The notes beneath the pieces were generated by a model. The model made no database searches and was not told where the DNA came from. It saw only the letters and a list, made by a program, of their open reading frames with translations. A stretch of DNA of 64,000 nt from Sphingomonas echinoides ATCC 14820 (GTDB taxonomy: Bacteria; Pseudomonadota; Alphaproteobacteria; Sphingomonadales; Sphingomonadaceae), in assembly GCF_000241465.1 (NCBI RefSeq), contig NZ_JH584235.1, positions 137,339 to 201,338 on the forward strand, written 5' to 3'. Both the position numbers and the translations under genes were made by a program. Below, piece after piece: positions 1 to 64,000 of this stretch (positions within the stretch are counted from its first letter, which is position 1; the number at the start of each line of letters is the position of its first letter).

Positions 1-420
1 GACAATATCAGTCTGTTCGATCCCGAGCCGGACCATGAAAGGCTGGATATTGCGGCACGGGCCGCGAGTATTGCCGAAGATATCGAGCGGATGCCGATGC
101 GGTATCATACACCGGTCGGAGACATGGGCTCCGTCCTGTCGGGTGGTCAGAAGCAACGCGTCTTGCTGGCGCGTGCGCTGTACCGCCAGCCGCGTGCGAT
201 GTTTCTGGACGAAGCCACGTCGCATCTGGATCCGCAGAGCGAGATACGCGTCTCGGCCATGATTAGGTCGGTGAAGTGTACGAGGATTCTTGTCGCGCAC
301 CAGCCTCGTACCCTCGCATCTGCCAGCCGGATCCTGATGATCGCCGAGGGGCGGTTGACCGAAATCCAGCAACCTGCCGACGCGCCGGGCGGGAACGGCG
401 CGGTCAACGACGAGGCGTAA
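1..420 (+). CDS. C39-type peptidase/ABC exporter, ATPase domain (5' end outside window)
   Basis: This is the last 139 residues of an ABC exporter and enters the window in frame 1. The ABC signature LSGGQ is at visible residues 46-50, Walker B (AMFLDE) at 66-71, the D-loop SHLD at 74-77 and the switch histidine at 100 (VAHQ, more often VAHR). The local wording (DNISLFDPEPD, MPMRYHTPVGDMGS) matches the ATPase of colicin V/RaxB-type transporters, which carry an N-terminal C39 peptidase that cuts double-glycine leaders during export. That peptidase would lie upstream and cannot be seen. A double-glycine-leader protein is encoded convergently at 1284-2618, which supports the assignment. The inner-membrane location follows from the family. 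Confidence 0.85.
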   Translation, partial: DNISLFDPEPDHERLDIAARAASIAEDIERMPMRYHTPVGDMGSVLSGGQKQRVLLARALYRQPRAMFLDEATSHLDPQSEIRVSAMIRSVKCTRILVAHQPRTLASASRILMIAEGRLTEIQQPADAPGGNGAVNDEA

Positions 421-477
421 CGCGGCACATTCGCTGGTCTCGCCGTCCGCTCGCTCAAGCGACAACGGCGTGTATCG

Positions 478-1206
478 TTACGGATGCACCCCCGCATAGA
501 GCAGGGAAACGCCGACGAGTTTGCCGTTGCCGTTCCGCGACGCAAAGGCCGTCGGGCCCACGATCTGCTCTTCATCGCCCGGCGCCAGCCAGATCCGGAA
601 TCCCGAAATTCTCTTGGTCGTTTCGTCGATACCGACGTAGAACGGCAGGGGATCGTAGAAGAGCATGTCACCGGGCCGGTTCGAACGGGATGGCTTGCCG
701 AGCAGGCTATAGACTCTCGACAAGGGATCGCCGACCCGCAACCCCGCGAAGCTCTGGATATCGCCGGCGCGGACGGTGCCGTCCCTGGTGAGCAGGGTAA
801 GCACTGTATAATGCGCCTTGTCGACGGGGCGCGCCCTCAGGTCCCGGTTGAGTGTTCGAGGGAATAGGTAGGCGACTTCCAGGGTCCCCCGGAAGACCTT
901 GCCGTCGGGCGACCGAAGAAAGCCGGGCGAATAGGACAGCGCATCGGGCGTCCCCAATCCGCTGAACAGGCCGGTGACCTGTTCACCGAGCGCGCCCCCG
1001 TCAAAGCTGTAGCAGGCCGGCGGCATCCTCACCGTCTGCATGCCAGCCGCGGCCTGCGGCCTGCCGCGGATAGACGCTGCGCACGCCATCGCGGCCGTGG
1101 CCGCGACACCACCGGTTTGCCGGGCGGCAAGGGAATCGCCGCGACATGTGATCGCGGCGAGCGCGCCGACGATCACCAAGGTGAGATTTTTCGTCACCGA
1201 ACGCAT
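478..1206 (-). CDS. Exported hypothetical protein, partner of the GG-leader protein
   Basis: I do not recognise a family. The protein has 242 residues from the ATG at 1206; the frame stays open to 1278, but only the 1206 start puts a basic N-terminus and a hydrophobic segment first (MRSVTKNLTLVIVGALAAITC), which looks like a signal peptide. A Cys at the end of the segment could be a weak lipobox (AITC), but Thr before Cys is unusual. An AGGAG sits almost against the ATG and a GAAGG lies further up. The segment GLRVGDPLSRVYSLLGKP near residue 150 resembles the small repeats of SmpA/BamE-like periplasmic proteins. It lies directly downstream of, and in the same direction as, the double-glycine-leader gene, so an immunity or accessory role is plausible but only inferred. 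Confidence 0.7.
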   Translation of the reverse strand: MRSVTKNLTLVIVGALAAITCRGDSLAARQTGGVAATAAMACAASIRGRPQAAAGMQTVRMPPACYSFDGGALGEQVTGLFSGLGTPDALSYSPGFLRSPDGKVFRGTLEVAYLFPRTLNRDLRARPVDKAHYTVLTLLTRDGTVRAGDIQSFAGLRVGDPLSRVYSLLGKPSRSNRPGDMLFYDPLPFYVGIDETTKRISGFRIWLAPGDEEQIVGPTAFASRNGNGKLVGVSLLYAGVHP

Positions 1207-1283
1207 ACTCCTGCACCTTCGCCGGAAGGTTGATCGGCCCTGAAATTGGCCGTCAGCCGTCCGGCGATCCGTTAGCACTAATA

Positions 1284-2618
1284 CTATTTCCCGCCGTTAG
1301 CGTAATAGCCCTCGATATTGGCAATCTGGACCAGAACGGTGGCCTGCTGGGCAGGCGTAAGGCTGCTGTACATCGTGCCAGGCGAAACGCCGATGCTGCC
1401 GGCCACCTGATTGATATACGACGTAGTGTTGTTGCCGTTATAGGGCGAGTTGTTGATGATCAAATCGCGAATTGTTCCCTGACCGGGCGTCCAGTTGATC
1501 TGGATGTAGTTCCGATAGTCCACCGACAAAGCGGAGTTGGGATACATGGTTTGCATGAACTGCCAGTTTGCCGACGTGTTCGTCAGGCCCGTATTCGCGT
1601 AACCCTGACCGTTCACATGGTCCAGCAGGGCGGCCTCGGCGTTGAAGCCGCTGTTCGTGCTCGGGAAGATGGCCCAGGGACCGTCTGATCCGATCGCGCC
1701 ATGCGCTCGGGCGAAATCCCCGTAAGCGATATCGCCGGGATTGTTGTCCCTGACCGGAATCTTGCCGCCTGCCGGCGTGGTGTAGGTCGTCCCGTCGACG
1801 AAGACGTACGTTACCGTTCCGTCGCCGTTGCCATGGGCCGCTGTGATCTGCAGGCCGAAGTTGAGCTCACCCTGTTCGGGACCGTAGGGCCCCGGAACAT
1901 AGGATCGGGCGACCGGGCCGGATCCCGCGCCGTAGTTGCTCACCCCGGTCGTGTAGGAGGCATTGATAAAGGAGTTCTGGACCTGCCCGCTATAGTCGGC
2001 GGCAAACGTCCAGTATCCCTCATGCGAACCGTAGATAACGATCGAATCGCTATCGGTTCCCGACCCCGAGACGGGCGGCGGCGTGCCCGCGGCGTGATAC
2101 GTGCCCGAATAATAGACGCCGTTGACATAGGCGCCCGCCTCGTTCTGGCCGGTGATGTCGAGGGCGACGGTGTTGTTGAGCGGCGTGCCCGGCATCGAGA
2201 TGAGGCCATCGATGACCTGACTGGGCGTGCCCTCCATGACGGCCTGCAGGAATTCGGGATCCGTGTCACCGTCCCAACTGCTCCAGTAGGGCGCGTTGGC
2301 GGCGGGATCGTGGGTCGGAATGCCGAGCCAGTTGTCGGGCGGCGGCCCATAGTCCGCCCCCATGTCATGGTCATAGTCGCTGCCCGAATACTGGCCCGAC
2401 GATTCGACATGATAGGTCATGTCGTCGAAAAATTGCTGGAGCACCTCGCGGTTCGACGGCGTGACGACGGGGGGAGGGGGAGGTGGCGGCGGAGGCGGAG
2501 GTGGCGTGCCGGGATCGCCCGTGCCGACATCGCCTCCGACCGTGGGATCTTCATATCCGCTACTTTGCTGCAATCCGCCGGCGACGTAACCGAGTTCGCC
2601 CAAACTAAGTTCGCGCAT
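1284..2618 (-). CDS. Double-glycine-leader exported protein with phage-lysin-like C-terminal domain
   Basis: The 444-residue protein begins MRELSLGELGYVAGG, a textbook double-glycine leader with cleavage expected after Gly15. C39 peptidase/ABC exporters process such leaders, and the end of one lies nearby at 1-420. After the leader comes a run of 12 prolines (residues 39-50), then a middle region rich in Gly, Asn and aromatic residues with no recognised family, and a C-terminal domain from about residue 288. That domain opens with RDNNPGDI and contains FARAHGAIGSDGPWAIFPS and GYYANGG. This pattern is typical of the NNPGN(I/L) domain of phage structural or lytic proteins that attack peptidoglycan. 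A strong GGAGG stands 7 bases before the ATG. The likely role is a secreted cell-wall-active toxin or colonisation protein; toxicity is inference. Confidence 0.8.
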   Translation of the reverse strand: MRELSLGELGYVAGGLQQSSGYEDPTVGGDVGTGDPGTPPPPPPPPPPPPVVTPSNREVLQQFFDDMTYHVESSGQYSGSDYDHDMGADYGPPPDNWLGIPTHDPAANAPYWSSWDGDTDPEFLQAVMEGTPSQVIDGLISMPGTPLNNTVALDITGQNEAGAYVNGVYYSGTYHAAGTPPPVSGSGTDSDSIVIYGSHEGYWTFAADYSGQVQNSFINASYTTGVSNYGAGSGPVARSYVPGPYGPEQGELNFGLQITAAHGNGDGTVTYVFVDGTTYTTPAGGKIPVRDNNPGDIAYGDFARAHGAIGSDGPWAIFPSTNSGFNAEAALLDHVNGQGYANTGLTNTSANWQFMQTMYPNSALSVDYRNYIQINWTPGQGTIRDLIINNSPYNGNNTTSYINQVAGSIGVSPGTMYSSLTPAQQATVLVQIANIEGYYANGGK

Positions 2619-2646
2619 TGCAGTCCTCCCACAGCGACTCTAGACG

Positions 2647-3438
2647 TTGAAGATCATGTCGAACCGCTCCGATTTTTCAAGCGATTTATGGCGTTGCCGC
2701 TGGACCTGCCCGGAGCCTCGTCCTCTTTCGCAGCGGCACGGCGATATGTTGACGGAAATCGTCGCAACCATGCCGCGAGCCCGGCCGGGGGGTAGAGAAG
2801 TCCTCGACGCCGTCGGAGTCGAGCTAAAGCTGTCGATGCTTCTCGTCGGGCCTGACCCCATCGCCGAAGGCGAGGTCGACAACGATTACTGGGACAAGAA
2901 ATGCCGCTTGCTGTTTCTGCGGCCCGCGATCGAGCCGGTGGCCATTTCCTACTGGCCCAGGCTGGCCGGGATGGATCTCGACGTCGAGCGCGCGCAAAAG
3001 ATCGTCTCCGCGCTGACTACGCAGGCGCAGGTCGTGCGCACGCGCGAAGGGGTCGGCCGCTCGGCGAGCGGGAACGTCGGCTTCGAGCCACCGGATCGCG
3101 CGCGCGAATGGCTTGACCGGCTGAAGGAGGCACAGGCGAAGCCGGAACTCGCCAGCGTGATGCCGGCCTATGTCTTCGCCTCCACGATCATGGCGCATCC
3201 CTTTGCCGACGGAAACGGCCGGCTCGCACGGCTTCTGACGCTGGGGGCGCTTGCAAGGTTGGCCGGATGGGACGGACCGATCGTAGGGTTAGCACCATCG
3301 TTCTACCGCCGCGCGGAAAGCATGGGCGCAGCATTGGACGAACTCACATTCACGGGAAACTGGGACCGTTATTTTGAAGTTTTTATCGATATCATGGCTG
3401 ACGTTAAGTCCCTGATGACGGCGCTGGCGGGTAGATGA
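2647..3438 (+). CDS. Fic-domain protein
   Basis: The 263-residue protein carries the complete Fic motif HPFADGNGRLAR at residues 184-195, with the catalytic His184 and the phosphate-binding GNGR. Fic enzymes usually transfer AMP, or another nucleotide moiety, to a hydroxyl side chain of a target protein. The residues before the motif (KPELASVMPAYVFASTIMAHPF) match the normal helix leading into the active site. ATGs at 2647, 2656 and 2746 are all possible starts and none has a strong ribosome-binding site. The gene is divergent from the GG-leader gene with only 28 bases between the outermost start codons, so each promoter must overlap the other gene. Its link to the export locus is positional only. 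Confidence 0.8.
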   Translation: MKIMSNRSDFSSDLWRCRWTCPEPRPLSQRHGDMLTEIVATMPRARPGGREVLDAVGVELKLSMLLVGPDPIAEGEVDNDYWDKKCRLLFLRPAIEPVAISYWPRLAGMDLDVERAQKIVSALTTQAQVVRTREGVGRSASGNVGFEPPDRAREWLDRLKEAQAKPELASVMPAYVFASTIMAHPFADGNGRLARLLTLGALARLAGWDGPIVGLAPSFYRRAESMGAALDELTFTGNWDRYFEVFIDIMADVKSLMTALAGR

Positions 3439-3605
3439 CGCCGGGACAAAGCACGAAATCGCGCCGCCACTCTGAAGGGAACTCGCCCCTTAGTGATGGC
3501 GTGCGCTTTTTTATGATTTGCCCGTCGGGCCGATTAGTCGGCGCTGTCAGGCGCGCATTTCCCTGCCGCTTAGGCGGCGTGGACAAATTGGTTGACGCGT
3601 ATTTG
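3439..3605. other. Intergenic region between the Fic gene and the IS5-type element
   Basis: I see no convincing gene here. The stretch is the boundary between the Fic gene and the IS5-type left end, so it probably marks the edge of the mobile-element region. Confidence 0.4.
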
Positions 3606-4018
3606 GAGGGTTGATTCAAGGCTCCCTTTTGGAGGCAAGGTTGAGCCGGGGCGATCTGAGCGAAGCGGAATGGCGTGTTTTGAGCGGCTTGCTGCCGATT
3701 GATGCAGAAAACCGAGGGCGCGGCCGTCTGCCCGAAGACAACCGTTCCATCGTCAACGGGATACTCTGGCGGCTTCGTTGCGGCACGCCATGGCGCGACG
3801 TGCCGCCCAAATACGGTAACTGGAACACGATTTACCGGCGGTTTCGGCGCTGGAGCGAGGCCGGGGTCTGGGAGGCTGTATCGGTCACGCTGGCCGAGAT
3901 CATGGCGGACAGCGGCCACTACAGCATCGACAGCACTACAGTTCGCGCCCACGTCTCGGCAGCGGGCGGAAACGTATGGCTCGCCCCGTCGGCAAGCGGT
4001 TTGTGTCTGATGTTCTGA
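3606..4018 (+). mobile_element. IS5-family element, 3'-truncated, with 5' part of transposase
   Basis: A typical IS5/IS427-group left end (GAGGGTTGATTCAAGG, about 3606-3621) is followed by a GGAGG and a TTG start at 3641. The encoded protein (MSRGDLSEAEWRVLSGLLP, then GRGRLPEDNRSIVNGILWRL, CGTPWRDVP and RFRRWSEAGVWEAV) is the N-terminal half of an IS5 transposase. It keeps the DSTTVRAHVSAAGG segment with the first catalytic Asp, then goes off family at about 3965 and stops at 4018. The second half and the right inverted repeat are absent, so the copy is dead. Confidence 0.8.
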
Positions 4019-4216
4019 GCAGTCTGCGAAAACGTATCCGGCCTTTCGACACGAAGTCGTTGGCCAAGATGGAGATCCGCGCGTCCTGGTCCTCATAAAG
4101 GGGCCGGCATCGAGTGCCATTTTTAGCCAAAGGGTTCCAGGACACCGGTCGACTGTCTGAGTAGCCCCTAGATATCTGGACGCCTTCGATCCTAATTTTG
4201 AGGACAGGAGGCGACG

Positions 4217-4486
4217 ATGGGGAAGCCCAATTTCAGCGATGAGTTCAAGCGTGACGCGGTGGCCCAGATCACCGACCGCGGGTATCCGGTAGCGGAGGTT
4301 TCACAGCGGCTCGGCGTCAGTCCGCATTCGCTCTATGCCTGGAAGCGGCAGCTGGCGGGTCAAGTGTCGGGCGATGCTGGCAAGGATGCGGAGATCCGCC
4401 AGCTGAAGCGCGAGCTGGCCCGGGTGACCGAGGAGCGCGACATCCTAAAAAAAGCCACCGCGTATTTCGCTCGAGATGCAAAGTGA
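4217..4486 (+). CDS. IS3-family transposase OrfA
   Basis: The 89-residue protein has an N-terminal helix-turn-helix (FSDEFKRDAVAQITDRGYPVAEVSQRLGVSPHSLYAWKRQL) and a leucine-zipper-like coiled coil (EIRQLKRELARVTEERDILKKA). This is the normal build of IS3 OrfA, which binds the IS ends. An AGGAGG precedes the ATG. Near its end the frame reads CTA AAA AAA G (4445-4454), the expected site of -1 slippage that fuses it to OrfB. Confidence 0.92.
   Translation: MGKPNFSDEFKRDAVAQITDRGYPVAEVSQRLGVSPHSLYAWKRQLAGQVSGDAGKDAEIRQLKRELARVTEERDILKKATAYFARDAK
4447..4454 (+). other. Programmed -1 ribosomal frameshift site of the IS3 element
   Basis: Seven A residues followed by G (A AAA AAA G in the OrfA frame) lie shortly before the OrfA stop. 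OrfB is in the -1 frame relative to OrfA and overlaps it, so slippage here would make the OrfAB transposase, as in other IS3 elements. Confidence 0.75.
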
Positions 4487-5358
4487 GATACGCGTTCATT
4501 GCTGAGCATCGCGATCGTTTTGGCGTGCGGGCAATGTGCCGGTGCCTCGCTGTGCAGCCGAGTGGCTATTATGCATGGCATAAGAGCCCGCTGAGCCAGC
4601 GGGCTCGGGAAGATGCTCGGCAGACGGAACTGATCCGGCGGGCCTGGAACGACAGTGGCAAGGTCTATGGCTATCGCAAGCTGCACGATGACCTGCTGGA
4701 TCACGGCGAGACCTGCTGCCCGAACCGGGTTGCCAGGTTGACCAGACTGGCGGGCATCAAGGCGCAGATCGGCTATAAGCGCAGGCCCGGCAGCTATGGC
4801 GGCAAGCCGTCCCTGGCGGTTGACAACACGCTGGACCGTCAGTTCGACGTGGCTGCGCCAGACCGGGCCTGGGTGACAGACATCACCTACATTCGCACTC
4901 TGGAAGGCTTCGCCTATCTGGCTGTCGTGATCGACCTGTTTTCCCGCCGCGTGGTCGGTTGGTCGATGCAGAGCCGGCAGACTACCGATGTGGTGCTGCA
5001 GGCGCTGCACATGGCGGTATGGCGGCGCAAACCAAAGCAACGGCTGCTGATCCACTCGGATCAGGGCTCGCAGTTCACCAGCATGGACTGGGCTGCCTTC
5101 ATTCGGGCTCACAATCTTGAGCACTCGATGAGCCGTCGCGGCAACTGCCATGACAATGCCGTCGCCGAGAGCTTCTTCTCCTCGCTCAAGCGCGAGCGCA
5201 TCCGGCGCCGAACTTACAAAACCCGCGAGGAAGCCCGGCAGGACGTGTTCGATTACGTCGAGATGTTCTACAACCCAGTGCGCAAGCAGGTCAGGAACGG
5301 GATGCTGTCGCCCGTCGAATTCGAACGGCAGCGGGTTTTGAAGGCGGAAGGCGTCTAG
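4483..5358 (+). CDS. IS3-family transposase OrfB (DDE integrase core)
   Basis: The 291-residue catalytic subunit carries the DDE triad: Asp133 in WVTDITYIRT, Asp193 in IHSDQGSQFTS and Glu229 in CHDNAVAESFFSSLKRE. The HTH_21-like region GKVYGYRKLHDDL precedes the core. It overlaps OrfA by four bases in the -1 frame and is normally made as an OrfAB fusion. All key residues are present, so the element may still be active. Confidence 0.93.
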   Translation: MRYAFIAEHRDRFGVRAMCRCLAVQPSGYYAWHKSPLSQRAREDARQTELIRRAWNDSGKVYGYRKLHDDLLDHGETCCPNRVARLTRLAGIKAQIGYKRRPGSYGGKPSLAVDNTLDRQFDVAAPDRAWVTDITYIRTLEGFAYLAVVIDLFSRRVVGWSMQSRQTTDVVLQALHMAVWRRKPKQRLLIHSDQGSQFTSMDWAAFIRAHNLEHSMSRRGNCHDNAVAESFFSSLKRERIRRRTYKTREEARQDVFDYVEMFYNPVRKQVRNGMLSPVEFERQRVLKAEGV

Positions 5359-5380
5359 AAAACTAGGGGCTACTCAATCA

Positions 5381-6555
5381 TCGGCTATTGCATGGGCATC
5401 CGCTCCGAGCGGCGGCTGTGCGACGAGGTGCATCTGAACCTCGCTTATCGCTGGTTCTGTCGCTTGGGCCTGGACGGCGATGTGCCGGACCACTCGACCT
5501 TCTCGAAGAACCGGCATGGCCGATTCCGCGACAGCGACCTGCTGCGGCAACTGTTCGAGATGACCGTGGCGCGCTGCATGGCCGAGGGGCTGGTCGGCGG
5601 TGAAGGCTTTGCGGTCGATGCCAGCCTGATCCGCGCCGACGTCCATCGCCAGCGGTCGGTGCCGGGCGAGCAAGGCCTGCCACCCGAAGCGGTCGGACGC
5701 GCTGTCGCGGAGTATCTGGACGTGTTGGACGATGCGGCGTTCGGCGGCGCGACGCCGGTCACCCCCAAGCGGATCAACCTCACCGACCCGGCGTCGCGCT
5801 GGACCGCGGCAACGCGCGAGGCGGCCTTCTACGCCTATAGCACCAACTATCTGATCGACCTCGATCACGCGGTGATCGTCGATGTCGAAGCGACGACCTC
5901 GGTGCGGCAGGCCGAGGTGACCGCCCAGCGCCGGATGATCGAGCGAACACAACAGCGCTTCGGCATCTGGCCCGAGCGCCTCGTCGCCGACGCTGCCTAT
6001 GGGTCGGCCCCCAATCTGGCCTGGCTGGTCGAAGACATGAGCATCGAGCCGCATATCCCGGTGTTCGACAAGTCCGCCCGAAGCGATGGCAGCTTCGAGC
6101 GCGCCGACTTCGTCTATGACCATGACGACGACAGCTACATCTGCCCGAGCGGCAACCGCCTGCGGCGGTCCAATCGCAACTTCAGCACACCGCGTAGCGG
6201 CGTCGATAAAGACGGGTCGATCCGCTATCGCGCGCGGCAACAGGACTGCCAGAGCTGCACCTTCCGGCAGCGATGCACACCCAACATGCCCGCCCGCAAG
6301 GTCACCCGGTCGATCCACGAAGGCGCGCGCGACCTGGCGCGCGATATCGCCACCACCGACGCCTATGTCCGGTCACGCCGTCAGCGGAAGAAGGTCGAGA
6401 TGCTGTTCGCGCACCTCAAGCGCATCCTGAAGCTGGATCGCTTGCGCCTGCGGGGACCCAATGGTGCAAGAGATGAGTTCCACCTCGCCGCAGCGGCCCA
6501 GAACCTCCGGAAAATGGCGAAGATGATCCCGATGGCAGCGCCCGCACCGGCCTGA
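5381..6555 (+). pseudogene. IS1182-family transposase, 5'-truncated by the IS3 element
   Basis: From 5381 the frame reads GYCMGIRSERRLCDEVHLNLAYRWF, which is the usual continuation of an IS1182 transposase after its N-terminal domain. An ATG at 5392 opens a 387-codon frame, but about 70-90 N-terminal residues of the family are missing. The core motifs GFAVDASLIRAD, LVADAAYGSA and KKVEMLFAHLKR (DDE-type acidic residues) and a Cys-rich knuckle (CQSCTFRQRC) remain. A short frame left of the IS3 element ends in DTGR, which could be a scrap of the missing part, but it does not align well and I do not claim it. Confidence 0.8.
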
Positions 6556-6663
6556 TCGGAAAGGCAAGCCGATCGCGTCCGTCGCGAGGCGCAATCAAAA
6601 CGGCCACGCAGACGACTTCTTCAACAGAATAGGCCCAGGTGCGGTCATAGGCCACCCCTATTA

Positions 6664-7890
6664 TTACCCCTCGGTCTTCCTGAACTTTGCTGTGAGCACT
6701 TTTGCGCCATCACGGAGAAAATCGAGATGGTCGGACCAATGCTGCATCATGCGCACGCGCTCGTCCCAATACTCGCCGCGGGTATAGGCGCGACGCACCG
6801 CATTGTTGTCGCAATGCGCCAGTTGCCGCTCGATCGCATCGGCATGCCACAGCCCCATTTCATTCAGCAGCGTTGCTGCCATCGCCCGAAAACCATGCCC
6901 GGTCATTTCGTCTTGGGCATAGCCCAAGCGGCGAAGGGCGGCGTTGATGGTGTTCTCTGACATCGGTCGCTCGGTCGACCGGCGCGAGGGAAACAGAAAC
7001 GAACTATAGTCGGCATCATGCTCGATTGAGGCAATGAGCCTGATCGCTTGGTGAGAAAGCGGGACGGTGTGGGCTCGCCGCATCTTGGTCTTGTGCGGCG
7101 GTATCGTCCAAATCGCTTTGTCGAGGTCAAAGTCGGCCCATTCGGCAAAGCGCAGTTCGCCCGGTCGGACAAAGGCATGCGGCAGCAGTCGAAGCGCCAC
7201 CAGGGTGTTCGCGTGCCCCTCGAACGCATCGATCGCGCGGAGAAGCTCGCCTGCTGCCTTGGGGGTGGTGATCGCGGCCCGATGGACGTGCTGGGGTACG
7301 ATCAGTGCACCCCGCAGGTCAGCCGCCACATCACGTTCGGCGCGCGCCGTTGCGATCGCATACCGAAAAATCTGCGAGCAGGTGCTGCGGAGCCGTTTCG
7401 CTGTCTCATAGCGTTCCTTGCCTTCCATCTTCCGTAACATCACCAGCAACTCTTGCGCCGAGATGGAGGCGATCGGGCGCTTGCCGATCGACGCGTTGAT
7501 GAAGCCGAGCAGCCAGCGCAGCTTCTTCATCGTGACCGTCGAGCGGCCCTCCTTCTCAATCTTGAGCAGCCACTCATCGGCGACAGCCTGGAAGCTGTTG
7601 GACGCGGCCACCGTCGCCGCGATCCGGTCAAGCTTCATCCGCTCGGCGGGATCATCACCCCGCGCCAGCACCTTGCGCGCCGCGTCTCGCTCGGCGCGGG
7701 CCTCGGCGAGGCCGGTTTCCGGCCACACGCCGAACGCCAGCGTCTTCTGTTTGCCGAGGTAGCGATAATTCATCCGCCAATAGCGTCCGCCAGACGGCGT
7801 CACGAGCAGGTAGAGCCCGTCGCTATCGCCAAGCTTGTACGCCTTGTCGCGACTCTTCGCCGCTTTGATTGCCACGACCGACAACGTCAT
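6664..7890 (-). CDS. P4-type tyrosine integrase
   Basis: This 408-residue site-specific recombinase would integrate a genomic island into a tRNA gene. The N-terminal DUF4102 arm-binding region (KLGDSDGLYLLVTPSGGRYWRMNYRYLGKQK) is followed by the core-binding domain and the catalytic domain. Catalytic residues seen are Arg242 (FVRPGELR), His332/Arg335 (HGFR), His359 (LAHC) and the Tyr nucleophile at 369 (RRAYTRGEY). The start at 7890 is chosen because GGGAG lies 8 bases upstream; a longer frame to 7920 has no such site. The gene runs away from the tRNA-like fragment at 8055-8071, the normal geometry for this family. It looks intact. Confidence 0.92.
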   Translation of the reverse strand: MTLSVVAIKAAKSRDKAYKLGDSDGLYLLVTPSGGRYWRMNYRYLGKQKTLAFGVWPETGLAEARAERDAARKVLARGDDPAERMKLDRIAATVAASNSFQAVADEWLLKIEKEGRSTVTMKKLRWLLGFINASIGKRPIASISAQELLVMLRKMEGKERYETAKRLRSTCSQIFRYAIATARAERDVAADLRGALIVPQHVHRAAITTPKAAGELLRAIDAFEGHANTLVALRLLPHAFVRPGELRFAEWADFDLDKAIWTIPPHKTKMRRAHTVPLSHQAIRLIASIEHDADYSSFLFPSRRSTERPMSENTINAALRRLGYAQDEMTGHGFRAMAATLLNEMGLWHADAIERQLAHCDNNAVRRAYTRGEYWDERVRMMQHWSDHLDFLRDGAKVLTAKFRKTEG

Positions 7891-8054
7891 GATGGTATCT
7901 CCCATCTGGACGACCGGCATATGCCATCAAAAATACCATCAGATTGTTGGTATGCAGTGGTATTTGGCCGATCCAACTGGGATGATTATATCACGAAAAA
8001 ACCGCAAAAAACAGCGGTTTAAGGCACGTTTTGGGATGCCTTGGGAAGGCATTT

Positions 8055-8071
8055 TGGTGACCCCTACGGGA
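8055..8071 (-). repeat. Putative att fragment: 3' end of a tRNA-Glu gene
   Basis: On the minus strand these 17 bases read TCCCGTAGGGGTCACCA. This matches, from memory, the acceptor-stem 3' strand plus CCA of alphaproteobacterial tRNA-Glu. Upstream bases no longer follow a tRNA, so only the 3' end is present, as expected for an attachment-site copy. It lies 165 bases upstream of the intact integrase and in the same orientation. Confidence 0.5.
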
Positions 8072-8220
8072 GGAGCCGAATGCAATGCAAACTCACGGTT
8101 TTCCGCCGTTTCCGACCTGCGGTAATCTCGAAGGTGCACCCGCCGGGTGTACTCAGTCAAGAGGAATCGCAAATAGCTCCCCTCAGAGTGTATGCACTTG
8201 CTTGATCTATTCGGCACCGC

Positions 8221-8246
8221 GGGTTCGAATCCCACCCTCTCCGCCA
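8221..8246 (+). repeat. Putative att fragment: 3' end of a tRNA-Ser gene
   Basis: GGGTTCGAATCCCACC followed by CTCTCCGCCA is the T-loop, T-stem and acceptor 3' strand of a tRNA-Ser gene (GGAGAGG...CCTCTCC-G-CCA). The sequence before 8221 does not fold into the rest of a tRNA. It stands 184 bases upstream of the truncated integrase at 8431 in the same direction, so it is most likely the att copy of that island. Confidence 0.65.
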
Positions 8247-8380
8247 CGGATCTATCCATATAGGTCCGTCAGGGTCCACCGGGATCGACTTTTCTCTGCT
8301 GAAAACCGACACTTAATCGACCAGCTCGGCCTCGGCCGTCCGTGCCCATTCGCGCGCCTCCGGTGAAAATCGGTGACTCG

Positions 8381-8415
8381 TTGTTGGTACCTGCGGTCGA
8401 ATTTGTTGGTACCTG
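8381..8415 (+). repeat. Direct repeat before truncated integrase
   Basis: TTGTTGGTACCTG occurs twice (8381-8393 and 8403-8415), 22 bases apart centre to centre, directly upstream of the second integrase start. The spacing of about two helical turns suggests a regulator or integrase arm-binding site. Confidence 0.55.
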
Positions 8416-8430
8416 TTCAGGAGACGACGA

Positions 8431-8952
8431 ATGCTCACCGATGCCCGGGTTCGCAATGCCAAACCCCGCAACAATTCTTATAAGCTCAGCGATGGGCACG
8501 GCTTCAACCTGCTCGTGAAGCCAAACGGCAGCAAATATTGGCGATGGAGCTATCGCTACGACGGCAAGCAAAAGGCGATGGCGTTCGGCAGCTATCCCGC
8601 TATCTCGCTCGCCGACGCGCGCGCCAAGCGGGACGAGGCGTTCGCGATCCTTTCCGAAGGGCGAGATCCAGCGATCGCTAAGAAACTGAAGATCGAGGCG
8701 CGCCTCGAGGCCGCGCGCCAGACCTTCGAGCGAACCGCGCGGGCCTGGCACGAAAATGCCAAATGGCAGTGGGCCAAGCGCCACGCCAATGACGTTCTGC
8801 GCAGCCTTCGGCGGGACGTGTTCCCGGCGCTTGGTAATCTCCCGATCGCCGAGATCACGCCGCCGCTCGTGCTTGCTCCGATCCGCCGCTATCGGTTCCA
8901 TGGCGACGGTGGTCGCGGCAAGGTCCGGCGGTCCCGTACGGGTTTCTACTGA
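8431..8952 (+). pseudogene. P4-type integrase, C-terminally truncated
   Basis: About 150 residues match the DUF4102 and core-binding domains of P4-type integrases (YKLSDGHGFNLLVKPNGSKYWRWSYRYDGKQKAMAFGSYPAISLADAR, ending near LGNLPIAEITPPLVLAPIRR). The catalytic domain with Arg-His-Arg-Tyr is completely missing. After about 8895 the frame runs antisense into a LuxR-type remnant, so the gene was cut by a deletion or recombination. AGGAGACG precedes the ATG. Confidence 0.85.
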
Positions 8953-9147
8953 CCCCCGCTCGAGGAGTAACGCAGCCTCGGTCTTGTTGCGTGCGCCGAG
9001 GGTCGCGAGGGATCGGGCTATGTGGGTCTCGGCCGTCCGAGGCGAAATGCCAAGGTGTCTGGCGATCTCCTTGTAGCTCTGTCCGCCGCTTGCCAGCGTC
9101 AGGACTTCGCGCTCGCGTGGGGTCAGTTGTTCAACACGGCCGGCCAA
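8935..9147 (-). pseudogene. LuxR-type HTH regulator, C-terminal remnant
   Basis: On the minus strand the frame encodes LTPREREVLTLASGGQSYKEIARHLGISPRTAETHIARSLATLGARNKTEAALLLER, a complete LuxR/FixJ DNA-binding domain. The frame closes about 20 codons upstream of this point, so the sensor part is gone. Downstream it reads into the antisense of the broken integrase. It is a remnant at a rearrangement junction. Confidence 0.75.
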
Positions 9148-9341
9148 AATCGAGTCTGCTCCAAATATCTGATTCGATGCAACGAATTTGACGCAAGTCG
9201 GCGCGTATTGTCAGCCCGAACCGACGCAAAGCCGTGGCAAACTGTGCTGCCGTCGGGGCAGCAAAGTCACTCGGCCAGTAGCCGGTGCCGGATCGGGCGC
9301 CGCGGCCAGGAAATGGATAAGATGCGAAACTGCTGTAGCTG

Positions 9342-9357
9342 ACAAACGCTCGTTTGT
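9342..9357. promoter_or_regulatory. Palindromic operator upstream of marR-type gene
   Basis: ACAAACG-CT-CGTTTGT is a perfect 7-bp inverted repeat, 17 bases before the MarR-type start. Related sites occur at 11579-11591, 13493-13507, 25757-25771 and 27673-27686, all in promoter regions of block A. Confidence 0.65.
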
Positions 9358-9373
9358 TTGCTCTAAGGCGCCG

Positions 9374-9868
9374 ATGAAGAATTTGACCCTTCCACCAGCC
9401 GGGCAATTCCTGCGCGACGACGTCATTCGCGGAGGCATGGACCTGATGTTCTTCGCCCATACCCGACACCTCGCCCATGCCGACCGGCACCTTGCGGCGA
9501 TGGGTCTCGGACGCGCGCATCATCGCGTCCTCTACTTTGTTGCGCGTAAGCCCAATCTCGCAGTCGGCGAGTTGCTCGCGATCCTCGGCGTGACCAAGCA
9601 GTCGTTGGGGCGCGTGCTGAAGGACCTGACCGATAAAGGCTTGCTGAGCTCGGCGCCGGGCGACCGAGATCGGCGCCAACGCCTGTTGAGCCTGACTGGT
9701 GAAGGCAGCGCGCTCGAGCACGATCTATTCGATAACCTTAAGCAGAACATGGCGCAGGCCTACGCCCAGTCGGGCGGCGCTGCCGTGGCCGGCTACTGGA
9801 CCGTCACACAGAATTTGATGGGCGACGACGCCAGGGCGCTGTTCGCCAGCCTCGTCAGCTTCGAGTGA
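9374..9868 (+). CDS. MarR-family transcriptional regulator
   Basis: The 164-residue winged-helix regulator has the MarR core (GRAHHRVLYFVARKPNLAVGELLAILGVTKQSLGRVLKDLTDKGLL, then the wing GDRDRRQRLLSLTGEG). A longer frame runs back to 9188, but the ATG at 9374 gives the normal MarR length and lies just behind the palindrome at 9342-9357. That position suggests autoregulation or control by a TetR acting on the same motif. Its stop overlaps the GTG of the following oxidoreductase, so the two are co-transcribed. The ligand is probably an aromatic or terpenoid-derived acid or its CoA ester (inference). Confidence 0.85.
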   Translation: MKNLTLPPAGQFLRDDVIRGGMDLMFFAHTRHLAHADRHLAAMGLGRAHHRVLYFVARKPNLAVGELLAILGVTKQSLGRVLKDLTDKGLLSSAPGDRDRRQRLLSLTGEGSALEHDLFDNLKQNMAQAYAQSGGAAVAGYWTVTQNLMGDDARALFASLVSFE

Positions 9869-10977
9869 GCCCCGGCATGACCCGCGCCGTTTCCGGAGAC
9901 AGACCGATCGGCGTCGGCCTTGTCGGCGTCCAGCCTGGCCGAAGCTGGGGCGCCGTCGCGCACCTTCCCGCGCTCGCGCAGCTGGCGGATCGATTTCGAT
10001 TGGTCGGTATTGCCAATTCGAGCAGCGAGAGCGCGCAGCGCGCGGTAGCGGCGATCGGCGACGGCGTCGCATTCTCATCGGTCAGCGACTTGATCGCGTC
10101 GCCCGACGTCGAGCTCGTCGTGGTGACGGTCAAGGTGCCGCATCACTTCGCGTTGGTCGAGGCCGCACTTGCCGCCGGAAAGCACGTCTATTGCGAGTGG
10201 CCGCTGGCGACCACGCTCGCCGAGGCCGAGCAACTCGCCAGACTGGCATCGGCGTCGGGATCGATTGTCGCGGTCGGAACACAGGCCGTGTTCGCGCCCG
10301 CCATCGAGGAATTCGCCGCACTGGTCAGGTCGGGGGCGATCGGGACGCCGCTGTCATCGACGTTGACAGGATATGGCATGACGTGGGGCGAGCTGATCGA
10401 GCAGCGCAACACCTACCTTCTCGACGTGCGTAACGGGGCGACGATGCTCACGATCGCCGTGGGGCACGCTCTTTCCGCCGTCGAGCACGCCCTCGGGCGC
10501 GTGGTCGAACTGAGCGCTCGCCTGGCGACGCGGCGACCATTGGTGACGGTACGCGAAACAAGCGAGCATGTGTCGCTTACCGCACCCGATCAGGTCATGA
10601 TCGATTGCCTGACAGCAGAGGGTCTGCCGCTCGCGCTTCACTACCGCGGCGGCCTGCCCCGCGGCGACGGTCTGTTCTGGCAGGTCGACGGCACGGAAGG
10701 GAGCGTTCGGATCTCGGGACCATCGGGATTGATCGAGATGGCGCCGCTCACGTTGAGCGCCTCGATCGGCGACGAGAAAGGCTGGAGCGTGGTGTGCGCG
10801 CCGGTCGATCATCCTGCGGTCGATGGCGTGCGCCGGTTCTACGAGGCACTGGCGGCCAAGATCGCGGGCGAGGATGTGGCGATGCCCGACTTCGCCTCAG
10901 CGCTTCGCCTCCATCGAGTTATTGCCGCGATCGAGGAAGCGGACCGACGCGGCTGCCGCGTGGCGATCGCCGCCTGA
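9865..10977 (+). CDS. Gfo/Idh/MocA-family oxidoreductase
   Basis: The 370-residue NAD(P)-dependent oxidoreductase has an N-terminal Rossmann fold (GVGLVGVQPGRSWGAVAHLPAL) and a C-terminal alpha/beta substrate domain. The usual EKP motif appears as EWPLA (HVYCEWPLATTLAEAEQLA), a variant of the Gal80-like subgroup. GTG at 9865 overlaps the marR stop; ATG at 9877 is the alternative. Family members oxidise or reduce sugar-like or cyclic alcohols. The substrate here is unknown, but operon position behind a MarR gene suggests a ring-alcohol or ring-ketone step. Confidence 0.82.
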   Translation: MSPGMTRAVSGDRPIGVGLVGVQPGRSWGAVAHLPALAQLADRFRLVGIANSSSESAQRAVAAIGDGVAFSSVSDLIASPDVELVVVTVKVPHHFALVEAALAAGKHVYCEWPLATTLAEAEQLARLASASGSIVAVGTQAVFAPAIEEFAALVRSGAIGTPLSSTLTGYGMTWGELIEQRNTYLLDVRNGATMLTIAVGHALSAVEHALGRVVELSARLATRRPLVTVRETSEHVSLTAPDQVMIDCLTAEGLPLALHYRGGLPRGDGLFWQVDGTEGSVRISGPSGLIEMAPLTLSASIGDEKGWSVVCAPVDHPAVDGVRRFYEALAAKIAGEDVAMPDFASALRLHRVIAAIEEADRRGCRVAIAA

Positions 10978-11571
10978 CTACGCGCTTCGGTCGGCCTTCT
11001 CGTGTCTGGCCGCCGACACCAGCAACGGCCGCATGTAGGACGGGTCCGCGCGGTCGCGGCTGGGCTGCGCGCCCTCCCGCATCAAGGTGCGGGTTGCCTC
11101 GTCGAGATCGACGACCGTCAGCGTCGACTGGTCGAGCGTCTCCGGAATGGCGTCGAGCGGTGCCCAGTCGCGGATGCAGATGCGCGTCACGATCGCCCAG
11201 CGCCCGTCGCGTTTTTCGAGACGATCGATATAACGCCCGCCGGACATGCCGAGCGGCGCTCCGCGCTGGTTCATGCCGACAAACATGTAATAGGTTTCGG
11301 TATGCGCGACATCGCCGTCGAGATCGCAGGTCGAATTGAACTGGCAATGCTGGTGCGACAGATGCGTGCGGCGGTGCATCGCAATCGCCCAGTCCGCGAA
11401 GGCCTCGCGCGATCCGACGAACACACCATGGTCGTCGATCGCATCGTCATGATAGACCGAGATGAGAAGATCGCGGTCGAGCCGGTCGATCGCCCGCGAA
11501 TAGGTCATCAGGCAATCGTGGATGGCCTGACGATCCTGCAGCGTCCGCACCGTCGCGAGAAGTTCGTCCAT
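10978..11571 (-). CDS. SnoaL/NTF2-like protein (putative dehydratase or isomerase)
   Basis: The 197-residue protein matches the SnoaL_4 pattern: LQDRQAIHDCLMTYSRAIDRLDRDLLISVYHDDAIDDHG, then GGRYIDRLEKRDGRWAIVTR. Such NTF2 folds often act as dehydratases, isomerases or small oxygenase partners in steroid, terpenoid and aromatic pathways. The ATG at 11571 is preceded by GGAG; the longer frame to 11625 would read through the operator. It is convergent with the oxidoreductase (stops adjacent at 10977/10978) and divergent from the ligase at 11653. It is one of five such proteins in the window. Confidence 0.8.
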   Translation of the reverse strand: MDELLATVRTLQDRQAIHDCLMTYSRAIDRLDRDLLISVYHDDAIDDHGVFVGSREAFADWAIAMHRRTHLSHQHCQFNSTCDLDGDVAHTETYYMFVGMNQRGAPLGMSGGRYIDRLEKRDGRWAIVTRICIRDWAPLDAIPETLDQSTLTVVDLDEATRTLMREGAQPSRDRADPSYMRPLLVSAARHEKADRSA

Positions 11572-11578
11572 GTTCGCT

Positions 11579-11591
11579 CCAAACGTTTGTT
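11579..11591. promoter_or_regulatory. Operator between SnoaL-like gene and acyl-CoA ligase
   Basis: CCAAACGTTTGTT, whose inverse is AACAAACGTTTGG, contains the perfect palindrome CAAACGTTTG. It matches the block A motif and sits between divergent genes, so one repressor could control both. Confidence 0.6.
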
Positions 11592-11652
11592 TGTATAGCC
11601 AGCATGATGCAAGCCCGGGCTGCATTCAAGACCGTGGGCGAGGAGGGATGAC

Positions 11653-13350
11653 GTGCACCTGAGTTATGTTCATGGCGCCAGCGCCGAACCCTTGCTTGGC
11701 AAGACGATCGGCGTCGCGCTGGACGACGCGGCACGCACTTGGCCCGACTTCCTCGCGCTGAGCTGCCGAGCAACGGGTGTGAGGCTAACCTGGTCCGAGC
11801 TGGCGTGCCGGGCGAACAATCTCGCCGCGGGCTTGCTGTCGATGGGAATCGCGCCCGGCGACCGCATCGGGCTGTGGGCGATGAACCGCGCCGAGTGGAT
11901 TATCGCGCAGTTCGCGACGGCGAAGGCTGGACTCGTCCTGGTGACGATAAACCCCGCTTACCGGCTGAGCGAGCTTCGCCATGTTTTCGACACGGTCGAT
12001 TGCGCGGCGCTGATCCTCGGTCCACCGTTCAAGGACAGCGACTATGCCGCGATGCTTGCCGAGGCCGCACCGGACATCGAACGCTGTGCGCCGGGCGATG
12101 CCTTCGCGGCAACGTGGCCGACGCTCAAGCTCATCATACAGTTCGGGGAGGGGCGCCGGCTGGCCGGGGCAGTCGACTTCGAGGATATCGAGAAGCGAGG
12201 CGTCGCGTGCGGGCACACGGTGCTCGCTCGGGTGGCGGCCGAGGTTCAGTTCGATGCGCCGGTCAACATCCAATTCACCAGCGGCACGACCGGGGCGCCG
12301 AAGGGCGTGGTGCTCAGCCACGCGAGCATTCTCAACAACGGACATTTTACAGGACGGGCGATGCGGCTCGGCGCCGGCGACAGGCTCTGCCTCCCAGTCC
12401 CGCTCTACCATTGCTTCGGGATGGTAACCGGATCGCTGCTGTGTCTGGCGCACGGCGTCGCCATCGTGCTGCCCGGTCCCGGTTTCGATCCGCTCGCAAC
12501 GCTGCAGGCGCTTGCCGAGGAGAGGTGCACCGCGCTCTATGGCGTGCCGACAATGTTCATCGCGATGCTCGGGCACCCGCGCTTTCGCGAGTTCGACCTC
12601 GCGGCGCTGCGTACTGGCGTCATGGCCGGCGCCTTGTGTCCGATCGATCTCATGCGGCGCGTGATGACCGACATGCACATGAACGAAATCACCATCTGCT
12701 ACGGCATGACCGAAAGTCCGGTGAGCTTTCAGACGGCGGTCGACCTCGCGATCGAGCGGCGGATCTCGACTGTCGGCAACATCCAGCCGCACATCGAGGC
12801 CAAGCTCATCGACGAGGAAGGCCGGATCGTGCCACGCGGGGCAATCGGCGAAATTTGCACGCGCGGCTATTCGACGATGCTTGGCTATTGGAACGACCAG
12901 GACGCGACCGCAGCCACCAAGGACGTGGCAGGATGGGTACATACCGGCGACCTCGGCACGCTCGACCCACGAGGCGACCTGCGCATCGTTGGGCGCATCA
13001 AGGACATGGTGATCCGTGGCGGCGAGAATCTCTATCCCAAGGAAATCGAGGAGTTCCTGCACGCGCATCCCGCCATCCGCGATGTCCAAGTGTTCGGCAT
13101 CCCCGATCCGAAGTTCGGCGAGGAGCTCTGCGCGTGGATAATTCCGAACGAGCCGGCGGGGCTCGACGAGGATGAACTGCGCCGTCACTGCATGGCGGCG
13201 ATCTCGCGGCAGAAGGTTCCGAAACACTTCGCGCTCGTCGACGCCTTTCCGATGACGGTCACCGGGAAGGTGCTCAAGAGCACCTTGCGCGCAGGAATGT
13301 GTGCGCGCCTCGGGATCGATCCCGACACCGGAGAGCCATTGCCGGGTTGA
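11653..13350 (+). CDS. AMP-dependent acyl-CoA ligase
   Basis: The 565-residue ANL-superfamily enzyme would convert a carboxylic acid to its CoA thioester through an acyl-AMP. The P-loop FTSGTTGAPKG is at residues 208-218, followed by the core motifs YGMTESPVS, HTGDLGTLD and IKDMVIRGGENLYPKEIEE, and the adenylation Lys539 (VTGKVLK). It resembles medium-chain and aryl-acid ligases of the FadD3 or cyclohexane-carboxylate type. The GTG at 11653 follows GGAGGG by 5 bases. An operator lies in the divergent gap, and the TonB receptor gene follows downstream. Confidence 0.9.
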   Translation: MHLSYVHGASAEPLLGKTIGVALDDAARTWPDFLALSCRATGVRLTWSELACRANNLAAGLLSMGIAPGDRIGLWAMNRAEWIIAQFATAKAGLVLVTINPAYRLSELRHVFDTVDCAALILGPPFKDSDYAAMLAEAAPDIERCAPGDAFAATWPTLKLIIQFGEGRRLAGAVDFEDIEKRGVACGHTVLARVAAEVQFDAPVNIQFTSGTTGAPKGVVLSHASILNNGHFTGRAMRLGAGDRLCLPVPLYHCFGMVTGSLLCLAHGVAIVLPGPGFDPLATLQALAEERCTALYGVPTMFIAMLGHPRFREFDLAALRTGVMAGALCPIDLMRRVMTDMHMNEITICYGMTESPVSFQTAVDLAIERRISTVGNIQPHIEAKLIDEEGRIVPRGAIGEICTRGYSTMLGYWNDQDATAATKDVAGWVHTGDLGTLDPRGDLRIVGRIKDMVIRGGENLYPKEIEEFLHAHPAIRDVQVFGIPDPKFGEELCAWIIPNEPAGLDEDELRRHCMAAISRQKVPKHFALVDAFPMTVTGKVLKSTLRAGMCARLGIDPDTGEPLPG

Positions 13351-13492
13351 GGGGCTGTTCCCCACAAGTTCGGCGCGATCCGACGGCCAATCTCGGCAGC
13401 CCACGTCGCCCCCGCATCGCGGATCGTCGCGCGCGGGATGGCGCACTCTTGACTCGGGCGCCCGATCTACGGCAAAGGGATGTTTAAGAACA

Positions 13493-13507
13493 AACAAACA
13501 GTTGTTT
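13493..13507. promoter_or_regulatory. Operator upstream of TonB receptor gene
   Basis: AACAAACAGTTGTTT is nearly identical to the inverse of the site at 25757-25771 (AACGAACAGTTGTTT). It stands 22 bases before the receptor start and belongs to the block A motif set. Confidence 0.65.
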
Positions 13508-13529
13508 TAACTTTGGGATGGAGGGGTTT

Positions 13530-16034
13530 GTGGGCACCACGGTCTACTTGCGGACAGCATTGCTGGCATCTGCGTCGCTGGCGGTCCTAGTCGCCGCGCC
13601 GGCGTTCGCGCAGGACAGCGGACCGGCGGCCCCGCAAACGACGACCGCGCCGGCTCCCGAAGCCCAGGACGTCGATCAGCCGACCACCGCCAACGACATC
13701 GTGATCACGGCTCGCCGCAAGGACGAGCGTCTGATGGACGTGCCGGTGGTCATCACCGCGCTGACCAATGAGACGGTCGCCCGCTACCAGTCCAACGATC
13801 TCACCGCGATCGGTAACCTCACGCCGACCGTGATCATTGGCGCCTATCGCGCCAATGGCGGCGGTTCGATCGCGATCCGCGGGATCAGTTCTCCGGCCAA
13901 TCAGACGGGGTTCGAGCAGGCCGTCTCGGTCGCCATCGACAATATCCAGACCAGCAACGGCCAGGTCGCGCGGCTCGGCTTCTTCGATGTCGAGCGCGTC
14001 GAAGTGCTCAAGGGGCCGCAGGCCTTGTTCTTCGGCAAGAACAATACCGCCGGCGTTATCTCGATCGTGAGCGCGTCGCCCACCAAGGAATTCCGCGGCG
14101 GCGCGACCGCCTCCTATGAGTTCGTCGGCGACGAAGCCACGGTCGACGCGTTCGTGTCGGGGCCGGTGACGCCGACCTTGGGCTTCCGCGTAGCGGTCCG
14201 CTACCGCAACCTCGATGGCTGGCTGCGCAACACCTCGACCTCGATCGCCAACCCGTTCTACCGCCCGGCGACCGGTGCGCCCGCGTCGGTCGGCACCTTG
14301 CCCGGCACCAGCAATCCGCGTCCTGGCGACGACGACTTCACCGGTCGTGTCACGCTGGCGTTCGAGCCTAGTAATGCGTTCAAGGCCACGCTGCGCGTGC
14401 TCGGCACGACCCAGACCGATGCCGGTCCTGGTGTGTCGTCGCAGAATATCGGGCCGTGCACGGGACCGAATCCGCGGGTCAGCGGGATCGCCGACCCGAC
14501 CGCGGAGTGCGTGATCGACAATCGCACGACGTCGGGCGACGTTCCTGCTGCGATCCGCAACACGATCCGCGACGAGGGTCTGGGACTGACTTCGGGCGGC
14601 AAGCTCAAGGCCATCGTGTCCGGGCTCAATATGCAATGGAAGTTCGGCGACCTGACGCTTGCCTCGAACACCGGCTACAACAACCTTCAATACAAATATT
14701 TCGCCGGGTTCGATCAGACCACCTACTCACAGCTCGCGCAGTTCGAAGGCCAGAAATCGACCGAATTCAGCCAGGAATTGCGCCTGTCGAGCGATTTCTC
14801 AGGCATCTTCAACTTCGTCGTCGGCGGTTATTACCAGCGCACCACGATCCTCGATCACTACGACACCAAGCTGAGCGACGGCGCCTACAATTCGGCGGCG
14901 GATCGCTACACCTCGTTCGAGACGTTCGCGCATCAGTTAGGCAAAACATATTCGGCGTTCGCACAGGCGATCTTCAAGTTCACACCGCAGCTCGAGCTGG
15001 CGGGCGGCGCGCGCTACACCCGCGAGGAAAAGGATTTCCGCAAGAACAACGTGTATGGCGTGGGTACCTTTCTAACCGCGGCCCAGGTTTATCCCGGCTC
15101 GGATCAGGTCGGCTATCTCAAAGGCTCGTTCCGCGACAACAACGTGTCACCCGAAGTGACGCTGACCTGGACGCCCGACAGCAAGCACACCCTGTTCGTG
15201 GCCTATCGCACCGGCTTCAAGTCGGGTGGCTTCGGTCTCACCAACCCCTTACAGACCACGACGCGGATCGGCGACGTCGACTTCGACTCCGAAAAGGCGA
15301 AGGGCTTCGAGTTGGGCGGACGACTGATCGCCCTCGACAACCGCCTCAATGTGAGCGCGGCGGCGTTTGCCTATACCTTCTCGAACTTGCAGGTGAACAC
15401 CTACGATCCGGCGCGGATCGCCTACACGATCAACAATGCGGGCGCGGTTCGCCAGCGCGGTTTCGAGGTAGAGTTCAACTTCGCGGCGGCGCGCGAATTC
15501 TCGCTTCACGGCGCCTTGGCTTACGTCAACAACAAGTTCCGCAACTTCACCGGCCAATGCTACTCCTATGCCTTCCCGACGGGCACGGTGCGCGCGACGG
15601 CCGTTCCGCCGCCCAATTGCTCGTTCGTGAACACGACGGCGCTCACGTTGCAGCAGGTCTATGACGGCCGCGCGCCGGCGCGCTCCCCGGAATGGTCGGG
15701 CAATGCGGGGTTCGTCGGCACGCTGCCGCTCGGCGACTACAAGCTCGAGCTGACCGGTGACGCCTATTACAGCGGTAGCTACTACGCCGCCGACACGCTC
15801 GCGCCGCCGACGCTGCAGCCAGATTTCTGGCGCTTCAACGCCGGTCTCACGTTCAGTCCCACCAACGGCAGCTGGAACGTGGGGGTCTTCGGCAAGAACC
15901 TGACCAACAAATACTATCTGCTGTATGCGGCCGACCGCACTGGCGGTGCCGGCGTGCCCGGCGCGATCGGCGAACAGCGCGGCGTTGTGGCGCGCGGGCG
16001 CGAGATCACGGTGCGCGTCGGGTTCAAGCTCTGA
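13530..16034 (+). CDS. TonB-dependent outer-membrane receptor
   Basis: The 834-residue protein has a clear signal peptide ending in APAFAQ, a TonB-box-like DIVITARR near residue 55, a plug domain (VERVEVLKGPQALFFGKNNTAGVISI) and a beta-barrel ending in REITVRVGFKL. In sphingomonads such receptors often import hydrophobic catabolic substrates across the outer membrane by TonB-ExbBD energy. GTG 13530 is preferred because GGAGG stands 5 bases upstream; ATG 13518 is in frame but lacks a ribosome-binding site. The thioesterase and dehydrogenase genes follow closely. The substrate is not evident from the sequence. Confidence 0.92.
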   Translation: MGTTVYLRTALLASASLAVLVAAPAFAQDSGPAAPQTTTAPAPEAQDVDQPTTANDIVITARRKDERLMDVPVVITALTNETVARYQSNDLTAIGNLTPTVIIGAYRANGGGSIAIRGISSPANQTGFEQAVSVAIDNIQTSNGQVARLGFFDVERVEVLKGPQALFFGKNNTAGVISIVSASPTKEFRGGATASYEFVGDEATVDAFVSGPVTPTLGFRVAVRYRNLDGWLRNTSTSIANPFYRPATGAPASVGTLPGTSNPRPGDDDFTGRVTLAFEPSNAFKATLRVLGTTQTDAGPGVSSQNIGPCTGPNPRVSGIADPTAECVIDNRTTSGDVPAAIRNTIRDEGLGLTSGGKLKAIVSGLNMQWKFGDLTLASNTGYNNLQYKYFAGFDQTTYSQLAQFEGQKSTEFSQELRLSSDFSGIFNFVVGGYYQRTTILDHYDTKLSDGAYNSAADRYTSFETFAHQLGKTYSAFAQAIFKFTPQLELAGGARYTREEKDFRKNNVYGVGTFLTAAQVYPGSDQVGYLKGSFRDNNVSPEVTLTWTPDSKHTLFVAYRTGFKSGGFGLTNPLQTTTRIGDVDFDSEKAKGFELGGRLIALDNRLNVSAAAFAYTFSNLQVNTYDPARIAYTINNAGAVRQRGFEVEFNFAAAREFSLHGALAYVNNKFRNFTGQCYSYAFPTGTVRATAVPPPNCSFVNTTALTLQQVYDGRAPARSPEWSGNAGFVGTLPLGDYKLELTGDAYYSGSYYAADTLAPPTLQPDFWRFNAGLTFSPTNGSWNVGVFGKNLTNKYYLLYAADRTGGAGVPGAIGEQRGVVARGREITVRVGFKL

Positions 16035-16043
16035 TCGCCGACC

Positions 16044-16487
16044 ATGGCCGACGGTGATCGCCTGGCCGGACTTCCGGCCATCGAGGAATTCCCGTCGGTC
16101 ATCGCCGAGCGCGTTCGGTTCAGCGACACCGATCGGCAAGGACACGTCAACAACCTCCAGTTCGGTGCCTTTCTCGAGGCGGGCCGCGCGCACGTCTTGT
16201 TCGGGGAAGGGGACTTGTCGACCCCTGGCTGTTTCTTCGTCATCGCCCGCACGAGCATCGAGTTCGTCGGGGAGCTTACCTGGCCCGGCGAGGTGCATGT
16301 CGCCAACCGCATCGACCGGATCGGCACGAGTTCGATCCGCTTCGCCCAGGCGCTGTTTCAGAACGCACGATGTGCTGCCACGTCGGAAAGCGTGATGGTG
16401 CAAGTCAATGTCGACAGCCGGGAAGCCGCTCCGCTCAGCGATCGCGCCCGCGCATCGTTGAGCGCACTCGCGCGACCTGGCAGCTAA
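16044..16487 (+). CDS. 4HBT-type hotdog acyl-CoA thioesterase
   Basis: The 147-residue hotdog protein has the 4-hydroxybenzoyl-CoA thioesterase motif VRFSDTDRQGHVNNLQFGAFLEAGR, with the catalytic-type Asp in FSDTD. It would release free acid from an acyl-CoA, either to recycle CoA or to remove dead-end thioesters. It begins 9 bases after the receptor stop, so it is in the receptor operon. Confidence 0.85.
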   Translation: MADGDRLAGLPAIEEFPSVIAERVRFSDTDRQGHVNNLQFGAFLEAGRAHVLFGEGDLSTPGCFFVIARTSIEFVGELTWPGEVHVANRIDRIGTSSIRFAQALFQNARCAATSESVMVQVNVDSREAAPLSDRARASLSALARPGS

Positions 16488-16494
16488 CGTCGTG

Positions 16495-17574
16495 ATGCGC
16501 GCCGTCGTCGCCCGCGGCCCGGGCCAGTTCGCGATGGAAGATCGCCCGGTGCCTGATCTGGCGCCGGGCCACGTGCTGCTGCGGCCCTTGTTCAACGGCA
16601 TCTGCTTCACCGACAAGCATGTGTTCGACGGGCACGTGGCGCGAAGCGCCGGCCTGGTCCTGGGGCACGAGTTCAGCGCCGAAGTGGTCGGTTGCGCACC
16701 CAACCTCGGCGACTGGCAGGTTGGCGAGCGCGTTTCCGTCGATCCGCGCATTCGCTGCGGTCAGTGCCTTGCCTGTCGCGCCGGCCTCGAGATGCAGTGC
16801 CGGGATGGCGGCTTCCTTGGCGTGCACGGCGCCGATGGCGGCCTGGCAGAATTCGTCTCCGTGCCGTCCTATGCGCTCTATCGGCTGCCCGACAGCGTCG
16901 CGCCGCTTCACGCCGCCTGTGTCGAGGCGGCCTGTTGTGCGACGCGCGCGGTGCGCTCGGGGGTGGTAGCGATCGGCGACAATGTCGTGCTGCTCGGGCT
17001 GGAGGACTACAATCTCTACGTCGCGCAGTGGCTGAAGCGACAGGGCGGAACCGTCGTCGCCGTCGACCCGGATCCCGCGCGACGGGCAGCCGCGCTGCGG
17101 TTCGGGGCCTCGATCGCGCTCGATCCGGCGAGCGAAACGCTGGTCCGCGATCTGCGCATCGCCATGCCGGCGGGTGCCGACGTGGTGATGGTGGCGATGG
17201 AAGACTATGTGCCGGCGGCGGCCCGCTACGTGGCGATGGCCCATCGGATTGCCCGGACGCAGGGTCAGGTCGTGATGATGCGGGCCTATGGCAGTCAGGG
17301 GTTCGCCGCAATCGAGCCCTCGGTCGCCTGGCTCAAGGAGCTCACTATCCGGCATTTCGGCAACTTCTTCGGTAACGAGCCGGCGCGTGGCGGTCGGCCG
17401 CGCGGCGACTGGCAAGTCACGCTCGACGCGATGGCGCGCGGCGCGATCGCGGCACCCCCGCCCAACACGGCAATCGTCGAATTCTCGCGACTGGCGGACG
17501 ATGCTGAAGTGAGCGCGCTGTTCGCCGGCATGCCCGGCAGCGCCAGCAAGATCATCGTCGACATGAACGCCTAG
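16495..17574 (+). CDS. Zinc-dependent MDR alcohol dehydrogenase
   Basis: The 359-residue medium-chain dehydrogenase/reductase carries catalytic zinc ligands Cys37 and His58-Glu59 (GHEF) and a structural zinc loop with Cys88, Cys91, Cys94 and Cys102. The NAD fold is atypical: the usual GxGxxG is replaced by LLGLEDYNLYVAQW, so cofactor binding may be unusual. GTG 16492 and ATG 16495 are adjacent candidate starts. Its stop overlaps the stop of the convergent CoA-transferase gene by two bases. Likely substrate: a ring or side-chain alcohol of the block A pathway (inference). Confidence 0.83.
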   Translation: MRAVVARGPGQFAMEDRPVPDLAPGHVLLRPLFNGICFTDKHVFDGHVARSAGLVLGHEFSAEVVGCAPNLGDWQVGERVSVDPRIRCGQCLACRAGLEMQCRDGGFLGVHGADGGLAEFVSVPSYALYRLPDSVAPLHAACVEAACCATRAVRSGVVAIGDNVVLLGLEDYNLYVAQWLKRQGGTVVAVDPDPARRAAALRFGASIALDPASETLVRDLRIAMPAGADVVMVAMEDYVPAAARYVAMAHRIARTQGQVVMMRAYGSQGFAAIEPSVAWLKELTIRHFGNFFGNEPARGGRPRGDWQVTLDAMARGAIAAPPPNTAIVEFSRLADDAEVSALFAGMPGSASKIIVDMNA

Positions 17575-18749
17575 CGGCGGGTGAGTGCGTCGATCTCGGT
17601 TTCGCTCAGCCCGGCTTCGGCTAGCACCTCGCGGCTATGTTCGCCGAGCCGGGGCGGCGGGCGCCGAGGACCGGCGCCGTCCGGGTCCGCGGGAATGCGC
17701 TGCATCGGAAGGCCCGTCGGGTTGCCGACCGCGACCGGCTCGACGAACAGGCGCAATTCCCGCGCGACTGGCAGGTCGAGCGCTTCGGCGAGATCATTGA
17801 CACGGCCAGACGATATACCGTTCGCCCCCAGGAGCGTCAGCCACGTTGCAACGTCCTTTTCGGCAACGGCACTGCCGATCGCTTCGTCAAGCGCCTCGCG
17901 ATTGGCGATGCGCGCCGTCATCGTCGCGAATCGGTCGTCGGCCGCCAGCGCAGGCCGCTCAAGCGCTGCGCACAAGCGCGGGAACTGCGGTTCGCTCGCG
18001 GTGGCGATCATCACGAAGCCGTCGCTTGCCCGATAAACGCGATAGGGCGCGGCACTCGGCGCACCCGATCCGAGCTTGGGCGGCTGCTCGCCGGTCGCGA
18101 GCAACCCTTGAATCTGATGCGCGACGAGCGCGAAAGCGGATTCCATCAACGAGGACGTGACGCGTGTGCCGCCAGCGCCAGCCGCGCGTCGCGCCAGCGC
18201 CGCTTGGATGGCGATCGCACTCCACATGCCGGTCGTGACGTCGAGGATCGACGGCCCGGTGCGGACGGGCTCGGACCTGGGATGACCCGTCAGGCTCATG
18301 AGGCCCGACACCGCCTGGACGAGTGCATCGTAGCCCGGCATCGTCGCGCCGAGAGGCCCGTCGCCGAAAGCCGAGACGGTGCAACTGATGATCGCGGGAT
18401 TGGCGGCCGCGAATGCTTGGTGATCGAGACCGAGCTTCCCGGCGACGCCCGGCGGGAAGCTCTCGATCACGACGTCGGCGGTGGCGGCGAGCGTGAGCAC
18501 GGCAGCACGTCCGGCATCCGACTTGAGGTCGAGCAAGACGCTGCGCTTGTTGCGGTTCATCGCAAGGAAGACGGTGGCGTCGTCGTTCCATCGTGGCGGC
18601 AGCGCGCGGGTGTCGTCGCCATGTGGCGCGCGTTCGATCTTGATGACGTCGGCGCCGAGATCGGCAAGGATCAACGCGGCATAAGGTCCCGCGATATTCG
18701 TGCTCAGGTCGAGCACCCGTAGCCCGCGATACGTCGCTGCCGCGATCAT
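17571..18749 (-). CDS. CaiB/BaiF family III CoA transferase
   Basis: The 392-residue enzyme has the formyl-CoA transferase fold: LRVLDLSTNIAGPYAALILADLGADVIKIE near the N-terminus, RNKRSVLLDL, and the catalytic Asp141 in MPGYDALVQAVSGLM. It moves CoA from a donor thioester to a carboxylate without ATP. The ATG at 18749 overlaps the stop of the upstream MIP18-like gene (ATGA), so the two are translationally coupled. It ends a long minus-strand operon that starts at 25746. Confidence 0.9.
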   Translation of the reverse strand: MIAAATYRGLRVLDLSTNIAGPYAALILADLGADVIKIERAPHGDDTRALPPRWNDDATVFLAMNRNKRSVLLDLKSDAGRAAVLTLAATADVVIESFPPGVAGKLGLDHQAFAAANPAIISCTVSAFGDGPLGATMPGYDALVQAVSGLMSLTGHPRSEPVRTGPSILDVTTGMWSAIAIQAALARRAAGAGGTRVTSSLMESAFALVAHQIQGLLATGEQPPKLGSGAPSAAPYRVYRASDGFVMIATASEPQFPRLCAALERPALAADDRFATMTARIANREALDEAIGSAVAEKDVATWLTLLGANGISSGRVNDLAEALDLPVARELRLFVEPVAVGNPTGLPMQRIPADPDGAGPRRPPPRLGEHSREVLAEAGLSETEIDALTRR

Positions 18750-19036
18750 GCGTCGCCCATGCGGTCTGGCGTCCACAATTCGGTGAGCGTCTGGTTGACG
18801 ACGACGCTGGTGATACCGGGCAGGTCGTTCAGCACGTCGGCGATATAGCCCTGCATCGAGGAGAAATGCACGCAAGCGGTGTCGGTCAGGCACAGTGTGA
18901 CGGTCGCGCGGCCGTCCTCGACCTCGATCGCCTCGATGAGGCCCATCGCGCCGAGCGTCGTGGGACGACCCATCGCAAACGCGCACGGCTCGGGTATCGC
19001 GGCGACCCGTTCACGGATGCGATCGACGACACTCAT
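18746..19036 (-). CDS. MIP18/DUF59-family protein (PaaD-like)
   Basis: The 96-residue protein resembles the MIP18 family: LGAMGLIEAIEVEDGRATVTLCLTD, then GYIADVLNDLPGITSVVV. Relatives such as PaaD and SufT help place Fe-S clusters or accompany multicomponent oxygenases. It is wedged by 4-base overlaps between an amidohydrolase and a CoA-transferase gene, so it is made with them. A role in maturing the Rieske oxygenase encoded at 29467 is possible but not shown. Confidence 0.72.
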   Translation of the reverse strand: MSVVDRIRERVAAIPEPCAFAMGRPTTLGAMGLIEAIEVEDGRATVTLCLTDTACVHFSSMQGYIADVLNDLPGITSVVVNQTLTELWTPDRMGDA

Positions 19037-20106
19037 GCAGGCACGTTCGTTGTGCGTAGCGCCGACCATGGTTCCGGAATTCCGGCAGCGCGCTCGCGTG
19101 CGAAGGCGTCGTCTGCGGTGGCCGCGATGACGGCGGCTGGATCGAGTCCATGAAGGCGAAGCGCATTGTCGCCGAGGATATTGGCGCGGTCGCGGTCTGT
19201 GAGCGGCTCGATGCCGAATTCGTCGAGATGCGCGTCGGCGAACTGATAGCCGTCGAACGCCGCGAGGAGCGGCGCGGGGTGGGCGAGGTTATTGCCGCTG
19301 GCGAACAGCAGCCGGTCCGAACCCACCGCCTGGATCAATCTGCCCATCACCTTGTCGAACACCCGCGGCTTGACGAGGATGTAGGAGAAGGTCGTCTCGA
19401 GCGTCAGATACAGATTGGGATGGCGGCGCATTAATTCGATGGTCTGGTCGAGGAACGCGGTGCCGCCATGCACCATCTCGAAGGTCATGTCGGAAAAGCG
19501 CGCGAGCGGCGAATCCATGTCGTCGATATCGAATGCCGAGCGCGGCGCGGGCTCGAGCCACAATGCCTTGTGAATGGCGACGCGCGTAATCCCCATCTCG
19601 CGCGCGGCTTCGAGCAGGGGGGTGGCGAAGTCTTCGCCGTCGAGCCGCCAGCCGGTCGCCTGATTGTCGTAATAGAGCGCCGGGTACAGCTTCAGCCCGT
19701 CGACCCCGAAGGTATCGACCTGACGTCGCAACTCGTCGATCGCGCCCTTGCCGATCGGCGTGCCGACCGTGGCGTAGAGGCGAAAGCGATCGGGGTGCCG
19801 GTCGCGCAGGGCCGCGGCACGGTCGGGATCGGTGACGTTGCCGGTCGTGAAGCCGAGACAGGGCAGCGAATGGATGACGGCTAGGTCGACCGGGCTTTCG
19901 ACAAACTCGGCTGCGGCGAGCGCGTCGAAACTGATGTCGCTGAAGATCTCGCCGTCGGTCAGCTCGTAGCGGCGATTGGCGTCGTCGAGCGACAGCTTGT
20001 GCGAGGCATGAACCGCGTCGAGCTGCGCCCGTGCGGCCGGGTTCTGGTTTTCCGGCGACAGGTTCCACGGATGGAACACCGCATCGACGATGACCCGGCG
20101 CGTCAC
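19033..20106 (-). CDS. Amidohydrolase-2 (ACMSD-like) family protein
   Basis: The 357-residue TIM-barrel protein follows the amidohydrolase_2 pattern (GVDGLKLYPALYYD, VAIHKALWLEP, LYLTLETTFSYI, RLLFASGNNLAHP, LTDRDRANILGDNALRLHGL). Enzymes of this group are metal-dependent decarboxylases or hydrolases of cyclic acids. The N-terminal HxH metal motif is not obvious here (VDAVFHPWNLS), so the metal site may be altered. It starts at a GTG that overlaps the upstream crotonase stop and ends in an ATGA overlap with the DUF59 gene. Confidence 0.75.
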   Translation of the reverse strand: MTRRVIVDAVFHPWNLSPENQNPAARAQLDAVHASHKLSLDDANRRYELTDGEIFSDISFDALAAAEFVESPVDLAVIHSLPCLGFTTGNVTDPDRAAALRDRHPDRFRLYATVGTPIGKGAIDELRRQVDTFGVDGLKLYPALYYDNQATGWRLDGEDFATPLLEAAREMGITRVAIHKALWLEPAPRSAFDIDDMDSPLARFSDMTFEMVHGGTAFLDQTIELMRRHPNLYLTLETTFSYILVKPRVFDKVMGRLIQAVGSDRLLFASGNNLAHPAPLLAAFDGYQFADAHLDEFGIEPLTDRDRANILGDNALRLHGLDPAAVIAATADDAFARERAAGIPEPWSALRTTNVPA

Positions 20107-20906
20107 GACGGTTTCTTGTTGTAGACGGGCGCGCGTTTCTCGAGCGCCGCGCCAACGCCTTCACGCAAGTCGTCGGAATAGCTCAGCGTGGCGACTCCCC
20201 AGAAGCTTGCGTTCATCGATCCGACCAGGGTCATGTGCCAGCTCTCGCGCAGTTGCTGCTTGGTCGCTTCGATCGCGAGGCGCGGACGCTCGGCGATCCG
20301 CGCCGCCAGTGCCACGGCTTCAGCGACGAGTTCGTCGGCCGGGACGACGCGGTTGAACAGTCCCATCGCGAGCGCTTGCGCCGCATCGTAAAGGTCGCCG
20401 GTCAGGGCCATTTCGGCGGCCAGGCCCGAGCCCACCAGCCGCGGCAGGAAATAGGTGCCGCCATTGCCGGGGTTGAGGCCGAGCTTGATATAGGTCTCGC
20501 CGACCTTCGCGCGGTCCGAGCCTAGTCGGATGTCGCAAGCGAGAGCCAGGTCGAGCCCGCCGGCGGTCGCGCCGCCATTGACTGCGGCGATCACCGGCAG
20601 GCGGCTTGAGACGAGGCGCTGCGTGACGGGCCACAGGACGCGCGCGTTATAGGGTTCCTGCGTCTGGGCCTGGGTATCGGCCAGATAAGTGGCGAACTCG
20701 ACGAGGTCTGCGCCGGCGCAGAATTGCTTGCCGGCGCCGGTCAGCACGAGCACGCGCACGCTGGTGTCGATTTCGAGCGTGTTGAGCGCATGGATCAAGT
20801 CCGCGGCCATCTCTGGAACCACGCCGTTGCCGCGCTCCGGTCGATTGAGCGTGATCATCGCCACACCGTCGGCGGGGCGGTCGAGCAGGATCGTGTCGTA
20901 GTCCAT
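20103..20906 (-). CDS. Enoyl-CoA hydratase/isomerase (crotonase) family protein
   Basis: The 267-residue crotonase has the oxyanion-hole motifs GKQFCAGADL and NGGATAGGLDLALACD. The first catalytic Glu of classical hydratases is replaced by Asp (GGLDLAL) and the second falls on a Tyr (YIKLGLNPGNGG), so it may be an isomerase, hydrolase or C-C lyase rather than a hydratase. It begins two bases after the stop of the thiolase gene upstream. Confidence 0.82.
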   Translation of the reverse strand: MDYDTILLDRPADGVAMITLNRPERGNGVVPEMAADLIHALNTLEIDTSVRVLVLTGAGKQFCAGADLVEFATYLADTQAQTQEPYNARVLWPVTQRLVSSRLPVIAAVNGGATAGGLDLALACDIRLGSDRAKVGETYIKLGLNPGNGGTYFLPRLVGSGLAAEMALTGDLYDAAQALAMGLFNRVVPADELVAEAVALAARIAERPRLAIEATKQQLRESWHMTLVGSMNASFWGVATLSYSDDLREGVGAALEKRAPVYNKKPS

Positions 20907-20908
20907 GA

Positions 20909-22075
20909 TCAGACCTTGCGAAGAATCGAGGCGACCGCAAGCGCATAGCTGCCGTCGAGCCAGCCGCCGCCGTTGACCGCGAGCGCTTGGCGCGCGCCCG
21001 CGACCTGCCGCCCGTTCGCCTGGCCGCGCAGCTGCACCACGAGCTCGACGATCTGGGCGCAGCCCGTCGCGCCCAGCGGATGGCCGCGGCTGAGCAAGCC
21101 GCCGCTGGTGTTGACCGGCGTGCGGCCGCCGATGTCGGTGGCGCCTTCGCGGATCAGCACATGCCCTTCGCCTTCGGCGCACAGTCCGACTTCGGCATAT
21201 TGCATGAGCTCGGCCGGCGCCGCCGCATCGTGCAGTTCCATCAGGTCGAAATCCTCGGGACCGATGCCGGCAGCTTCATAGGCGATGGCGACCGCGTCGC
21301 GTACCGGATTGCCGCGGGCGCCAGACGCGATCCGCGTCGTCACGAGCTCGACCGCGTCGGCGCCCCGCGCCTTGGCATAATCTTCCGAGCAGATAAGGAG
21401 CGCAGCCGCCCCGTCCGTCGTCGGCGAGCACATCGGCAGGGTCAGCGGCGCGACGATCATCCGCGCGTTGAGCACGTCGTCGAGCGATTGCGGCGCGCGG
21501 AGATGCGCGTTCGGATTGTGCGCCGCGTTCTTGCGGTTCTTGACGGCGACCCGCGCAAAGTCCGCCGGGTCGGCACCGTAGGTGTCGAGATAGCGCTGGG
21601 CTACTTCGGCGTAGAAATCCATCAGCAGCGAATTGGCGCTCATCTGGCCCGGCTCGGCCTCGCCGATGTCCTCGATGTCGGTGGATCCGCGCAGCGCGTT
21701 GAACGGGCGCGACTTGTCGGCATGGTTGAGCTGCTCGGCACCGATCACCATCACCGCCTTGGCGGCACCGCTTGCGATCGCCTCATAGCCGATGCTGAGC
21801 GCCGATCCTCCCGACGCGCACGCATTCTCGACGTTGATCAGTGCGGCTCCATTGAGGGCGTGGCGGCGCAACGCGACCTGGCCGCGGATCATCTCCTGCT
21901 GCGTGACGATCCCTGCCACCGCGTTGCCGAAATAGACTCGCTCGATATCGGCGGCGTCGGCCTTGGCATCGTCGATCGCGGCGTCGACGGCCTCGATTGC
22001 GAGGTTGCGTACGCCCATGCCGAGATGTTTGCCGAAGTGCGTCATGCCGACGCCCGCTACCATCACGCGATTCAT
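20909..22075 (-). CDS. SCP-x/thiolase-family protein
   Basis: The 388-residue protein is a thiolase-superfamily member of the lipid-transfer/SCP-x type. The nucleophile Cys86 is present (NVENACASGGSALSIG), as are LMELHDAAAPAELMQY and the C-terminal GGLLSRGHPLGATG with the active-site His. It would cleave a 3-ketoacyl-CoA by thiolysis, removing acetyl- or propionyl-CoA. Its ATG overlaps the stop of the acyl-CoA ligase gene. Confidence 0.87.
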   Translation of the reverse strand: MNRVMVAGVGMTHFGKHLGMGVRNLAIEAVDAAIDDAKADAADIERVYFGNAVAGIVTQQEMIRGQVALRRHALNGAALINVENACASGGSALSIGYEAIASGAAKAVMVIGAEQLNHADKSRPFNALRGSTDIEDIGEAEPGQMSANSLLMDFYAEVAQRYLDTYGADPADFARVAVKNRKNAAHNPNAHLRAPQSLDDVLNARMIVAPLTLPMCSPTTDGAAALLICSEDYAKARGADAVELVTTRIASGARGNPVRDAVAIAYEAAGIGPEDFDLMELHDAAAPAELMQYAEVGLCAEGEGHVLIREGATDIGGRTPVNTSGGLLSRGHPLGATGCAQIVELVVQLRGQANGRQVAGARQALAVNGGGWLDGSYALAVASILRKV

Positions 22076-23658
22076 GCCTGCGCCTCCACCGGGGCGCCGC
22101 CGCCGATCCTGCTGTCGTGTCCCTGCCAATATTTCTCGCGCACTTCGCGGCGCAGGATCTTGCCGTAACCGCTGACCGGCAGCGCCTTGACGAAATCGAC
22201 CGCCTTGGGCTTCTTGTATCCGGCCAGATGGTCGGCGCAGTGGGCGATGATGTCCTTGGCGCTGACCTGCGCGCCCGGCTCGGTCACGACCACGGCATGC
22301 ACGGCTTCGCCCCAATAGGGATCGGGAATACCGACCACGCACACGTTCGCGACAGCGGGATGCCGGACGATGATTTCCTCGACCTCGCGGGGATAGACGT
22401 TGTTGCCGCCGGAGATGATCATGTCCTTGGCGCGGTCGAGCAGGAAGAGGTAGCCAGCGTCGTCGAACATCCCGATATCGCCGGTATGCAGCCATCCCCC
22501 GCGTAGCGCTTCGGCCGATGCCTCCGGATTGTTCCAGTATCCCGGCATCACGACGTCGCCGCGCACGACGACTTCGCCGGCTTCGCCAGGGGGCAGGGGG
22601 TTGTCATCCTCATCGACGCAATGCGCCTCGACGTCGGTGCGGATCTGCCCGGCCGACCCGATCCGCGGGTCGTCGGCGTCGAGCAGTTCCTGATGCCGCC
22701 GCGCGGTCATGCCGGTGATCGTGATCGGTGCCTCGCCCTGACCGAACAGTTGCACGAACACCGGACCGAACGCCGCGATCGCGCGGCGCAAATGCACGAC
22801 ATGGATCGGTGCGCCGCCATAGGTGATCGCGTTGAGCGAGCTCAGGTCATAGGCGCCGGGCTCGAACTCATCGAGCATCTTGATGATCTGGGTCGGTGCG
22901 AGAAAGGCGACATGACCGACCCGATGCCGCTCGATCGTCGCGAACAGCGACTTGGGCTCGAAGCTGGCGGGTTCGAGAATTACCTGCGTCGCGCCGCGCG
23001 CGATTGCCGGAAGCGCCACGATGCCGCTCCCGTGCGACATCGGCGCGGCGTGCAGTACGACCTCGCCGGGCTGGATGTTATGGAGGTCGGCGAGGTAGTT
23101 CATCACCACGCAGCGCACCATCCGGTGGTTCCAGATCGCACCCTTCGGGCGCCCGGTGGTACCCGACGTGTAGAAGAGCCAGCACGGATCGGTAGCCTCG
23201 ACGTCGACGGCGCTACTCAGTGCGTAGCGGGCGTCGGTCAGATCGTCATATGGCGACGCGCCATCGGCCGGCTCGAGACAGAAGCGGTGCGCCAGTCCCT
23301 CGAACGCATCGATCGCGTCGGCGATGCCTGCTTGGTACTCGGCACCGTGCACCAGCACCTTCGCGCCCGAATTGGCGACGATATAGGCCATTTCGCGCGG
23401 GTGGAGCCGGGCGTTGATCGGCACGACGACAAGACCGCCGGCGAAGCAGCCGTATATGACCTCGAGGATCCGGGGCGAATTGGCGAGGCAGAACGCCACG
23501 CGATCGCCCGGCTTGCATCCCAGGCGATGGAGGTTGCCGGCAATCGCCAGGGCCCGGGCATGAAAATCGCGATACCCGACGACCTCGTCACCGTGGATCA
23601 GCGCCGGCGCGTCGCCGCGCTGGCGTGCCGCCTTGTCGAGGAACGCGAAGCTGTTCAC
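22072..23658 (-). CDS. AMP-dependent acyl-CoA ligase
   Basis: The 528-residue ANL enzyme has the motifs LFYTSGTTGRPKGAIWNHRM, TYGGAPIH, WLHTGDIGMFDDAGYLFLLDRAKDMI and VSGYGKILRREVRE (adenylation Lys). It activates an acid to its CoA ester. The GTG start at 23658 overlaps the stop of the DUF35 gene (GTGA); a frame continuing to 23739 would overlap that gene and has no support. Confidence 0.9.
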   Translation of the reverse strand: MNSFAFLDKAARQRGDAPALIHGDEVVGYRDFHARALAIAGNLHRLGCKPGDRVAFCLANSPRILEVIYGCFAGGLVVVPINARLHPREMAYIVANSGAKVLVHGAEYQAGIADAIDAFEGLAHRFCLEPADGASPYDDLTDARYALSSAVDVEATDPCWLFYTSGTTGRPKGAIWNHRMVRCVVMNYLADLHNIQPGEVVLHAAPMSHGSGIVALPAIARGATQVILEPASFEPKSLFATIERHRVGHVAFLAPTQIIKMLDEFEPGAYDLSSLNAITYGGAPIHVVHLRRAIAAFGPVFVQLFGQGEAPITITGMTARRHQELLDADDPRIGSAGQIRTDVEAHCVDEDDNPLPPGEAGEVVVRGDVVMPGYWNNPEASAEALRGGWLHTGDIGMFDDAGYLFLLDRAKDMIISGGNNVYPREVEEIIVRHPAVANVCVVGIPDPYWGEAVHAVVVTEPGAQVSAKDIIAHCADHLAGYKKPKAVDFVKALPVSGYGKILRREVREKYWQGHDSRIGGGAPVEAQA

Positions 23659-24041
23659 TCGGCGTGCCCGAAATTGGCGTAGGTCTTGTCCCGCGCGGGC
23701 TGGAACGTCACGCGCTGGTCGCAAGCATAGCTTGCCCATTCGCCATCTTCATCGGGTGCCATCCGCCCCAGCAGCTGCACGCCTTCGTCGAGTTTGACGA
23801 TACCCAGCGCGTAGGGGATCTCCTGCTCGAAGCCCTCCGGGCCCCCGGCGCGCAGCACCGTGACGCTCATCAGCGTCCCCGTTCCTGCCGCCTTCTGCCA
23901 TCCGAGATCGTCGGACTGGCAATGCGGACAGGCGTAGCGCGGATACATGTTGAGCTGTTGGCAGCTGTTGCACTTCTGCAGGAGAAGGTCGCCAGCGGCG
24001 AGGCCGTCGCGAAAGCCCTGGATGATCGGAGAATTCGCCAT
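23655..24041 (-). CDS. DUF35 zinc-ribbon/OB-fold protein (ChsH2-DUF35-like)
   Basis: The 128-residue protein has a rubredoxin-like zinc ribbon (CNSCQQLNMYPRYACPHC) followed by an OB fold (GTLMSVTVLRAGG). DUF35 proteins pair with thiolase-like enzymes; in actinobacterial steroid side-chain degradation the Ltp2-DUF35 pair is an aldolase. Here it lies three bases downstream of a thiolase-like gene that lacks the nucleophilic Cys, which suggests the same kind of partnership. Confidence 0.85.
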   Translation of the reverse strand: MANSPIIQGFRDGLAAGDLLLQKCNSCQQLNMYPRYACPHCQSDDLGWQKAAGTGTLMSVTVLRAGGPEGFEQEIPYALGIVKLDEGVQLLGRMAPDEDGEWASYACDQRVTFQPARDKTYANFGHAE

Positions 24042-24044
24042 CGT

Positions 24045-25265
24045 TCAGCCCTCCACCCGCTCGAGAAGCAGGACCTGTGCGTCCATGTAGGTGCCGCCGG
24101 TGCCGCCGATGATCGCGCGACGGCAGCCCTCGACCTGCCTGGGTTGCTCGGCGCGGTGCAGGAGCTGCCGCACCCCTTCGACCAGCAGGGCAGTGCCGCC
24201 ACCGACACCGGTGTGACCGGCGGACAGCAGGCCGCCATTGGTGTTGACCGGCAGCTTGCCGCCGGGATCGCCATTGCCCGCGGCGAACCAGCGCGCGCCT
24301 TCGCCCTTGGGACAAAGTCCGAGACCCTCCATCGCGATCGTGGTCACCGCGGCATAGCTGTCATAGACTTGCGCCAGGTCGGCGTCCTCGGGCCCCCAGC
24401 CCGACTGGGCGTAGGCGCGTTCGGCGGCGAGCGGCCAGCCCAGCACCGACAGGTTGGTTTCCTGGCCGATGCTGTAATGGCTGACGCAACCGCCCGAGCC
24501 GGCGATGCGAACGCTCTCGGTGAGGCCGCGTTTCCTGGCGTTCTCGGCGCTCGTCATCACGAACGCCACGGCGCCGTCGGCGAGCGGCGGGCATTCGAGT
24601 GCGTGGAGCGGATCGGAAATCATCTTGGACGCGAGGATTTGCTCGACCGTCAGGTCCTTGTCCTTGAACATGGCATTGGGGTTGAGGCGCGCCCACTTGC
24701 GCAGCGTGACGCACACCGACGCCATTTCCTCAGCGGTCGAACCGGTATCGTGCATGTAGCGCTGCGTGATCAGCCCGCCGACGGCGTTGAATTGCAGCCC
24801 CGTCACTTGCTCCCACTCCTGCGGGATGCCGTTCTTCGACAAAGCGGTGACCATCTCGGCCAGGTTCGCCGACCCCCAGCGCTCGCAATGCAGGACGAGG
24901 ACCGTCTTCGCGTGTCCGGCAGTGATCAGGCCAGCGGCGGATCGCACGGCGTTGTCGCTCGTCGACCCCCCCGAATGGATCATGAGGCTCGCCTTGGCAT
25001 GGCGATTGAGCCCGAGCTCCTCGACCATCCGCGAGAAGACGAGGTCGGCCTGGTCCGCGAACCCGTGGAGGTTGGGGATGAGGAGGATGGTGTCGACATC
25101 CTTGGGCGCCATCCCGGCGTCCTTGAGCGCCAGGATGGCGACCTTGGTCAGATCGCCGATGAAGTTGCGGTCCGGATATCGGCCCGAAGGGATCTCGCCC
25201 ACGCCGACGAAAACCGGATCGTTGGGCTGTCCGGCATCGACATAGCTCGGCCATTGTTCAGCCAT
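24045..25265 (-). CDS. Thiolase-like protein lacking the nucleophilic Cys (possible aldolase)
   Basis: The 406-residue thiolase-fold protein has normal C-terminal motifs (YDSYAAVTTIAMEGLGLCPKGEGARW, GGLLSAGHTGVGG). Where thiolases have CASGG it reads I96-H-S-G-G, so the acyl-accepting Cys is missing. Ltp-type aldolases also lack it. With the DUF35 gene directly downstream, a retro-aldol C-C cleavage of a branched hydroxyacyl-CoA is a reasonable prediction. ATG 25265 overlaps the MaoC stop by eight bases. Confidence 0.83.
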   Translation of the reverse strand: MAEQWPSYVDAGQPNDPVFVGVGEIPSGRYPDRNFIGDLTKVAILALKDAGMAPKDVDTILLIPNLHGFADQADLVFSRMVEELGLNRHAKASLMIHSGGSTSDNAVRSAAGLITAGHAKTVLVLHCERWGSANLAEMVTALSKNGIPQEWEQVTGLQFNAVGGLITQRYMHDTGSTAEEMASVCVTLRKWARLNPNAMFKDKDLTVEQILASKMISDPLHALECPPLADGAVAFVMTSAENARKRGLTESVRIAGSGGCVSHYSIGQETNLSVLGWPLAAERAYAQSGWGPEDADLAQVYDSYAAVTTIAMEGLGLCPKGEGARWFAAGNGDPGGKLPVNTNGGLLSAGHTGVGGGTALLVEGVRQLLHRAEQPRQVEGCRRAIIGGTGGTYMDAQVLLLERVEG

Positions 25266-25746
25266 TGGCGGTCTCCTTCGGGCGGCGCTTGGCAAGCATG
25301 AATTGCTGGAACACCATCACTTCCTCATCGCGTTGGTTGCGCACAGAATAATTGACACCGATCGTGCCGTATTTCGGGTTGTCGCCGGCGGTCAGCTCGA
25401 TCACTTCGGCGTGGACGCTGAGCGTGTCGCCGGCGATCACCGGCTTGGTCGCGCGCAGCGAACGGATCTCGAGCAGCGCGGTGATCGCGTCGCCGTAGAA
25501 ACCGCTCAGCCCGACCAGGCCCACCGCCACGGTGAAGGTGAAAGGGCCATGCGCGATGCGCGTGCCGAACCGCGTCTTCTTGGCGGCCTCTTCGTCGATG
25601 TGGAGCGGATAATAGTCGCCCGTCAGCTCGGCGAAATTGCCGATCGCACTATTGTCGATCGTCCGGCCGCGCGTGATCACGACATCGCCGAGTTCGAAAT
25701 CGTCGAAGAATTTTTCCTGCGGGTCGTGGAAAATCCGACTGCTCAC
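25258..25746 (-). CDS. MaoC-like hydratase/dehydratase
   Basis: The 162-residue hotdog protein carries the MaoC hydratase-2 motif GDYYPLHIDEEAAKKTRFGTRIAHG, with the catalytic Asp and His. It hydrates enoyl-CoA esters or performs a related dehydration. The GTG at 25746 is preceded by GGGAGC; the frame to 25785 would cross the operator. It is the first gene of the operon down to 17571. Confidence 0.87.
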   Translation of the reverse strand: MSSRIFHDPQEKFFDDFELGDVVITRGRTIDNSAIGNFAELTGDYYPLHIDEEAAKKTRFGTRIAHGPFTFTVAVGLVGLSGFYGDAITALLEIRSLRATKPVIAGDTLSVHAEVIELTAGDNPKYGTIGVNYSVRNQRDEEVMVFQQFMLAKRRPKETANG

Positions 25747-25756
25747 AAAAGCTCCC

Positions 25757-25771
25757 AAACAACTGTTCGTT
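25757..25771. promoter_or_regulatory. Operator at the MaoC operon promoter
   Basis: AAACAACTGTTCGTT (inverse AACGAACAGTTGTTT) differs by one base from the site before the TonB receptor (13493-13507). It lies 11 bases upstream of the MaoC start and 55 bases from the 3' end of the TetR gene. Confidence 0.65.
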
Positions 25772-25825
25772 TTTTCGTGCCGCAAGCGCGTCCGCTCGTC
25801 AAGCTTTCGTAGCGCACCGCCGGCG

Positions 25826-26446
25826 TCAGCGCCGGACGTAAAGTCCCGACAGCAGCGAGTCGGCCATCATGTCGCCGACCTGCGAGGCGGTGGCCGGGCC
25901 GTCCGCCGAATACCATTCCGGCGTCCAGTTGAGCGCGCCGAGAATCGTGAGGACGGCGATCCGCTTGTTCAACGTCTTCTCGAACACGCCTTCGGCCACG
26001 CCGGCCTCGAAGATCTGGACGAACGCGCGCTCGTAACGGCGGCGGTGCTCGATCGCGGTGGCGAGGTTTTCGTCGCTGAGAAAGCGCCACTGGTGGAACA
26101 CGACGAGCGACCGTTCGGGATTTTGCGCCACCACTTCGACGTGCGCGCGGATCGCCCGGCGCAGCCGCTCCTCGGCCGCCAGCGGGAGGTTCACGATCGG
26201 TTCGACTGCCGAGAGGAAACCGTTAATACCGGCATCGACGATCTCGACCAGCAAAGTTTCCTTGCTGTCGATATGGGCATAGAGGCTGCCAGCCAGCACG
26301 CCGACTTCCTTCGCGATGTCGCGCATCGACGTGCCGGTATAGCCTTGCTGTCCGAACAATTTGATCGTCGCGTTCAGAATCGATGACCGAGGATGCAGCG
26401 GTTCGCCCGCTACCGCCTTGGCCTTGGCTTGAGGCGCCCGACTCAT
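25826..26446 (-). CDS. TetR-family transcriptional regulator
   Basis: The 206-residue regulator has a TetR helix-turn-helix (ILNATIKLFGQQGYTGTSMRDIAKEVGVLAGSLYAHIDSKETLLVEIV) and a helical ligand domain. The ATG at 26446 starts the normal TetR length; the open frame continues further up into the acyl-CoA dehydrogenase gene. It sits 17 bases after that gene and is probably co-transcribed with it. TetR repressors of acyl-CoA pathways bind palindromes such as the AACAAAC..GTTTGTT sites seen nearby, so it is my first candidate for their regulator. Confidence 0.87.
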   Translation of the reverse strand: MSRAPQAKAKAVAGEPLHPRSSILNATIKLFGQQGYTGTSMRDIAKEVGVLAGSLYAHIDSKETLLVEIVDAGINGFLSAVEPIVNLPLAAEERLRRAIRAHVEVVAQNPERSLVVFHQWRFLSDENLATAIEHRRRYERAFVQIFEAGVAEGVFEKTLNKRIAVLTILGALNWTPEWYSADGPATASQVGDMMADSLLSGLYVRR

Positions 26447-26463
26447 CGCATTGCTCGTGGCAT

Positions 26464-27600
26464 TCAGAGTCCCATTTCCTTGGCGATGATACCGCGCTGG
26501 ATCTCGTTCGTCCCGCCGCCGACCATGCCGTGCTTCGCCTCGCGGAAGTAGCGCTCCATGTCGTATTCGGGAAGCTGCGAATATCCGCCGAGCGCTTGCA
26601 TGCCGTTGAACGCGGTCTGGAACAGCGTGTTCACGCAGAACACCTTCGCCATCGAGACGTCTTTCGACGCTTTCTCGCCTTTGGCGAGCTTGGACGCAGC
26701 GGCATAGACCATGAGGCGTGCCGCGGTGAGGTTGATCTCGTCGTCTGCCATGCGATGCTTTAGCACCTGGAACGACGACAGCGTCTTGCCGAAGGCCGAA
26801 CGGTCCTTGGTATAGCGGATCGTATCGTCGAGCGCGGTGCGGGCGTTGCCGACTTGGCTGGCCGCGATGCTGAGACGCTCGAGGTCGAGGTGCTCGCCGA
26901 TATATTTCCAGCCCTTGCCGACCTCGCCGAGCAGATTTTCCTTCGGGATGCGCATATCGTCCATGAAGAATTCGGTCGTCCCGAGACTCTTGCGCACGAT
27001 CGTGTTCATCTTCTTGAGCTCGAGGCCCGGCGTCGTGTTGGGCACCAGGAAGAGGCTGAACCCGCCATAGCGGTCGTCGCTCGTCCGGGCGAGGACGACG
27101 ATCGTCGTGTTCGGCAAATGCGCGCCGGAGCACCACACCTTGTTACCGTTGAGCACCCACTCGTCGCCATCGAGCTTCGCGGTCGAGCGGGCGCCGGCGG
27201 CGTCGGACCCCGATTGCGGTTCGCTGATCGAGATGGAGAACTTCATCTCGCCCCGCAGGAACGGCTTGAGATATTTCTCATGCTGCTCGGGCGTGCCGTG
27301 CTTGGCGATGTTGGTCGCGGTGAACATCGAGGTCATCAGGCAGGCAGCGGTATCGAGGCTGAACTTGCCGATCGCCTCGCAAAAGATCGCGAACATGATC
27401 GGGTCGGTCTCCATGCCGCCCTGCGATTCGGGAATCAGCAAGCCGAGCCAGCCTTGTTCCGCGGCCTTCTGAAACAGTTCCTCGGGGAATTCCCGGCTCT
27501 GGTCGTGCTCGCGCGTATAGTCGCGCCCCACCTCCTTCTCCATGAAGCTGTGCATCATGTCGTGCCACATCTGCTGCTCTTCGGTGAACGCGAAATCCAT
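26464..27600 (-). CDS. Acyl-CoA dehydrogenase
   Basis: The 378-residue FAD enzyme introduces a 2,3-double bond into an acyl-CoA. FAD and substrate motifs are SISEPQSGSDAAGARSTAKLDG and the C-terminal GGYSQLPEYDMERYFREAKHGMVGGGTNEIQRGIIAKEMGL. The usual C-terminal catalytic Glu is replaced by Gly (GGGTNEIQ), but Glu241 in LDLERL occupies the alternative position used by isovaleryl-CoA dehydrogenase. A branched or long substrate is therefore plausible. Confidence 0.9.
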   Translation of the reverse strand: MDFAFTEEQQMWHDMMHSFMEKEVGRDYTREHDQSREFPEELFQKAAEQGWLGLLIPESQGGMETDPIMFAIFCEAIGKFSLDTAACLMTSMFTATNIAKHGTPEQHEKYLKPFLRGEMKFSISISEPQSGSDAAGARSTAKLDGDEWVLNGNKVWCSGAHLPNTTIVVLARTSDDRYGGFSLFLVPNTTPGLELKKMNTIVRKSLGTTEFFMDDMRIPKENLLGEVGKGWKYIGEHLDLERLSIAASQVGNARTALDDTIRYTKDRSAFGKTLSSFQVLKHRMADDEINLTAARLMVYAAASKLAKGEKASKDVSMAKVFCVNTLFQTAFNGMQALGGYSQLPEYDMERYFREAKHGMVGGGTNEIQRGIIAKEMGL

Positions 27601-27672
27601 GGTAGTTCCTTAGCGATTTCAGGTTGCGGACGGTAAGCTGTTTGCAATTTCGATCAATGACGCTAGCATAGA

Positions 27673-27686
27673 AACAAATGTTTGTT
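27673..27686. promoter_or_regulatory. Operator between acyl-CoA dehydrogenase and ligase genes
   Basis: AACAAATGTTTGTT is almost a perfect palindrome of the block A type. It lies in the 109-base gap between divergent genes starting at 27600 and 27710. Confidence 0.68.
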
Positions 27687-27709
27687 ATTGTCTAGTGGAG
27701 AGGGTGTCG

Positions 27710-29452
27710 ATGGCGCAAATTCCGGACATCCCGGCGCGGCGAGGCGAATTGGAGCGCCGCTTTCCGGAATGGCCAGGCTGGACGCTGGCGCAGGCGTTCG
27801 ATGCCGCCGCAGATCAATATCCGGACCGACCGATGTTCCGCAACGAGCAGGGCATGCGCACGTATTCCGAGCTTCAGGCATGGTCGCGCAATATTGCCCT
27901 TGGCCTGCTCGCGATCGGCATCGAGCCGGGCGACCATGTCGCCTTGCTCATGGCAAACTATGTCGAGTTCGTCGCGGTCAAGCTGGCGATCGCTCGCGTC
28001 GGCGCGGTCACGATCCCCGTCAACTTCAACCTGCGCGGCGAGGAGCTGCGCTACGTCCTCGATCAGTCGGATGCCGTTGCCCTGGTCGTCATAGACGAGT
28101 TTCGCGGGCACGATTATCTCGCCGACCTCGATCGCTTCGCGCCCGAGTGGCGCAGCGGCGGCGCGTCGCTCAACCGGTTGCGCGAGATCTTCGTGCTGCC
28201 GACGAGCGGCGTCCAACCGCTCGGGGCGCGCACGCTCGACGATCTGGTCGCGCTGGGCCGGGGCGGCGACCTGGCAGAGCTCGACCGGCGAACTGCAGGT
28301 GGCGATGCGTCGGCACCGTGCGACATTCTCTACACGTCGGGGACCACGGGACGCTCCAAGGGCGTCATCCTCACGCACGACATGATCCTGCGCGTGGCCT
28401 ATTCGTCGGTCTATCACCGGGCGTTGTCGGACGGCCGCTCGACCGCGCACGCGCTCCCGATGTATCACGTCTACGGCTATGTCGAATGCCTCGTGGTGGC
28501 CTGGTTCGTCGGCGGCAGCGTCGTCACCCAGCTGGTCTTCGAACCTGCCGCTTTTCTCGAGCAAGCCGAGGCTCACCGGGTCACGGACATCATCGCGCTG
28601 CCCAACCAGACGATCAAACTGCTCGAAGTGGCGGCGAAGCGGGGGTTCGATTCGTCCGCTTTGGTCCAGCTGTTCAACAGCGGCGGCGTGAACCCGCCGG
28701 GCATCTGGGAGGATATCAGGGCCGTGTTCAAGCCGCGCGAGCTCATCACCGCTTACGGGATGAGCGAAACGACGGCCTCGAGCGTATGCTCGCTGCCCGA
28801 GGGCGACGATCACTGGCTGCACGTGTCGAATGGCCGCTACAAGCTCGCCCATGTCGCGGGCGACCCCGCGTTCGGCGGGCTGGTCGCCGCCTATCGAGTG
28901 CTCGATCCGGAGACCGGCGAAGAGGTGCCGCATGGCGAGATCGGTGAACTCGTCGCCAAGGGGCCGATCGTAACCGCCGGCTATTATCGCAAGCCCGAGG
29001 AGACTGCCGACGCCTTCACCGGCGATGGCTGGCTCCACACCGGCGATCTTGGGAAAGTGACCGCCGACGGCTATCTCACGCTGACCGGACGTCTCAAGGA
29101 ATCGTATCGTTGCGGCGGTGAAATGGTGATGCCGCGCGAGATCGAGGCGCTTGTCGAGACCCTGCCCGACATCGAGCTGGCGCTGGCGGTCGGCGTGCCC
29201 GATGTCAAAATGGGCGACGTCGGGTGTCTCTGCATCGTGCCGGTCGCCGGTGCCGATCCCGACCCTGCCGCGCTGGTCGCGCTGTGCGCCAGCAACCTCG
29301 CGCGCTTCAAGGTGCCGCGCCACGTCCTGTTCTTCGCGGCCGCCGACATTCCGATGACGTCCACCGGGCGACCCCAGAAAGTGAAGCTCGCGCAGATCGC
29401 GCGCGAGCGGCTCCACGACAATCTCGCCGCGCTCGACGCGGCGCCACGTTAA
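27710..29452 (+). CDS. AMP-dependent acyl-CoA ligase
   Basis: The 580-residue ANL enzyme has the motifs ILYTSGTTGRSKGVILTHDM, TAYGMSETTASSV, WLHTGDLGKVTADGYLTLTGRLKE and STGRPQKVKL (adenylation Lys). It forms CoA esters of a carboxylic acid. ATG 27710 follows GGAGAGG by 6 bases. The Rieske oxygenase gene starts 14 bases downstream, so the two are co-transcribed under the operator at 27673-27686. Confidence 0.9.
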   Translation: MAQIPDIPARRGELERRFPEWPGWTLAQAFDAAADQYPDRPMFRNEQGMRTYSELQAWSRNIALGLLAIGIEPGDHVALLMANYVEFVAVKLAIARVGAVTIPVNFNLRGEELRYVLDQSDAVALVVIDEFRGHDYLADLDRFAPEWRSGGASLNRLREIFVLPTSGVQPLGARTLDDLVALGRGGDLAELDRRTAGGDASAPCDILYTSGTTGRSKGVILTHDMILRVAYSSVYHRALSDGRSTAHALPMYHVYGYVECLVVAWFVGGSVVTQLVFEPAAFLEQAEAHRVTDIIALPNQTIKLLEVAAKRGFDSSALVQLFNSGGVNPPGIWEDIRAVFKPRELITAYGMSETTASSVCSLPEGDDHWLHVSNGRYKLAHVAGDPAFGGLVAAYRVLDPETGEEVPHGEIGELVAKGPIVTAGYYRKPEETADAFTGDGWLHTGDLGKVTADGYLTLTGRLKESYRCGGEMVMPREIEALVETLPDIELALAVGVPDVKMGDVGCLCIVPVAGADPDPAALVALCASNLARFKVPRHVLFFAAADIPMTSTGRPQKVKLAQIARERLHDNLAALDAAPR

Positions 29453-29466
29453 GTGAGGACCGAACG

Positions 29467-30639
29467 ATGAACGAGCGGACGCCGGTGCCCGAGGGCCTCA
29501 CTGAGCAGATGAAGCATCTCGAGGCAGAAGCGGCGCGCGCCTTCCCGACACCGGCCGAAAAACAATATCCGCTGCCACCCAGTGTGGTCGACGCGAGCGA
29601 CTATACCGACCCGAACCTGTTCGACCGCGAGATGAAGGCGATCTTTCATCACAGCTGGTTCCCGGTCTGTCCGACCGTCGATCTCAGGAACCCGCGTGAC
29701 TACGTCGTCTGGGACCGCCTCCAGCAGTCGATCGTCATCGCCCGTCTCGACGATGGGAGCATCGCCGCCTGGCACAACGTCTGCCAGCATCGCGGCGCCC
29801 GGCTGCTGAAGGAGTCTGGGAGCTGCAAGGGCGGCCGCTTCGCTTGTCCGTGGCACGGGCTGCAATATGACCTCTCCGGCATCGTCAAAGCCGTGCCGCT
29901 CAAGGAATCGTTCGATGCGGCGCGGCTCGAAGGCCTGCGGGCGCCGGCCGTCCGCGCCACCGAATGGGGTAGCTTCATCTGGCTGTGCCTCTCGGACGAC
30001 GTTCCCGAACTCGAACCGTATCTCGGCGCCGTCGGCGAGGAACTGTCCTTTTACGGGCTCGACCGCTTTGAGACACGGTTTCGTTACGAGATCGAACTCA
30101 ATGCGAACTGGAAGGTGGTCGTCGATGCCTTCAACGAGACCTGGCACGTGCCCTTCACGCACTCGGTGACGCTGGGCAAGTTCGTGCTGTGGCGCGATGC
30201 TCATCTTCGCATTACGCCGCCGCACAGCTGGATGACCTTGCCGCTCAAGGGGTTCACCGACCGCATGGGCGACGCGGATCACCGGCTCAAGAACATCTGC
30301 CACTATACGGCGTTCCCGAACACCGTGTTCAGCTGCTTTCCGACGCACCTGCAAACGTGGAACGTCTGGCCGGTCAGCGTGGACAAGACGATCATGACCG
30401 CCTGGGGCGTGGTCGGCCCGGCCCCGGAGGGCGTGAGCGAGGATGACTGGCAAGCGCAGAACCAGCGCGACTGGGATCATTTTGTCGCGGTGTCGGCGGA
30501 GGACGCCGCTGTCCTCAACGACTGGGGGACGGTGTCGCACTCACTCGGTGCCAAACAATATATGTTCAACACCGCGGAGAGCCGGTTGACGGCTTTCCAT
30601 CAGGAGGTGGCGCGCCGCGTTGCGGCGGCCACCTCCTGA
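29467..30639 (+). CDS. Rieske-type aromatic-ring or terpenoid oxygenase, alpha subunit
   Basis: The 390-residue oxygenase has an N-terminal Rieske [2Fe-2S] site with Cys106, His108, Cys127 and His130 (CQHRG ... CPWHG) and a C-terminal mononuclear iron site with His227 and His232 in FNETWHVPFTH. No beta subunit is nearby, so it is probably a homotrimeric monooxygenase or demethylase type. Electrons would come from a separate ferredoxin and reductase, perhaps those at 37926 and 38262. Substrate unknown. Confidence 0.9.
   Translation: MNERTPVPEGLTEQMKHLEAEAARAFPTPAEKQYPLPPSVVDASDYTDPNLFDREMKAIFHHSWFPVCPTVDLRNPRDYVVWDRLQQSIVIARLDDGSIAAWHNVCQHRGARLLKESGSCKGGRFACPWHGLQYDLSGIVKAVPLKESFDAARLEGLRAPAVRATEWGSFIWLCLSDDVPELEPYLGAVGEELSFYGLDRFETRFRYEIELNANWKVVVDAFNETWHVPFTHSVTLGKFVLWRDAHLRITPPHSWMTLPLKGFTDRMGDADHRLKNICHYTAFPNTVFSCFPTHLQTWNVWPVSVDKTIMTAWGVVGPAPEGVSEDDWQAQNQRDWDHFVAVSAEDAAVLNDWGTVSHSLGAKQYMFNTAESRLTAFHQEVARRVAAATS
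30601..30638. terminator. Hairpin at the end of the Rieske gene
   Basis: CAGGAGGTGGC (30601-30611) pairs perfectly with GCCACCTCCTG (30628-30638) with a 16-base loop, inside the last codons of the oxygenase gene. Convergent genes meet 9 bases further on. No U tract follows, so termination efficiency is uncertain; it may serve both directions. Confidence 0.45.
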
Positions 30640-30647
30640 CGGCCCCC

Positions 30648-31394
30648 TTATTGACCGGTCATGCCGCCATCGATGACATGTTCCATACCCGTGATGAAGG
30701 CTGAATCGTCGCTGGCCAGGAACAGCATCAGCCGTGCCACCTCCTCGGCCTGACCCATGCGCTTGAGCATCGTCATCTCGGCAGCGCCACCGCCATTCTC
30801 GTCGGTTGCCTCGACCATCATCGGCGTAAGGATGAACCCCGGATGGATCGAGTTGACGCGGATATTGTGCTTTCCGAATTCGGCGGCGACGGCCTTTGTC
30901 ATGCCGCGCACGGCAAACTTGCTGGCGACATAGGCAAGGTTGGGAAAGCCGAAACAGGCGGTCATGCCGGCGATCGACGAGATGTTCACGATCGCCCCAC
31001 CGCCGGCCTCGATCATACCGGGGATGACGGCGCGCATGCCGTGCATGACGCCGTGCTGATTGATGTCGATGACGCGCTCATAAGCTTTGATGTCGATCTT
31101 GAGCGTGTTCGCAATCGGCCCGAGAATGCCGGCGTTGTTGACCAGGATCGTGACCGGCCCGAATGCCGCCTGCGCCTGATCGAGCACCGCGGCCCAGGAC
31201 TGCGGATCGGCGACGTCCTGGACGACGAACAGCGCGCTCGGCCCGATGCTCTCGGCCAGCGCCTTGCCCTCCTGTTCCTGAACATCGGTCAGCACGACGC
31301 GCGCGCCTTCGGCCGCGAGCATGCGGGCGTGCGCGGCGCCCATTCCCTGCGCCGCGCCCGTCACCAGCGCCACCTTGCCGTCAAGCTTGCCCAT
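30648..31394 (-). CDS. SDR-family dehydrogenase
   Basis: The 248-residue classical short-chain dehydrogenase has the cofactor motif TGAAQGMG (12-19), NNAG at 86-89 and the catalytic Ser140, Tyr155 and Lys159 (SSIAG ... AYVASK). Asp37 after the second strand suggests NAD. It resembles 3-alpha/20-beta-hydroxysteroid and terpene alcohol dehydrogenases. It shares a divergent operator-bearing promoter with the 6-oxocamphor-hydrolase-like gene, so oxidation of a ring hydroxyl to the ketone is a good guess. Confidence 0.88.
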   Translation of the reverse strand: MGKLDGKVALVTGAAQGMGAAHARMLAAEGARVVLTDVQEQEGKALAESIGPSALFVVQDVADPQSWAAVLDQAQAAFGPVTILVNNAGILGPIANTLKIDIKAYERVIDINQHGVMHGMRAVIPGMIEAGGGAIVNISSIAGMTACFGFPNLAYVASKFAVRGMTKAVAAEFGKHNIRVNSIHPGFILTPMMVEATDENGGGAAEMTMLKRMGQAEEVARLMLFLASDDSAFITGMEHVIDGGMTGQ

Positions 31395-31435
31395 CGCATC
31401 CTCCCTGTCGCCAGCTTAACTGCTGTCTGGCGATC

Positions 31436-31453
31436 GTCAACTACAGTGTTGAC
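31436..31453. promoter_or_regulatory. Block B operator GTCAAC-N6-GTTGAC
   Basis: GTCAACTACAGTGTTGAC is a perfect 6-6-6 palindrome between the SDR and hydrolase genes. TTGAC in each arm can act as the -35 box of the outward promoter. Confidence 0.75.
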
Positions 31454-31557
31454 TAATATCGGGCTTGAGCCATATCGTCGCTCGAAGAACAGAAGACGGT
31501 TTGGATGGAGGAGGGCGCCCTGGGCAATGTCACTCGCATCGATGGCCCGCGCAAGCG

Positions 31558-32349
31558 ATGAGCGGCCCGGCCCCGACGTTCGATCGCTACAAGGATCGCT
31601 ATGAAAACATCGCGCTGACGCGCGACGAGGACGGCGTCCTACTGATGACGCTGGGTACGAACGGCGGCCCGTTCGTCTGGAGTTCGCTCGCGCATGACGA
31701 ACTCGGCTATTGTTTCACCGATATCGGTGCCGACCGCGAGAACAAGGTCGTCGTGATGACGGGCACCGGCGCGAACTGGTGCGAAACGATCGATGCGGCG
31801 AGCTTCAAGCTGAGCACGGCCGGCGACTGGGACTATGTGTTCTACGACGGCCGCCGGCTGCTCAAGAATCTGCTCGATATCGAAGTCCCGGTCATCAGCG
31901 CGATCAACGGTCCGGCGCGAATTCATCCGGAAATTCCGGTGATGTCGGATATCGTCATCGCCTCGGACACCACGCTTTTCCAGGACGCGCCCCACTTCAT
32001 GTCCGGCATCGTTCCGGGCGATGGTGCCCATGTCGTCTGGACCAACCTGCTGGGCCCCAATCGGGGCCGCTATTTCCTGCTGATGGGACAGGAACTCGAC
32101 GCTGTCGAATCGCAGCGCCTCGGAGTGGTCGGCGAGGTCGTGGCGCTCGATCGCGTCCTGCCGCGCGCGCTGGAGATCGCGCGCGAGTTCGCCGCCAAAC
32201 CCAGCCTCGCACGCCGGTACGCGCGCGTCGTGCTCACGCAGCGCTACAAGCGGCTGATGGCGGAAGGACTCGATCTCGGGCTGGCGCTCGAGGCGCTCGC
32301 GGTCATCGACGGCATGCCGGCCGATGGCCGGATGAAGGATCTTCGCTGA
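31558..32349 (+). CDS. camK: 6-Oxocamphor hydrolase-like beta-diketone hydrolase (crotonase fold)
   Basis: The 263-residue crotonase-fold protein closely follows Rhodococcus 6-oxocamphor hydrolase along its whole length as I remember it: [27 protein letters not shown]-type [38 protein letters not shown] and [15 protein letters not shown]. The active-site residues His123 (IHPEIP), His146 (DAPHF) and Asp155 (PGDGAH) are all in place. That enzyme cleaves a non-enolisable bicyclic beta-diketone by retro-Claisen hydrolysis. ATG 31558 aligns with the known start. It sits behind a block B operator. Confidence 0.87.
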
Positions 32350-32382
32350 ACGCCCGCCGGCTCGATCGCGGCGGCTCGCGCA

Positions 32383-32880
32383 CTATTTCGCGTCGAGATG
32401 CGGGACCCAGCTAGGTGTCGTCGGTCGGTAGTTGAACGGATGTTCGCCCGTCACCTCGAGCAACTCGACGACATTGCCGTCGGGATCGCGGCCGTAAATG
32501 GCGCGCAGCGGCCGGTCACCCGCACGCTGCGGTACGCCGTTGAAGGTCATGCCCGCCGCGGATAGCCGCTCATATTCCGCGTCGAGGTCGGTGACACCGA
32601 AGCAGATATGGGTGATGCCCGCGTCGCAGACCGGCCGGTTGGGATCGCTGGCTCTGGGTTGGGGCGCGCTATATTCGAACAGTTCGAGGCACTGGTTGCC
32701 CGCTTTGAGCAGCGCGAACGAGGCCGCCGATCCCTCGAGCCCAACGATGACGTCGAGTTCGGGCGCGTCGGACCATCCATCCTCGACGATCGGCGTCATC
32801 CCGAACAGGTCGCAGTAAAAATCCTTCAGTCGGGCGAGGTCGCGCGTGGCGATTGCCGTGTGATGCATTCCCAGGATCAT
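32383..32880 (-). CDS. VOC (glyoxalase/dioxygenase) family protein
   Basis: The 165-residue VOC protein has two beta-alpha-beta modules (MHHTAIATRDLARLKDFYCDLFGM and ITHICFGVTDLDAEYERLSAAGM), ending with YGRDPDGNVVELLEV. Metal-ligand His and Glu positions (His7, His at ITHICF, Glu in VELLEV) are conserved. Possible roles are an epimerase, isomerase or dioxygenase for a pathway intermediate. It ends a minus-strand operon with the SnoaL-like, quinone-reductase-like and P450 genes. Confidence 0.82.
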   Translation of the reverse strand: MILGMHHTAIATRDLARLKDFYCDLFGMTPIVEDGWSDAPELDVIVGLEGSAASFALLKAGNQCLELFEYSAPQPRASDPNRPVCDAGITHICFGVTDLDAEYERLSAAGMTFNGVPQRAGDRPLRAIYGRDPDGNVVELLEVTGEHPFNYRPTTPSWVPHLDAK

Positions 32881-32896
32881 GACGGTGGTTCCTCTT

Positions 32897-33436
32897 TCAA
32901 CCCTGCAGGGTGTTACGCGACAGCATCCAGTAGATCGGATCTCGCCGGTCTTCGCGTTTTCCCCATGTGAAACCCTTGAGCGGAACGGGGGCCTCGCTCG
33001 ACGGCCATGTTTCGACCTTGGTCCAGTCGAGCACCACGGTACGCTCGTCGATTCCCCAGACCCCGTCGCGCTTGGACAGGCGATCGATATAGCGGCCACC
33101 CATCACGTCCGCGATCACCGGATCGGTATCGCGCCGCACGAGCGTCGCCATTACCTGCGCTTCGGAGCGCGCGATCCCGCGGTCGTCGATATCGATCAGG
33201 ATGTTGGTGATCGAGTGCGTTGTCGCGGAATTGGCGAGGCTCAACCGGTTGACGACGAATGCCGCGAAATCGACCCCGCGGCCCTTCCAATAGCCGTGAT
33301 CGTCGTAACTGTCCTCGTGATAGACCGAGCGGACGAGCTCGACATCGCAACGGTCGACCCCGCGGCAATAGGCGCAGAGCACCTCGTAAATGGCTTGCTT
33401 GTCGAGCAATCGCTCGATCTCGGCGTCCCGGCTCAT
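32897..33436 (-). CDS. SnoaL/NTF2-like protein
   Basis: The 179-residue protein matches the SnoaL_4 pattern: LLDKQAIYEVLCAYCRGVDRCDVELVRSVYHEDSYDDHGYWKG, then GGRYIDRLSKRDGVWGIDERTVVLDW. It closely resembles the protein encoded at 10978-11571, so they are paralogues serving the two blocks. Its start overlaps the stop of the upstream MDR gene (ATGA). Enzymatic role (dehydratase or isomerase) is inferred from the family. Confidence 0.8.
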   Translation of the reverse strand: MSRDAEIERLLDKQAIYEVLCAYCRGVDRCDVELVRSVYHEDSYDDHGYWKGRGVDFAAFVVNRLSLANSATTHSITNILIDIDDRGIARSEAQVMATLVRRDTDPVIADVMGGRYIDRLSKRDGVWGIDERTVVLDWTKVETWPSSEAPVPLKGFTWGKREDRRDPIYWMLSRNTLQG

Positions 33437-34443
33437 TGATGGTCCTTCATTGAAATTTGCGGGGTGACCGCGACGACGATCTTGCCGCTGACTTCGCGGT
33501 TCAACAGCGCGCGCAGCGCCGCCGGGACGCCTTCGAGCGGCACGACGCGGTCGACGTGCGGCGCGACCTTTCCGGCGGCGATCAGCTCAGCGAGCGTGTC
33601 GAAATTGGCGCGGTTGCCCGCCTGGTCGCGGTCGATGAACCTTCCCCAATAGGTGCCCACGAGCGAATAGCCCTTGAGCATTGGAAGGTTGGTCGCGAGC
33701 CGCGGGATGTCGCCACTGGTGAATCCGACGACCAGCAAACGGCCGCCCCAGTTCATCGCGCGCGACATCGTGTCGAACGCCGCGCCGCCGAGCATGTCGA
33801 TACACACATCCGCGCCGGCGCCGTCGGTCAGCGACAGGATGTCCTGCTTGAACGTTTCGTCCGTGTAGCAGACAAGTTCGTCGGCACCCTTGCTAGCAGC
33901 AAGTACGAGCCGATCCCGCGACCGGCCGACCGCAATGACGCGCGCGCCCAGTGCCTTGCCGAGCTCGACGCTCGCGAGACCGACGGCCCCCGACGCGCCG
34001 AGCACGACCAGCGTCTCGCCTGGCCTGACCATGCCGCGCTGCACCAGACCGTGGAACGCCGTGCCGTAGGCGCTGTAGAGCGCGGCGGCGGCGACATCGT
34101 CGAGGCCTGCCGGTACCGGCACTGCCTCGGCCGCGCGAACCGTCGCCTGCTCGGCGAACCCACCGAACCCGTAAGCGGTCAGCGCCATCACGCGATCGCC
34201 GATCGCGAAACCGTCGACACCCGCGCCGACCTCCTCAACCGTGCCGACCACTTCGAATCCCGGCACAAAGGGGAGGGGTGGCTTGAGCTGATACTGCCCC
34301 TGGATGATCAGCGTGTCGGGAAAGTTGATCCCGGCCGCGGAGACGCGCAGACGCAGCTTCCCCGATCCCGGCACGGGGCTCGCCATGTTGGTGACGGCGA
34401 GAAGCTCGGGGGGACCGAGTTGGTGGCAGACGAGGGCGCGCAC
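33433..34443 (-). CDS. Zinc-free MDR quinone-oxidoreductase-like enzyme
   Basis: The 336-residue NADPH-dependent enzyme has the QOR features INFPDTLIIQGQYQLKPPLPFVPGFEVVG and the nucleotide motif GASGAVGLASVELGKALGARVIAVG; no zinc Cys cluster is present. Such enzymes reduce quinones or conjugated enones, or reduce enoyl-CoA esters. It begins at a GTG 15 bases after the P450 stop and is translationally coupled to the SnoaL-like gene that follows. Confidence 0.87.
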   Translation of the reverse strand: MRALVCHQLGPPELLAVTNMASPVPGSGKLRLRVSAAGINFPDTLIIQGQYQLKPPLPFVPGFEVVGTVEEVGAGVDGFAIGDRVMALTAYGFGGFAEQATVRAAEAVPVPAGLDDVAAAALYSAYGTAFHGLVQRGMVRPGETLVVLGASGAVGLASVELGKALGARVIAVGRSRDRLVLAASKGADELVCYTDETFKQDILSLTDGAGADVCIDMLGGAAFDTMSRAMNWGGRLLVVGFTSGDIPRLATNLPMLKGYSLVGTYWGRFIDRDQAGNRANFDTLAELIAAGKVAPHVDRVVPLEGVPAALRALLNREVSGKIVVAVTPQISMKDHQ

Positions 34444-34458
34444 GGTCGGTCTAGCCGG

Positions 34459-35688
34459 TCACCATTCCAGTCTTACGCCATCGACGCTGGCGACGACGCC
34501 CGAGTGATAGGTCGGGCCGGTACCCGGGACGACGCGAAAGGTCGGGATTCGCTTCAGCCATTCCTCGAGCATCACCGTTGTCTCCAACCGCGCGAGGTGC
34601 AGCCCGGCACAGCGGTGCGGACCGTTGCCGAACGTCGAATGCGCTGGCCGCTTGCGCTGGAAGTCGACCTCCCACGGGTCGGCGTTGACGCGCGGATCGA
34701 GGCCATGAAGCGCGGTGGGAAGCAGGACCATCTCGCCCTGTTTGAGTTCGACGCCATCGCGTTCGACGTCATGTGCGACCATCCTCGCGGCGGCAACCAG
34801 CGGAAATCGGCGAAACAGTTCCTCGACACCGCGGCGGATTTCGGTCGGGTTCTCGGTCAGCTCGCGCACCTTGTCCGGATGACGACCGAGATAATCCATC
34901 GTCATGTTGAGGAAGTTCGTCACCGTGTCGAGGCCCGCGAGCAACAGGAGCGACACCATCCCGAGCAGCTTCTCGCGCTCCATCGGCGCGCCATTGACCT
35001 GGCTGTTGATCGACAGCGTCAGGATATCGGTGCCGTCGCCGCCCATACGCGCGTCGATGATGGGCGAGACATAATCGAAGAAGCTGCGATTGGCGCGGTC
35101 CAGCGCGTCGGCCATTTCGGTCGGCGTGTTGCCCTCGGGCCGGGTCATCCCGGCGGCGAACGCCCGCAGCTTGGGTGAATCCTCCATCGGCAGATCGGCC
35201 ATCATCATGAAGACGCGGATGGGGAACTCGCCGGAAAACTCCTCGACGAAATCGCAATGCCCCTTGTCGGCAAAGGCTTCGATCAAGGCGATGGCGTGCG
35301 CACGCACCGCTGGTTCGCGCTCGCGGATCGCGCGCAGATTGAGCCCCTTGTCGACCACCTCGCGGTACGGTCGGTGCTCTGGTGGGTCCATTTTCGACGG
35401 CACCATCGCGTATTTCTCGCCGGCCGCCTTGGGGATGAAGATGACGTGGCTCGAGAAATGGTCAGGGTCGCAATAGATGTCCTGGATCAGCTCGCCACGC
35501 GTGGCGATCCAGTGTCCGCCGTTGAGCGGCGTCCAGACCATGCTGGGCAGGTCGGCAGTCTGAAGGCTCGTCCACGCCTCGAGATAGCCCTTCTCGATCC
35601 CTTGCGGGTTGTACATGTCGAGTTCGACCACCCGGTCGGCGGGCACATGGGCCGGTCGTGGCGTGTGAATCTCTTCGGCGGCGCTCAT
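34459..35688 (-). CDS. Cytochrome P450, CYP101-type
   Basis: The 409-residue P450 follows P450cam closely. It has the oxygen-activating Asp254-Thr255 in AGLDTVTNF, the ExxR motif Glu290-Arg293 and the heme-binding loop FGNGPHRCAG with Cys360. Tyr93 (GEKYAMVPS) and Phe84 (VIFIP) align with the Tyr96 and Phe87 that hold the camphor ketone, so a small ketone-bearing substrate is likely. ATG 35688 lies 7 bases after AGAGG; the longer frame to 35733 has no such site. Electrons would come from the ferredoxin and reductase at 37926 and 38262. Confidence 0.92.
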   Translation of the reverse strand: MSAAEEIHTPRPAHVPADRVVELDMYNPQGIEKGYLEAWTSLQTADLPSMVWTPLNGGHWIATRGELIQDIYCDPDHFSSHVIFIPKAAGEKYAMVPSKMDPPEHRPYREVVDKGLNLRAIREREPAVRAHAIALIEAFADKGHCDFVEEFSGEFPIRVFMMMADLPMEDSPKLRAFAAGMTRPEGNTPTEMADALDRANRSFFDYVSPIIDARMGGDGTDILTLSINSQVNGAPMEREKLLGMVSLLLLAGLDTVTNFLNMTMDYLGRHPDKVRELTENPTEIRRGVEELFRRFPLVAAARMVAHDVERDGVELKQGEMVLLPTALHGLDPRVNADPWEVDFQRKRPAHSTFGNGPHRCAGLHLARLETTVMLEEWLKRIPTFRVVPGTGPTYHSGVVASVDGVRLEW

Positions 35689-35744
35689 CGTCGATCCTCT
35701 CCCGGCTCCGTTTTGCCAGAATGCTGACGTCAAAACGACGAGTC

Positions 35745-35762
35745 GTCAACTACTGTGTTGAC
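35745..35762. promoter_or_regulatory. Block B operator GTCAAC-N6-GTTGAC
   Basis: GTCAACTACTGTGTTGAC is a perfect copy of the block B palindrome. It lies 57 bases upstream of the P450 start and downstream of the MerR-type gene. Confidence 0.75.
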
Positions 35763-35823
35763 GATTTGCGGGACGTTTGTCGGCCCGTCCCGATGGCGCC
35801 ACCGGCGGGCCGGTAAGCCGTCT

Positions 35824-36552
35824 CTATGCCTGCTGGGCGAGGCCCGCCTTGCGCCGGTCGAGTTCCTGCATGAACGACTTGAGCCGGAGCTGGCCGAAGA
35901 AATCGAGCATCAGTGGCAGCGCGATATGGAGCATGCGCGCCGCGTCGTCCTCGCCGATGGGAATGCGGCGGTTGCCGAAGAACGTCTCCGCTTCGCGGCG
36001 GGCCACCGTGCGCGCCGCGTCGAGATAGAAGGCAATGTTGTCCGGCGGGAAGCCGGCCTCCTCGACAAAGCCCGCCTCGCGGATCGCGCCCCAGATCTCG
36101 ACCAGCCTAGCGTCGCCCAGCGTGAGCGCGCCGCCACCCGGCGAGTCGATGACGCGGAGCATGCCCAGCCTCTCGAACGCCAGCGCGTCGCGTCGGGCCT
36201 GGGGGAGGCGCTGCTCGAGCGCGGCGATTTCGACGGCGGGCTTTTCATCGACGCCGAACAGGCCCCCGAGCAGGGCGTCGAGGTGCGTGAAGGTCGCGCC
36301 CGACCGCGTGCTGCCGAGACCGTCGCCATCGAGCGCGGCCTTGATCTCGCGCAGGGTCATGCGCGACGATTGCTGGAGTTCGCGCACCGCGGCGATGCCG
36401 CGGACATGGGCTTCGTCATATTCCGCCTTGTTGCGCGCGGGGCGGACGGGTTCGGGCAACAGGCCCTCGCGCAGCATGATCCGGATGACTTCGCGGTTGA
36501 CGCCGGTTCGCTCCTCGAGTTCGCGCATCCTCACGGTTCGGCCCTTTTTCAT
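35824..36552 (-). CDS. MerR-type transcriptional regulator
   Basis: The 242-residue protein has an N-terminal MerR winged helix (VRMRELEERTGVNREVIRIMLREGLLPEPVRPARNKAEYDEAHVRGI, then a linker helix) and a long C-terminal helical domain of unknown type that could bind a pathway compound. ATG 36552 is preceded by an in-frame TTG. An operator copy (36551-36568) overlaps its start codon, which predicts autoregulation or repression by another factor. It is divergent from the second P450 gene. Confidence 0.83.
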   Translation of the reverse strand: MKKGRTVRMRELEERTGVNREVIRIMLREGLLPEPVRPARNKAEYDEAHVRGIAAVRELQQSSRMTLREIKAALDGDGLGSTRSGATFTHLDALLGGLFGVDEKPAVEIAALEQRLPQARRDALAFERLGMLRVIDSPGGGALTLGDARLVEIWGAIREAGFVEEAGFPPDNIAFYLDAARTVARREAETFFGNRRIPIGEDDAARMLHIALPLMLDFFGQLRLKSFMQELDRRKAGLAQQA

Positions 36553-36568
36553 CAACGTCGGTGTTGAA
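36551..36568. promoter_or_regulatory. Block B operator variant between MerR-type and P450 genes
   Basis: ATCAAC-GTCGGT-GTTGAA keeps the TCAAC-N6-GTTGA core and loses the outermost base pair of the palindrome. It overlaps the MerR-type start codon and stands 87 bases before the P450 start at 36655. Confidence 0.6.
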
Positions 36569-36654
36569 AATCGTTGCGCGCGTCACGCCGTGCGTGTATC
36601 GCACACGCATAGATGACAGCCAAGGTTCAAGGCTGCAAGACTTAGGAGAGCGCC

Positions 36655-37929
36655 GTGGCCACCGTTCCGGAAGAAGTACCTCCCTCGATGTCGCGCGCGC
36701 GTGCGCCGCAGCCGGCGAACGTCCCCGACGATCGGGTGTTCGAGATCGACATGTATCAACTCGACGGTATCGAAGAAGGCTATCACGAAGCCTGGAAACG
36801 CGTGCAGCAGCCCGGGACGCCCGAACTGATCTGGACGCCGTTCACCGGCGGCCACTGGATCGCCACCAACGGCCAGACCGTGCGCGAAATCTATGGCGAT
36901 CCTGAGCGGTTCTCGAGCGAGGTCATCTTCCTGCCGAAGGAGGCTGGCGAGCTTTACGACATGGTCCCGACGCGGATGGATCCGCCCGAGCACACGCCAT
37001 ACCGCAAGGCGCTCGACAAGGGGTTGAGCCTTGGCCAGATCCGTCAGGTCGAGGAAAAGGTTCGCGAAGTGGCGGTCGAGCTGATCGACGGCTTTGCCGC
37101 CGCCGGGCAGTGCGAATTTTCCAGCGAATACGCCCACATCTTCCCGGTGCGCGTTTTCATGGCGCTGGCCGACCTGCCGATGGATGACGCTGAGGTGCTC
37201 GGCCGCTTCGCCAAGATGATGACGCGGCCCGAGGGCAACACGCCCGAGGAAATGGCGGCCAATCTCGATGCGGGAAACAAGGGCCTGATCGACTATGTCG
37301 ATCCGATCATCCGCGCCCGCCGCGGCGGTTCGGGCGACGACCTCATTACGGTGATGGTCAACGCCGAAATCAACGGTGAGCTAATCTCGCACGACAAGGC
37401 GCAAGGGTTGATTGCGCTGCTGCTGCTCGCCGGGCTCGATACCGTGGTCAATTTCCTCGGGTTCATGATGCTGCATCTGGCGCGCAACCCCGAGCTGGTC
37501 GCCGAATTGCGCGGCGACAAGATCAAGCTGATGCGCAGCGCCGAGGAGATGTTCCGGCGCTTCCCGGTCGTGTCCGAGGCGCGCATGGTCGCCAAGGATC
37601 AGGAGTATAAGGGCGTCAATCTGAAGCATGGCGACATGATCCTGCTGCCGACGGCGCTGCACGGTCTCGACGAAGCCGAGAATCCGGACCCCTGGAAGAT
37701 CGACCTCCAACGACGCGGCATGTCGCACACGACGTTCGGCGGCGGACCGCACCGCTGTGCCGGCATGCACCTTGCCCGCATGGAGGTCATCTGCACGCTC
37801 GAGGAATGGTTCAACCGCATTCCCGAGTTCGGCCTCGCGCCCGGCGCCAAACCGGTGTTCCACTCGGGCATCGTCGCGGCGGTCGACAACATCCCGCTCG
37901 TCTGGCCGGTCGGCGGTCGCCCTTCATGA
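36655..37929 (+). CDS. Cytochrome P450, CYP101-type
   Basis: The 424-residue P450 has the acid-alcohol pair Asp262-Thr263 ([12 protein letters not shown]), ExxR Glu298-Arg301 and the heme loop [10 protein letters not shown] with Cys368. Phe92, Tyr101 and Thr106 align with the camphor-contacting Phe87, Tyr96 and Thr101 of P450cam. GTG 36655 follows AGGAGAG. Its stop overlaps the ferredoxin ATG, so the pair is translationally coupled. With two CYP101 enzymes present, different positions on one ring or different substrates may be hydroxylated. Confidence 0.92.
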
Positions 37930-38243
37930 CAGCGATCACGGTCACCACGCGCGAGGGCGTCGAACACGAACTGCGCCCGCAGGACGGGATCAGCGTCATG
38001 GAGGCGATCCGTGAATCCGGCATCGACGAATTGCTGGCGTTGTGCGGCGGGTGCTGCTCGTGCGCAACGTGTCATGTTTTCGTCGATCGCGATCCGGTCG
38101 GGCAACTTCCGCCGATGTCCGCCGACGAGGACGATCTCCTTGAAAGTTCGTCGAGCCGTACCGATCGCTCGCGCTTGTCGTGCCAATTGCCCGTCTCAGC
38201 TGCGCTCGACGGACTGCGCATCACGATTGCACCCGAAGACTGA
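37926..38243 (+). CDS. [2Fe-2S] ferredoxin (adrenodoxin/putidaredoxin type)
   Basis: The 105-residue electron carrier has cluster ligands Cys40, Cys46, Cys49 and Cys86 in the vertebrate-type spacing C-x5-C-x2-C...C ([17 protein letters not shown] ... LSCQL). It passes single electrons from the reductase to the P450s. The gene overlaps the P450 stop and precedes the reductase by 18 bases, giving the full three-component class I P450 system. Confidence 0.93.
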
Positions 38244-38261
38244 AACGACGAGGGGAGGGCG

Positions 38262-39506
38262 ATGGACGCGAGCGACGCGCAACAGCACTTTGACGTGATC
38301 ATCGTAGGGGCCGGGCATGGCGGCGCGCAGGCGGCAGCCGCGCTGCGCCAGAGAGGGTTCGCCGGCACGATTGCGATGATCGGGGAAGAGCCCGAACTGC
38401 CCTATGAGCGTCCGCCGTTGAGCAAGGAATATCTCGCCCGCGACAAGCCTTTCGAACGCCTGCTCATCCGTCAGCCTGCCTTCTGGACCGAGAAGAACGT
38501 GACGATGCGGCTCGGCGAGCGGGTCGAGGCCGTGGACCCTGGCGCGCGCGCGATCGTCCTCGCGGACGGAACGCCGCTTGGCTACGGGCAGCTGGTATGG
38601 GCGACCGGCGGGCATGCCCGCCGGATGACCTGCGACGGCGCCGATCTCGTCGGGTTGCACTCGGTGCGGTCGCGTGCCGATGTCGATCGGATCATGGCCG
38701 AATTGCCGTCGGTCACGAAAGTCGTGGTCATCGGTGGCGGCTATATCGGACTCGAAGCGGCGGCCGTACTCTCGAAACTGGGGAAGGCGGTCACGGTGCT
38801 CGAGGCGCAGGATCGCGTGCTGGCGCGCGTCGCCGGGCCGGCCTTGTCGCAATTCATCGAAGCCGAGCACCGCGCGCACGGCGTCGACGTTCGCCTGGGG
38901 GTCGTTGTCGATTGCGTGCTCGGCGAAGCGCATGTCACCGGCGTGCGTCTTGCAGGCGGCGAGGAACTCGCCGCCGATCTGGTGATCGTCGGCATCGGCA
39001 TCGTCCCGGCCGTGCAGCCACTGCTGGCCGCCGGGGCCGAAGGGGTAAACGGCGTGGCGGTCGACGCCGAATGCCGGACCAGCCTCCAGGATATCTTCGC
39101 GATCGGCGATTGCGCGCTGCATGCCAACGCCTATGCCGACGATCTGCCGATAAGACTCGAATCGGTCCAGAACGCGACCGACATGGCGACCACCGTCGCC
39201 AAGGTCATTACCGGCGCCGCCGAACCCTACGATGCAGTGCCGTGGTTCTGGTCGAACCAGTACGATATCCGGCTGCAGACTATTGGCATCTCCGCCGGGC
39301 ATGATGCCGAGGTCGTGCGCGGCGACCCGGCCACGCGGTCCTTCTCGATCGTCTATCTCAAACAGGGCAGGGTCGTCGCGCTCGACTGCCTCAACGCGAC
39401 CCGCGACTATGTCCAGGGCAAAGCGCTGGTCGTCGCGCGCGCGACGATCGCGCCGGAGCAGCTGGCCGACCATGCCACGCCGCTCAAGGAAATGTTGGCG
39501 GCCTAG
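38262..39506 (+). CDS. FAD-dependent ferredoxin reductase (putidaredoxin reductase type)
   Basis: The 414-residue flavoprotein has the FAD motif GAGHGG (16-21), the NADH motif GGGYIG (158-163) and the second FAD motif [15 protein letters not shown]. It oxidises NADH and reduces the neighbouring ferredoxin. The tail (LKEMLA) and length match putidaredoxin and CYP101-partner reductases. Its stop overlaps the stop of the convergent ribBA gene by four bases. Confidence 0.93.
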
Positions 39507-40633
39507 CGCTCCGCGACCAGTTTGACGCCGCGTTCGGCCAACGGCCGACGGCCCACGACCGTGAGACCGAAACCCTCCAGCGCGGCGAGCTTGCCCTGGC
39601 TCGAGGTCAGCAGGATCATTTCGCCGACTCCCAGGTCGAGCAGGATCTGTGCCCCGATCCCGTAATCGCGCAGACCGTGCGTCACCGCATATTCTTTGCG
39701 ATTGCCCTTCACGCGCTCCGAAATCGAGGCCGGGTTAGGATCGGCGACGAAAACGGCAACGGCGGGACCGTCGAACTCGGCGAGCTCGCGCAACGCCGCC
39801 GGGACATAGTCACGATGCGCCGCGCGCCAGCCCAGAATATCGGCGGTGAGATCGAGCTGGTGGACGCGAACCAGCGTCGGGACATTCTTGCGCGGTGACT
39901 GACGGACCAACGCGACATGCTCGCCGCCATCGACCGTGTTCCGGTAGACGTAGATGCGAAAGTCGCCGTACCAGCTGTCGAACGGCGCTTCGGCAACACG
40001 CTCGACCAGCGATTCAGAGCGACGGCGATAGGCGATGAGGTCGGCAATCGTGCCGACCTTCAAACCGTGCTCGCGCGCGAATTCCAGCAGCTCGGGCAGC
40101 CGCGCCATCGACCCGTCGTCGTTCATGACTTCGCAAATCACCCCGGCCGGCGTGAGTCCGGCGAGCCGCGATATATCGACCGCCGCTTCAGTATGGCCTG
40201 CGCGGACCAGCACGCCGCCATCGCGCGCCGTCAGGGGAAAGACATGGCCGGGTGACACGATGTCCCGCGGCCCCTTCGACGGATCGATGGCGACGGCGAT
40301 CGTGTGCGCCCGGTCGTGCGCGGAAATTCCCGTCGTGACGCCTTCGCGCGCCTCGATCGAGACGGTGAATGCGGTACCGTGACCGCTTTGATTGTGCCTC
40401 GCCATCGGCGAGAGCTCGAGTTGTTCCGCCCGCTCGCCGGTGATCGACAGACAGATGAGCCCCCGCGCATGCATGGCCATGAAATTGATCTGGCGGGGCG
40501 TGGCGAACTGCGCCGGGATGATGACATCGCCTTCGTTTTCGCGATCGGGCGCGTCGACCAGCACGTAAGGTTGCCCGTTGCGGGCATCCTCGATGATGTC
40601 CTCTATCGGGGAGATGCCGGCATGCTGCGTCAT
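39503..40633 (-). CDS. ribBA: RibBA: 3,4-dihydroxy-2-butanone-4-phosphate synthase with degenerate GTP cyclohydrolase II domain
   Basis: The 376-residue protein has a complete RibB domain ([12 protein letters not shown] at 28-38, [31 protein letters not shown]), which makes the four-carbon riboflavin precursor. The C-terminal half has the RibA fold but lacks the three zinc Cys of active GTP cyclohydrolase II ([15 protein letters not shown] instead). It may therefore supply only the RibB activity. The setting, among three FMN-type monooxygenase genes, suggests a dedicated boost of flavin supply. Its ATG overlaps the stop of the DUF2889 gene. Confidence 0.87.
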
Positions 40634-41418
40634 GAACCTTTTCCTTCAAATCGCGCGACGATGTCGCGCGGCGGCGGCGTGCGAACCACGCCCGATGTGA
40701 AATCGCGGACATACCCCACGATTGAGGTAGCGGTCTCGAGCCGGTCGCCCGAGTAACTGTAGCAGGCATTTGCCATGCCGGCCGCCGCGCGCAACGGGAT
40801 CGCCGGTGGCAGGTCGACGACGCGCGTTCGGCCACGCGCGACGAACACGCCCCGCTGCAGCATCAGCGCCGCCTCGAGCGCATCATCCTCGAATTTGTCG
40901 CGCGCCCAGGCCGTGAACCCGCGCATCAGCTGTCGCCCTTCCAGCATGTCGGGTGCGAGTATCTTGTGGTCCTTGATCAGCCATTTGTGTACCAGCTGGC
41001 CGTCGCGGCTGATCGTCACCCAGACCGGCTCGTCGAGCTCGTCGGGCACGATGATCTCGAATTCCCGCGCCATCGAGGGGTGCGATGCTCCCGCGAGCGC
41101 CCACGCGGCCAGATCGGCGAGATGGGTGCAATTTGCCGTCGTCGGCAGAAGCCGCGCGGTCGGTCGCTCGTCCAGCGGGTGGCCGACAAGTGCCTCTAGC
41201 CCTGCGCTCGATCCCCGGCACGTCGTGGCGGGTCCGCGCTCGATCCCGCTTGCCACCGAGGTCACGTGCGAGCCGTCATGCTCGACCAGGACCCACATGG
41301 CATGATGCGTGTCGTCCACCGTCGCGAGAACGCAGTGCTCGTCACGGCTGATCGTGACAAGTCGCCGATAGCATCCGGACCCGTATTCGGGATTGAGAGG
41401 GAAGTGACCCAGGCTCAT
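40630..41418 (-). CDS. DUF2889-like protein
   Basis: The 262-residue protein shows the DUF2889 pattern (YRRLVTISRDEHCVLATVDDTHHAMWVLVEHDGSHVTSV, then CTHLADLAAWAL and GRQLMRGFTAWARDKFEDDALEAAL). No activity is established for the family to my knowledge. It is the first gene of a two-gene operon with ribBA and shares an operator-bearing divergent promoter with the TetR gene at 41513, so it is part of the pathway regulon. Relatives turn up in steroid, terpenoid and aromatic clusters. Confidence 0.72.
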   Translation of the reverse strand: MSLGHFPLNPEYGSGCYRRLVTISRDEHCVLATVDDTHHAMWVLVEHDGSHVTSVASGIERGPATTCRGSSAGLEALVGHPLDERPTARLLPTTANCTHLADLAAWALAGASHPSMAREFEIIVPDELDEPVWVTISRDGQLVHKWLIKDHKILAPDMLEGRQLMRGFTAWARDKFEDDALEAALMLQRGVFVARGRTRVVDLPPAIPLRAAAGMANACYSYSGDRLETATSIVGYVRDFTSGVVRTPPPRDIVARFEGKGS

Positions 41419-41448
41419 GGCGCGAGAATACGCGCGAATGGCCGATCG

Positions 41449-41466
41449 ATCAACACGTGTGTTGAC
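41449..41466. promoter_or_regulatory. Block B operator upstream of TetR gene
   Basis: ATCAAC-ACGTGT-GTTGAC carries one mismatch in the outer base pair. It lies in the 94-base gap between the DUF2889 and TetR genes, fitting autoregulation of the TetR protein. Confidence 0.7.
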
Positions 41467-41512
41467 GATCTTGCATGTTGCCGTTTTTCATCGGGCGGGG
41501 CAGAGTGAGGCG

Positions 41513-42202
41513 ATGACGGTTTCGAGCAAGATCTCCAAGCGGCGGAAGACCAAGCAGTCCGACGGCAGCGTGGACTATGCGGCGAAACGGGCCGAGGTCC
41601 TCCGCATCGCGGCAAAGCTGTTCAAGGAACAGGGATTTCAGGCAACCAAGCTTGCCGATATTGCCCGTGAGGCCGGGCTCGATCGAGCGACCATCTATTA
41701 CTACACGGGCAGCAAGGAAGAGCTGTTCCACGAGACGGTCGAAGGCGTACTCGACGCCTGTATCGACGCGGCGACAGAATTGCACGCCGATGCATCGTTG
41801 CGGTCGATCGAACGACTTCATTCGATCTTCGTGTCGCTGATGATCAGCTACGAGGAAAATTATCCCGCGACCTTCGTCTATATCCAGGAACAGATGCATC
41901 AGGTCGGATCGGAAGAAACCGCCTGGGCGCAGGAGATCATGAAGAAGACGCGGTCGTTCGATCAGATGCTGCTCGGGTTTATCCGCGGGGCGATGGACGA
42001 GGGCGATTTGCGCAACGACGTCCCGGTGCGTCTGGTCGAAAATGCGTTGTTCGGGATGCTCAACTGGACCCATCGCTGGTTCATTCCGGGCCGGGCGATG
42101 ACCGGACGACAGGTCGCCGAAGCGTTCTGGTCGATCTTCACGAATGGCATGGCCGAGGAAGCCGCCCCGGCGCGGTCCAACCGGTCGGCCGCGCGCCACT
42201 GA
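41513..42202 (+). CDS. TetR-family regulator, candidate repressor of block B
   Basis: The 229-residue TetR protein has a basic N-terminal extension (SSKISKRRKTKQ), a helix-turn-helix (VLRIAAKLFKEQGFQATKLADIAREAGLDRATIYYYTGSKEELF) and an all-helical sensor domain. GAGG precedes ATG 41513. The palindrome at 41449-41466 in its own promoter recurs at least seven more times across 31-51 kb, which makes this protein the most likely binder. In Pseudomonas the camphor regulator CamR is also a TetR protein. Inducer unknown. Confidence 0.85.
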   Translation: MTVSSKISKRRKTKQSDGSVDYAAKRAEVLRIAAKLFKEQGFQATKLADIAREAGLDRATIYYYTGSKEELFHETVEGVLDACIDAATELHADASLRSIERLHSIFVSLMISYEENYPATFVYIQEQMHQVGSEETAWAQEIMKKTRSFDQMLLGFIRGAMDEGDLRNDVPVRLVENALFGMLNWTHRWFIPGRAMTGRQVAEAFWSIFTNGMAEEAAPARSNRSAARH

Positions 42203-42223
42203 CGCAGCGCGCGGCGACGCGAT

Positions 42224-43354
42224 CTATGCAGCCTTCGCCGTCGTCGTCGGCAGGCTGATGCGCGGCGCGACTTCCGACGCAGCGAGCTCCAGCGACCGGA
42301 ACCAGGGCTCGGGCGCATCGTAATAGTCATGGCTTTCGATCTGCAGCGTGCCCCAGCCGCCGACCTCGTCGAATAGAGTGTTGATCTTGTCGACCACTGT
42401 ATCGGGCGATCCCACCACGAACACCTTGTCGACGAGGAATTCGAGGTCGGCCTTCAGCGGGTCGATCCCGAAATCGCGGGCAAAGCCGTCCATCATGCCG
42501 AACCGGCGCCAGATCGGGATCAGATAGCGGGTGAAGCAATAGCCGATCGGCCCCTCCATCACTTCGCGCTTGGCCTCCGCGTCGGTTTCGCCGACGAACA
42601 CCGTCTGCGACACGGCGTGCCGCGACCGGTCGGGGGTGAAACCTGCCTTGATGTTGGCTTCGCTGTAGATGTCCCAGTGACGCTTCAGCGCATCCTTGCC
42701 CGAGAAGATCGAGACGGGCTTGAAATTGCGTTCGCCGGCAAGCTTCATCGACGGCGAATTGGGGCTGAACCCAGTGACCGCAAATTCGGGGAACGATCCG
42801 CCCCAGGGTGAATAGTTGGCGAGCTTGTGCTGTTCGTCTTCCTCGGTGAGCGCAACTTCCTCCTTCGGAAAGCCGGCATCCCAATATTTGCCCTCGTAGA
42901 AGAACGGCTCGCGCTTCCAGATCTTCTCCATGATGTCGAGCGACTCGCGCACCATTTCGTTGAGATGTTCGGTATTCTGATCCTCTTCTTTGATGCCGTG
43001 CATGTAGGAGGCGAGCGGATACGCTCCGGCGCCGATCCCCATGAAGTAGCGGCCCTCGAGAATCTGCGAAAGCCAGCCGACCGTCATCGCCAGTTTGGTC
43101 GGGTTATGGTGCGGCAGGATGTGCGCCATCGGCGCGAACTTGATGCGCTCGGTCTGCAGCGCAGCGGCCGCCATGATTAGTTCGGGCGCCGGAATATTCT
43201 CCCAGATCTGGGATGCGTGCTCGGAGATCATCATCGAGTCGAAGCCGGCCTTGTCGGCCGCGATCGAGCTCTGAACTCCCCATTCGAAGGTCTGACGCGC
43301 CGTCCGGTCGGGGCGCATATAGGGATGAAAGATCAGTCCGGTCTGCATTGCCAT
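42224..43354 (-). CDS. camE36: 3,6-Diketocamphane monooxygenase-like FMN monooxygenase (LLM family)
   Basis: The 376-residue luciferase-like enzyme runs, by memory of the P. putida sequence, nearly collinear with 3,6-diketocamphane 1,6-monooxygenase: TGLIFHPYMRPDRTARQTFEWG, SMMISEHASQIWENIP, FMGIGAGAYPLASYMHGI, LAGERNFKPVSIFSG and GPIGYCFTRYLIPIWRRFG. These type II Baeyer-Villiger monooxygenases use FMNH2 from a separate reductase to insert oxygen next to a ring ketone. The paralogue at 47537 resembles the 2,5-isoform. The start is ATG 43354 (MAMQ). It is divergent from a TetR gene. Confidence 0.85.
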   Translation of the reverse strand: MAMQTGLIFHPYMRPDRTARQTFEWGVQSSIAADKAGFDSMMISEHASQIWENIPAPELIMAAAALQTERIKFAPMAHILPHHNPTKLAMTVGWLSQILEGRYFMGIGAGAYPLASYMHGIKEEDQNTEHLNEMVRESLDIMEKIWKREPFFYEGKYWDAGFPKEEVALTEEDEQHKLANYSPWGGSFPEFAVTGFSPNSPSMKLAGERNFKPVSIFSGKDALKRHWDIYSEANIKAGFTPDRSRHAVSQTVFVGETDAEAKREVMEGPIGYCFTRYLIPIWRRFGMMDGFARDFGIDPLKADLEFLVDKVFVVGSPDTVVDKINTLFDEVGGWGTLQIESHDYYDAPEPWFRSLELAASEVAPRISLPTTTAKAA

Positions 43355-43375
43355 GATCGCTCTCCTGCCAGATCC

Positions 43376-43393
43376 GTCAGCGCGGATGTTGAC
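43376..43393. promoter_or_regulatory. Block B operator upstream of LLM monooxygenase gene
   Basis: GTCAGC-GCGGAT-GTTGAC is the palindrome with one arm mismatch. In the plus direction TTGACA (43389-43394) with TATTCT 18 bases on could form a promoter for the TetR gene at 43507. Confidence 0.6.
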
Positions 43394-43415
43394 AGGAAGC
43401 TGACACCGAAATTAT

Positions 43416-43435
43416 TCTAAGTCAACTGTCTTAGA
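43416..43435. promoter_or_regulatory. Second palindrome, candidate operator of the adjacent TetR
   Basis: TCTAAGTCAACTGTCTTAGA has perfect TCTAAG/CTTAGA arms around an 8-base centre. It differs from the block B motif and lies between the LLM gene and the TetR gene at 43507. Confidence 0.5.
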
Positions 43436-43506
43436 TTGCATACGAGGTATCGCCGCGTCGCGCAGCTTGCGCTACCGGAAGGCAGACCAAAGCGAGGAAC
43501 GAGGAC

Positions 43507-44160
43507 TTGGCGAAGAAGGCAGTCGCAGCGGACAAGATCGCGGAGGCCGGCGACGCCAAGACTCGAATGCTAATCGTCGCCGAGCGGCTGTTCGCGCAAG
43601 GCGGCTTCAGCGGCGTGTCGCTTCGCGAAATCGCGTCGGCAGCGGGGCAGCGCAACCATTTCGCTGTCCAGTATCACTTCGGGTCGCGCGACGGCCTGAT
43701 CCAGGCGATCTTCGATCACCGCATGGTACAGATGGAGCCGATCCGCGGCCGCATGCTCGCCGCCGCCCGTGCGGGCGGCGGGCTCGACGACCTGCGCACG
43801 CTGGTCGAGATCATCTATTTGCCGCAGCTCGAACTGCCCGACGATGACGGGCGTCACAGCTATGCCGGGTTTCTGTCGCAATATCTGCTGCGGGCACGGT
43901 CGCGACGGTTCGGTGAATTCTCCTCTGCCACGCCGCCCGGACTGGCGATGACGCTCGGTTTGCTGCGCGAGCGCCTCGGGCACCTGTCGGAAGCCGCGGC
44001 GCAGCGGCGCCTTATCAGCGCGAGTTTCATGTTCGTCCACATTCTGGTCCATCACGGCGATCGCGAATGGGCGGAAGCGGGGAACGAACCCTTCGCCGCC
44101 GCCGTCGCGGACACGCTCGATCAGATCGTGCGCTGCCTCGAGGCGCCGATCGCGGACTAG
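43507..44160 (+). CDS. TetR-family regulator
   Basis: The 217-residue protein has a TetR helix-turn-helix (MLIVAERLFAQGGFSGVSLREIASAAGQRNHFAVQYHFGSRDGLIQAIFDHR) and a helical ligand domain. It starts at TTG 43507; GAACGAGGAC lies directly before, a modest ribosome-binding site. Its helix-turn-helix (NHFAVQYHFG) belongs to a different TetR subgroup from the protein at 41513. Binding to the palindrome at 43416-43435 is likely. Its stop overlaps that of the convergent SnoaL-like gene. Confidence 0.83.
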   Translation: MAKKAVAADKIAEAGDAKTRMLIVAERLFAQGGFSGVSLREIASAAGQRNHFAVQYHFGSRDGLIQAIFDHRMVQMEPIRGRMLAAARAGGGLDDLRTLVEIIYLPQLELPDDDGRHSYAGFLSQYLLRARSRRFGEFSSATPPGLAMTLGLLRERLGHLSEAAAQRRLISASFMFVHILVHHGDREWAEAGNEPFAAAVADTLDQIVRCLEAPIAD

Positions 44161-44549
44161 GCGGAGAACGTCTCGAGCATGTGGTGCGTGTCCGAATATT
44201 CGCGCACCCGGTGCACGCGCCCGCCCGCGAGTTCGATCAGGAAATGATATTCGTTGGCATAGACGCCGCCGGCGACCAGTTCAGCGTGGGATGCGGCCTC
44301 GACCGCCACGCAGTCGCCTTCGGCGATCATCGACTTGGGCGTGATGACCAGGGCCCCGGCACGATAGAGCGGACGGACCTGATGCAGGAGCGTACCGAGT
44401 TCGTCCTTTGTGTTCGTGCCCGACATGCCGTCGATCCGTCCGGCGACCCACCAAGTCGCGTCGTCAGTCATGCGGTCGAGCACGCCCGCAATGTCGCCGC
44501 GCGAGAACGCCGCGAAGAAGTCCGCGACGATGGCTTTCGGATCGGTCAC
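44157..44549 (-). CDS. SnoaL/NTF2-like protein
   Basis: The 130-residue protein begins VTDPKAIVADFFAAFSRGDIAGVLDRMTDDATWWVAG and ends YANEYHFLIELAGGRVHRVREYSDTHHMLETFSA, the limonene-epoxide-hydrolase/KSI-like NTF2 layout. Such small barrels can isomerise, dehydrate or hydrolyse ring intermediates. GTG 44549 overlaps the stop of the upstream ligase gene (GTGA), so it is made together with the ligase. Confidence 0.8.
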   Translation of the reverse strand: MTDPKAIVADFFAAFSRGDIAGVLDRMTDDATWWVAGRIDGMSGTNTKDELGTLLHQVRPLYRAGALVITPKSMIAEGDCVAVEAASHAELVAGGVYANEYHFLIELAGGRVHRVREYSDTHHMLETFSA

Positions 44550-46150
44550 GATTCGAGCTCCTTGAGACGCTCGCGCAGCGCGCGCTTGTCGATCTTGGTC
44601 GCCGACATGGGCCAATCGTCGGCGGCGACGAAATGGACCGCGCGCGGCACCTTGTAGCTCGCGATCCTGCCGCGGCAGTGACCGATCAGCAGTTCGGCAT
44701 CGGCCGCGTGGCCCGGATGCAGCTCGACGAATGCGACGGGAACCTCGTCAAGGCGAACGTCGGGGCGGCCGACCACCTCGGCGGTCTTGACCGCGGGATG
44801 GGTCGCCAGAAACGCTTCCACCTCGATCGCGGCGACATTCTCCCCGCCGACCTTGAGCATGTCCTTGTAGCGACCGCCGAAGACGAGGCTGCCACCCGGT
44901 AGCCGAGTGTAGAGGTCGCCGGTGTGCAGATAGCCGTCGCGCGTAAGCGCTTCGGCGGTCTTCTCGGGCGCCGCCCAATACTGGTCCATGACGTTGTAGC
45001 CGCGCACCAGAATCTCGCCGAGCGATCCATCGGGTAGATCCGCGCCGGTTTCGGGGTCGACGATCCGAATGTCGATCCCGGGCGAGGGGCGGCCGTGTGT
45101 GTTCGAACGCGATTCAGCGGTTTCGTCGGCATCGCACAGCGCGAAGATCCCCGCGGTTTCCGTCATGCCGCATGCCTGGATGACTTCGGTCTGCGGCAGC
45201 AGATGCTGCACCTCGTCGACCAGCGTCGGCGGCGCGATGATGAACAGATAGCGCAGGCGATCCAGTCGCGCGGCATCGAACTCCGCATGGGCGATCAGGC
45301 CCTGCATGATGGCGGAGAACCAAGGCCAGGCGAGGGTGACGCCTTCCTTGTACATCAAGTTGAGCGCACGCCCGGCATCGAAATAGGTGTCGGTCAGAAA
45401 GGTGCCTGCGACGCCGAGCGATCCGATGAACGGGGCCAGCGTGCCGATGTGGAACAGCGGGCCCGCACCCCATGTCACGTCCTTGCCGTCGACCTTGAGG
45501 CGATACCGCGCCCGTTCGACCGGACCACGAGTCACGGCCTCGTGGCTCAGGACGCATCCCTTGGGATTGGCGGTGGTGCCCGAGGTATAGATGATCAGCG
45601 CCGGGTCGCGGACCCGGACCGCACGGCGTTCGCGCTCGATGGCCTCGGGCGGCACGGCGTCGGCGAGCGCGGCAAACTGCGGCGCACCGATCAATCCCTC
45701 GCGCGCCGCGCCACGCGCCAGCGCGACATGCATGAGACGTGCGGGACGATTCACACCGATCGCATCCGCCAACACGTCGGGAAAGGATACCGGATCGTCG
45801 GGATGGTCGCTCGTGACGATTGCGACCAGGTCGGCGTTACGAATGATGAACCCGAGTTCGGCGGATTTATGCCGGGCGTTCATCGGGACCGCGACGCACC
45901 CCAGCAGCGCGATCCCAATCAAGGTCTCGGCATATTCGACACAGTTGGGAATCAGGATGCCGACATGCTCGCCGCGGACAACGCCGAGCGCGGCGAGCGA
46001 CCGTGCGACTCGAACCGCGCCGGCTTGCAATTGGGCGTAGGTCGCGCGTTGCCCCGGCAGGACCAGCGCGTCGCGCTCGGGGTGTTCGTGCGCACTACGC
46101 ACGACCAGATCGCCGAGTGTCGAAACCTCAGTGGCGATGATCTCGCTCAT
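44546..46150 (-). CDS. AMP-dependent acyl-CoA ligase
   Basis: The 534-residue ANL enzyme has LIIYTSGTTANPKGCVLSHEA, IQACGMTETAGIFALCD, YLHTGDLYTRLPGGSLVFGGRYKDMLKVGGENVAAIEVE and SATKIDKRALRERL (Lys). In the camphor route the lactone-derived cyclopentenylacetic acid must be activated to its CoA ester before further ring attack; this ligase is well placed for that step. It lies behind the operator at 46229-46246. Confidence 0.88.
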   Translation of the reverse strand: MSEIIATEVSTLGDLVVRSAHEHPERDALVLPGQRATYAQLQAGAVRVARSLAALGVVRGEHVGILIPNCVEYAETLIGIALLGCVAVPMNARHKSAELGFIIRNADLVAIVTSDHPDDPVSFPDVLADAIGVNRPARLMHVALARGAAREGLIGAPQFAALADAVPPEAIERERRAVRVRDPALIIYTSGTTANPKGCVLSHEAVTRGPVERARYRLKVDGKDVTWGAGPLFHIGTLAPFIGSLGVAGTFLTDTYFDAGRALNLMYKEGVTLAWPWFSAIMQGLIAHAEFDAARLDRLRYLFIIAPPTLVDEVQHLLPQTEVIQACGMTETAGIFALCDADETAESRSNTHGRPSPGIDIRIVDPETGADLPDGSLGEILVRGYNVMDQYWAAPEKTAEALTRDGYLHTGDLYTRLPGGSLVFGGRYKDMLKVGGENVAAIEVEAFLATHPAVKTAEVVGRPDVRLDEVPVAFVELHPGHAADAELLIGHCRGRIASYKVPRAVHFVAADDWPMSATKIDKRALRERLKELES

Positions 46151-46228
46151 CTACATCCTCTCCATCGCGTGCCCGTTGACGTGGCCATCGCCTGTGTTCG
46201 GGGAAACATGAAAAAAGACTCGCCTGTC

Positions 46229-46246
46229 GTCAACACAAGAGTTGAC
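46229..46246. promoter_or_regulatory. Block B operator GTCAAC-N6-GTTGAC
   Basis: GTCAACACAAGAGTTGAC is a perfect palindrome in the 190-base gap between the acyl-CoA ligase and the LLM gene. TTGACA (46242-46247) may be the -35 box of the forward operon. Confidence 0.75.
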
Positions 46247-46340
46247 AACTCGCCCTGAACGCTGTTGGATTGAGTGGTCGACGCGACGTCGGCCACGGGC
46301 GGGGCGCGCAAGCGGAACCGGAATTCTGGGCGGAGAGGCA

Positions 46341-47495
46341 ATGAAGTTTCACTTGATGCAGACCGGCGTCGTAGGTCGCCGGCACGAGATCGAGGCAGGC
46401 ATGGCCGGTCAACGGCCCGAACTGTATCAGCGCTTCCTCGAGGAAGTGAAAGGGTACGTCCAACTCGCCGACGAGCTTGGCTTCTACGGCTATTGCCAGC
46501 CCGAACATCACCTTCAGATCGAGGGCTTCGAAGCGAACAACCATCCGGGGATGTTCAGCCTGTTCGTCGGCCAGCACTGCAAGCGGATGCACGCCGGGAT
46601 CATGGGCTACACCATGACCACGCACAATCCGGTGCGCGTCGCCGAGGAGATCGCGACGCTCGACCATATGCTGCAGGGACGGCTTTATTGCGGCTTCACG
46701 CGTGGCTATCACGCCCGCTGGGTCGATGCTTACGGGATCAAGGAGGGCGTCGGCGCGACGACGCCCGACAACGTCAAGGCGCGCGACGAGCAGGACGCGC
46801 GCAATCGTTCGTTGTTCGAGGAGGGCGTGCGCGTCGTCAAAAAGGCGTGGGCCAACGACGTGTTCAGCCACAAAGGCGAGAATTGGCAATTCCCGCCCGA
46901 GGGCGGCTCCGGCGGCCACCCTGCCTACGCCAAATACGGCAAGGGGCAGGACGAAAACGGGCGGGTCCAGCAGATCGGGATCGCGCCGCTTCCCTATCAG
47001 CGCCCGCACCCGCCGATTTACGGGGGCTTCGCCGCGTCGGGCCGTACGATCGACTTCTGGGCGGAAGAGGGCGGCAAGCTGATCGTGCTCTCGGACAACC
47101 TCGACTTCTGCGAGAAGCTGAACGAGCGCTACATCGCCACCGCCGCCAAGAACGGTCGTCAGGTCACCAATTCGGAAGCATCGGCCTGGGGCGGCTTCCT
47201 GATGCTGACCAACGACAAGGACCGCGCCGATTACCTGATGAAGGAGCACATGTGGTTCTGGGACGAATGGTTCATCCCGATGGGCCAGCGTCCACCCAAC
47301 GTCCTGATCGGCAGCGCCGACGAGATCGCCGACCGCATCGGCGAGGCGCACGATCGTCTCGGGTTCGACGAACTGTTCCTGATGTTCGGTCAGGGTCACC
47401 TCGAGCCCGAGGCCAATCAGGAAGAGCTGGACAAGTTCATCAGCAAGGTGGCGCCGCGGTTCGCGACCAAGGACGCCGCCGGCACATTCGTTTGA
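46341..47495 (+). CDS. LLM-class flavin-dependent oxidoreductase
   Basis: The 384-residue luciferase-like protein has QLADELGFYGYCQPEHHLQIEGFEANNHPGMFSLFVG, LDHMLQGRLYCGFTRGYHARWVDAYGI and QRPHPPIYGGFAASG, the usual FMN-binding and barrel elements. It is not close to the two diketocamphane-type enzymes, so its substrate differs. GGAGAGG precedes ATG 46341. It leads the forward operon of LLM, LLM, MDR and SDR genes. It could oxygenate a later monocyclic intermediate (inference). Confidence 0.87.
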   Translation: MKFHLMQTGVVGRRHEIEAGMAGQRPELYQRFLEEVKGYVQLADELGFYGYCQPEHHLQIEGFEANNHPGMFSLFVGQHCKRMHAGIMGYTMTTHNPVRVAEEIATLDHMLQGRLYCGFTRGYHARWVDAYGIKEGVGATTPDNVKARDEQDARNRSLFEEGVRVVKKAWANDVFSHKGENWQFPPEGGSGGHPAYAKYGKGQDENGRVQQIGIAPLPYQRPHPPIYGGFAASGRTIDFWAEEGGKLIVLSDNLDFCEKLNERYIATAAKNGRQVTNSEASAWGGFLMLTNDKDRADYLMKEHMWFWDEWFIPMGQRPPNVLIGSADEIADRIGEAHDRLGFDELFLMFGQGHLEPEANQEELDKFISKVAPRFATKDAAGTFV

Positions 47496-47536
47496 TCATC
47501 TAAAACGCGCAAAAACATCGAATTAGGAGAGAGGCC

Positions 47537-48649
47537 ATGGCTATGCAGTGCGGGGTATTCATGACCCCTTACAATCCACCCGAGCGCACGCCGCGCCAGG
47601 TGTTCGACTGGGCGGTCGATATCGCGCGCATCTGCGACGAATCCGGCTACGCCGATTACATGATCGGCGAACATTACACCCTCGGCTGGGAAAACATTCC
47701 GCTGCCCGAGGCGGTGATCGCCGCGTGCGCCCAGACCACCAAGAAGCTGCGCTTCGCGCCGATGGCGCACCTGCTGCCGTATCACGATCCCGCGACACTC
47801 GCGATCCGCATCGGCTGGCTGAGCCAGGTGATGGAAGGCCGCTACTTTCTCGGCGTCGCGCCGGGCGGGCACCACACCGATGCCATCCTGCACGGCTACG
47901 ACAATATCGGCCCGCTGCCGCCGCGCCAGCTCGAGGTCCTGCGCCTCATGGAGCGCGTCTGGGAGCGCAAGCCCTTCCAGGAGAAGGGCGAGTGGTATCA
48001 GGCCGGCTTCCCGGGCCCTGACACGATGCCCGAATATTGGGTGGAGCTGTCGAACAACAATCCGTACGGGGGTCGTGAGAATCTCGAAGTCGCCGTGACC
48101 GCGCTGTCGATGAATTCCAAGTCGATGGAGTTTGCCGGATCGCGCAACTACAGCCCGATCTCGTTCTTCGGCGGCACGCCGCAGATGCGCGCGCACTGGG
48201 ACACGTGGGCGAGCTCGATGGAAGCGGCTGGGTTCAAGCCCGAGCGCAAGCGCTACCGGGTGTGCCGCGACATCTTCATCGCCGACACCGATGCGGAAGC
48301 GAAGCGGCTGTTCCTCAAGAGCGGCATGATGCGGACGTGGAAGCACTATCTCAAGGAGATCTACGTCAAGTTCCGCCTGTTCGACGGGATTATCGCCGAC
48401 TCCGGTGTCGACATCACGCCGGAGAATATCGACGAGGACTTCCTGGCGGAGCATGTCGTGCTGTGCGGCTCGCCCGAGACCGTCATCGAAAAGCTCGAGA
48501 AACTGGCTGACCAGGTTGGCGGGTGGGGGCAGATCGTCGCCAACCAGCATGACAGCCTCGACGATCCCAAGCCGTGGGAGGAATCGCTCCGCCGGCTCGC
48601 GACCGAAGTGTGCCCGAAGGTCCGCATGCCGGATCTCGAGACCGCCTGA
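47537..48649 (+). CDS. camE25: 2,5-Diketocamphane monooxygenase-like FMN monooxygenase (LLM family)
   Basis: The 370-residue enzyme is collinear, as I recall the sequence, with P. putida 2,5-diketocamphane 1,2-monooxygenase: GVFMTPYNPPERTPRQVFDW, DYMIGEHYTLGWENIPLPE, FLGVAPGGHHTDAILHGY, AGFPGPDTMPEY, NYSPISFFGG and FLAEHVVLCGSPETV. It would insert an oxygen beside the ring ketone of a bicyclic diketone using FMNH2. AGGAGAG precedes ATG 47537. The neighbours (MDR and SDR genes) would make its diketone substrate. Confidence 0.87.
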   Translation: MAMQCGVFMTPYNPPERTPRQVFDWAVDIARICDESGYADYMIGEHYTLGWENIPLPEAVIAACAQTTKKLRFAPMAHLLPYHDPATLAIRIGWLSQVMEGRYFLGVAPGGHHTDAILHGYDNIGPLPPRQLEVLRLMERVWERKPFQEKGEWYQAGFPGPDTMPEYWVELSNNNPYGGRENLEVAVTALSMNSKSMEFAGSRNYSPISFFGGTPQMRAHWDTWASSMEAAGFKPERKRYRVCRDIFIADTDAEAKRLFLKSGMMRTWKHYLKEIYVKFRLFDGIIADSGVDITPENIDEDFLAEHVVLCGSPETVIEKLEKLADQVGGWGQIVANQHDSLDDPKPWEESLRRLATEVCPKVRMPDLETA

Positions 48650-48706
48650 CCACGATCATCGCCGCACCGGCCGAGATGCCGGGCGGCGCCCTGAGGAGAG
48701 ACTGAT

Positions 48707-49795
48707 ATGGCGACCGGCCGCGCGACGGTGCTCGTTGAACCGAACAAGCTCGAGACCTGGGACGTGCCGGTGGTCGATCCCGAGCCCGGCGGCGCGCTGG
48801 TCAGGATCGTCGTCGGCGGGGTCTGCGGCAGCGACGTTCATATCACGACCGGCGAGGCCGGGATCATGCCGTTTCCGATCATCCTCGGCCATGAGGGGAT
48901 CGGCCGGGTCGAGAAGCTCGGCGGGATCGAGACCGATTATGCCGGCGTCCCGGTCAAGCCCGGCGATCTCGTCTACTGGTCGCCAATTGCAGCCTGCCAT
49001 CGCTGCTACACCTGCAACGTGCTCAACGAGACGCCGTGTGACAATTCGCGGTTTTTCGAGCATGCGGAGAAGCCAAATTGGGGCAGCTATGCAGACTATG
49101 CCTGGCTGCCGAACGGCCTTGCTTTCTTCAAGCTGCCCGATGGCGCCGACCCGCTCGCGGTTGCGGCGCTCGGCTGCGCGCTGCCGACCGTGCTGCGAGG
49201 GTTCGACCGCTGCGGTCCAGTCAAGATGGGCGAGGCAGTCGTCGTGCAGGGGGCAGGGCCGGTCGGACTGTCCGCCATCCTCGTCGCTGCGCAAGCCGGC
49301 GCGCGGGACGTGATCGTCATCGACGGCGTCGACCAACGGCTCGAGGTTGCTCGCTCGCTCGGGGCAACCGCGACTATCTCGCTCAAGGACTCGCCCGAGG
49401 AGCGTAAGCGCAAGATTTACGATATTACGGGTCCGGGCGGACCCTCGCTGGTCGTCGAGGCGGCCGGGGTGCTGCCGGCGTTCCCGGAAGGAGTCGATCT
49501 GACCGGGCCGCACGGTCGCTACGTCATCCTGGGCCTATGGGGCGCTATCGGCACCCAGCCGATTTCGCCGCGCGACATGACGACCAAGAACCTCACCATC
49601 GCCGGCGCGACTTTCCCGCGGCCCAAGCATTATTACGAAGCGATGCACCTCGCGGCCCGGCTGCAGGACGAGGTTCCGCTGGCGTCCTTGGTCACGCATC
49701 GCTTCTCGATCGAGGATGCCGGCCGCGCGCTCGACGCAGTGCACAAGGGCGAGGTCATCAAGGCGGTCATCGACCCCGAGCATGCCGCAGCTTGA
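48707..49795 (+). CDS. Zinc-dependent MDR alcohol dehydrogenase
   Basis: The 362-residue enzyme has catalytic zinc ligands Cys40 and His62-Glu63, structural zinc Cys97, Cys100, Cys103 and Cys111, and the NAD motif VVQGAGPVGLSAILVAAQAGA. It oxidises a secondary alcohol to a ketone. By position it is the best candidate for a CamD-like dehydrogenase acting on the P450 product. GAGGAGAG precedes the ATG. Confidence 0.88.
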   Translation: MATGRATVLVEPNKLETWDVPVVDPEPGGALVRIVVGGVCGSDVHITTGEAGIMPFPIILGHEGIGRVEKLGGIETDYAGVPVKPGDLVYWSPIAACHRCYTCNVLNETPCDNSRFFEHAEKPNWGSYADYAWLPNGLAFFKLPDGADPLAVAALGCALPTVLRGFDRCGPVKMGEAVVVQGAGPVGLSAILVAAQAGARDVIVIDGVDQRLEVARSLGATATISLKDSPEERKRKIYDITGPGGPSLVVEAAGVLPAFPEGVDLTGPHGRYVILGLWGAIGTQPISPRDMTTKNLTIAGATFPRPKHYYEAMHLAARLQDEVPLASLVTHRFSIEDAGRALDAVHKGEVIKAVIDPEHAAA

Positions 49796-49828
49796 TCATC
49801 CCTGACTGCGAAGAGTTCGGAGGCGCGT

Positions 49829-50629
49829 ATGGGTAACAGGCTCGACGGCAAGGTGTGCATCGTCACGGGCGCCGGCAGCGGAATGGGTCGGGCCTGTGCT
49901 GCCGAGATGGCACGGCAGGGCGGTCGCGTCGTCGTCACCGATATCAATGAAGCAGCCATCGAGGAGACGTTGGCGGGCATCGCGGCCGAGGGGGGCGAGG
50001 GCGCACCGTTCGTGTGTAATCTGCGCAAGCCCGACGAGATCGGTGCGCTGATTGCGTTCGCGGCCGGCCGTTTCGGCGGCATCGATGTCCTGCACAACAA
50101 TGCCGCGGTGCACGAGACCGATCTCACCAATCAGACGTCGATCGAGGAACTGCCCGACGACATCTGGGACGCGGTGTACGAGATCAACCTCAGGGCGATC
50201 TGGCTGGCGATCAAATATGCGACGCCGCATCTCAAGGAATCGAAGCGCGGGCCGGCCATCGTCAATGTCGCATCGACAGGCTCGTTCGTCTCCTATCCGC
50301 AGGCCGGCGCCTATTGCGCGACCAAGGGCGGCGTCCTGATGCTGACCAAGGCAGCAGCGGTCGACCTCGCGAAGTACGGCATCCGCTGCAACTGCTACTG
50401 CCCGGGCGCGATCGACACGCCGATGGTGCAGAAATATTACGAGGCCGCGCCGGACAAGGCGGCGATCATGTCGGTGCTGACGGGCGCGCATCTTATCCCG
50501 CGGCTCGGCCGCCCCGAGGAGGTGGCCAAGCTCGCATGCTTCCTCGCCTCTGACGACAGTTCGTTCACCACCGGCGCAGCGTATGTGATCGATGGCGGCA
50601 CGCTCGCCTGGCGAGGCGTCAACGCCTAG
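49829..50629 (+). CDS. SDR-family dehydrogenase
   Basis: The 266-residue short-chain dehydrogenase has the cofactor motif TGAGSGMG (13-20), Asp38 favouring NAD, and catalytic Ser149, Tyr162 and Lys166 (ASTGSF ... AYCATK). The usual NNAG reads NNAA. It is last in the LLM-LLM-MDR-SDR operon and overlaps the stop of the convergent CMD-like gene by four bases. A second alcohol dehydrogenase would suit oxidation at another ring position or of a borneol-like alcohol. Confidence 0.87.
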   Translation: MGNRLDGKVCIVTGAGSGMGRACAAEMARQGGRVVVTDINEAAIEETLAGIAAEGGEGAPFVCNLRKPDEIGALIAFAAGRFGGIDVLHNNAAVHETDLTNQTSIEELPDDIWDAVYEINLRAIWLAIKYATPHLKESKRGPAIVNVASTGSFVSYPQAGAYCATKGGVLMLTKAAAVDLAKYGIRCNCYCPGAIDTPMVQKYYEAAPDKAAIMSVLTGAHLIPRLGRPEEVAKLACFLASDDSSFTTGAAYVIDGGTLAWRGVNA

Positions 50630-51300
50630 CGCGTACCGACATGCTCGGGCGCGCTCGCGGCCAGATCGAGCATCTCGAAAATCTGGTTCGGGCTGACACC
50701 GAGCGAGAGCGCGTTACGCAAATGAAGCCGGAATCCGGGGAGGAAGCGGTGCGCCGGCGTCGCATCGCACGCCATCGCGATCAACTCCTTCTGGCGCGCC
50801 CGGACATGCCCGCTCTTCCACGGAACGGCGCAATAATCGAAGAAGGCGACGAACTGATCGGACGACAGCCGCAGCATCGCGCCGAGAAAGCCCGGTACTT
50901 CCTGTTCGAACCCGGACCAGAATGGATCATCGCCAACATAGCGTTGCCATAGCTCGGCCTCGGATGGCGTGAGCGAGCGCTCAGCGTCGCCGCGCGCCTG
51001 CGCCAGCGGGACGGACGCTGCCATCAGCGAGTGGACGCCGAGCCCCGAGACCAGCGACAGCACTTCCTGCAACTGGTCGATCGTCGCCCCGTCGCCCAGT
51101 GCCTGCGCGATCGCCTCGGCGATGGCGTCGCGATCGAGGCTCGTCATGCTGACCGCCAGACCGAACCGAATGAGCGCGATGTCGAGCGCGGCGAGCGACG
51201 CCGCGCCCGGGGCGCCGCCGACCATGTCACGGGCAATATCGCGCATGTCGTCGAGAGAAACGGCGGCCGACCGTGGCATTTCTGTATCGCTCTCCGACAA
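50626..51300 (-). CDS. Carboxymuconolactone decarboxylase (AhpD-like) family protein
   Basis: The 224-residue all-helical protein has two CMD-like repeats: DAIAEAIAQALGDGATIDQLQEVLSLVSGLGVHSL and KELIAMACDATPAHRFLPGFRLHLRNALSLGVSPNQIFEMLDLAA. The AhpD CxxC pair is absent, so a peroxidase role is unlikely; a decarboxylase, lactonase or isomerase role is open. It is divergent from the TonB receptor gene across two block B operators. Confidence 0.78.
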   Translation of the reverse strand: MSESDTEMPRSAAVSLDDMRDIARDMVGGAPGAASLAALDIALIRFGLAVSMTSLDRDAIAEAIAQALGDGATIDQLQEVLSLVSGLGVHSLMAASVPLAQARGDAERSLTPSEAELWQRYVGDDPFWSGFEQEVPGFLGAMLRLSSDQFVAFFDYCAVPWKSGHVRARQKELIAMACDATPAHRFLPGFRLHLRNALSLGVSPNQIFEMLDLAASAPEHVGTR

Positions 51301-51323
51301 AATCGCCTCCGTAAAAACGCGCC

Positions 51324-51341
51324 GTCAACTTTGGCGTTGAC
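51324..51341. promoter_or_regulatory. Block B operator, first of a tandem pair
   Basis: GTCAACTTTGGCGTTGAC is a perfect palindrome, 23 bases upstream of the CMD-like start and 34 bases (centre to centre) from the next copy. Confidence 0.75.
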
Positions 51342-51357
51342 GACTTCCGATTCTTTC

Positions 51358-51375
51358 GTCAACCTTAGTGTTGAC
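51358..51375. promoter_or_regulatory. Block B operator, second of a tandem pair
   Basis: GTCAACCTTAGTGTTGAC is a perfect palindrome on the TonB receptor side. TTGACA (51371-51376) can serve as its -35 box. Two sites about three helical turns apart may allow cooperative binding. Confidence 0.75.
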
Positions 51376-51466
51376 AGAGTGATCGTGATCCAAAAACGCG
51401 ACGCTGGCAACCGGCCGACAGGGCCGGATCATCAAGGCCAATGGCCGGGAGAGGGAGGTTGAACGA

Positions 51467-54034
51467 ATGACCAGGAATCGCATCAACTCGCGCCGGATTT
51501 TACTGCTTGGCGGCGTGGCGCTAGTCTCGCTGTCGGCACTGCCCGCCGCGGCCCAGACCGCTCCGGGATCGACAACGCCGCCACCCTCGACGCAGGATCC
51601 GACGGTTCCCGCGACCGGCGCCACCGGCGCCGCTCCGGCGGCGGACGATCAGAGCGGTTTCTCCAACGACATCGTCGTTACCGCCCAGCGGCGCGAGGAA
51701 AAACTGTCGCGCGTTCCGCTGTCGGTGCAGGCGTTCAGCGGCGAGCAGCTGACCACGAAGGTGATCGTGAGCGAGCAGGACGTCGGGCAACTCGTACCCG
51801 GCCTGCTGGTCAAGAATGGTCAAACGTCGAACCAGCTCAGCTTCAGCATGCGTGGGCAGACGCTCGATCCGTTCTCGGGCACGAGCGCTGCGGTGCTGAC
51901 CTACTTCAACGAAGCGCCGTATTCGCCCTACAACACATCGACCGTGTTCTTCGATCTGGGGTCGGTCCAGGTCCTGAAAGGCCCGCAGGGCACGCTGTTT
52001 GGTCGCAACGCGACGGGCGGCGCCGTGCTTTATACGTCGCCAACGCCAGGCAACGACTTCTCAGGGAATATTCTCGTCCGCGGCGGCCAGCGTAACAACA
52101 TTCAGGTGCAGGGCGCCGTCGATCTGCCGCTCGTCAAGGATGTGCTGCTGGTTCGCATCGCTGGCGACCTGACCAAGCAGGACGGCTACATCCGCAATCG
52201 GTACACCGGCAACACGCTGGGCGACAAGGACAGCAAGGCCGGGCGCATCACCATCCTGCTCAAGCCGACCGAAAAGTTTCGTAACACGCTGCTGGTTCAA
52301 TACAGCGACTTCCGCGGCACCGAAGGGTCGGGCAACCTCTGGACATACTACACCACGCCCAATGCAGCGGGTCAGCAGTTCATCAACAACGGCGTCACGT
52401 CGGTACGCAACACCAACGGGACTCCGCTGACGTCGACGCTGGACACGGTCTATAACGTCTATTCGGGTGTGCTCTTCAACCGGTCGGGGAACAACCTCGG
52501 CGACAGCAACCTGACGCCGGGACCCGCGTACGGGCCGGGCCGCTTTCCGGGTGGCGTCGCCGGATATGCGGCATTCTCGCGGGCCAATCCGTACGATATC
52601 TATCTGCAGTTCGACCTGCCCCACCGCGCGCATAGCACCTTCATCGCCAACACCACCGAATTCGACGTGTCGGACGGTCTGACGATCAAGAATATCTTCA
52701 GTTTCATGGACAGTTACACGCGGCTTCCCGGCAACCTCGCAGGTGGCCCGTTCGGCGCCTTGTGGCTCTATAATGATCCCAACAACGCGACGGGCGTTTC
52801 GGGCAATGGTGGCCCCGGGGGACAGACCTTCAAGGCCAAGACCTATTCCGAGGAGCTTCAGCTCCAGGGCAAGCTGTTCGATGACAAACTGAGCTACACG
52901 CTTGGCGGATTTTACACGTCCTTCAAGCATTTCGACATCATCCCGGTGCATGTCGGCGCGGAAATCAACCCCACGGCAGGGGCCGCCCCGGCCTTCGGCC
53001 TACCGGCCGATATCGACTACACCTACAATGCGAAGGACATCTCCAAGGCGGTCTACGCTCAGATCGACTACAAACTTACCGACAAGCTCAAGGTGACCCT
53101 CGGTGGTCGCTATACCTGGGAAAGCGTGAGCCTGACCCAGGCGCCCGGCAGCATCTTCTCGGTCACCGGGGTACAGCCGGTGGGCAAGCTCCAGCACCGT
53201 GATCTTTCGGCGCCGTCCTGGACGTTCAACCTGCAGTATCAAATCGACCCCGAGAACATGATCTATTTCGCGCAGCGGGGCAGCTTCCGGTCGGGCAACT
53301 TCAACGGTACCGTGTTGCCGCTCAACGACGCCAATTTCTTCGGCAATGAGTTCGCCCACGATTTCGAGGTCGGCTACAAGTTCAGCGGTCGCATTGGCTC
53401 GGTGCCCTTCCGCTTCAACATCGCAGCCTATGACGAGATCGTGAAAAAGGCGCAGCACGCCGTGTACGCCGTGGTCGGGGGTAACCCGGCAGGGTTCACG
53501 CTGAACGTGCCCGAAGCCGTCACCAAGGGCGTCGAAGTCGATACGTCGATCAGCCTGCTGCCGTGGCTCGATATCACGGCGACGGGCGCCTATACCGACG
53601 CCAAATACACCAAGGGTGTGGTCAATGTCGCGCGGCTTACCGGGGTCGCCGGCTCGACGATCTTGTTCGACTCCTACCCCGACACGCCGAAATGGTCGGG
53701 CTCGCTCGGGGTCGACCTGACCCTGCCATTCCCGGAAAGCGTCGGTAAGGTCGTGCTGCATGGCGAGGTCTACGGCCAGACCCACACATTCTTCTCGAGC
53801 AACGAAGGGTCTGTGACACCGGGTACGCGGCTTGAAGGCTATTCGAATGTCAATCTGCGGCTGAGCTGGAACGACATCGGCGGGAGCAAATTCTCCGCCG
53901 GCGTCTACATGAAGAATGTCTTCGACCGGCTCTATTACGTGTCTGGCTACGCGCTGGGCGCAGCTGGCGGATACAATACCGCGTATCCCGGCGAGCCGCG
54001 CACGATCGCAGGCGAAGTGTCGTTCAAGTTCTGA
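51467..54034 (+). CDS. TonB-dependent outer-membrane receptor
   Basis: The 855-residue receptor has a signal peptide ending ALPAAAQ, a TonB-box-like DIVVTAQRREEKLSRVP, a plug (VQVLKGPQGTLFGRNATGGAVLY) and a C-terminal beta-barrel ending in the canonical Phe (EVSFKF). It likely imports the block B substrate, since two block B operators stand in its promoter. The start is ATG 51467 behind GGGAGGTT. Confidence 0.93.
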   Translation: MTRNRINSRRILLLGGVALVSLSALPAAAQTAPGSTTPPPSTQDPTVPATGATGAAPAADDQSGFSNDIVVTAQRREEKLSRVPLSVQAFSGEQLTTKVIVSEQDVGQLVPGLLVKNGQTSNQLSFSMRGQTLDPFSGTSAAVLTYFNEAPYSPYNTSTVFFDLGSVQVLKGPQGTLFGRNATGGAVLYTSPTPGNDFSGNILVRGGQRNNIQVQGAVDLPLVKDVLLVRIAGDLTKQDGYIRNRYTGNTLGDKDSKAGRITILLKPTEKFRNTLLVQYSDFRGTEGSGNLWTYYTTPNAAGQQFINNGVTSVRNTNGTPLTSTLDTVYNVYSGVLFNRSGNNLGDSNLTPGPAYGPGRFPGGVAGYAAFSRANPYDIYLQFDLPHRAHSTFIANTTEFDVSDGLTIKNIFSFMDSYTRLPGNLAGGPFGALWLYNDPNNATGVSGNGGPGGQTFKAKTYSEELQLQGKLFDDKLSYTLGGFYTSFKHFDIIPVHVGAEINPTAGAAPAFGLPADIDYTYNAKDISKAVYAQIDYKLTDKLKVTLGGRYTWESVSLTQAPGSIFSVTGVQPVGKLQHRDLSAPSWTFNLQYQIDPENMIYFAQRGSFRSGNFNGTVLPLNDANFFGNEFAHDFEVGYKFSGRIGSVPFRFNIAAYDEIVKKAQHAVYAVVGGNPAGFTLNVPEAVTKGVEVDTSISLLPWLDITATGAYTDAKYTKGVVNVARLTGVAGSTILFDSYPDTPKWSGSLGVDLTLPFPESVGKVVLHGEVYGQTHTFFSSNEGSVTPGTRLEGYSNVNLRLSWNDIGGSKFSAGVYMKNVFDRLYYVSGYALGAAGGYNTAYPGEPRTIAGEVSFKF

Positions 54035-54220
54035 TCTGACATCCGGACGCCGTCCCGCACGGGGTAAATCTCCGGCGGGGCGGTGGCCGCAGGATCAACC
54101 AGGAGAGGTCCGACGCGCAGCACTGGCAAGTCAACTTGCTAGCGATGCAGTTTGTCGAGGGGGTCGTGTCGTTACGCCGACCCTGCCTCGGCCATTTACC
54201 GAACGGGGAGTATTGACGAG
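54035..54220. other. Gap after the TonB receptor gene
   Basis: No gene is seen. GCAAGT-CA-ACTTGC (54126-54139) is a 6-bp inverted repeat that could be an operator for the following operon; the embedded GTCAAC lacks its GTTGAC partner. No strong terminator is visible. Confidence 0.4.
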
Positions 54221-54679
54221 ATGGCGCTGACCGAACTTGAAAAGCTTGTTGAACAACAGGCGATCGCCCGCACGATGTACGACTACAGCTATGCGCTGGA
54301 CATGAACCAGCCAGATACGCTCGCCGACCTGTTCGTGGAGGATTGCGAGGTCAGCTACGCGCCCAATTTCGGTGCCACCGGCATGGAGGACTATAAGAAG
54401 ACGCTCGAGGGCATCGGCACGTTCTTTACCGGCACCAGCCACCACAATTCCAACATCGTCGTCGATTTCGTCAGTGCGACCGAAGCGAACGTCCGTTCGG
54501 TCGTGCTCGCGATCCATCGCTACGCCAAGGAGCGGCCCGACGGCATTCTGCATGGCCAGTATTTCGACACCATGGTGAAGGTCGGTGACCGCTGGAAGTT
54601 CAAGCGCCGCGAGCTGCGCACCGCGCTCACCATCAACTATCACGTCAAGACGTCGAACCCGATCGGACGCGCGGAATAA
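54221..54679 (+). CDS. SnoaL/NTF2-like protein
   Basis: The 152-residue protein has the SnoaL_4 start (LEKLVEQQAIARTMYDYSYALDMNQPDTLADLFVEDCEVSYAPNFGATG) and end (GQYFDTMVKVGDRWKFKRRELRTAL). GGGGAG lies upstream of ATG 54221. It leads the forward operon of CoA-ester enzymes and is followed two bases later by the first crotonase gene. Dehydratase or isomerase function is inferred from the fold. Confidence 0.8.
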   Translation: MALTELEKLVEQQAIARTMYDYSYALDMNQPDTLADLFVEDCEVSYAPNFGATGMEDYKKTLEGIGTFFTGTSHHNSNIVVDFVSATEANVRSVVLAIHRYAKERPDGILHGQYFDTMVKVGDRWKFKRRELRTALTINYHVKTSNPIGRAE

Positions 54680-54681
54680 CG

Positions 54682-55515
54682 GTGACGCAATACGAGGCCA
54701 TCCGGATCGAGCACGAGCCCGCGCTGAGCTGGATCGTGCTTGATCGTCCGGAAGCGGCGAACGCCTTGTCGCCAAAGCTGCTCGACGAATTTGCCGAGGC
54801 GCTCGAGACGTTGCGCACCGAAGGTGGTCCGGTCATCGCCATTCGCGGCGAAGGTCGCGGTTTCTGTTCGGGGATCGATCTCGGCGGCTATGGCGGTGGC
54901 GATGCCGGCCCGGCCGATCCGATGGCCGATCGCGCCCGTCTCGAAGCCAATGTCGCACGCTGGCTCCTGATGTGGGACCACCCGAAGCCGGTCATCGCGG
55001 CGGTCCACGGCTATTGCATGGCGGCTGCCGCGCAGATGTGCGTGTTCGCCGACATCACGATCGTCGCCGACAATGTCCGGATCGGTGAGCCGACGATCCC
55101 GATCGGCGGTGGTTTCATCGCCCCGACCTGGGTGTCGCTGGTCGGCCACAAGCGGGCCAAGGAATTCGCCTTCGTCCCCGGCAACTCGATCGACGGTCCG
55201 ACCGCGGTTGAATGGGGCTGGGCCAACCATTGCGTGCCGGCCGACACGTTGATTCCCGCCGTGCGCTCGCTCGCCGAACGGATCGCGCTCACGCCGCCCG
55301 AGGTTTTGCGGCTCAAGAAACTGTCGATCAATCGGGCGGCGGAGGCCGCGGGGTTCCGGCAGGCGCTGTCGGGCATCGCCGAGATCGACGCCCTCCTTCA
55401 TCTCTCGCCGGCGGTCCTCGAGATCCGCGCGCGAATGAAGGAAAAGGGGCTCAAGGCAGTCATCCAGGAATACAAGGTCGCGCCGACGAGTCCGCTCACG
55501 GCGCCAGAGGAGTAA
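54682..55515 (+). CDS. Enoyl-CoA hydratase/isomerase (crotonase) family protein
   Basis: The 277-residue crotonase has the CoA/oxyanion motifs GEGRGFCSGIDLGGY and HGYCMAAAAQMCVFADITI. Neither catalytic Glu of classical enoyl-CoA hydratase is present at the expected places (AAAQMCV, GEPTIPIGGGF), so another crotonase reaction such as isomerisation, hydrolysis or ring cleavage is likely. GTG 54682 lies two bases after the SnoaL-like stop. Confidence 0.83.
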   Translation: MTQYEAIRIEHEPALSWIVLDRPEAANALSPKLLDEFAEALETLRTEGGPVIAIRGEGRGFCSGIDLGGYGGGDAGPADPMADRARLEANVARWLLMWDHPKPVIAAVHGYCMAAAAQMCVFADITIVADNVRIGEPTIPIGGGFIAPTWVSLVGHKRAKEFAFVPGNSIDGPTAVEWGWANHCVPADTLIPAVRSLAERIALTPPEVLRLKKLSINRAAEAAGFRQALSGIAEIDALLHLSPAVLEIRARMKEKGLKAVIQEYKVAPTSPLTAPEE

Positions 55516-55517
55516 GC

Positions 55518-56288
55518 ATGGCAGACGTCGACTTCACGAAGGACGGGCATGTCGCCCGGGTTCACCTCAACCGCCCGCAGGGCCTCAACGCCATCACGCA
55601 GGAGATGGACGACCTGCTGCTCGATGCCTGGACGACGATCAACGGCGATCCCGACATCTGGTGCGCGATCCTCTCTGCGGAAGGCGAGAAGGGGTTCTGC
55701 ATCGGCGCCGACGTGTCGAGCGGCGCGGAGCGCAAGACGCGCATGGCGCTGGGCGGCGGACTGACCGGCATCGGCGGGCCGTGGGTGCAGCTCAAGAAGC
55801 CGCTGATCGCAGCCGTCCAGGGATTCTGCGTCGGCGGCGGTTTCGAGCTCGCCATGTGCGCCGACATCATCGTCGCCGCGGACACCGCGCAGTTCGGCCT
55901 CCCCGAAACCAAGGTTGGCATTATCGGGGAATGCGGCGTCGTGCATCGCGCCGTCCGCCAGCTGCCGCACCATATCGCCATGGCGATGATCCTCACCGGC
56001 GAGCGGATCAAGGCCGACGCGGCCGAGCGCTACGGGCTGGTCAACGAGGTCGTCGCCTTCGCCGATCTCGCGGCGACCGCCCAGAAATGGGCGGACAAGA
56101 TCACCGCCGCGTCGCCGCTTGCCAACCAGGCGGCCAAGGCGGCCGCGCTCGGGCGTCTGGGCTATCCGCTTGAGGTCGCGCTGATGACGCGCTTCGAGGA
56201 GATCGAGCAATATGCCGAAAGCGCCGACAAGCGAGAAGGCGAAGTAGCCGGCGGCGAGCGTCGCAAGCCGGTCTGGACCGGCCGGTAA
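55518..56288 (+). CDS. Enoyl-CoA hydratase
   Basis: The 256-residue crotonase keeps both catalytic glutamates, Glu110 (GGGFELAMCAD) and Glu130 (FGLPETKVGIIG), and the oxyanion motif GEKGFCIGADVSSG. It should add water to a 2-enoyl-CoA in beta-oxidation. It starts two bases after the preceding crotonase stop, with AGAGGAG upstream. Confidence 0.88.
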   Translation: MADVDFTKDGHVARVHLNRPQGLNAITQEMDDLLLDAWTTINGDPDIWCAILSAEGEKGFCIGADVSSGAERKTRMALGGGLTGIGGPWVQLKKPLIAAVQGFCVGGGFELAMCADIIVAADTAQFGLPETKVGIIGECGVVHRAVRQLPHHIAMAMILTGERIKADAAERYGLVNEVVAFADLAATAQKWADKITAASPLANQAAKAAALGRLGYPLEVALMTRFEEIEQYAESADKREGEVAGGERRKPVWTGR

Positions 56289-56328
56289 GCGCAGCGCGGG
56301 GCGTCGTTCGCTTCGCCCTGCCAGCAGG

Positions 56329-57510
56329 ATGACCATCGTGACCAATGCCGCGACCCAGCCCGAGATCGATCCGCGTTTCTATCGCCAGGTGCTCGGCCAG
56401 TATCCGACCGGAGTGTGCGTCATCACGGCGACGCGGTCCGATGGCGAACCGGTCGCGATGGTCGTCGGGTCGTTCACCTCGGTCTCGCTCGACCCGCCGT
56501 TGATCGCCTTCTTTCCCGACAAGAATTCGAGCAGCTGGGCCAAGCTTCGCGACTGCGAGCATTTCTGCGTCAACATTCTGTCGGCGGATCAGGAGCCGGT
56601 TTGCCGCAAGCTCGCCTCCAAGGACCCCGACAAGTTCAGCGGCACGCCGCACGCGATCTCCGAACGGCGCAATCCCGTGCTCGACGGGGTCGTGGCGTGG
56701 ATCGAATGCCAGCGTCATTCGATCAGCGATGCCGGTGATCACGACATGATGCTGGGCCGCATCCTCGCGCTCGACATCGCCAGTGGCGAGTTGCCGCTAT
56801 TGTTCTTCCAGGGCGGCTATGGCCGGTTCACGCCGGCGTCGCTCGCCGCGGCCGGCAACCAGGGCCTCAGCCTCGAGCAGCTTCGCTGCATCGATCGCGT
56901 CCGGCCCGAAATGGAGCGACTGGTCTTGGACATACCGGGGAATTGCATCGCCACGGTCCGCGTCGCCGGCGAGCTCGCGGTCGCCGCGAGCGCGGGGCAG
57001 GGCCGTCACCACACGGGCGCGACCCTGGTCGGCCAGCGATTGCCGTTCGTGCCGCCCACCGGCGCGGTTCATGCCGCATGGCTCGGTGCCGAGGAGGCCG
57101 GGCGTTGGCTCGCCAAGGTTCCCGCGCGAAGCGCGGCGCAGGAGGGTTCGCTCGCGGCGGTTCGCGCGCGCGGCTATTCGGTCGGCCTGCTCAGCGAGGG
57201 CCAGCGTGCGCTCGCCGAACGCGTGCGGGCATCCGCGCAAACCGATCCACCGGGCTCGGTGATCGACTACGAGGATTTGCTCGACGAACTCGCGTTCGAC
57301 CCTCCCGAGCTTTCGCCCGAGACCTGCTCCCGGATCCGGCTGATCTCGGCACCGTTATTCGATGCCACCGGCGCGGTCGCGATGGCGATCACGCTTCACG
57401 ACTTCCCCAAGCCTCCGGCCGACGGCGGCATCGCCATCTTTATCGACCGCGTGCGCGCCGCGGCCGCCGCCAGCACCGGCTTGCTCGGCGGTCACGCGCC
57501 TACCTCCTGA
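56329..57510 (+). CDS. Flavin reductase fused to an IclR-type ligand-binding domain
   Basis: The 393-residue protein has two parts. Residues 15-165 are a flavin reductase domain (FYRQVLGQYPTGVCVITATRSDGEPVAMVVGSFTSVSLDPPLIAFFPD ... FCVNILSADQ). Residues about 195-390 resemble the IclR effector domain (GQGRHHTGATLVGQRLPFVPPTGAVHAAW ... VRARGYSVGLLSEGQ), with no DNA-binding helix-turn-helix. It could deliver FMNH2 to the luciferase-type monooxygenases while sensing a pathway ligand through the second domain. The fusion is clear; the sensing role is inference. Confidence 0.85.
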   Translation: MTIVTNAATQPEIDPRFYRQVLGQYPTGVCVITATRSDGEPVAMVVGSFTSVSLDPPLIAFFPDKNSSSWAKLRDCEHFCVNILSADQEPVCRKLASKDPDKFSGTPHAISERRNPVLDGVVAWIECQRHSISDAGDHDMMLGRILALDIASGELPLLFFQGGYGRFTPASLAAAGNQGLSLEQLRCIDRVRPEMERLVLDIPGNCIATVRVAGELAVAASAGQGRHHTGATLVGQRLPFVPPTGAVHAAWLGAEEAGRWLAKVPARSAAQEGSLAAVRARGYSVGLLSEGQRALAERVRASAQTDPPGSVIDYEDLLDELAFDPPELSPETCSRIRLISAPLFDATGAVAMAITLHDFPKPPADGGIAIFIDRVRAAAAASTGLLGGHAPTS

Positions 57511-57522
57511 CAGGATACGACT

Positions 57523-58701
57523 GTGCCCGAAGCCGCCTATATCGTCGACATCGTGCGCACCGCCGGCGGGCGGCGCAAGGGCGCGTTGGCCGGCGTCCAC
57601 CCCGCCGATCTCGGCGCGGAAAGCGTCGATGCGCTGCTCGAGCGCACCGGCGTCGACGGGTCGGCAATCGACGACCTGATCTTCGGGTGCGTGAGCCAGA
57701 TCGGCGAGCAGTCGAACCACCTCGCGCGCCATGTCGTGCTCGCCTCGAAGCTGCCGCAGGCCGTGCCGGCGGTGACGATCGACCGGCAATGCGGCTCGTC
57801 GCAGCAGGCGCTCCACTTCGCGGCCCAGGCGGTGATGTCGGGGACGCAGGACATGGTGATCGCGGGCGGCGTCGAGCACATGACGCGGGTGCCGATGGGA
57901 TCGCCGTTCCGGCTTGCCGCCGACGCCGGCCTTGGCACCGGGCCGCTCAGCGATCGCATCAAGGAGCGCTACGACGTCGCCGAATTCAGCCAGTTCGTCG
58001 GCGCCCAGATGATCGCCGACAAATACGGGTTCGACCGCGAAGCCATGGATGGCTTTGCGCTCGACAGCCATCGCAAGGCCATTGCCGCGGTCGCGGCCGG
58101 CGCGTTCGATCGCGAGATCGTGCCCGTCACGGTGACGCTGCCCGACGGCGCGCAGCATGTTCACCGACAGGACGAAGGCATCCGGTTCGATGCGTCGCTC
58201 GAGGCGATGGCGTCGGTCAAGCCGATCCGCGAGGGCGGCACGATCACCGCGGCCAATGCCAGCCAGATCACCGATGGGTCGTCGGCAGCACTGATCGTCG
58301 GCGAGCGCGCGCTCAAGGCACATGGCCTGACGCCGATCGCGCGCGTGCACGCGCTCGCCGTCACCGCCGGCGATCCGGTGGTCATGCTCGAGGAGCCGAT
58401 CCAGGCGACGCGCAAGGTGCTCGAGCGGGCCGGACTGCGGCTCGACGATATCGACCTGTTCGAGGTCAACGAGGCGTTCGCCTCGATCCCCATGGCCTGG
58501 CTCGCGGCGATCGGCGCGGATCCTGCCAGGCTGAACGTCAACGGGGGCGCGATCGCGCTCGGTCATCCGCTCGGCGCGACGGGCACCAAGCTGATGGCGA
58601 CCCTCGTGCACGCGTTGCGCACGCGCGGGTTGCGCTGGGGGTTGCAGACGATGTGCGAGGGCGGCGGGGTCGCCAACGCAACGATCGTCGAAGCGCTGTA
58701 A
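57523..58701 (+). CDS. Acetyl-CoA acyltransferase (thiolase)
   Basis: The 392-residue thiolase has all three active-site residues: Cys90 (DRQCGSSQQA), His348 (GGAIALGHPLGATG) and Cys378 (QTMCEGGG). It thiolyses 3-ketoacyl-CoA in the last step of a beta-oxidation round. GTG 57523 lies 12 bases after the flavin reductase stop; the SDR gene follows 14 bases downstream with a strong AGGAGG. Confidence 0.92.
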   Translation: MPEAAYIVDIVRTAGGRRKGALAGVHPADLGAESVDALLERTGVDGSAIDDLIFGCVSQIGEQSNHLARHVVLASKLPQAVPAVTIDRQCGSSQQALHFAAQAVMSGTQDMVIAGGVEHMTRVPMGSPFRLAADAGLGTGPLSDRIKERYDVAEFSQFVGAQMIADKYGFDREAMDGFALDSHRKAIAAVAAGAFDREIVPVTVTLPDGAQHVHRQDEGIRFDASLEAMASVKPIREGGTITAANASQITDGSSAALIVGERALKAHGLTPIARVHALAVTAGDPVVMLEEPIQATRKVLERAGLRLDDIDLFEVNEAFASIPMAWLAAIGADPARLNVNGGAIALGHPLGATGTKLMATLVHALRTRGLRWGLQTMCEGGGVANATIVEAL

Positions 58702-58715
58702 GGAGGCCGGGCAAC

Positions 58716-59477
58716 ATGGACATCACGAACATTGCGGCCGTCGTCACCGGAGGCGCCTCGGGGCTGGGCGGTGCGACTGCGGCGATGCTCGCGGCGCGCG
58801 GCGCCAGGGTCGCGATCCTCGACGTCAACGACGAGAATGGCCGGGCGACCGCGCAGAAGATCGGCGGCCTGTATCTTCGGACCGACATCGTCGACGACAC
58901 GAGCGTCGCCGAGGCGCTCGCCGCCGCAGAGGCCGAGCACGGCGTCGCCCGGATCCTCGTCAACTGCGCCGGTATCGCGATCGGTATCAAAACGGTGGGC
59001 AAGGAGAATGCGCCGCATCCGCTCGACGCATTCCGTCGCGCCGTCGAGGTCAATCTGATCGGCACGTTCAACGTCATCGCCAAGTTCGCCGCGCGGCTCG
59101 CCGCTGCCGACATCGGGGGCGAGGAGCGCGGCGTAATCGTCAATACCGCGAGCGTCGCCGCCTTCGACGGGCAGATCGGCCAAGCGGCCTATGCCGCGTC
59201 GAAGAGCGGGGTCGCGGGCATGACCCTGCCGATCGCCCGCGATCTCGCGCAGCATCGTATTCGGGTCGTGACCGTCGCGCCCGGCATCTTTCTCACGCCG
59301 ATGCTGATGGGACTGCCCGAGGCGGCGCAGGAGTCGCTGGGGCAGCAGGTCCCGCACCCCAGCCGACTGGGCCGGCCCGAGGAATATGCCCAGATGGTCG
59401 AGAGCATCATCGCCAATCCGATGTTGAACGGCGAGGTAATCAGGCTCGATGGCGCCATCCGCATGGCGCCACGGTGA
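58716..59477 (+). CDS. SDR-family 3-hydroxyacyl-CoA dehydrogenase-like protein
   Basis: The 253-residue SDR has TGGASGLGGATA (11-22), the insert IKTVGKENAPHPLDAFRRAVEVNLIGTFNV, and Ser146, Tyr159 and Lys163 (TASVAAF ... AYAASK). This layout is that of type II 3-hydroxyacyl-CoA dehydrogenase (HSD17B10). It would oxidise the product of the upstream hydratase for the thiolase next door. Confidence 0.9.
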   Translation: MDITNIAAVVTGGASGLGGATAAMLAARGARVAILDVNDENGRATAQKIGGLYLRTDIVDDTSVAEALAAAEAEHGVARILVNCAGIAIGIKTVGKENAPHPLDAFRRAVEVNLIGTFNVIAKFAARLAAADIGGEERGVIVNTASVAAFDGQIGQAAYAASKSGVAGMTLPIARDLAQHRIRVVTVAPGIFLTPMLMGLPEAAQESLGQQVPHPSRLGRPEEYAQMVESIIANPMLNGEVIRLDGAIRMAPR

Positions 59478-59492
59478 GGACAGGAGGGAAGA

Positions 59493-59999
59493 ATGAGCGA
59501 CCTTGAGAAGCGCGTGCGGCGGCTCGAAGACCGTGCCGAGATCAACGACCTCGTCGTCGCCTATTTTCTGGCGGCCGATGGCGACGATCTGGACGGGGTC
59601 GGCGAAAGCTTCACCGAGGATGCGACATTCAGTTCGTCCGGCGCGCAGAACGCCGCCAGTCGCGCGGGCATCGTCGATTTCATCCGCACCGCGCGCGGCT
59701 ATATGGGGCTGACCATCCACACGCCGCACTATGCGCACATCACGTTCGATGGCGACGATGAGGCCTCGGGCCTGGTCGGCGCGCATCTCGAGCTCGTGCT
59801 CGGCGGTCAGTCGATCTATGGCGCGGTGCGCTACGTCGATCGTTACGTGCGCGACGGCGACCGCTGGCGGATCGCGGCGCGCGACATGCGAACGATCCAT
59901 ATCGCGCCGTGGCTCGAGGTGGGTGAGGCCTATTCGTCGGAAACGCCGGTGCGCTGGCCCGGTGCGGCGCCCGGCCCGACCGACTACCCGCGCAAATGA
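59493..59999 (+). CDS. SnoaL/NTF2-like protein
   Basis: The 168-residue protein starts LEKRVRRLEDRAEINDLVVAYFLAADGDDLDGVGESFTEDATFSSSG and has YGAVRYVDRYVRDGDRWRIAARDMRTIH near the end, the SnoaL_4 layout. It ends the forward operon of beta-oxidation genes and is the fifth NTF2-like protein of the window. Confidence 0.8.
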   Translation: MSDLEKRVRRLEDRAEINDLVVAYFLAADGDDLDGVGESFTEDATFSSSGAQNAASRAGIVDFIRTARGYMGLTIHTPHYAHITFDGDDEASGLVGAHLELVLGGQSIYGAVRYVDRYVRDGDRWRIAARDMRTIHIAPWLEVGEAYSSETPVRWPGAAPGPTDYPRK

Positions 60000-60187
60000 C
60001 GCCCGGTACGACAGGGGCGAGCCCCGCGACGCTTGCGGGTGGTGTCTTTACGTCGCGCGAACCGCGCGATACCGGCGCTCGACGTGCAACCAGCCAGCCG
60101 GAGGCGGATGGCATCGGCGGCGACGCACTGATGGGCGTCTACCAGTTGATCGAACTGTACGAGCGCACCGTACGGGCGCGCGACTGA
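59996..60187 (+). CDS. Small ORF coupled to the SnoaL-like gene
   Basis: The 63-codon frame starts at the ATGA overlap with the preceding stop, which suggests translational coupling. No family is recognised. The last 20 residues (ALMGVYQLIELYERTVRARD) look like an amphipathic helix; the first part is low-complexity. It could equally be a chance frame. Confidence 0.35.
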   Translation: MTPGTTGASPATLAGGVFTSREPRDTGARRATSQPEADGIGGDALMGVYQLIELYERTVRARD

Positions 60188-60203
60188 TCGGATCGCCGCG
60201 CCG

Positions 60204-61103
60204 TCAGCCGACAAGCGATTGCCGGTGGCGGGCGACGATATCGGCGAGCCATTCGTGGAAGACTGCAACGCGCTTGAGTTGGCGCGTATCCTCGTGCGTT
60301 ACCACCCAGAACGAGCGCGTGATTTGGTGCTGCGGCAGCACGATCGATAGGTTGTTGTCGGTCTCGCCGATAAAGCTCGGCAGCACCCCGACGCCGGCAT
60401 GCGCCGCGACCAGTCCGAATTGCGCGTTGATACTGCTGCTGCGCACGGTGGGCACCAGCCGCGGGTCGATCTCACCCAGATAGCGCAGTTCGGGGGCATA
60501 GAGCAGGTCGGGCACGTAACCGATCAGTTGGTGTCCGAGCAGATCGTCCACGGTGGCGATCGGTGGCGCCCCGGCAAGATAGTCGTTCGAGGCATAAAGC
60601 CGCAGCGTATAATCGGAGAGCTTCCGGCTCACCACCGGGCCGCTGCCGGGGCGCGCCAGCAGGATCGCGATGTCGGTCTCGCGCTTGGACGGGTTGAGGA
60701 AGCCGTTGCTCGCCACGAGCTCGACGACGATGTTGGGATAGGCCTCGCAAAACGAGCGGAGATGGCGGGCAACGAACCAGGCGCCGAATCCCTCGGCGAC
60801 GCTGACGCGCAGCAGTCCGGACAAGGCGGCGCCGCTCGTCGGGGCCTGCTCGATCGACTGCGCCGCGCGCTGCATCTCCTCGACATGGACAAGCAACCGC
60901 TCGCCGGCCTCGGTGAGCGTCTGGCCTTCGCGCGTCTGGTCGAACAGGTGATGGCCGACGCGATCCTCCAGCCGCCGGATGCGCCGCCCGATGGTCGAGG
61001 CGTCGACACCGAGCAGGCGGCTCGCTCGCGCAAGCTGCCCGGTTTGCGCCACCGCCAGAAAGTCCTGCAGTTCGCCCCAGCGAAGCGGTGAGATCGCTTG
61101 CAT
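60204..61103 (-). CDS. LysR-family transcriptional regulator
   Basis: The 299-residue protein has an N-terminal LysR helix-turn-helix (LQDFLAVAQTGQLARASRLLGVDASTIGRRIRRLEDRVGHHLF) and a two-lobed effector domain (VSVAEGFGAWFVARHLRSF, VGVLPSFIGE). It is divergent from mmsA with a 79-base intergenic region holding the palindrome CTTGCGAA...TTCGCAAG, so it very likely controls the valine/isobutyrate operon. Confidence 0.9.
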   Translation of the reverse strand: MQAISPLRWGELQDFLAVAQTGQLARASRLLGVDASTIGRRIRRLEDRVGHHLFDQTREGQTLTEAGERLLVHVEEMQRAAQSIEQAPTSGAALSGLLRVSVAEGFGAWFVARHLRSFCEAYPNIVVELVASNGFLNPSKRETDIAILLARPGSGPVVSRKLSDYTLRLYASNDYLAGAPPIATVDDLLGHQLIGYVPDLLYAPELRYLGEIDPRLVPTVRSSSINAQFGLVAAHAGVGVLPSFIGETDNNLSIVLPQHQITRSFWVVTHEDTRQLKRVAVFHEWLADIVARHRQSLVG

Positions 61104-61117
61104 TTATGCATCCCGAA

Positions 61118-61152
61118 CTTGCGAACACACCTCTTGCCGGTAAATTCGCAAG
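61118..61152. promoter_or_regulatory. Inverted repeat in the LysR/mmsA promoter
   Basis: CTTGCGAA (61118-61125) and TTCGCAAG (61145-61152) are perfect inverse copies 19 bases apart, in the short gap between the divergent genes. This is a plausible LysR binding region. Confidence 0.65.
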
Positions 61153-61182
61153 AGCGCAATCGTCTCATCGAGGAGACTTGGA

Positions 61183-62682
61183 ATGCGCACGATCGACCAT
61201 GTTATCGTAGGCGGAGGCGGCGGCACCGCCGCTCGAATGGGCGATGTGTTCGACCCCAACACGGGCAAGGTCCAGGCATCGGTGGCGCTCGGCACGCAGG
61301 CCGATCTCGACCGTGCCGTGGCCGCCGCGCAGGCCGCGCAGCCCGCCTGGGCCGCGACCAACCCGCAACGCCGCGCGCGCGTGATGTTCAACTTCAAGGC
61401 GCTCGTCGAAGCCAATATGGACGAGCTGGCGCATACGCTCTCGTCCGAACACGGCAAAGTGATCGCGGACAGCAAGGGCGACATCCAGCGCGGTCTGGAA
61501 GTCATCGAATTCTGCTGCGGCATCCCGCACGTCCTCAAGGGTGAATATACCCAGGGGGCGGGGCCGGGGATTGACGTCTATTCGATGCGCCAGCCGCTCG
61601 GCATCGGTGCGGGGATCACGCCGTTCAACTTCCCGGCGATGATCCCGCTGTGGATGTCGGGGGTCGCGATCGCGTGCGGCAACGCCTTCATCCTGAAGCC
61701 GAGTGAGCGCGATCCGTCGGTGCCGGTGCGGCTCGCCGAACTGTTCCGTGAAGCTGGCTTGCCCGAGGGCATCCTGCAGGTCGTCCATGGCGACAAGGAG
61801 ATGGTCGACGCGATCCTCGATCATCCGGCGATCAGCGCGGTTAGCTTCGTCGGATCGTCCGACATCGCGCACTATGTCTACAATCGCGGCGTCGCCGCCG
61901 GAAAGCGCGTCCAGGCGATGGGCGGAGCAAAGAACCATGGCATCGTGATGCCCGATGCCGATCTCGACCAGGTTGTCGCGGACCTGTCGGGTGCGGCGTT
62001 CGGGTCGGCGGGCGAGCGATGCATGGCGCTGCCCGTCGTGGTGCCGGTTGGCGATAAAACCGCCGATGCCCTGCGCGAGAAACTGATCCCCGCGATCGAC
62101 GCACTGCGCGTGGGCGTCTCGACCGATGCCGAGGCGCATTACGGTCCGGTGGTCAACGCCGCGCACAAGCAACGGGTAGAGAACTGGATCCAGACCGGTG
62201 TCGACGAAGGTGCCGAACTGGTCGTCGATGGCCGCGGCTTCACGCTGCAGGGACACGAACAGGGCTTCTTCATCGGCCCGTCGCTGCTCGATCGCGTCAC
62301 GACCGATATGCAGTCGTACAAGGAGGAAATCTTCGGCCCGGTCCTCCAGATCGTCCGCGCCAAGGACTTCGAGGAAGCGGTGCGCCTGCCCAGCGATCAT
62401 CAATACGGCAACGGTGTCGCGATCTTCACCCGCAACGGCCACGCTGCGCGAGAGTTCGCGGCGCGGGTCAATGTCGGGATGGTGGGGATCAACGTGCCGA
62501 TCCCGGTGCCGGTCGCCTACCACACCTTCGGCGGCTGGAAGCGCAGCGCGTTCGGCGACACCAACCAGCATGGCATGGAAGGCGTCAAGTTCTGGACCAA
62601 GGTCAAGACGATCACCCAGCGCTGGCCCGACGGCGGGGTCGGTGACGGCGCCAATGCCTTCGTCATTCCGACGATGGGGTAG
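61183..62682 (+). CDS. mmsA: CoA-acylating methylmalonate-semialdehyde dehydrogenase
   Basis: The 499-residue aldehyde dehydrogenase has the family hallmarks PFNFPAMIPLWM, FILKPSERDPSVP, GAKNHGIVMPDAD and the catalytic Cys280 (GSAGERCMALPV). It converts methylmalonate semialdehyde and CoA to propionyl-CoA and CO2 in valine breakdown. It leads an operon with an acyl-CoA dehydrogenase and a hydrolase of the same route. Confidence 0.94.
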   Translation: MRTIDHVIVGGGGGTAARMGDVFDPNTGKVQASVALGTQADLDRAVAAAQAAQPAWAATNPQRRARVMFNFKALVEANMDELAHTLSSEHGKVIADSKGDIQRGLEVIEFCCGIPHVLKGEYTQGAGPGIDVYSMRQPLGIGAGITPFNFPAMIPLWMSGVAIACGNAFILKPSERDPSVPVRLAELFREAGLPEGILQVVHGDKEMVDAILDHPAISAVSFVGSSDIAHYVYNRGVAAGKRVQAMGGAKNHGIVMPDADLDQVVADLSGAAFGSAGERCMALPVVVPVGDKTADALREKLIPAIDALRVGVSTDAEAHYGPVVNAAHKQRVENWIQTGVDEGAELVVDGRGFTLQGHEQGFFIGPSLLDRVTTDMQSYKEEIFGPVLQIVRAKDFEEAVRLPSDHQYGNGVAIFTRNGHAAREFAARVNVGMVGINVPIPVPVAYHTFGGWKRSAFGDTNQHGMEGVKFWTKVKTITQRWPDGGVGDGANAFVIPTMG

Positions 62683-62684
62683 CA

Positions 62685-63830
62685 ATGAGCGACCAGTTCG
62701 ACCTGACCGACGACCAGCGCGAGATTCAGGAGCTCGCGCAGCGGTTCACCGCGGATCGCATCACGCCGTTTGCGGCCGAGTGGGACGAGAAGTCACACTA
62801 TCCGGTCGATGTATGGAAGGCCGTCGGCGAGCTCGGCTTCGGCGCGATTTACGTGTCGGAGGAATCGGGCGGGATCGGGCTCGGGCGGCTCGAAGCGGCG
62901 TTGATCATGGAGGCGATGGCCTATGGCTGCCCCGCAACCAGCGCGTACATTTCGATCCACAACATGGCGACGTGGATGATCGACCGCTTCGGCGGGCAGG
63001 AGATCAAGGATCGATTCCTCCCCAGCCTGGTCAGCATGGACAATATCGCGAGCTATTGCCTGACCGAGCCAGGATCGGGATCGGACGCGGCGGCGCTCAA
63101 GACGAGTGCGCGGCTCGATGGCGACCATTACGTCCTCAACGGCACCAAGCAGTTCATCTCGGGTGCGGGCTATAACGACATCTACGTCTGCATGGTGCGG
63201 ACCAGCGAGGAGAAGTCGAAGGGCATTTCCTGCCTGGTGATCGAGAAGGACACGCCGGGCCTGTCGTTCGGCGCGCCGGAAAAGAAGCTCGGCTGGAACG
63301 CCAGCCCGACCGCGCAGGTGATCTTCGAGGACTGCCGCGTGCCGGTCGAGAACCGCGTCGGCGCGGAGGGCGACGGGTTCCGCTTCGCGATGGCGGGGCT
63401 CGACGGCGGGCGCTTGAACATCGGCGCCTGTTCGCTCGGCGGGGCGCAGCGCTGCCTCGACGAAGCGGTCAAATATACCAAGGAGCGTCAGCAGTTCGGC
63501 ACGCCGGTCGCGGAGTTCCAGAATACGCAGTTCATGCTCGCCGACATGGCGACCGACCTCGAGGCGGCGCGTGCGTTACTATATCTGGCGGCGGCGAAGG
63601 TGACCGCGAACGCGCCCGACAAATCGCGCTTTTCGGCGATGGCGAAGCGGCTCGCGACCGATAACGGCTCGTCGATCGTCGACCGCGCGCTGCAGCTGCA
63701 CGGCGGCTACGGCTATCTGCGCGACTATCCGATCGAGCGTTTCTGGCGCGACTTGCGCGTCCACTCCATTCTCGAGGGCACCAACGAAGTGATGCGAATG
63801 ATCGTGGGCCGGGACCTGACCCGCCAGTGA
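62685..63830 (+). CDS. Isobutyryl-CoA dehydrogenase-like acyl-CoA dehydrogenase
   Basis: The 381-residue acyl-CoA dehydrogenase has the usual FAD motif YCLTEPGSGSDAAALKT, YTKERQQFGTPVAEFQ and the catalytic Glu364 in LEGTNEVMRMIVGR. Placement directly after mmsA and before a 3-hydroxyisobutyryl-CoA hydrolase indicates oxidation of isobutyryl-CoA to methacrylyl-CoA in the valine route. It begins two bases after the mmsA stop. Confidence 0.9.
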   Translation: MSDQFDLTDDQREIQELAQRFTADRITPFAAEWDEKSHYPVDVWKAVGELGFGAIYVSEESGGIGLGRLEAALIMEAMAYGCPATSAYISIHNMATWMIDRFGGQEIKDRFLPSLVSMDNIASYCLTEPGSGSDAAALKTSARLDGDHYVLNGTKQFISGAGYNDIYVCMVRTSEEKSKGISCLVIEKDTPGLSFGAPEKKLGWNASPTAQVIFEDCRVPVENRVGAEGDGFRFAMAGLDGGRLNIGACSLGGAQRCLDEAVKYTKERQQFGTPVAEFQNTQFMLADMATDLEAARALLYLAAAKVTANAPDKSRFSAMAKRLATDNGSSIVDRALQLHGGYGYLRDYPIERFWRDLRVHSILEGTNEVMRMIVGRDLTRQ

Positions 63831-64000
63831 CCGACGACATCCGCACGTACATCGACCGCTGCGCCGGGCGGCTGCGGCTGAACCGGGCCAGGGCGCTGCA
63901 TTCGCTCAACCTCGACATGGTGCAGGCGATGACGCGGGCCTTGCTCGACTGGCGCAGCGATCCCGATGTCCGCATCGTGCTGATCGACCATGCCGACGGT
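63827..64000 (+). CDS. 3-Hydroxyisobutyryl-CoA hydrolase-like crotonase, 5' part
   Basis: The frame opens at GTG 63827, overlapping the dehydrogenase stop (GTGA), and runs off the window after 58 codons. The translated start (GRLRLNRARALHSLNLDMVQAMTRALLDWRSD) matches the N-terminus of 3-hydroxyisobutyryl-CoA hydrolase (usually GRLTLNRPKALHSL). It would release 3-hydroxyisobutyrate in the valine route. The rest is outside the window. Confidence 0.85.
   Translation, partial: MTDDIRTYIDRCAGRLRLNRARALHSLNLDMVQAMTRALLDWRSDPDVRIVLIDHADG

Follow-up and report, generated by a model that had tools for sequence, protein, structure and literature searches.

The OCH gene and its neighbours

The window, by which we mean the whole stretch of 64,000 nucleotides that was analysed, contains at about 17.5-32.3 kb a catabolic cluster that includes a homologue of the 6-oxocamphor hydrolase (OCH) of Rhodococcus, and beside it two cytochrome P450 genes of the CYP101D group. 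The features to which we refer throughout are as follows.

31558..32349, plus strand: OCH, a 6-oxocamphor-hydrolase-type beta-diketone hydrolase of 263 aa (open reading frame, PDB match, identity, residues)
30648..31394, minus strand: SDR alcohol dehydrogenase, divergent from OCH, candidate hydroxyketone dehydrogenase (Pfam/NCBIfam)
29467..30639, plus strand: Rieske non-haem iron oxygenase of 390 aa, candidate hydroxylase of the OCH route (Pfam Rieske and Ring_hydroxyl_A)
27695..29452, plus strand: acyl-CoA ligase ACS27, candidate activator of the OCH product (domain match, homologues)
26464..27600, minus strand: acyl-CoA dehydrogenase ACAD26 (domain match, homologues)
25258..25785, minus strand: MaoC-type hydratase (homologues)
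24045..25295, minus strand: thiolase-fold protein without the nucleophilic Cys, YDSY motif, candidate retro-aldolase
23655..24041, minus strand: DUF35/ChsH2-C OB-fold protein, C-x2-C-x10-C-x2-C, candidate aldolase partner
22072..23739, minus strand: second acyl-CoA ligase, ACS22
20909..22075 (start inferred), minus strand: true thiolase, NACASGG and GHPLGATG motifs
20103..20906 (start approximate), minus strand: enoyl-CoA hydratase/hydrolase (crotonase)
19033..20106, minus strand: amidohydrolase-2 family protein
17571..18986 (start uncertain), minus strand: class III CoA-transferase
34459..35733, minus strand: CYP101D5, part of one unit with QOR, SnoaL and glyoxalase-fold genes that faces OCH in convergent orientation
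36655..37929, plus strand: second CYP101D (CYP101D2-like), with a ferredoxin frame and a ferredoxin reductase gene behind it that extend the set to 39506

The OCH frame, of 263 codons and a stop, fills exactly positions 31558-32349 of the plus strand, and the open reading frame counted from 31465 has a G+C content of 0.68, 0.45 and 0.79 at codon positions 1, 2 and 3. Against the homologues at three other loci (L009, L014 and L021), identity at these positions is 0.71-0.80, 0.82-0.88 and 0.45-0.51, a pattern expected of a protein under purifying selection. In a phmmer search of PDB chains the best match is the 6-oxocamphor hydrolase 1o8u (E 1.2e-96, 326 bits), followed by 1szo (322 bits) and the Anabaena beta-diketone hydrolase ALR4455 (PDB 2j5g; 237 bits); the best crotonase after these reaches 78 bits. 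The Rhodococcus strain behind 1o8u and 1szo is, we take it, NCIMB 9784. With 1o8u the window OCH shares 60.6% of 249 aligned residues, which bears out the full-length likeness to the Rhodococcus enzyme that a preliminary description of this DNA had claimed, and with ALR4455 it shares 46.7% of 242.

The catalytic His123, His146 and Asp155 listed in that description are all present as well (122, 145 and 154 in 1o8u numbering), together with His46 and Glu245 (45 and 244). At position 122 the aligned 1szo row differs from that of 1o8u, with Ala in place of His, and partly on this ground we take His122 to be catalytic. For ABDH, an excerpt of PMC3584854 names H43, H144, D153 and E243 as the catalytic residues, all four of which have counterparts in the window OCH; by this likeness, positions 45, 145, 154 and 244 would have the same role in OCH. 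ALR4455 has the same His/His/Asp/Glu set. Sixteen positions that we took to be the telling ones, including the presumed pocket residues Trp40, Phe82, Leu84 and Pro123, were also set against 1o8u: 13 are equal in the window OCH, and 76, 80 and 162 differ. Trp40, His45, Phe82, Leu84, His122 and Pro123, as well as His145, Asp154 and Glu244, are invariant in the 18 rows of the clade described below, the Rhodococcus row and 1o8u, whereas ALR4455 deviates from the window OCH and 1o8u at 40, 82, 84 and 123, among others. By its sequence features the window protein is a member of the OCH family, and it very likely hydrolyses a bicyclic beta-diketone, although 60% identity is insufficient to fix the substrate.

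Phylogeny and distribution of OCH

A crotonase phylogeny, which the preliminary description had proposed, was built from 47 rows (the window, 43 locus rows and 3 PDB rows). The window OCH falls inside an 18-row proteobacterial clade (support 99/98), and 1o8u groups with the OCH of Rhodococcus sp. 008 (98/96), to which it is only 65% identical. The proteobacterial clade is sister to this Rhodococcus pair, at a joint node of 92/93 that lies below the program's star level, and ALR4455, at 46.7% identity, is placed elsewhere in the tree. The window enzyme therefore has in common with the Rhodococcus hydrolase (1o8u, 1szo) its sequence, at 60.6% identity, its catalytic residues, 13 of the 16 positions and the sister position of its clade; it differs in belonging to the proteobacterial clade, in having a Rieske gene nearby and no OCH-linked P450, and in a substrate that is predicted.

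Of 397 genomes of the family, 19 encode an OCH-like protein that matches at E 1e-60 or below, and five a close OCH (E 1e-100 or better, 68-100% identity); proteins that resemble OCH at about 45-51% identity are more common than close OCH. In the phylum sample, 5/398 genomes match OCH at E 1e-55, with more than 50% identity only in the window genome, and an OCH-like match at E 1e-60 is absent from the 10 other sampled genomes of the window's genus. A scan of genome contigs yielded 13 loci, in which four (L010-L013) encode identical OCH proteins, leaving 10 distinct sequences; these 13, together with the loci of four close-OCH genomes (L049-L052), the Rhodococcus plasmid locus L041 and the window, are the 19 OCH loci compared below.

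An OCH-like match was also found in 36 plasmid records, of which seven were examined in detail; among the 30 records listed, annotated homologues mostly bear the name 'enoyl-CoA hydratase/isomerase family protein'. Six non-Rhodococcus plasmid loci have other neighbours, for example cyclase family, xanthine dehydrogenase, alkene reductase, lactonase or molybdopterin oxidoreductase genes, and at the one of Novosphingobium pentaromativorans a P450 lies about 7 kb away. On the Paraburkholderia and Pseudonocardia plasmids (L079, L081) the OCH-like crotonase sits directly 3' of a 'cyclase family' gene. Also, genome G017 encodes two identical OCH-like proteins (L039 and L040) about 24 kb apart.

A cluster that recurs around OCH

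Much of the gene set recurs at the 18 other OCH loci, part of which end early at contig ends: a homologue of ACS27 (44-58% identity) was found at 15/18, of the Cys-less thiolase-fold protein (68-77%) at 12/18, of ACAD26 (69-78%) at 11/18, Rhodococcus among them, and of the SDR (58-74%) at 9/18. Homologues of the MaoC, DUF35, ACS22, true thiolase and crotonase proteins occur at many of these same loci, and one of the amidohydrolase was seen at L014 and L049. An SDR homologue of about 60% is also present at 4/5 CYP101D loci without close OCH, and the Novosphingobium colocasiae locus (L016) lacks most of these genes up to 10 kb from OCH.

On plasmid pR8L1 of Rhodococcus sp. 008 (L041) the OCH (55% identity to that of the window), ACAD (69%), MaoC (56%) and Cys-less thiolase-fold protein (68%) have alongside them a zinc-ribbon protein and a crotonase (53%), and an SDR (59%) is encoded less than 5 kb from OCH. 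All of these have their equivalents in the window, but the plasmid differs in carrying a 62% relative of the tandem P450 described below, which the window genome does not have, and in showing no Rieske match within the 28.7 kb examined. The OCH cluster looks like one pathway crossing phyla. Our search of the open-licence literature found no description of it, which is weak evidence of absence.

The neighbours of OCH also bear on how such a pathway may continue. In the thiolase-fold protein (24045-25295), Gly stands at the position of the acetoacetyl-CoA thiolase Cys, as read from the alignment, and the SGGST and YDSY motifs are kept in 12/12 homologues; the adjoining gene encodes the DUF35 protein, which bears the C-x2-C-x10-C-x2-C site. 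According to an excerpt of PMC12329534, Sal and Ltp2 have a Tyr base within a YDxF/Y motif, in CtSal Gly replaces the nucleophilic Cys, and CtSal is inactivated by a Cys to Ser change in the motif. The window protein resembles these steroid side-chain aldolases in its thiolase fold, the missing nucleophilic Cys, the Tyr-Asp motif and the adjacent DUF35 gene; it differs in lying in an OCH cluster and in the motif itself, YDSY against their YDCY/YDHF, so that the acid Cys of Sal (YDCY) is absent, which speaks against an aldolase. In Ltp2 the acid residue is Tyr344. By analogy, the cluster suggests that an acetyl arm is removed by a retro-aldol reaction, as happens with the side chains of steroids. 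A bicyclic 2,6-dione would on hydrolysis yield a ring with a CH2-COOH arm, and beta-oxidation of this arm would meet a tertiary alcohol, from which no ketone can form; thiolysis would then be blocked, and a retro-aldol step would be expected instead. Two CoA ligases and a CoA-transferase would in turn be in keeping with a pathway that passes through a free acid twice, as two C-C hydrolyses would make it do.

Oxygenases linked to OCH

The preliminary description reasoned that C-C hydrolysis of a symmetric diketone would need a C6-hydroxylating P450; that a hydroxylase is needed upstream of OCH in the pathway is supported. At 10 of the 13 contig-scan loci, 2-17 bp separate the end of a P450 from the beginning of the OCH match that follows it; the exceptions are L010 (90 bp upstream) and L019 (374 bp), both limited by the end of the contig, and L020, which has a CoA ligase there. 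The same P450 lies about 7 bp before OCH in G299 (by alignment), so that a P450 directly precedes OCH at 11/19 loci in total, and on the Rhodococcus plasmid one of this tandem type is found about 5 kb from OCH. The tandem-type P450s are 62-80% identical to the protein of L015 (62% for the Rhodococcus one) and 31-34% identical to the CYP101Ds of the window, and no match above 34% exists in the window genome. They occur in 4/397 family genomes, three of which are close-OCH genomes (Fisher p 1.6e-6; here and in the co-occurrence counts that follow, thresholds were set after viewing the lists).

Two genes from OCH, the window encodes a Rieske protein whose metal-ligand motifs (C-x-H / C-x2-H and D220-H227-H232) are intact. 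At E 1e-90 it is found in 3/397 family genomes, the window included, each time near OCH; in the other two, G088 and G152, its gene adjoins OCH in divergent orientation. With the window left out, the Rieske genomes are again close-OCH genomes (2/2, Fisher p 7.7e-5), both of one genus, which leaves few independent cases: the window, that genus, and the locus of a gammaproteobacterial bin (L021) where the Rieske gene lies 1.6 kb from OCH and the tandem P450 is present too. The Rieske protein is absent from the plasmid records at E 1e-40. A 57% relative of the tandem P450 is encoded elsewhere in the genomes of G088 and G152, which weakens the idea of a strict replacement by the Rieske oxygenase; taken with the coexistence of the two enzymes in L021, it means that the Rieske oxygenase may do another step. 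Also, a dedicated reductase was not recognised among the genes scanned, and an AlphaFold model of the Rieske protein built from three sequences (mean pLDDT 36.8) was unfit for a fold search.

In some cases neither oxygenase was seen. The close-OCH genome G070, searched as a whole, has no Rieske match at E 1e-90, and its best tandem-type P450 is 33% identical. In the stretch examined, L020 shows a flavin monooxygenase but no P450 or Rieske gene, and L019 looks similar, with only 374 bp upstream. Flavin monooxygenase-like genes near OCH were seen at L009:6092-7726 and L020:10884-12578 (Pfam) and at L019:2587-4272 (by eye); the best match of the L009 protein in the window genome covers its N-terminal part only, at 37%.

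A proposed route and its alternatives

Our best explanation, to which we give about an even chance as a whole, is that OCH is the ring-opening step of the catabolic cluster at ~17.5-32.3 kb and is fed by the Rieske oxygenase. It builds on the observed homology, residues, tree, cluster content and co-occurrence, from which we infer every reaction and substrate. The Rieske oxygenase (29467-30639) would hydroxylate next to the bridgehead, in place of the P450 of most relatives, and the SDR would oxidise the hydroxylated product. OCH, as a CoA-independent crotonase, would then hydrolyse a C-C bond in a bicyclic 1,3-diketone that cannot enolise, either 6-oxocamphor or a closely related compound (6-oxofenchone, for example), and so form a cyclopentylacetic acid. 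This product would be activated with CoA by ACS27 and dehydrogenated by ACAD26 to an exocyclic alkene, which MaoC would hydrate to a tertiary alcohol. The pair of Cys-less thiolase-fold and DUF35 proteins would next release acetyl-CoA in a retro-aldol reaction and leave a ring 1,3-diketone; a second ring opening and the final breakdown would fall to ACS22, the crotonase, the CoA-transferase and the true thiolase.

It is possible, if on balance improbable, that the OCH-type enzyme acts on another bicyclic or cyclic beta-diketone, derived from fenchone, cineole or a norisoprenoid, in which case the chemistry would be the same and the label 'camphor' wrong. Positions 40, 82, 84 and 123, which we presume to be telling, equal those of 1o8u and speak against this. 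In its favour, the OCH of Rhodococcus 008 is itself only 65% identical to 1o8u, no gene was identified by name as camphor-specific, and the neighbouring CYP101D5 takes ionones (excerpt of PMC9655578).

Returning to the Rieske-fed route, we put forward only tentatively, as a rather unlikely reading, that the Rieske oxygenase has taken over from the P450 the hydroxylation next to the bridgehead and that a steroid-like retro-aldol reaction and a second 1,3-diketone cleavage end the route. Part of the same joint reading is a terpenoid pathway common to Sphingomonadales and Rhodococcus, in which the first oxygenases would be interchangeable.

The CYP101D genes beside the cluster

The product of 34459-35733 is identical in 409/409 residues to CYP101D5 of Sphingomonas echinoides (PDB 8gtl), which agrees with the Gram-negative host proposed in the preliminary description and suggests this species, or a very close one, as the source of the window. 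Its gene lies in a minus-strand unit (32383-35733) with quinone-oxidoreductase-like, SnoaL-like and glyoxalase-fold genes, the first of which has no homologue above 27% in the loci compared. The putidaredoxin-like ferredoxin frame after the second CYP101D was read by eye and has no Pfam match at E 1e-5.

A C6-hydroxylating CYP101 had been the preliminary suggestion, and it is the weak part of that description. OCH would here act on 6-oxocamphor, and CYP101D5 or the CYP101D2-like P450 would provide the C6 alcohol, by way of the ferredoxin and reductase at ~37.9-39.5 kb. Both CYP101D genes lie less than 6 kb from OCH. A CYP101D match is found in 12 other family genomes, and three of the four close-OCH genomes other than that of the window have one, an overlap above expectation (Fisher p 8.4e-5). 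About 23 kb separate the two genes in G088, and G070 has OCH and CYP101D yet neither a Rieske match nor a tandem-type P450 (best 33%). Because of G070, we weighted our best explanation and the Rieske reading lower, and this alternative higher. Against it, 9/12 of the other CYP101D genomes have no close OCH. The surroundings of the gene were examined in 8/12 (five without close OCH, three with), and in 5/5 of the loci without close OCH a homologue of the second CYP101D sits with an ADH homologue, 71-80% identical to the ADH of the window, while other parts vary; the CYP101D2-like P450 was for this reason downgraded as a dedicated partner of OCH. Moreover, G088 and G152 belong to one genus, and the OCH-linked P450 of relatives, only 31-34% identical to the CYP101Ds, is of another family. 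The CYP101Ds are presumably C5 hydroxylases, like P450cam. For P450cam, hydroxylation at C5 is stated in an excerpt of PMC4097962. CYP101D5, in turn, is reported to hydroxylate beta-ionone and two flavonoids and to dehydrogenate alpha-ionone, and is described as an ionone 'and not camphor' enzyme in an excerpt of PMC9655578, which on the other hand tabulates CYP101D2 as a camphor P450. We thus regard a CYP101 as the hydroxylase as doubtful and less well supported than the Rieske oxygenase, a candidate that in our sample is the more strongly linked to OCH.

Still, the overlap of CYP101D and close OCH, together with their proximity in the window and in G088, means that the strain may degrade a single terpenoid along two routes. 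The stretch at 36655-57510, a second one of terpenoid type and found in part in other sphingomonads too, holds the CYP101D2-like P450, ferredoxin, reductase, ADH, three luciferase-type monooxygenases (with no NCBIfam name at E 1e-40), a TonB receptor and, at 56329-57510, a flavin-reductase-domain protein. By analogy, this composition would resemble the Pseudomonas camphor C5/Baeyer-Villiger route, as outlined in an excerpt of PMC4097962.

Finally, an ordinary enoyl-CoA hydratase mistaken for OCH is very improbable and was rejected, since OCH, although a crotonase whose plasmid homologues mostly carry that family name, scores 326 bits to 6-oxocamphor hydrolase against 78 bits for the highest-scoring crotonase other than OCH and ALR4455, and stays below the cut-off among the best 25 of 60 matched NCBIfam families (107 bits against 292).

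Significance and genomic setting

To our knowledge, the C6 (OCH) branch of camphor degradation is known mainly from one Rhodococcus hydrolase. A cluster largely common to a Rhodococcus plasmid and several proteobacteria provides a candidate gene list for this branch. It also offers two candidate hydroxylases that differ in their chemistry, as well as new C-C hydrolases, predicted to be desymmetrising, whose annotation goes no further than enoyl-CoA hydratase. The enzyme family is already known, and the cluster is a pathway variant with a testable gene list. Also, as CYP101D5 next door has already been crystallised, the native context of a studied P450 can be tested.

A gain of the cluster by transfer is plausible. 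No tRNA gene was found within the window. A transposase-type gene (4483-5358) and a phage-integrase-type gene (6664-7920) lie to the left of the catabolic region. At 61183-62682 the window contains a methylmalonate-semialdehyde dehydrogenase gene, and G299 (L050) has a counterpart of 88% identity close to its OCH cluster.
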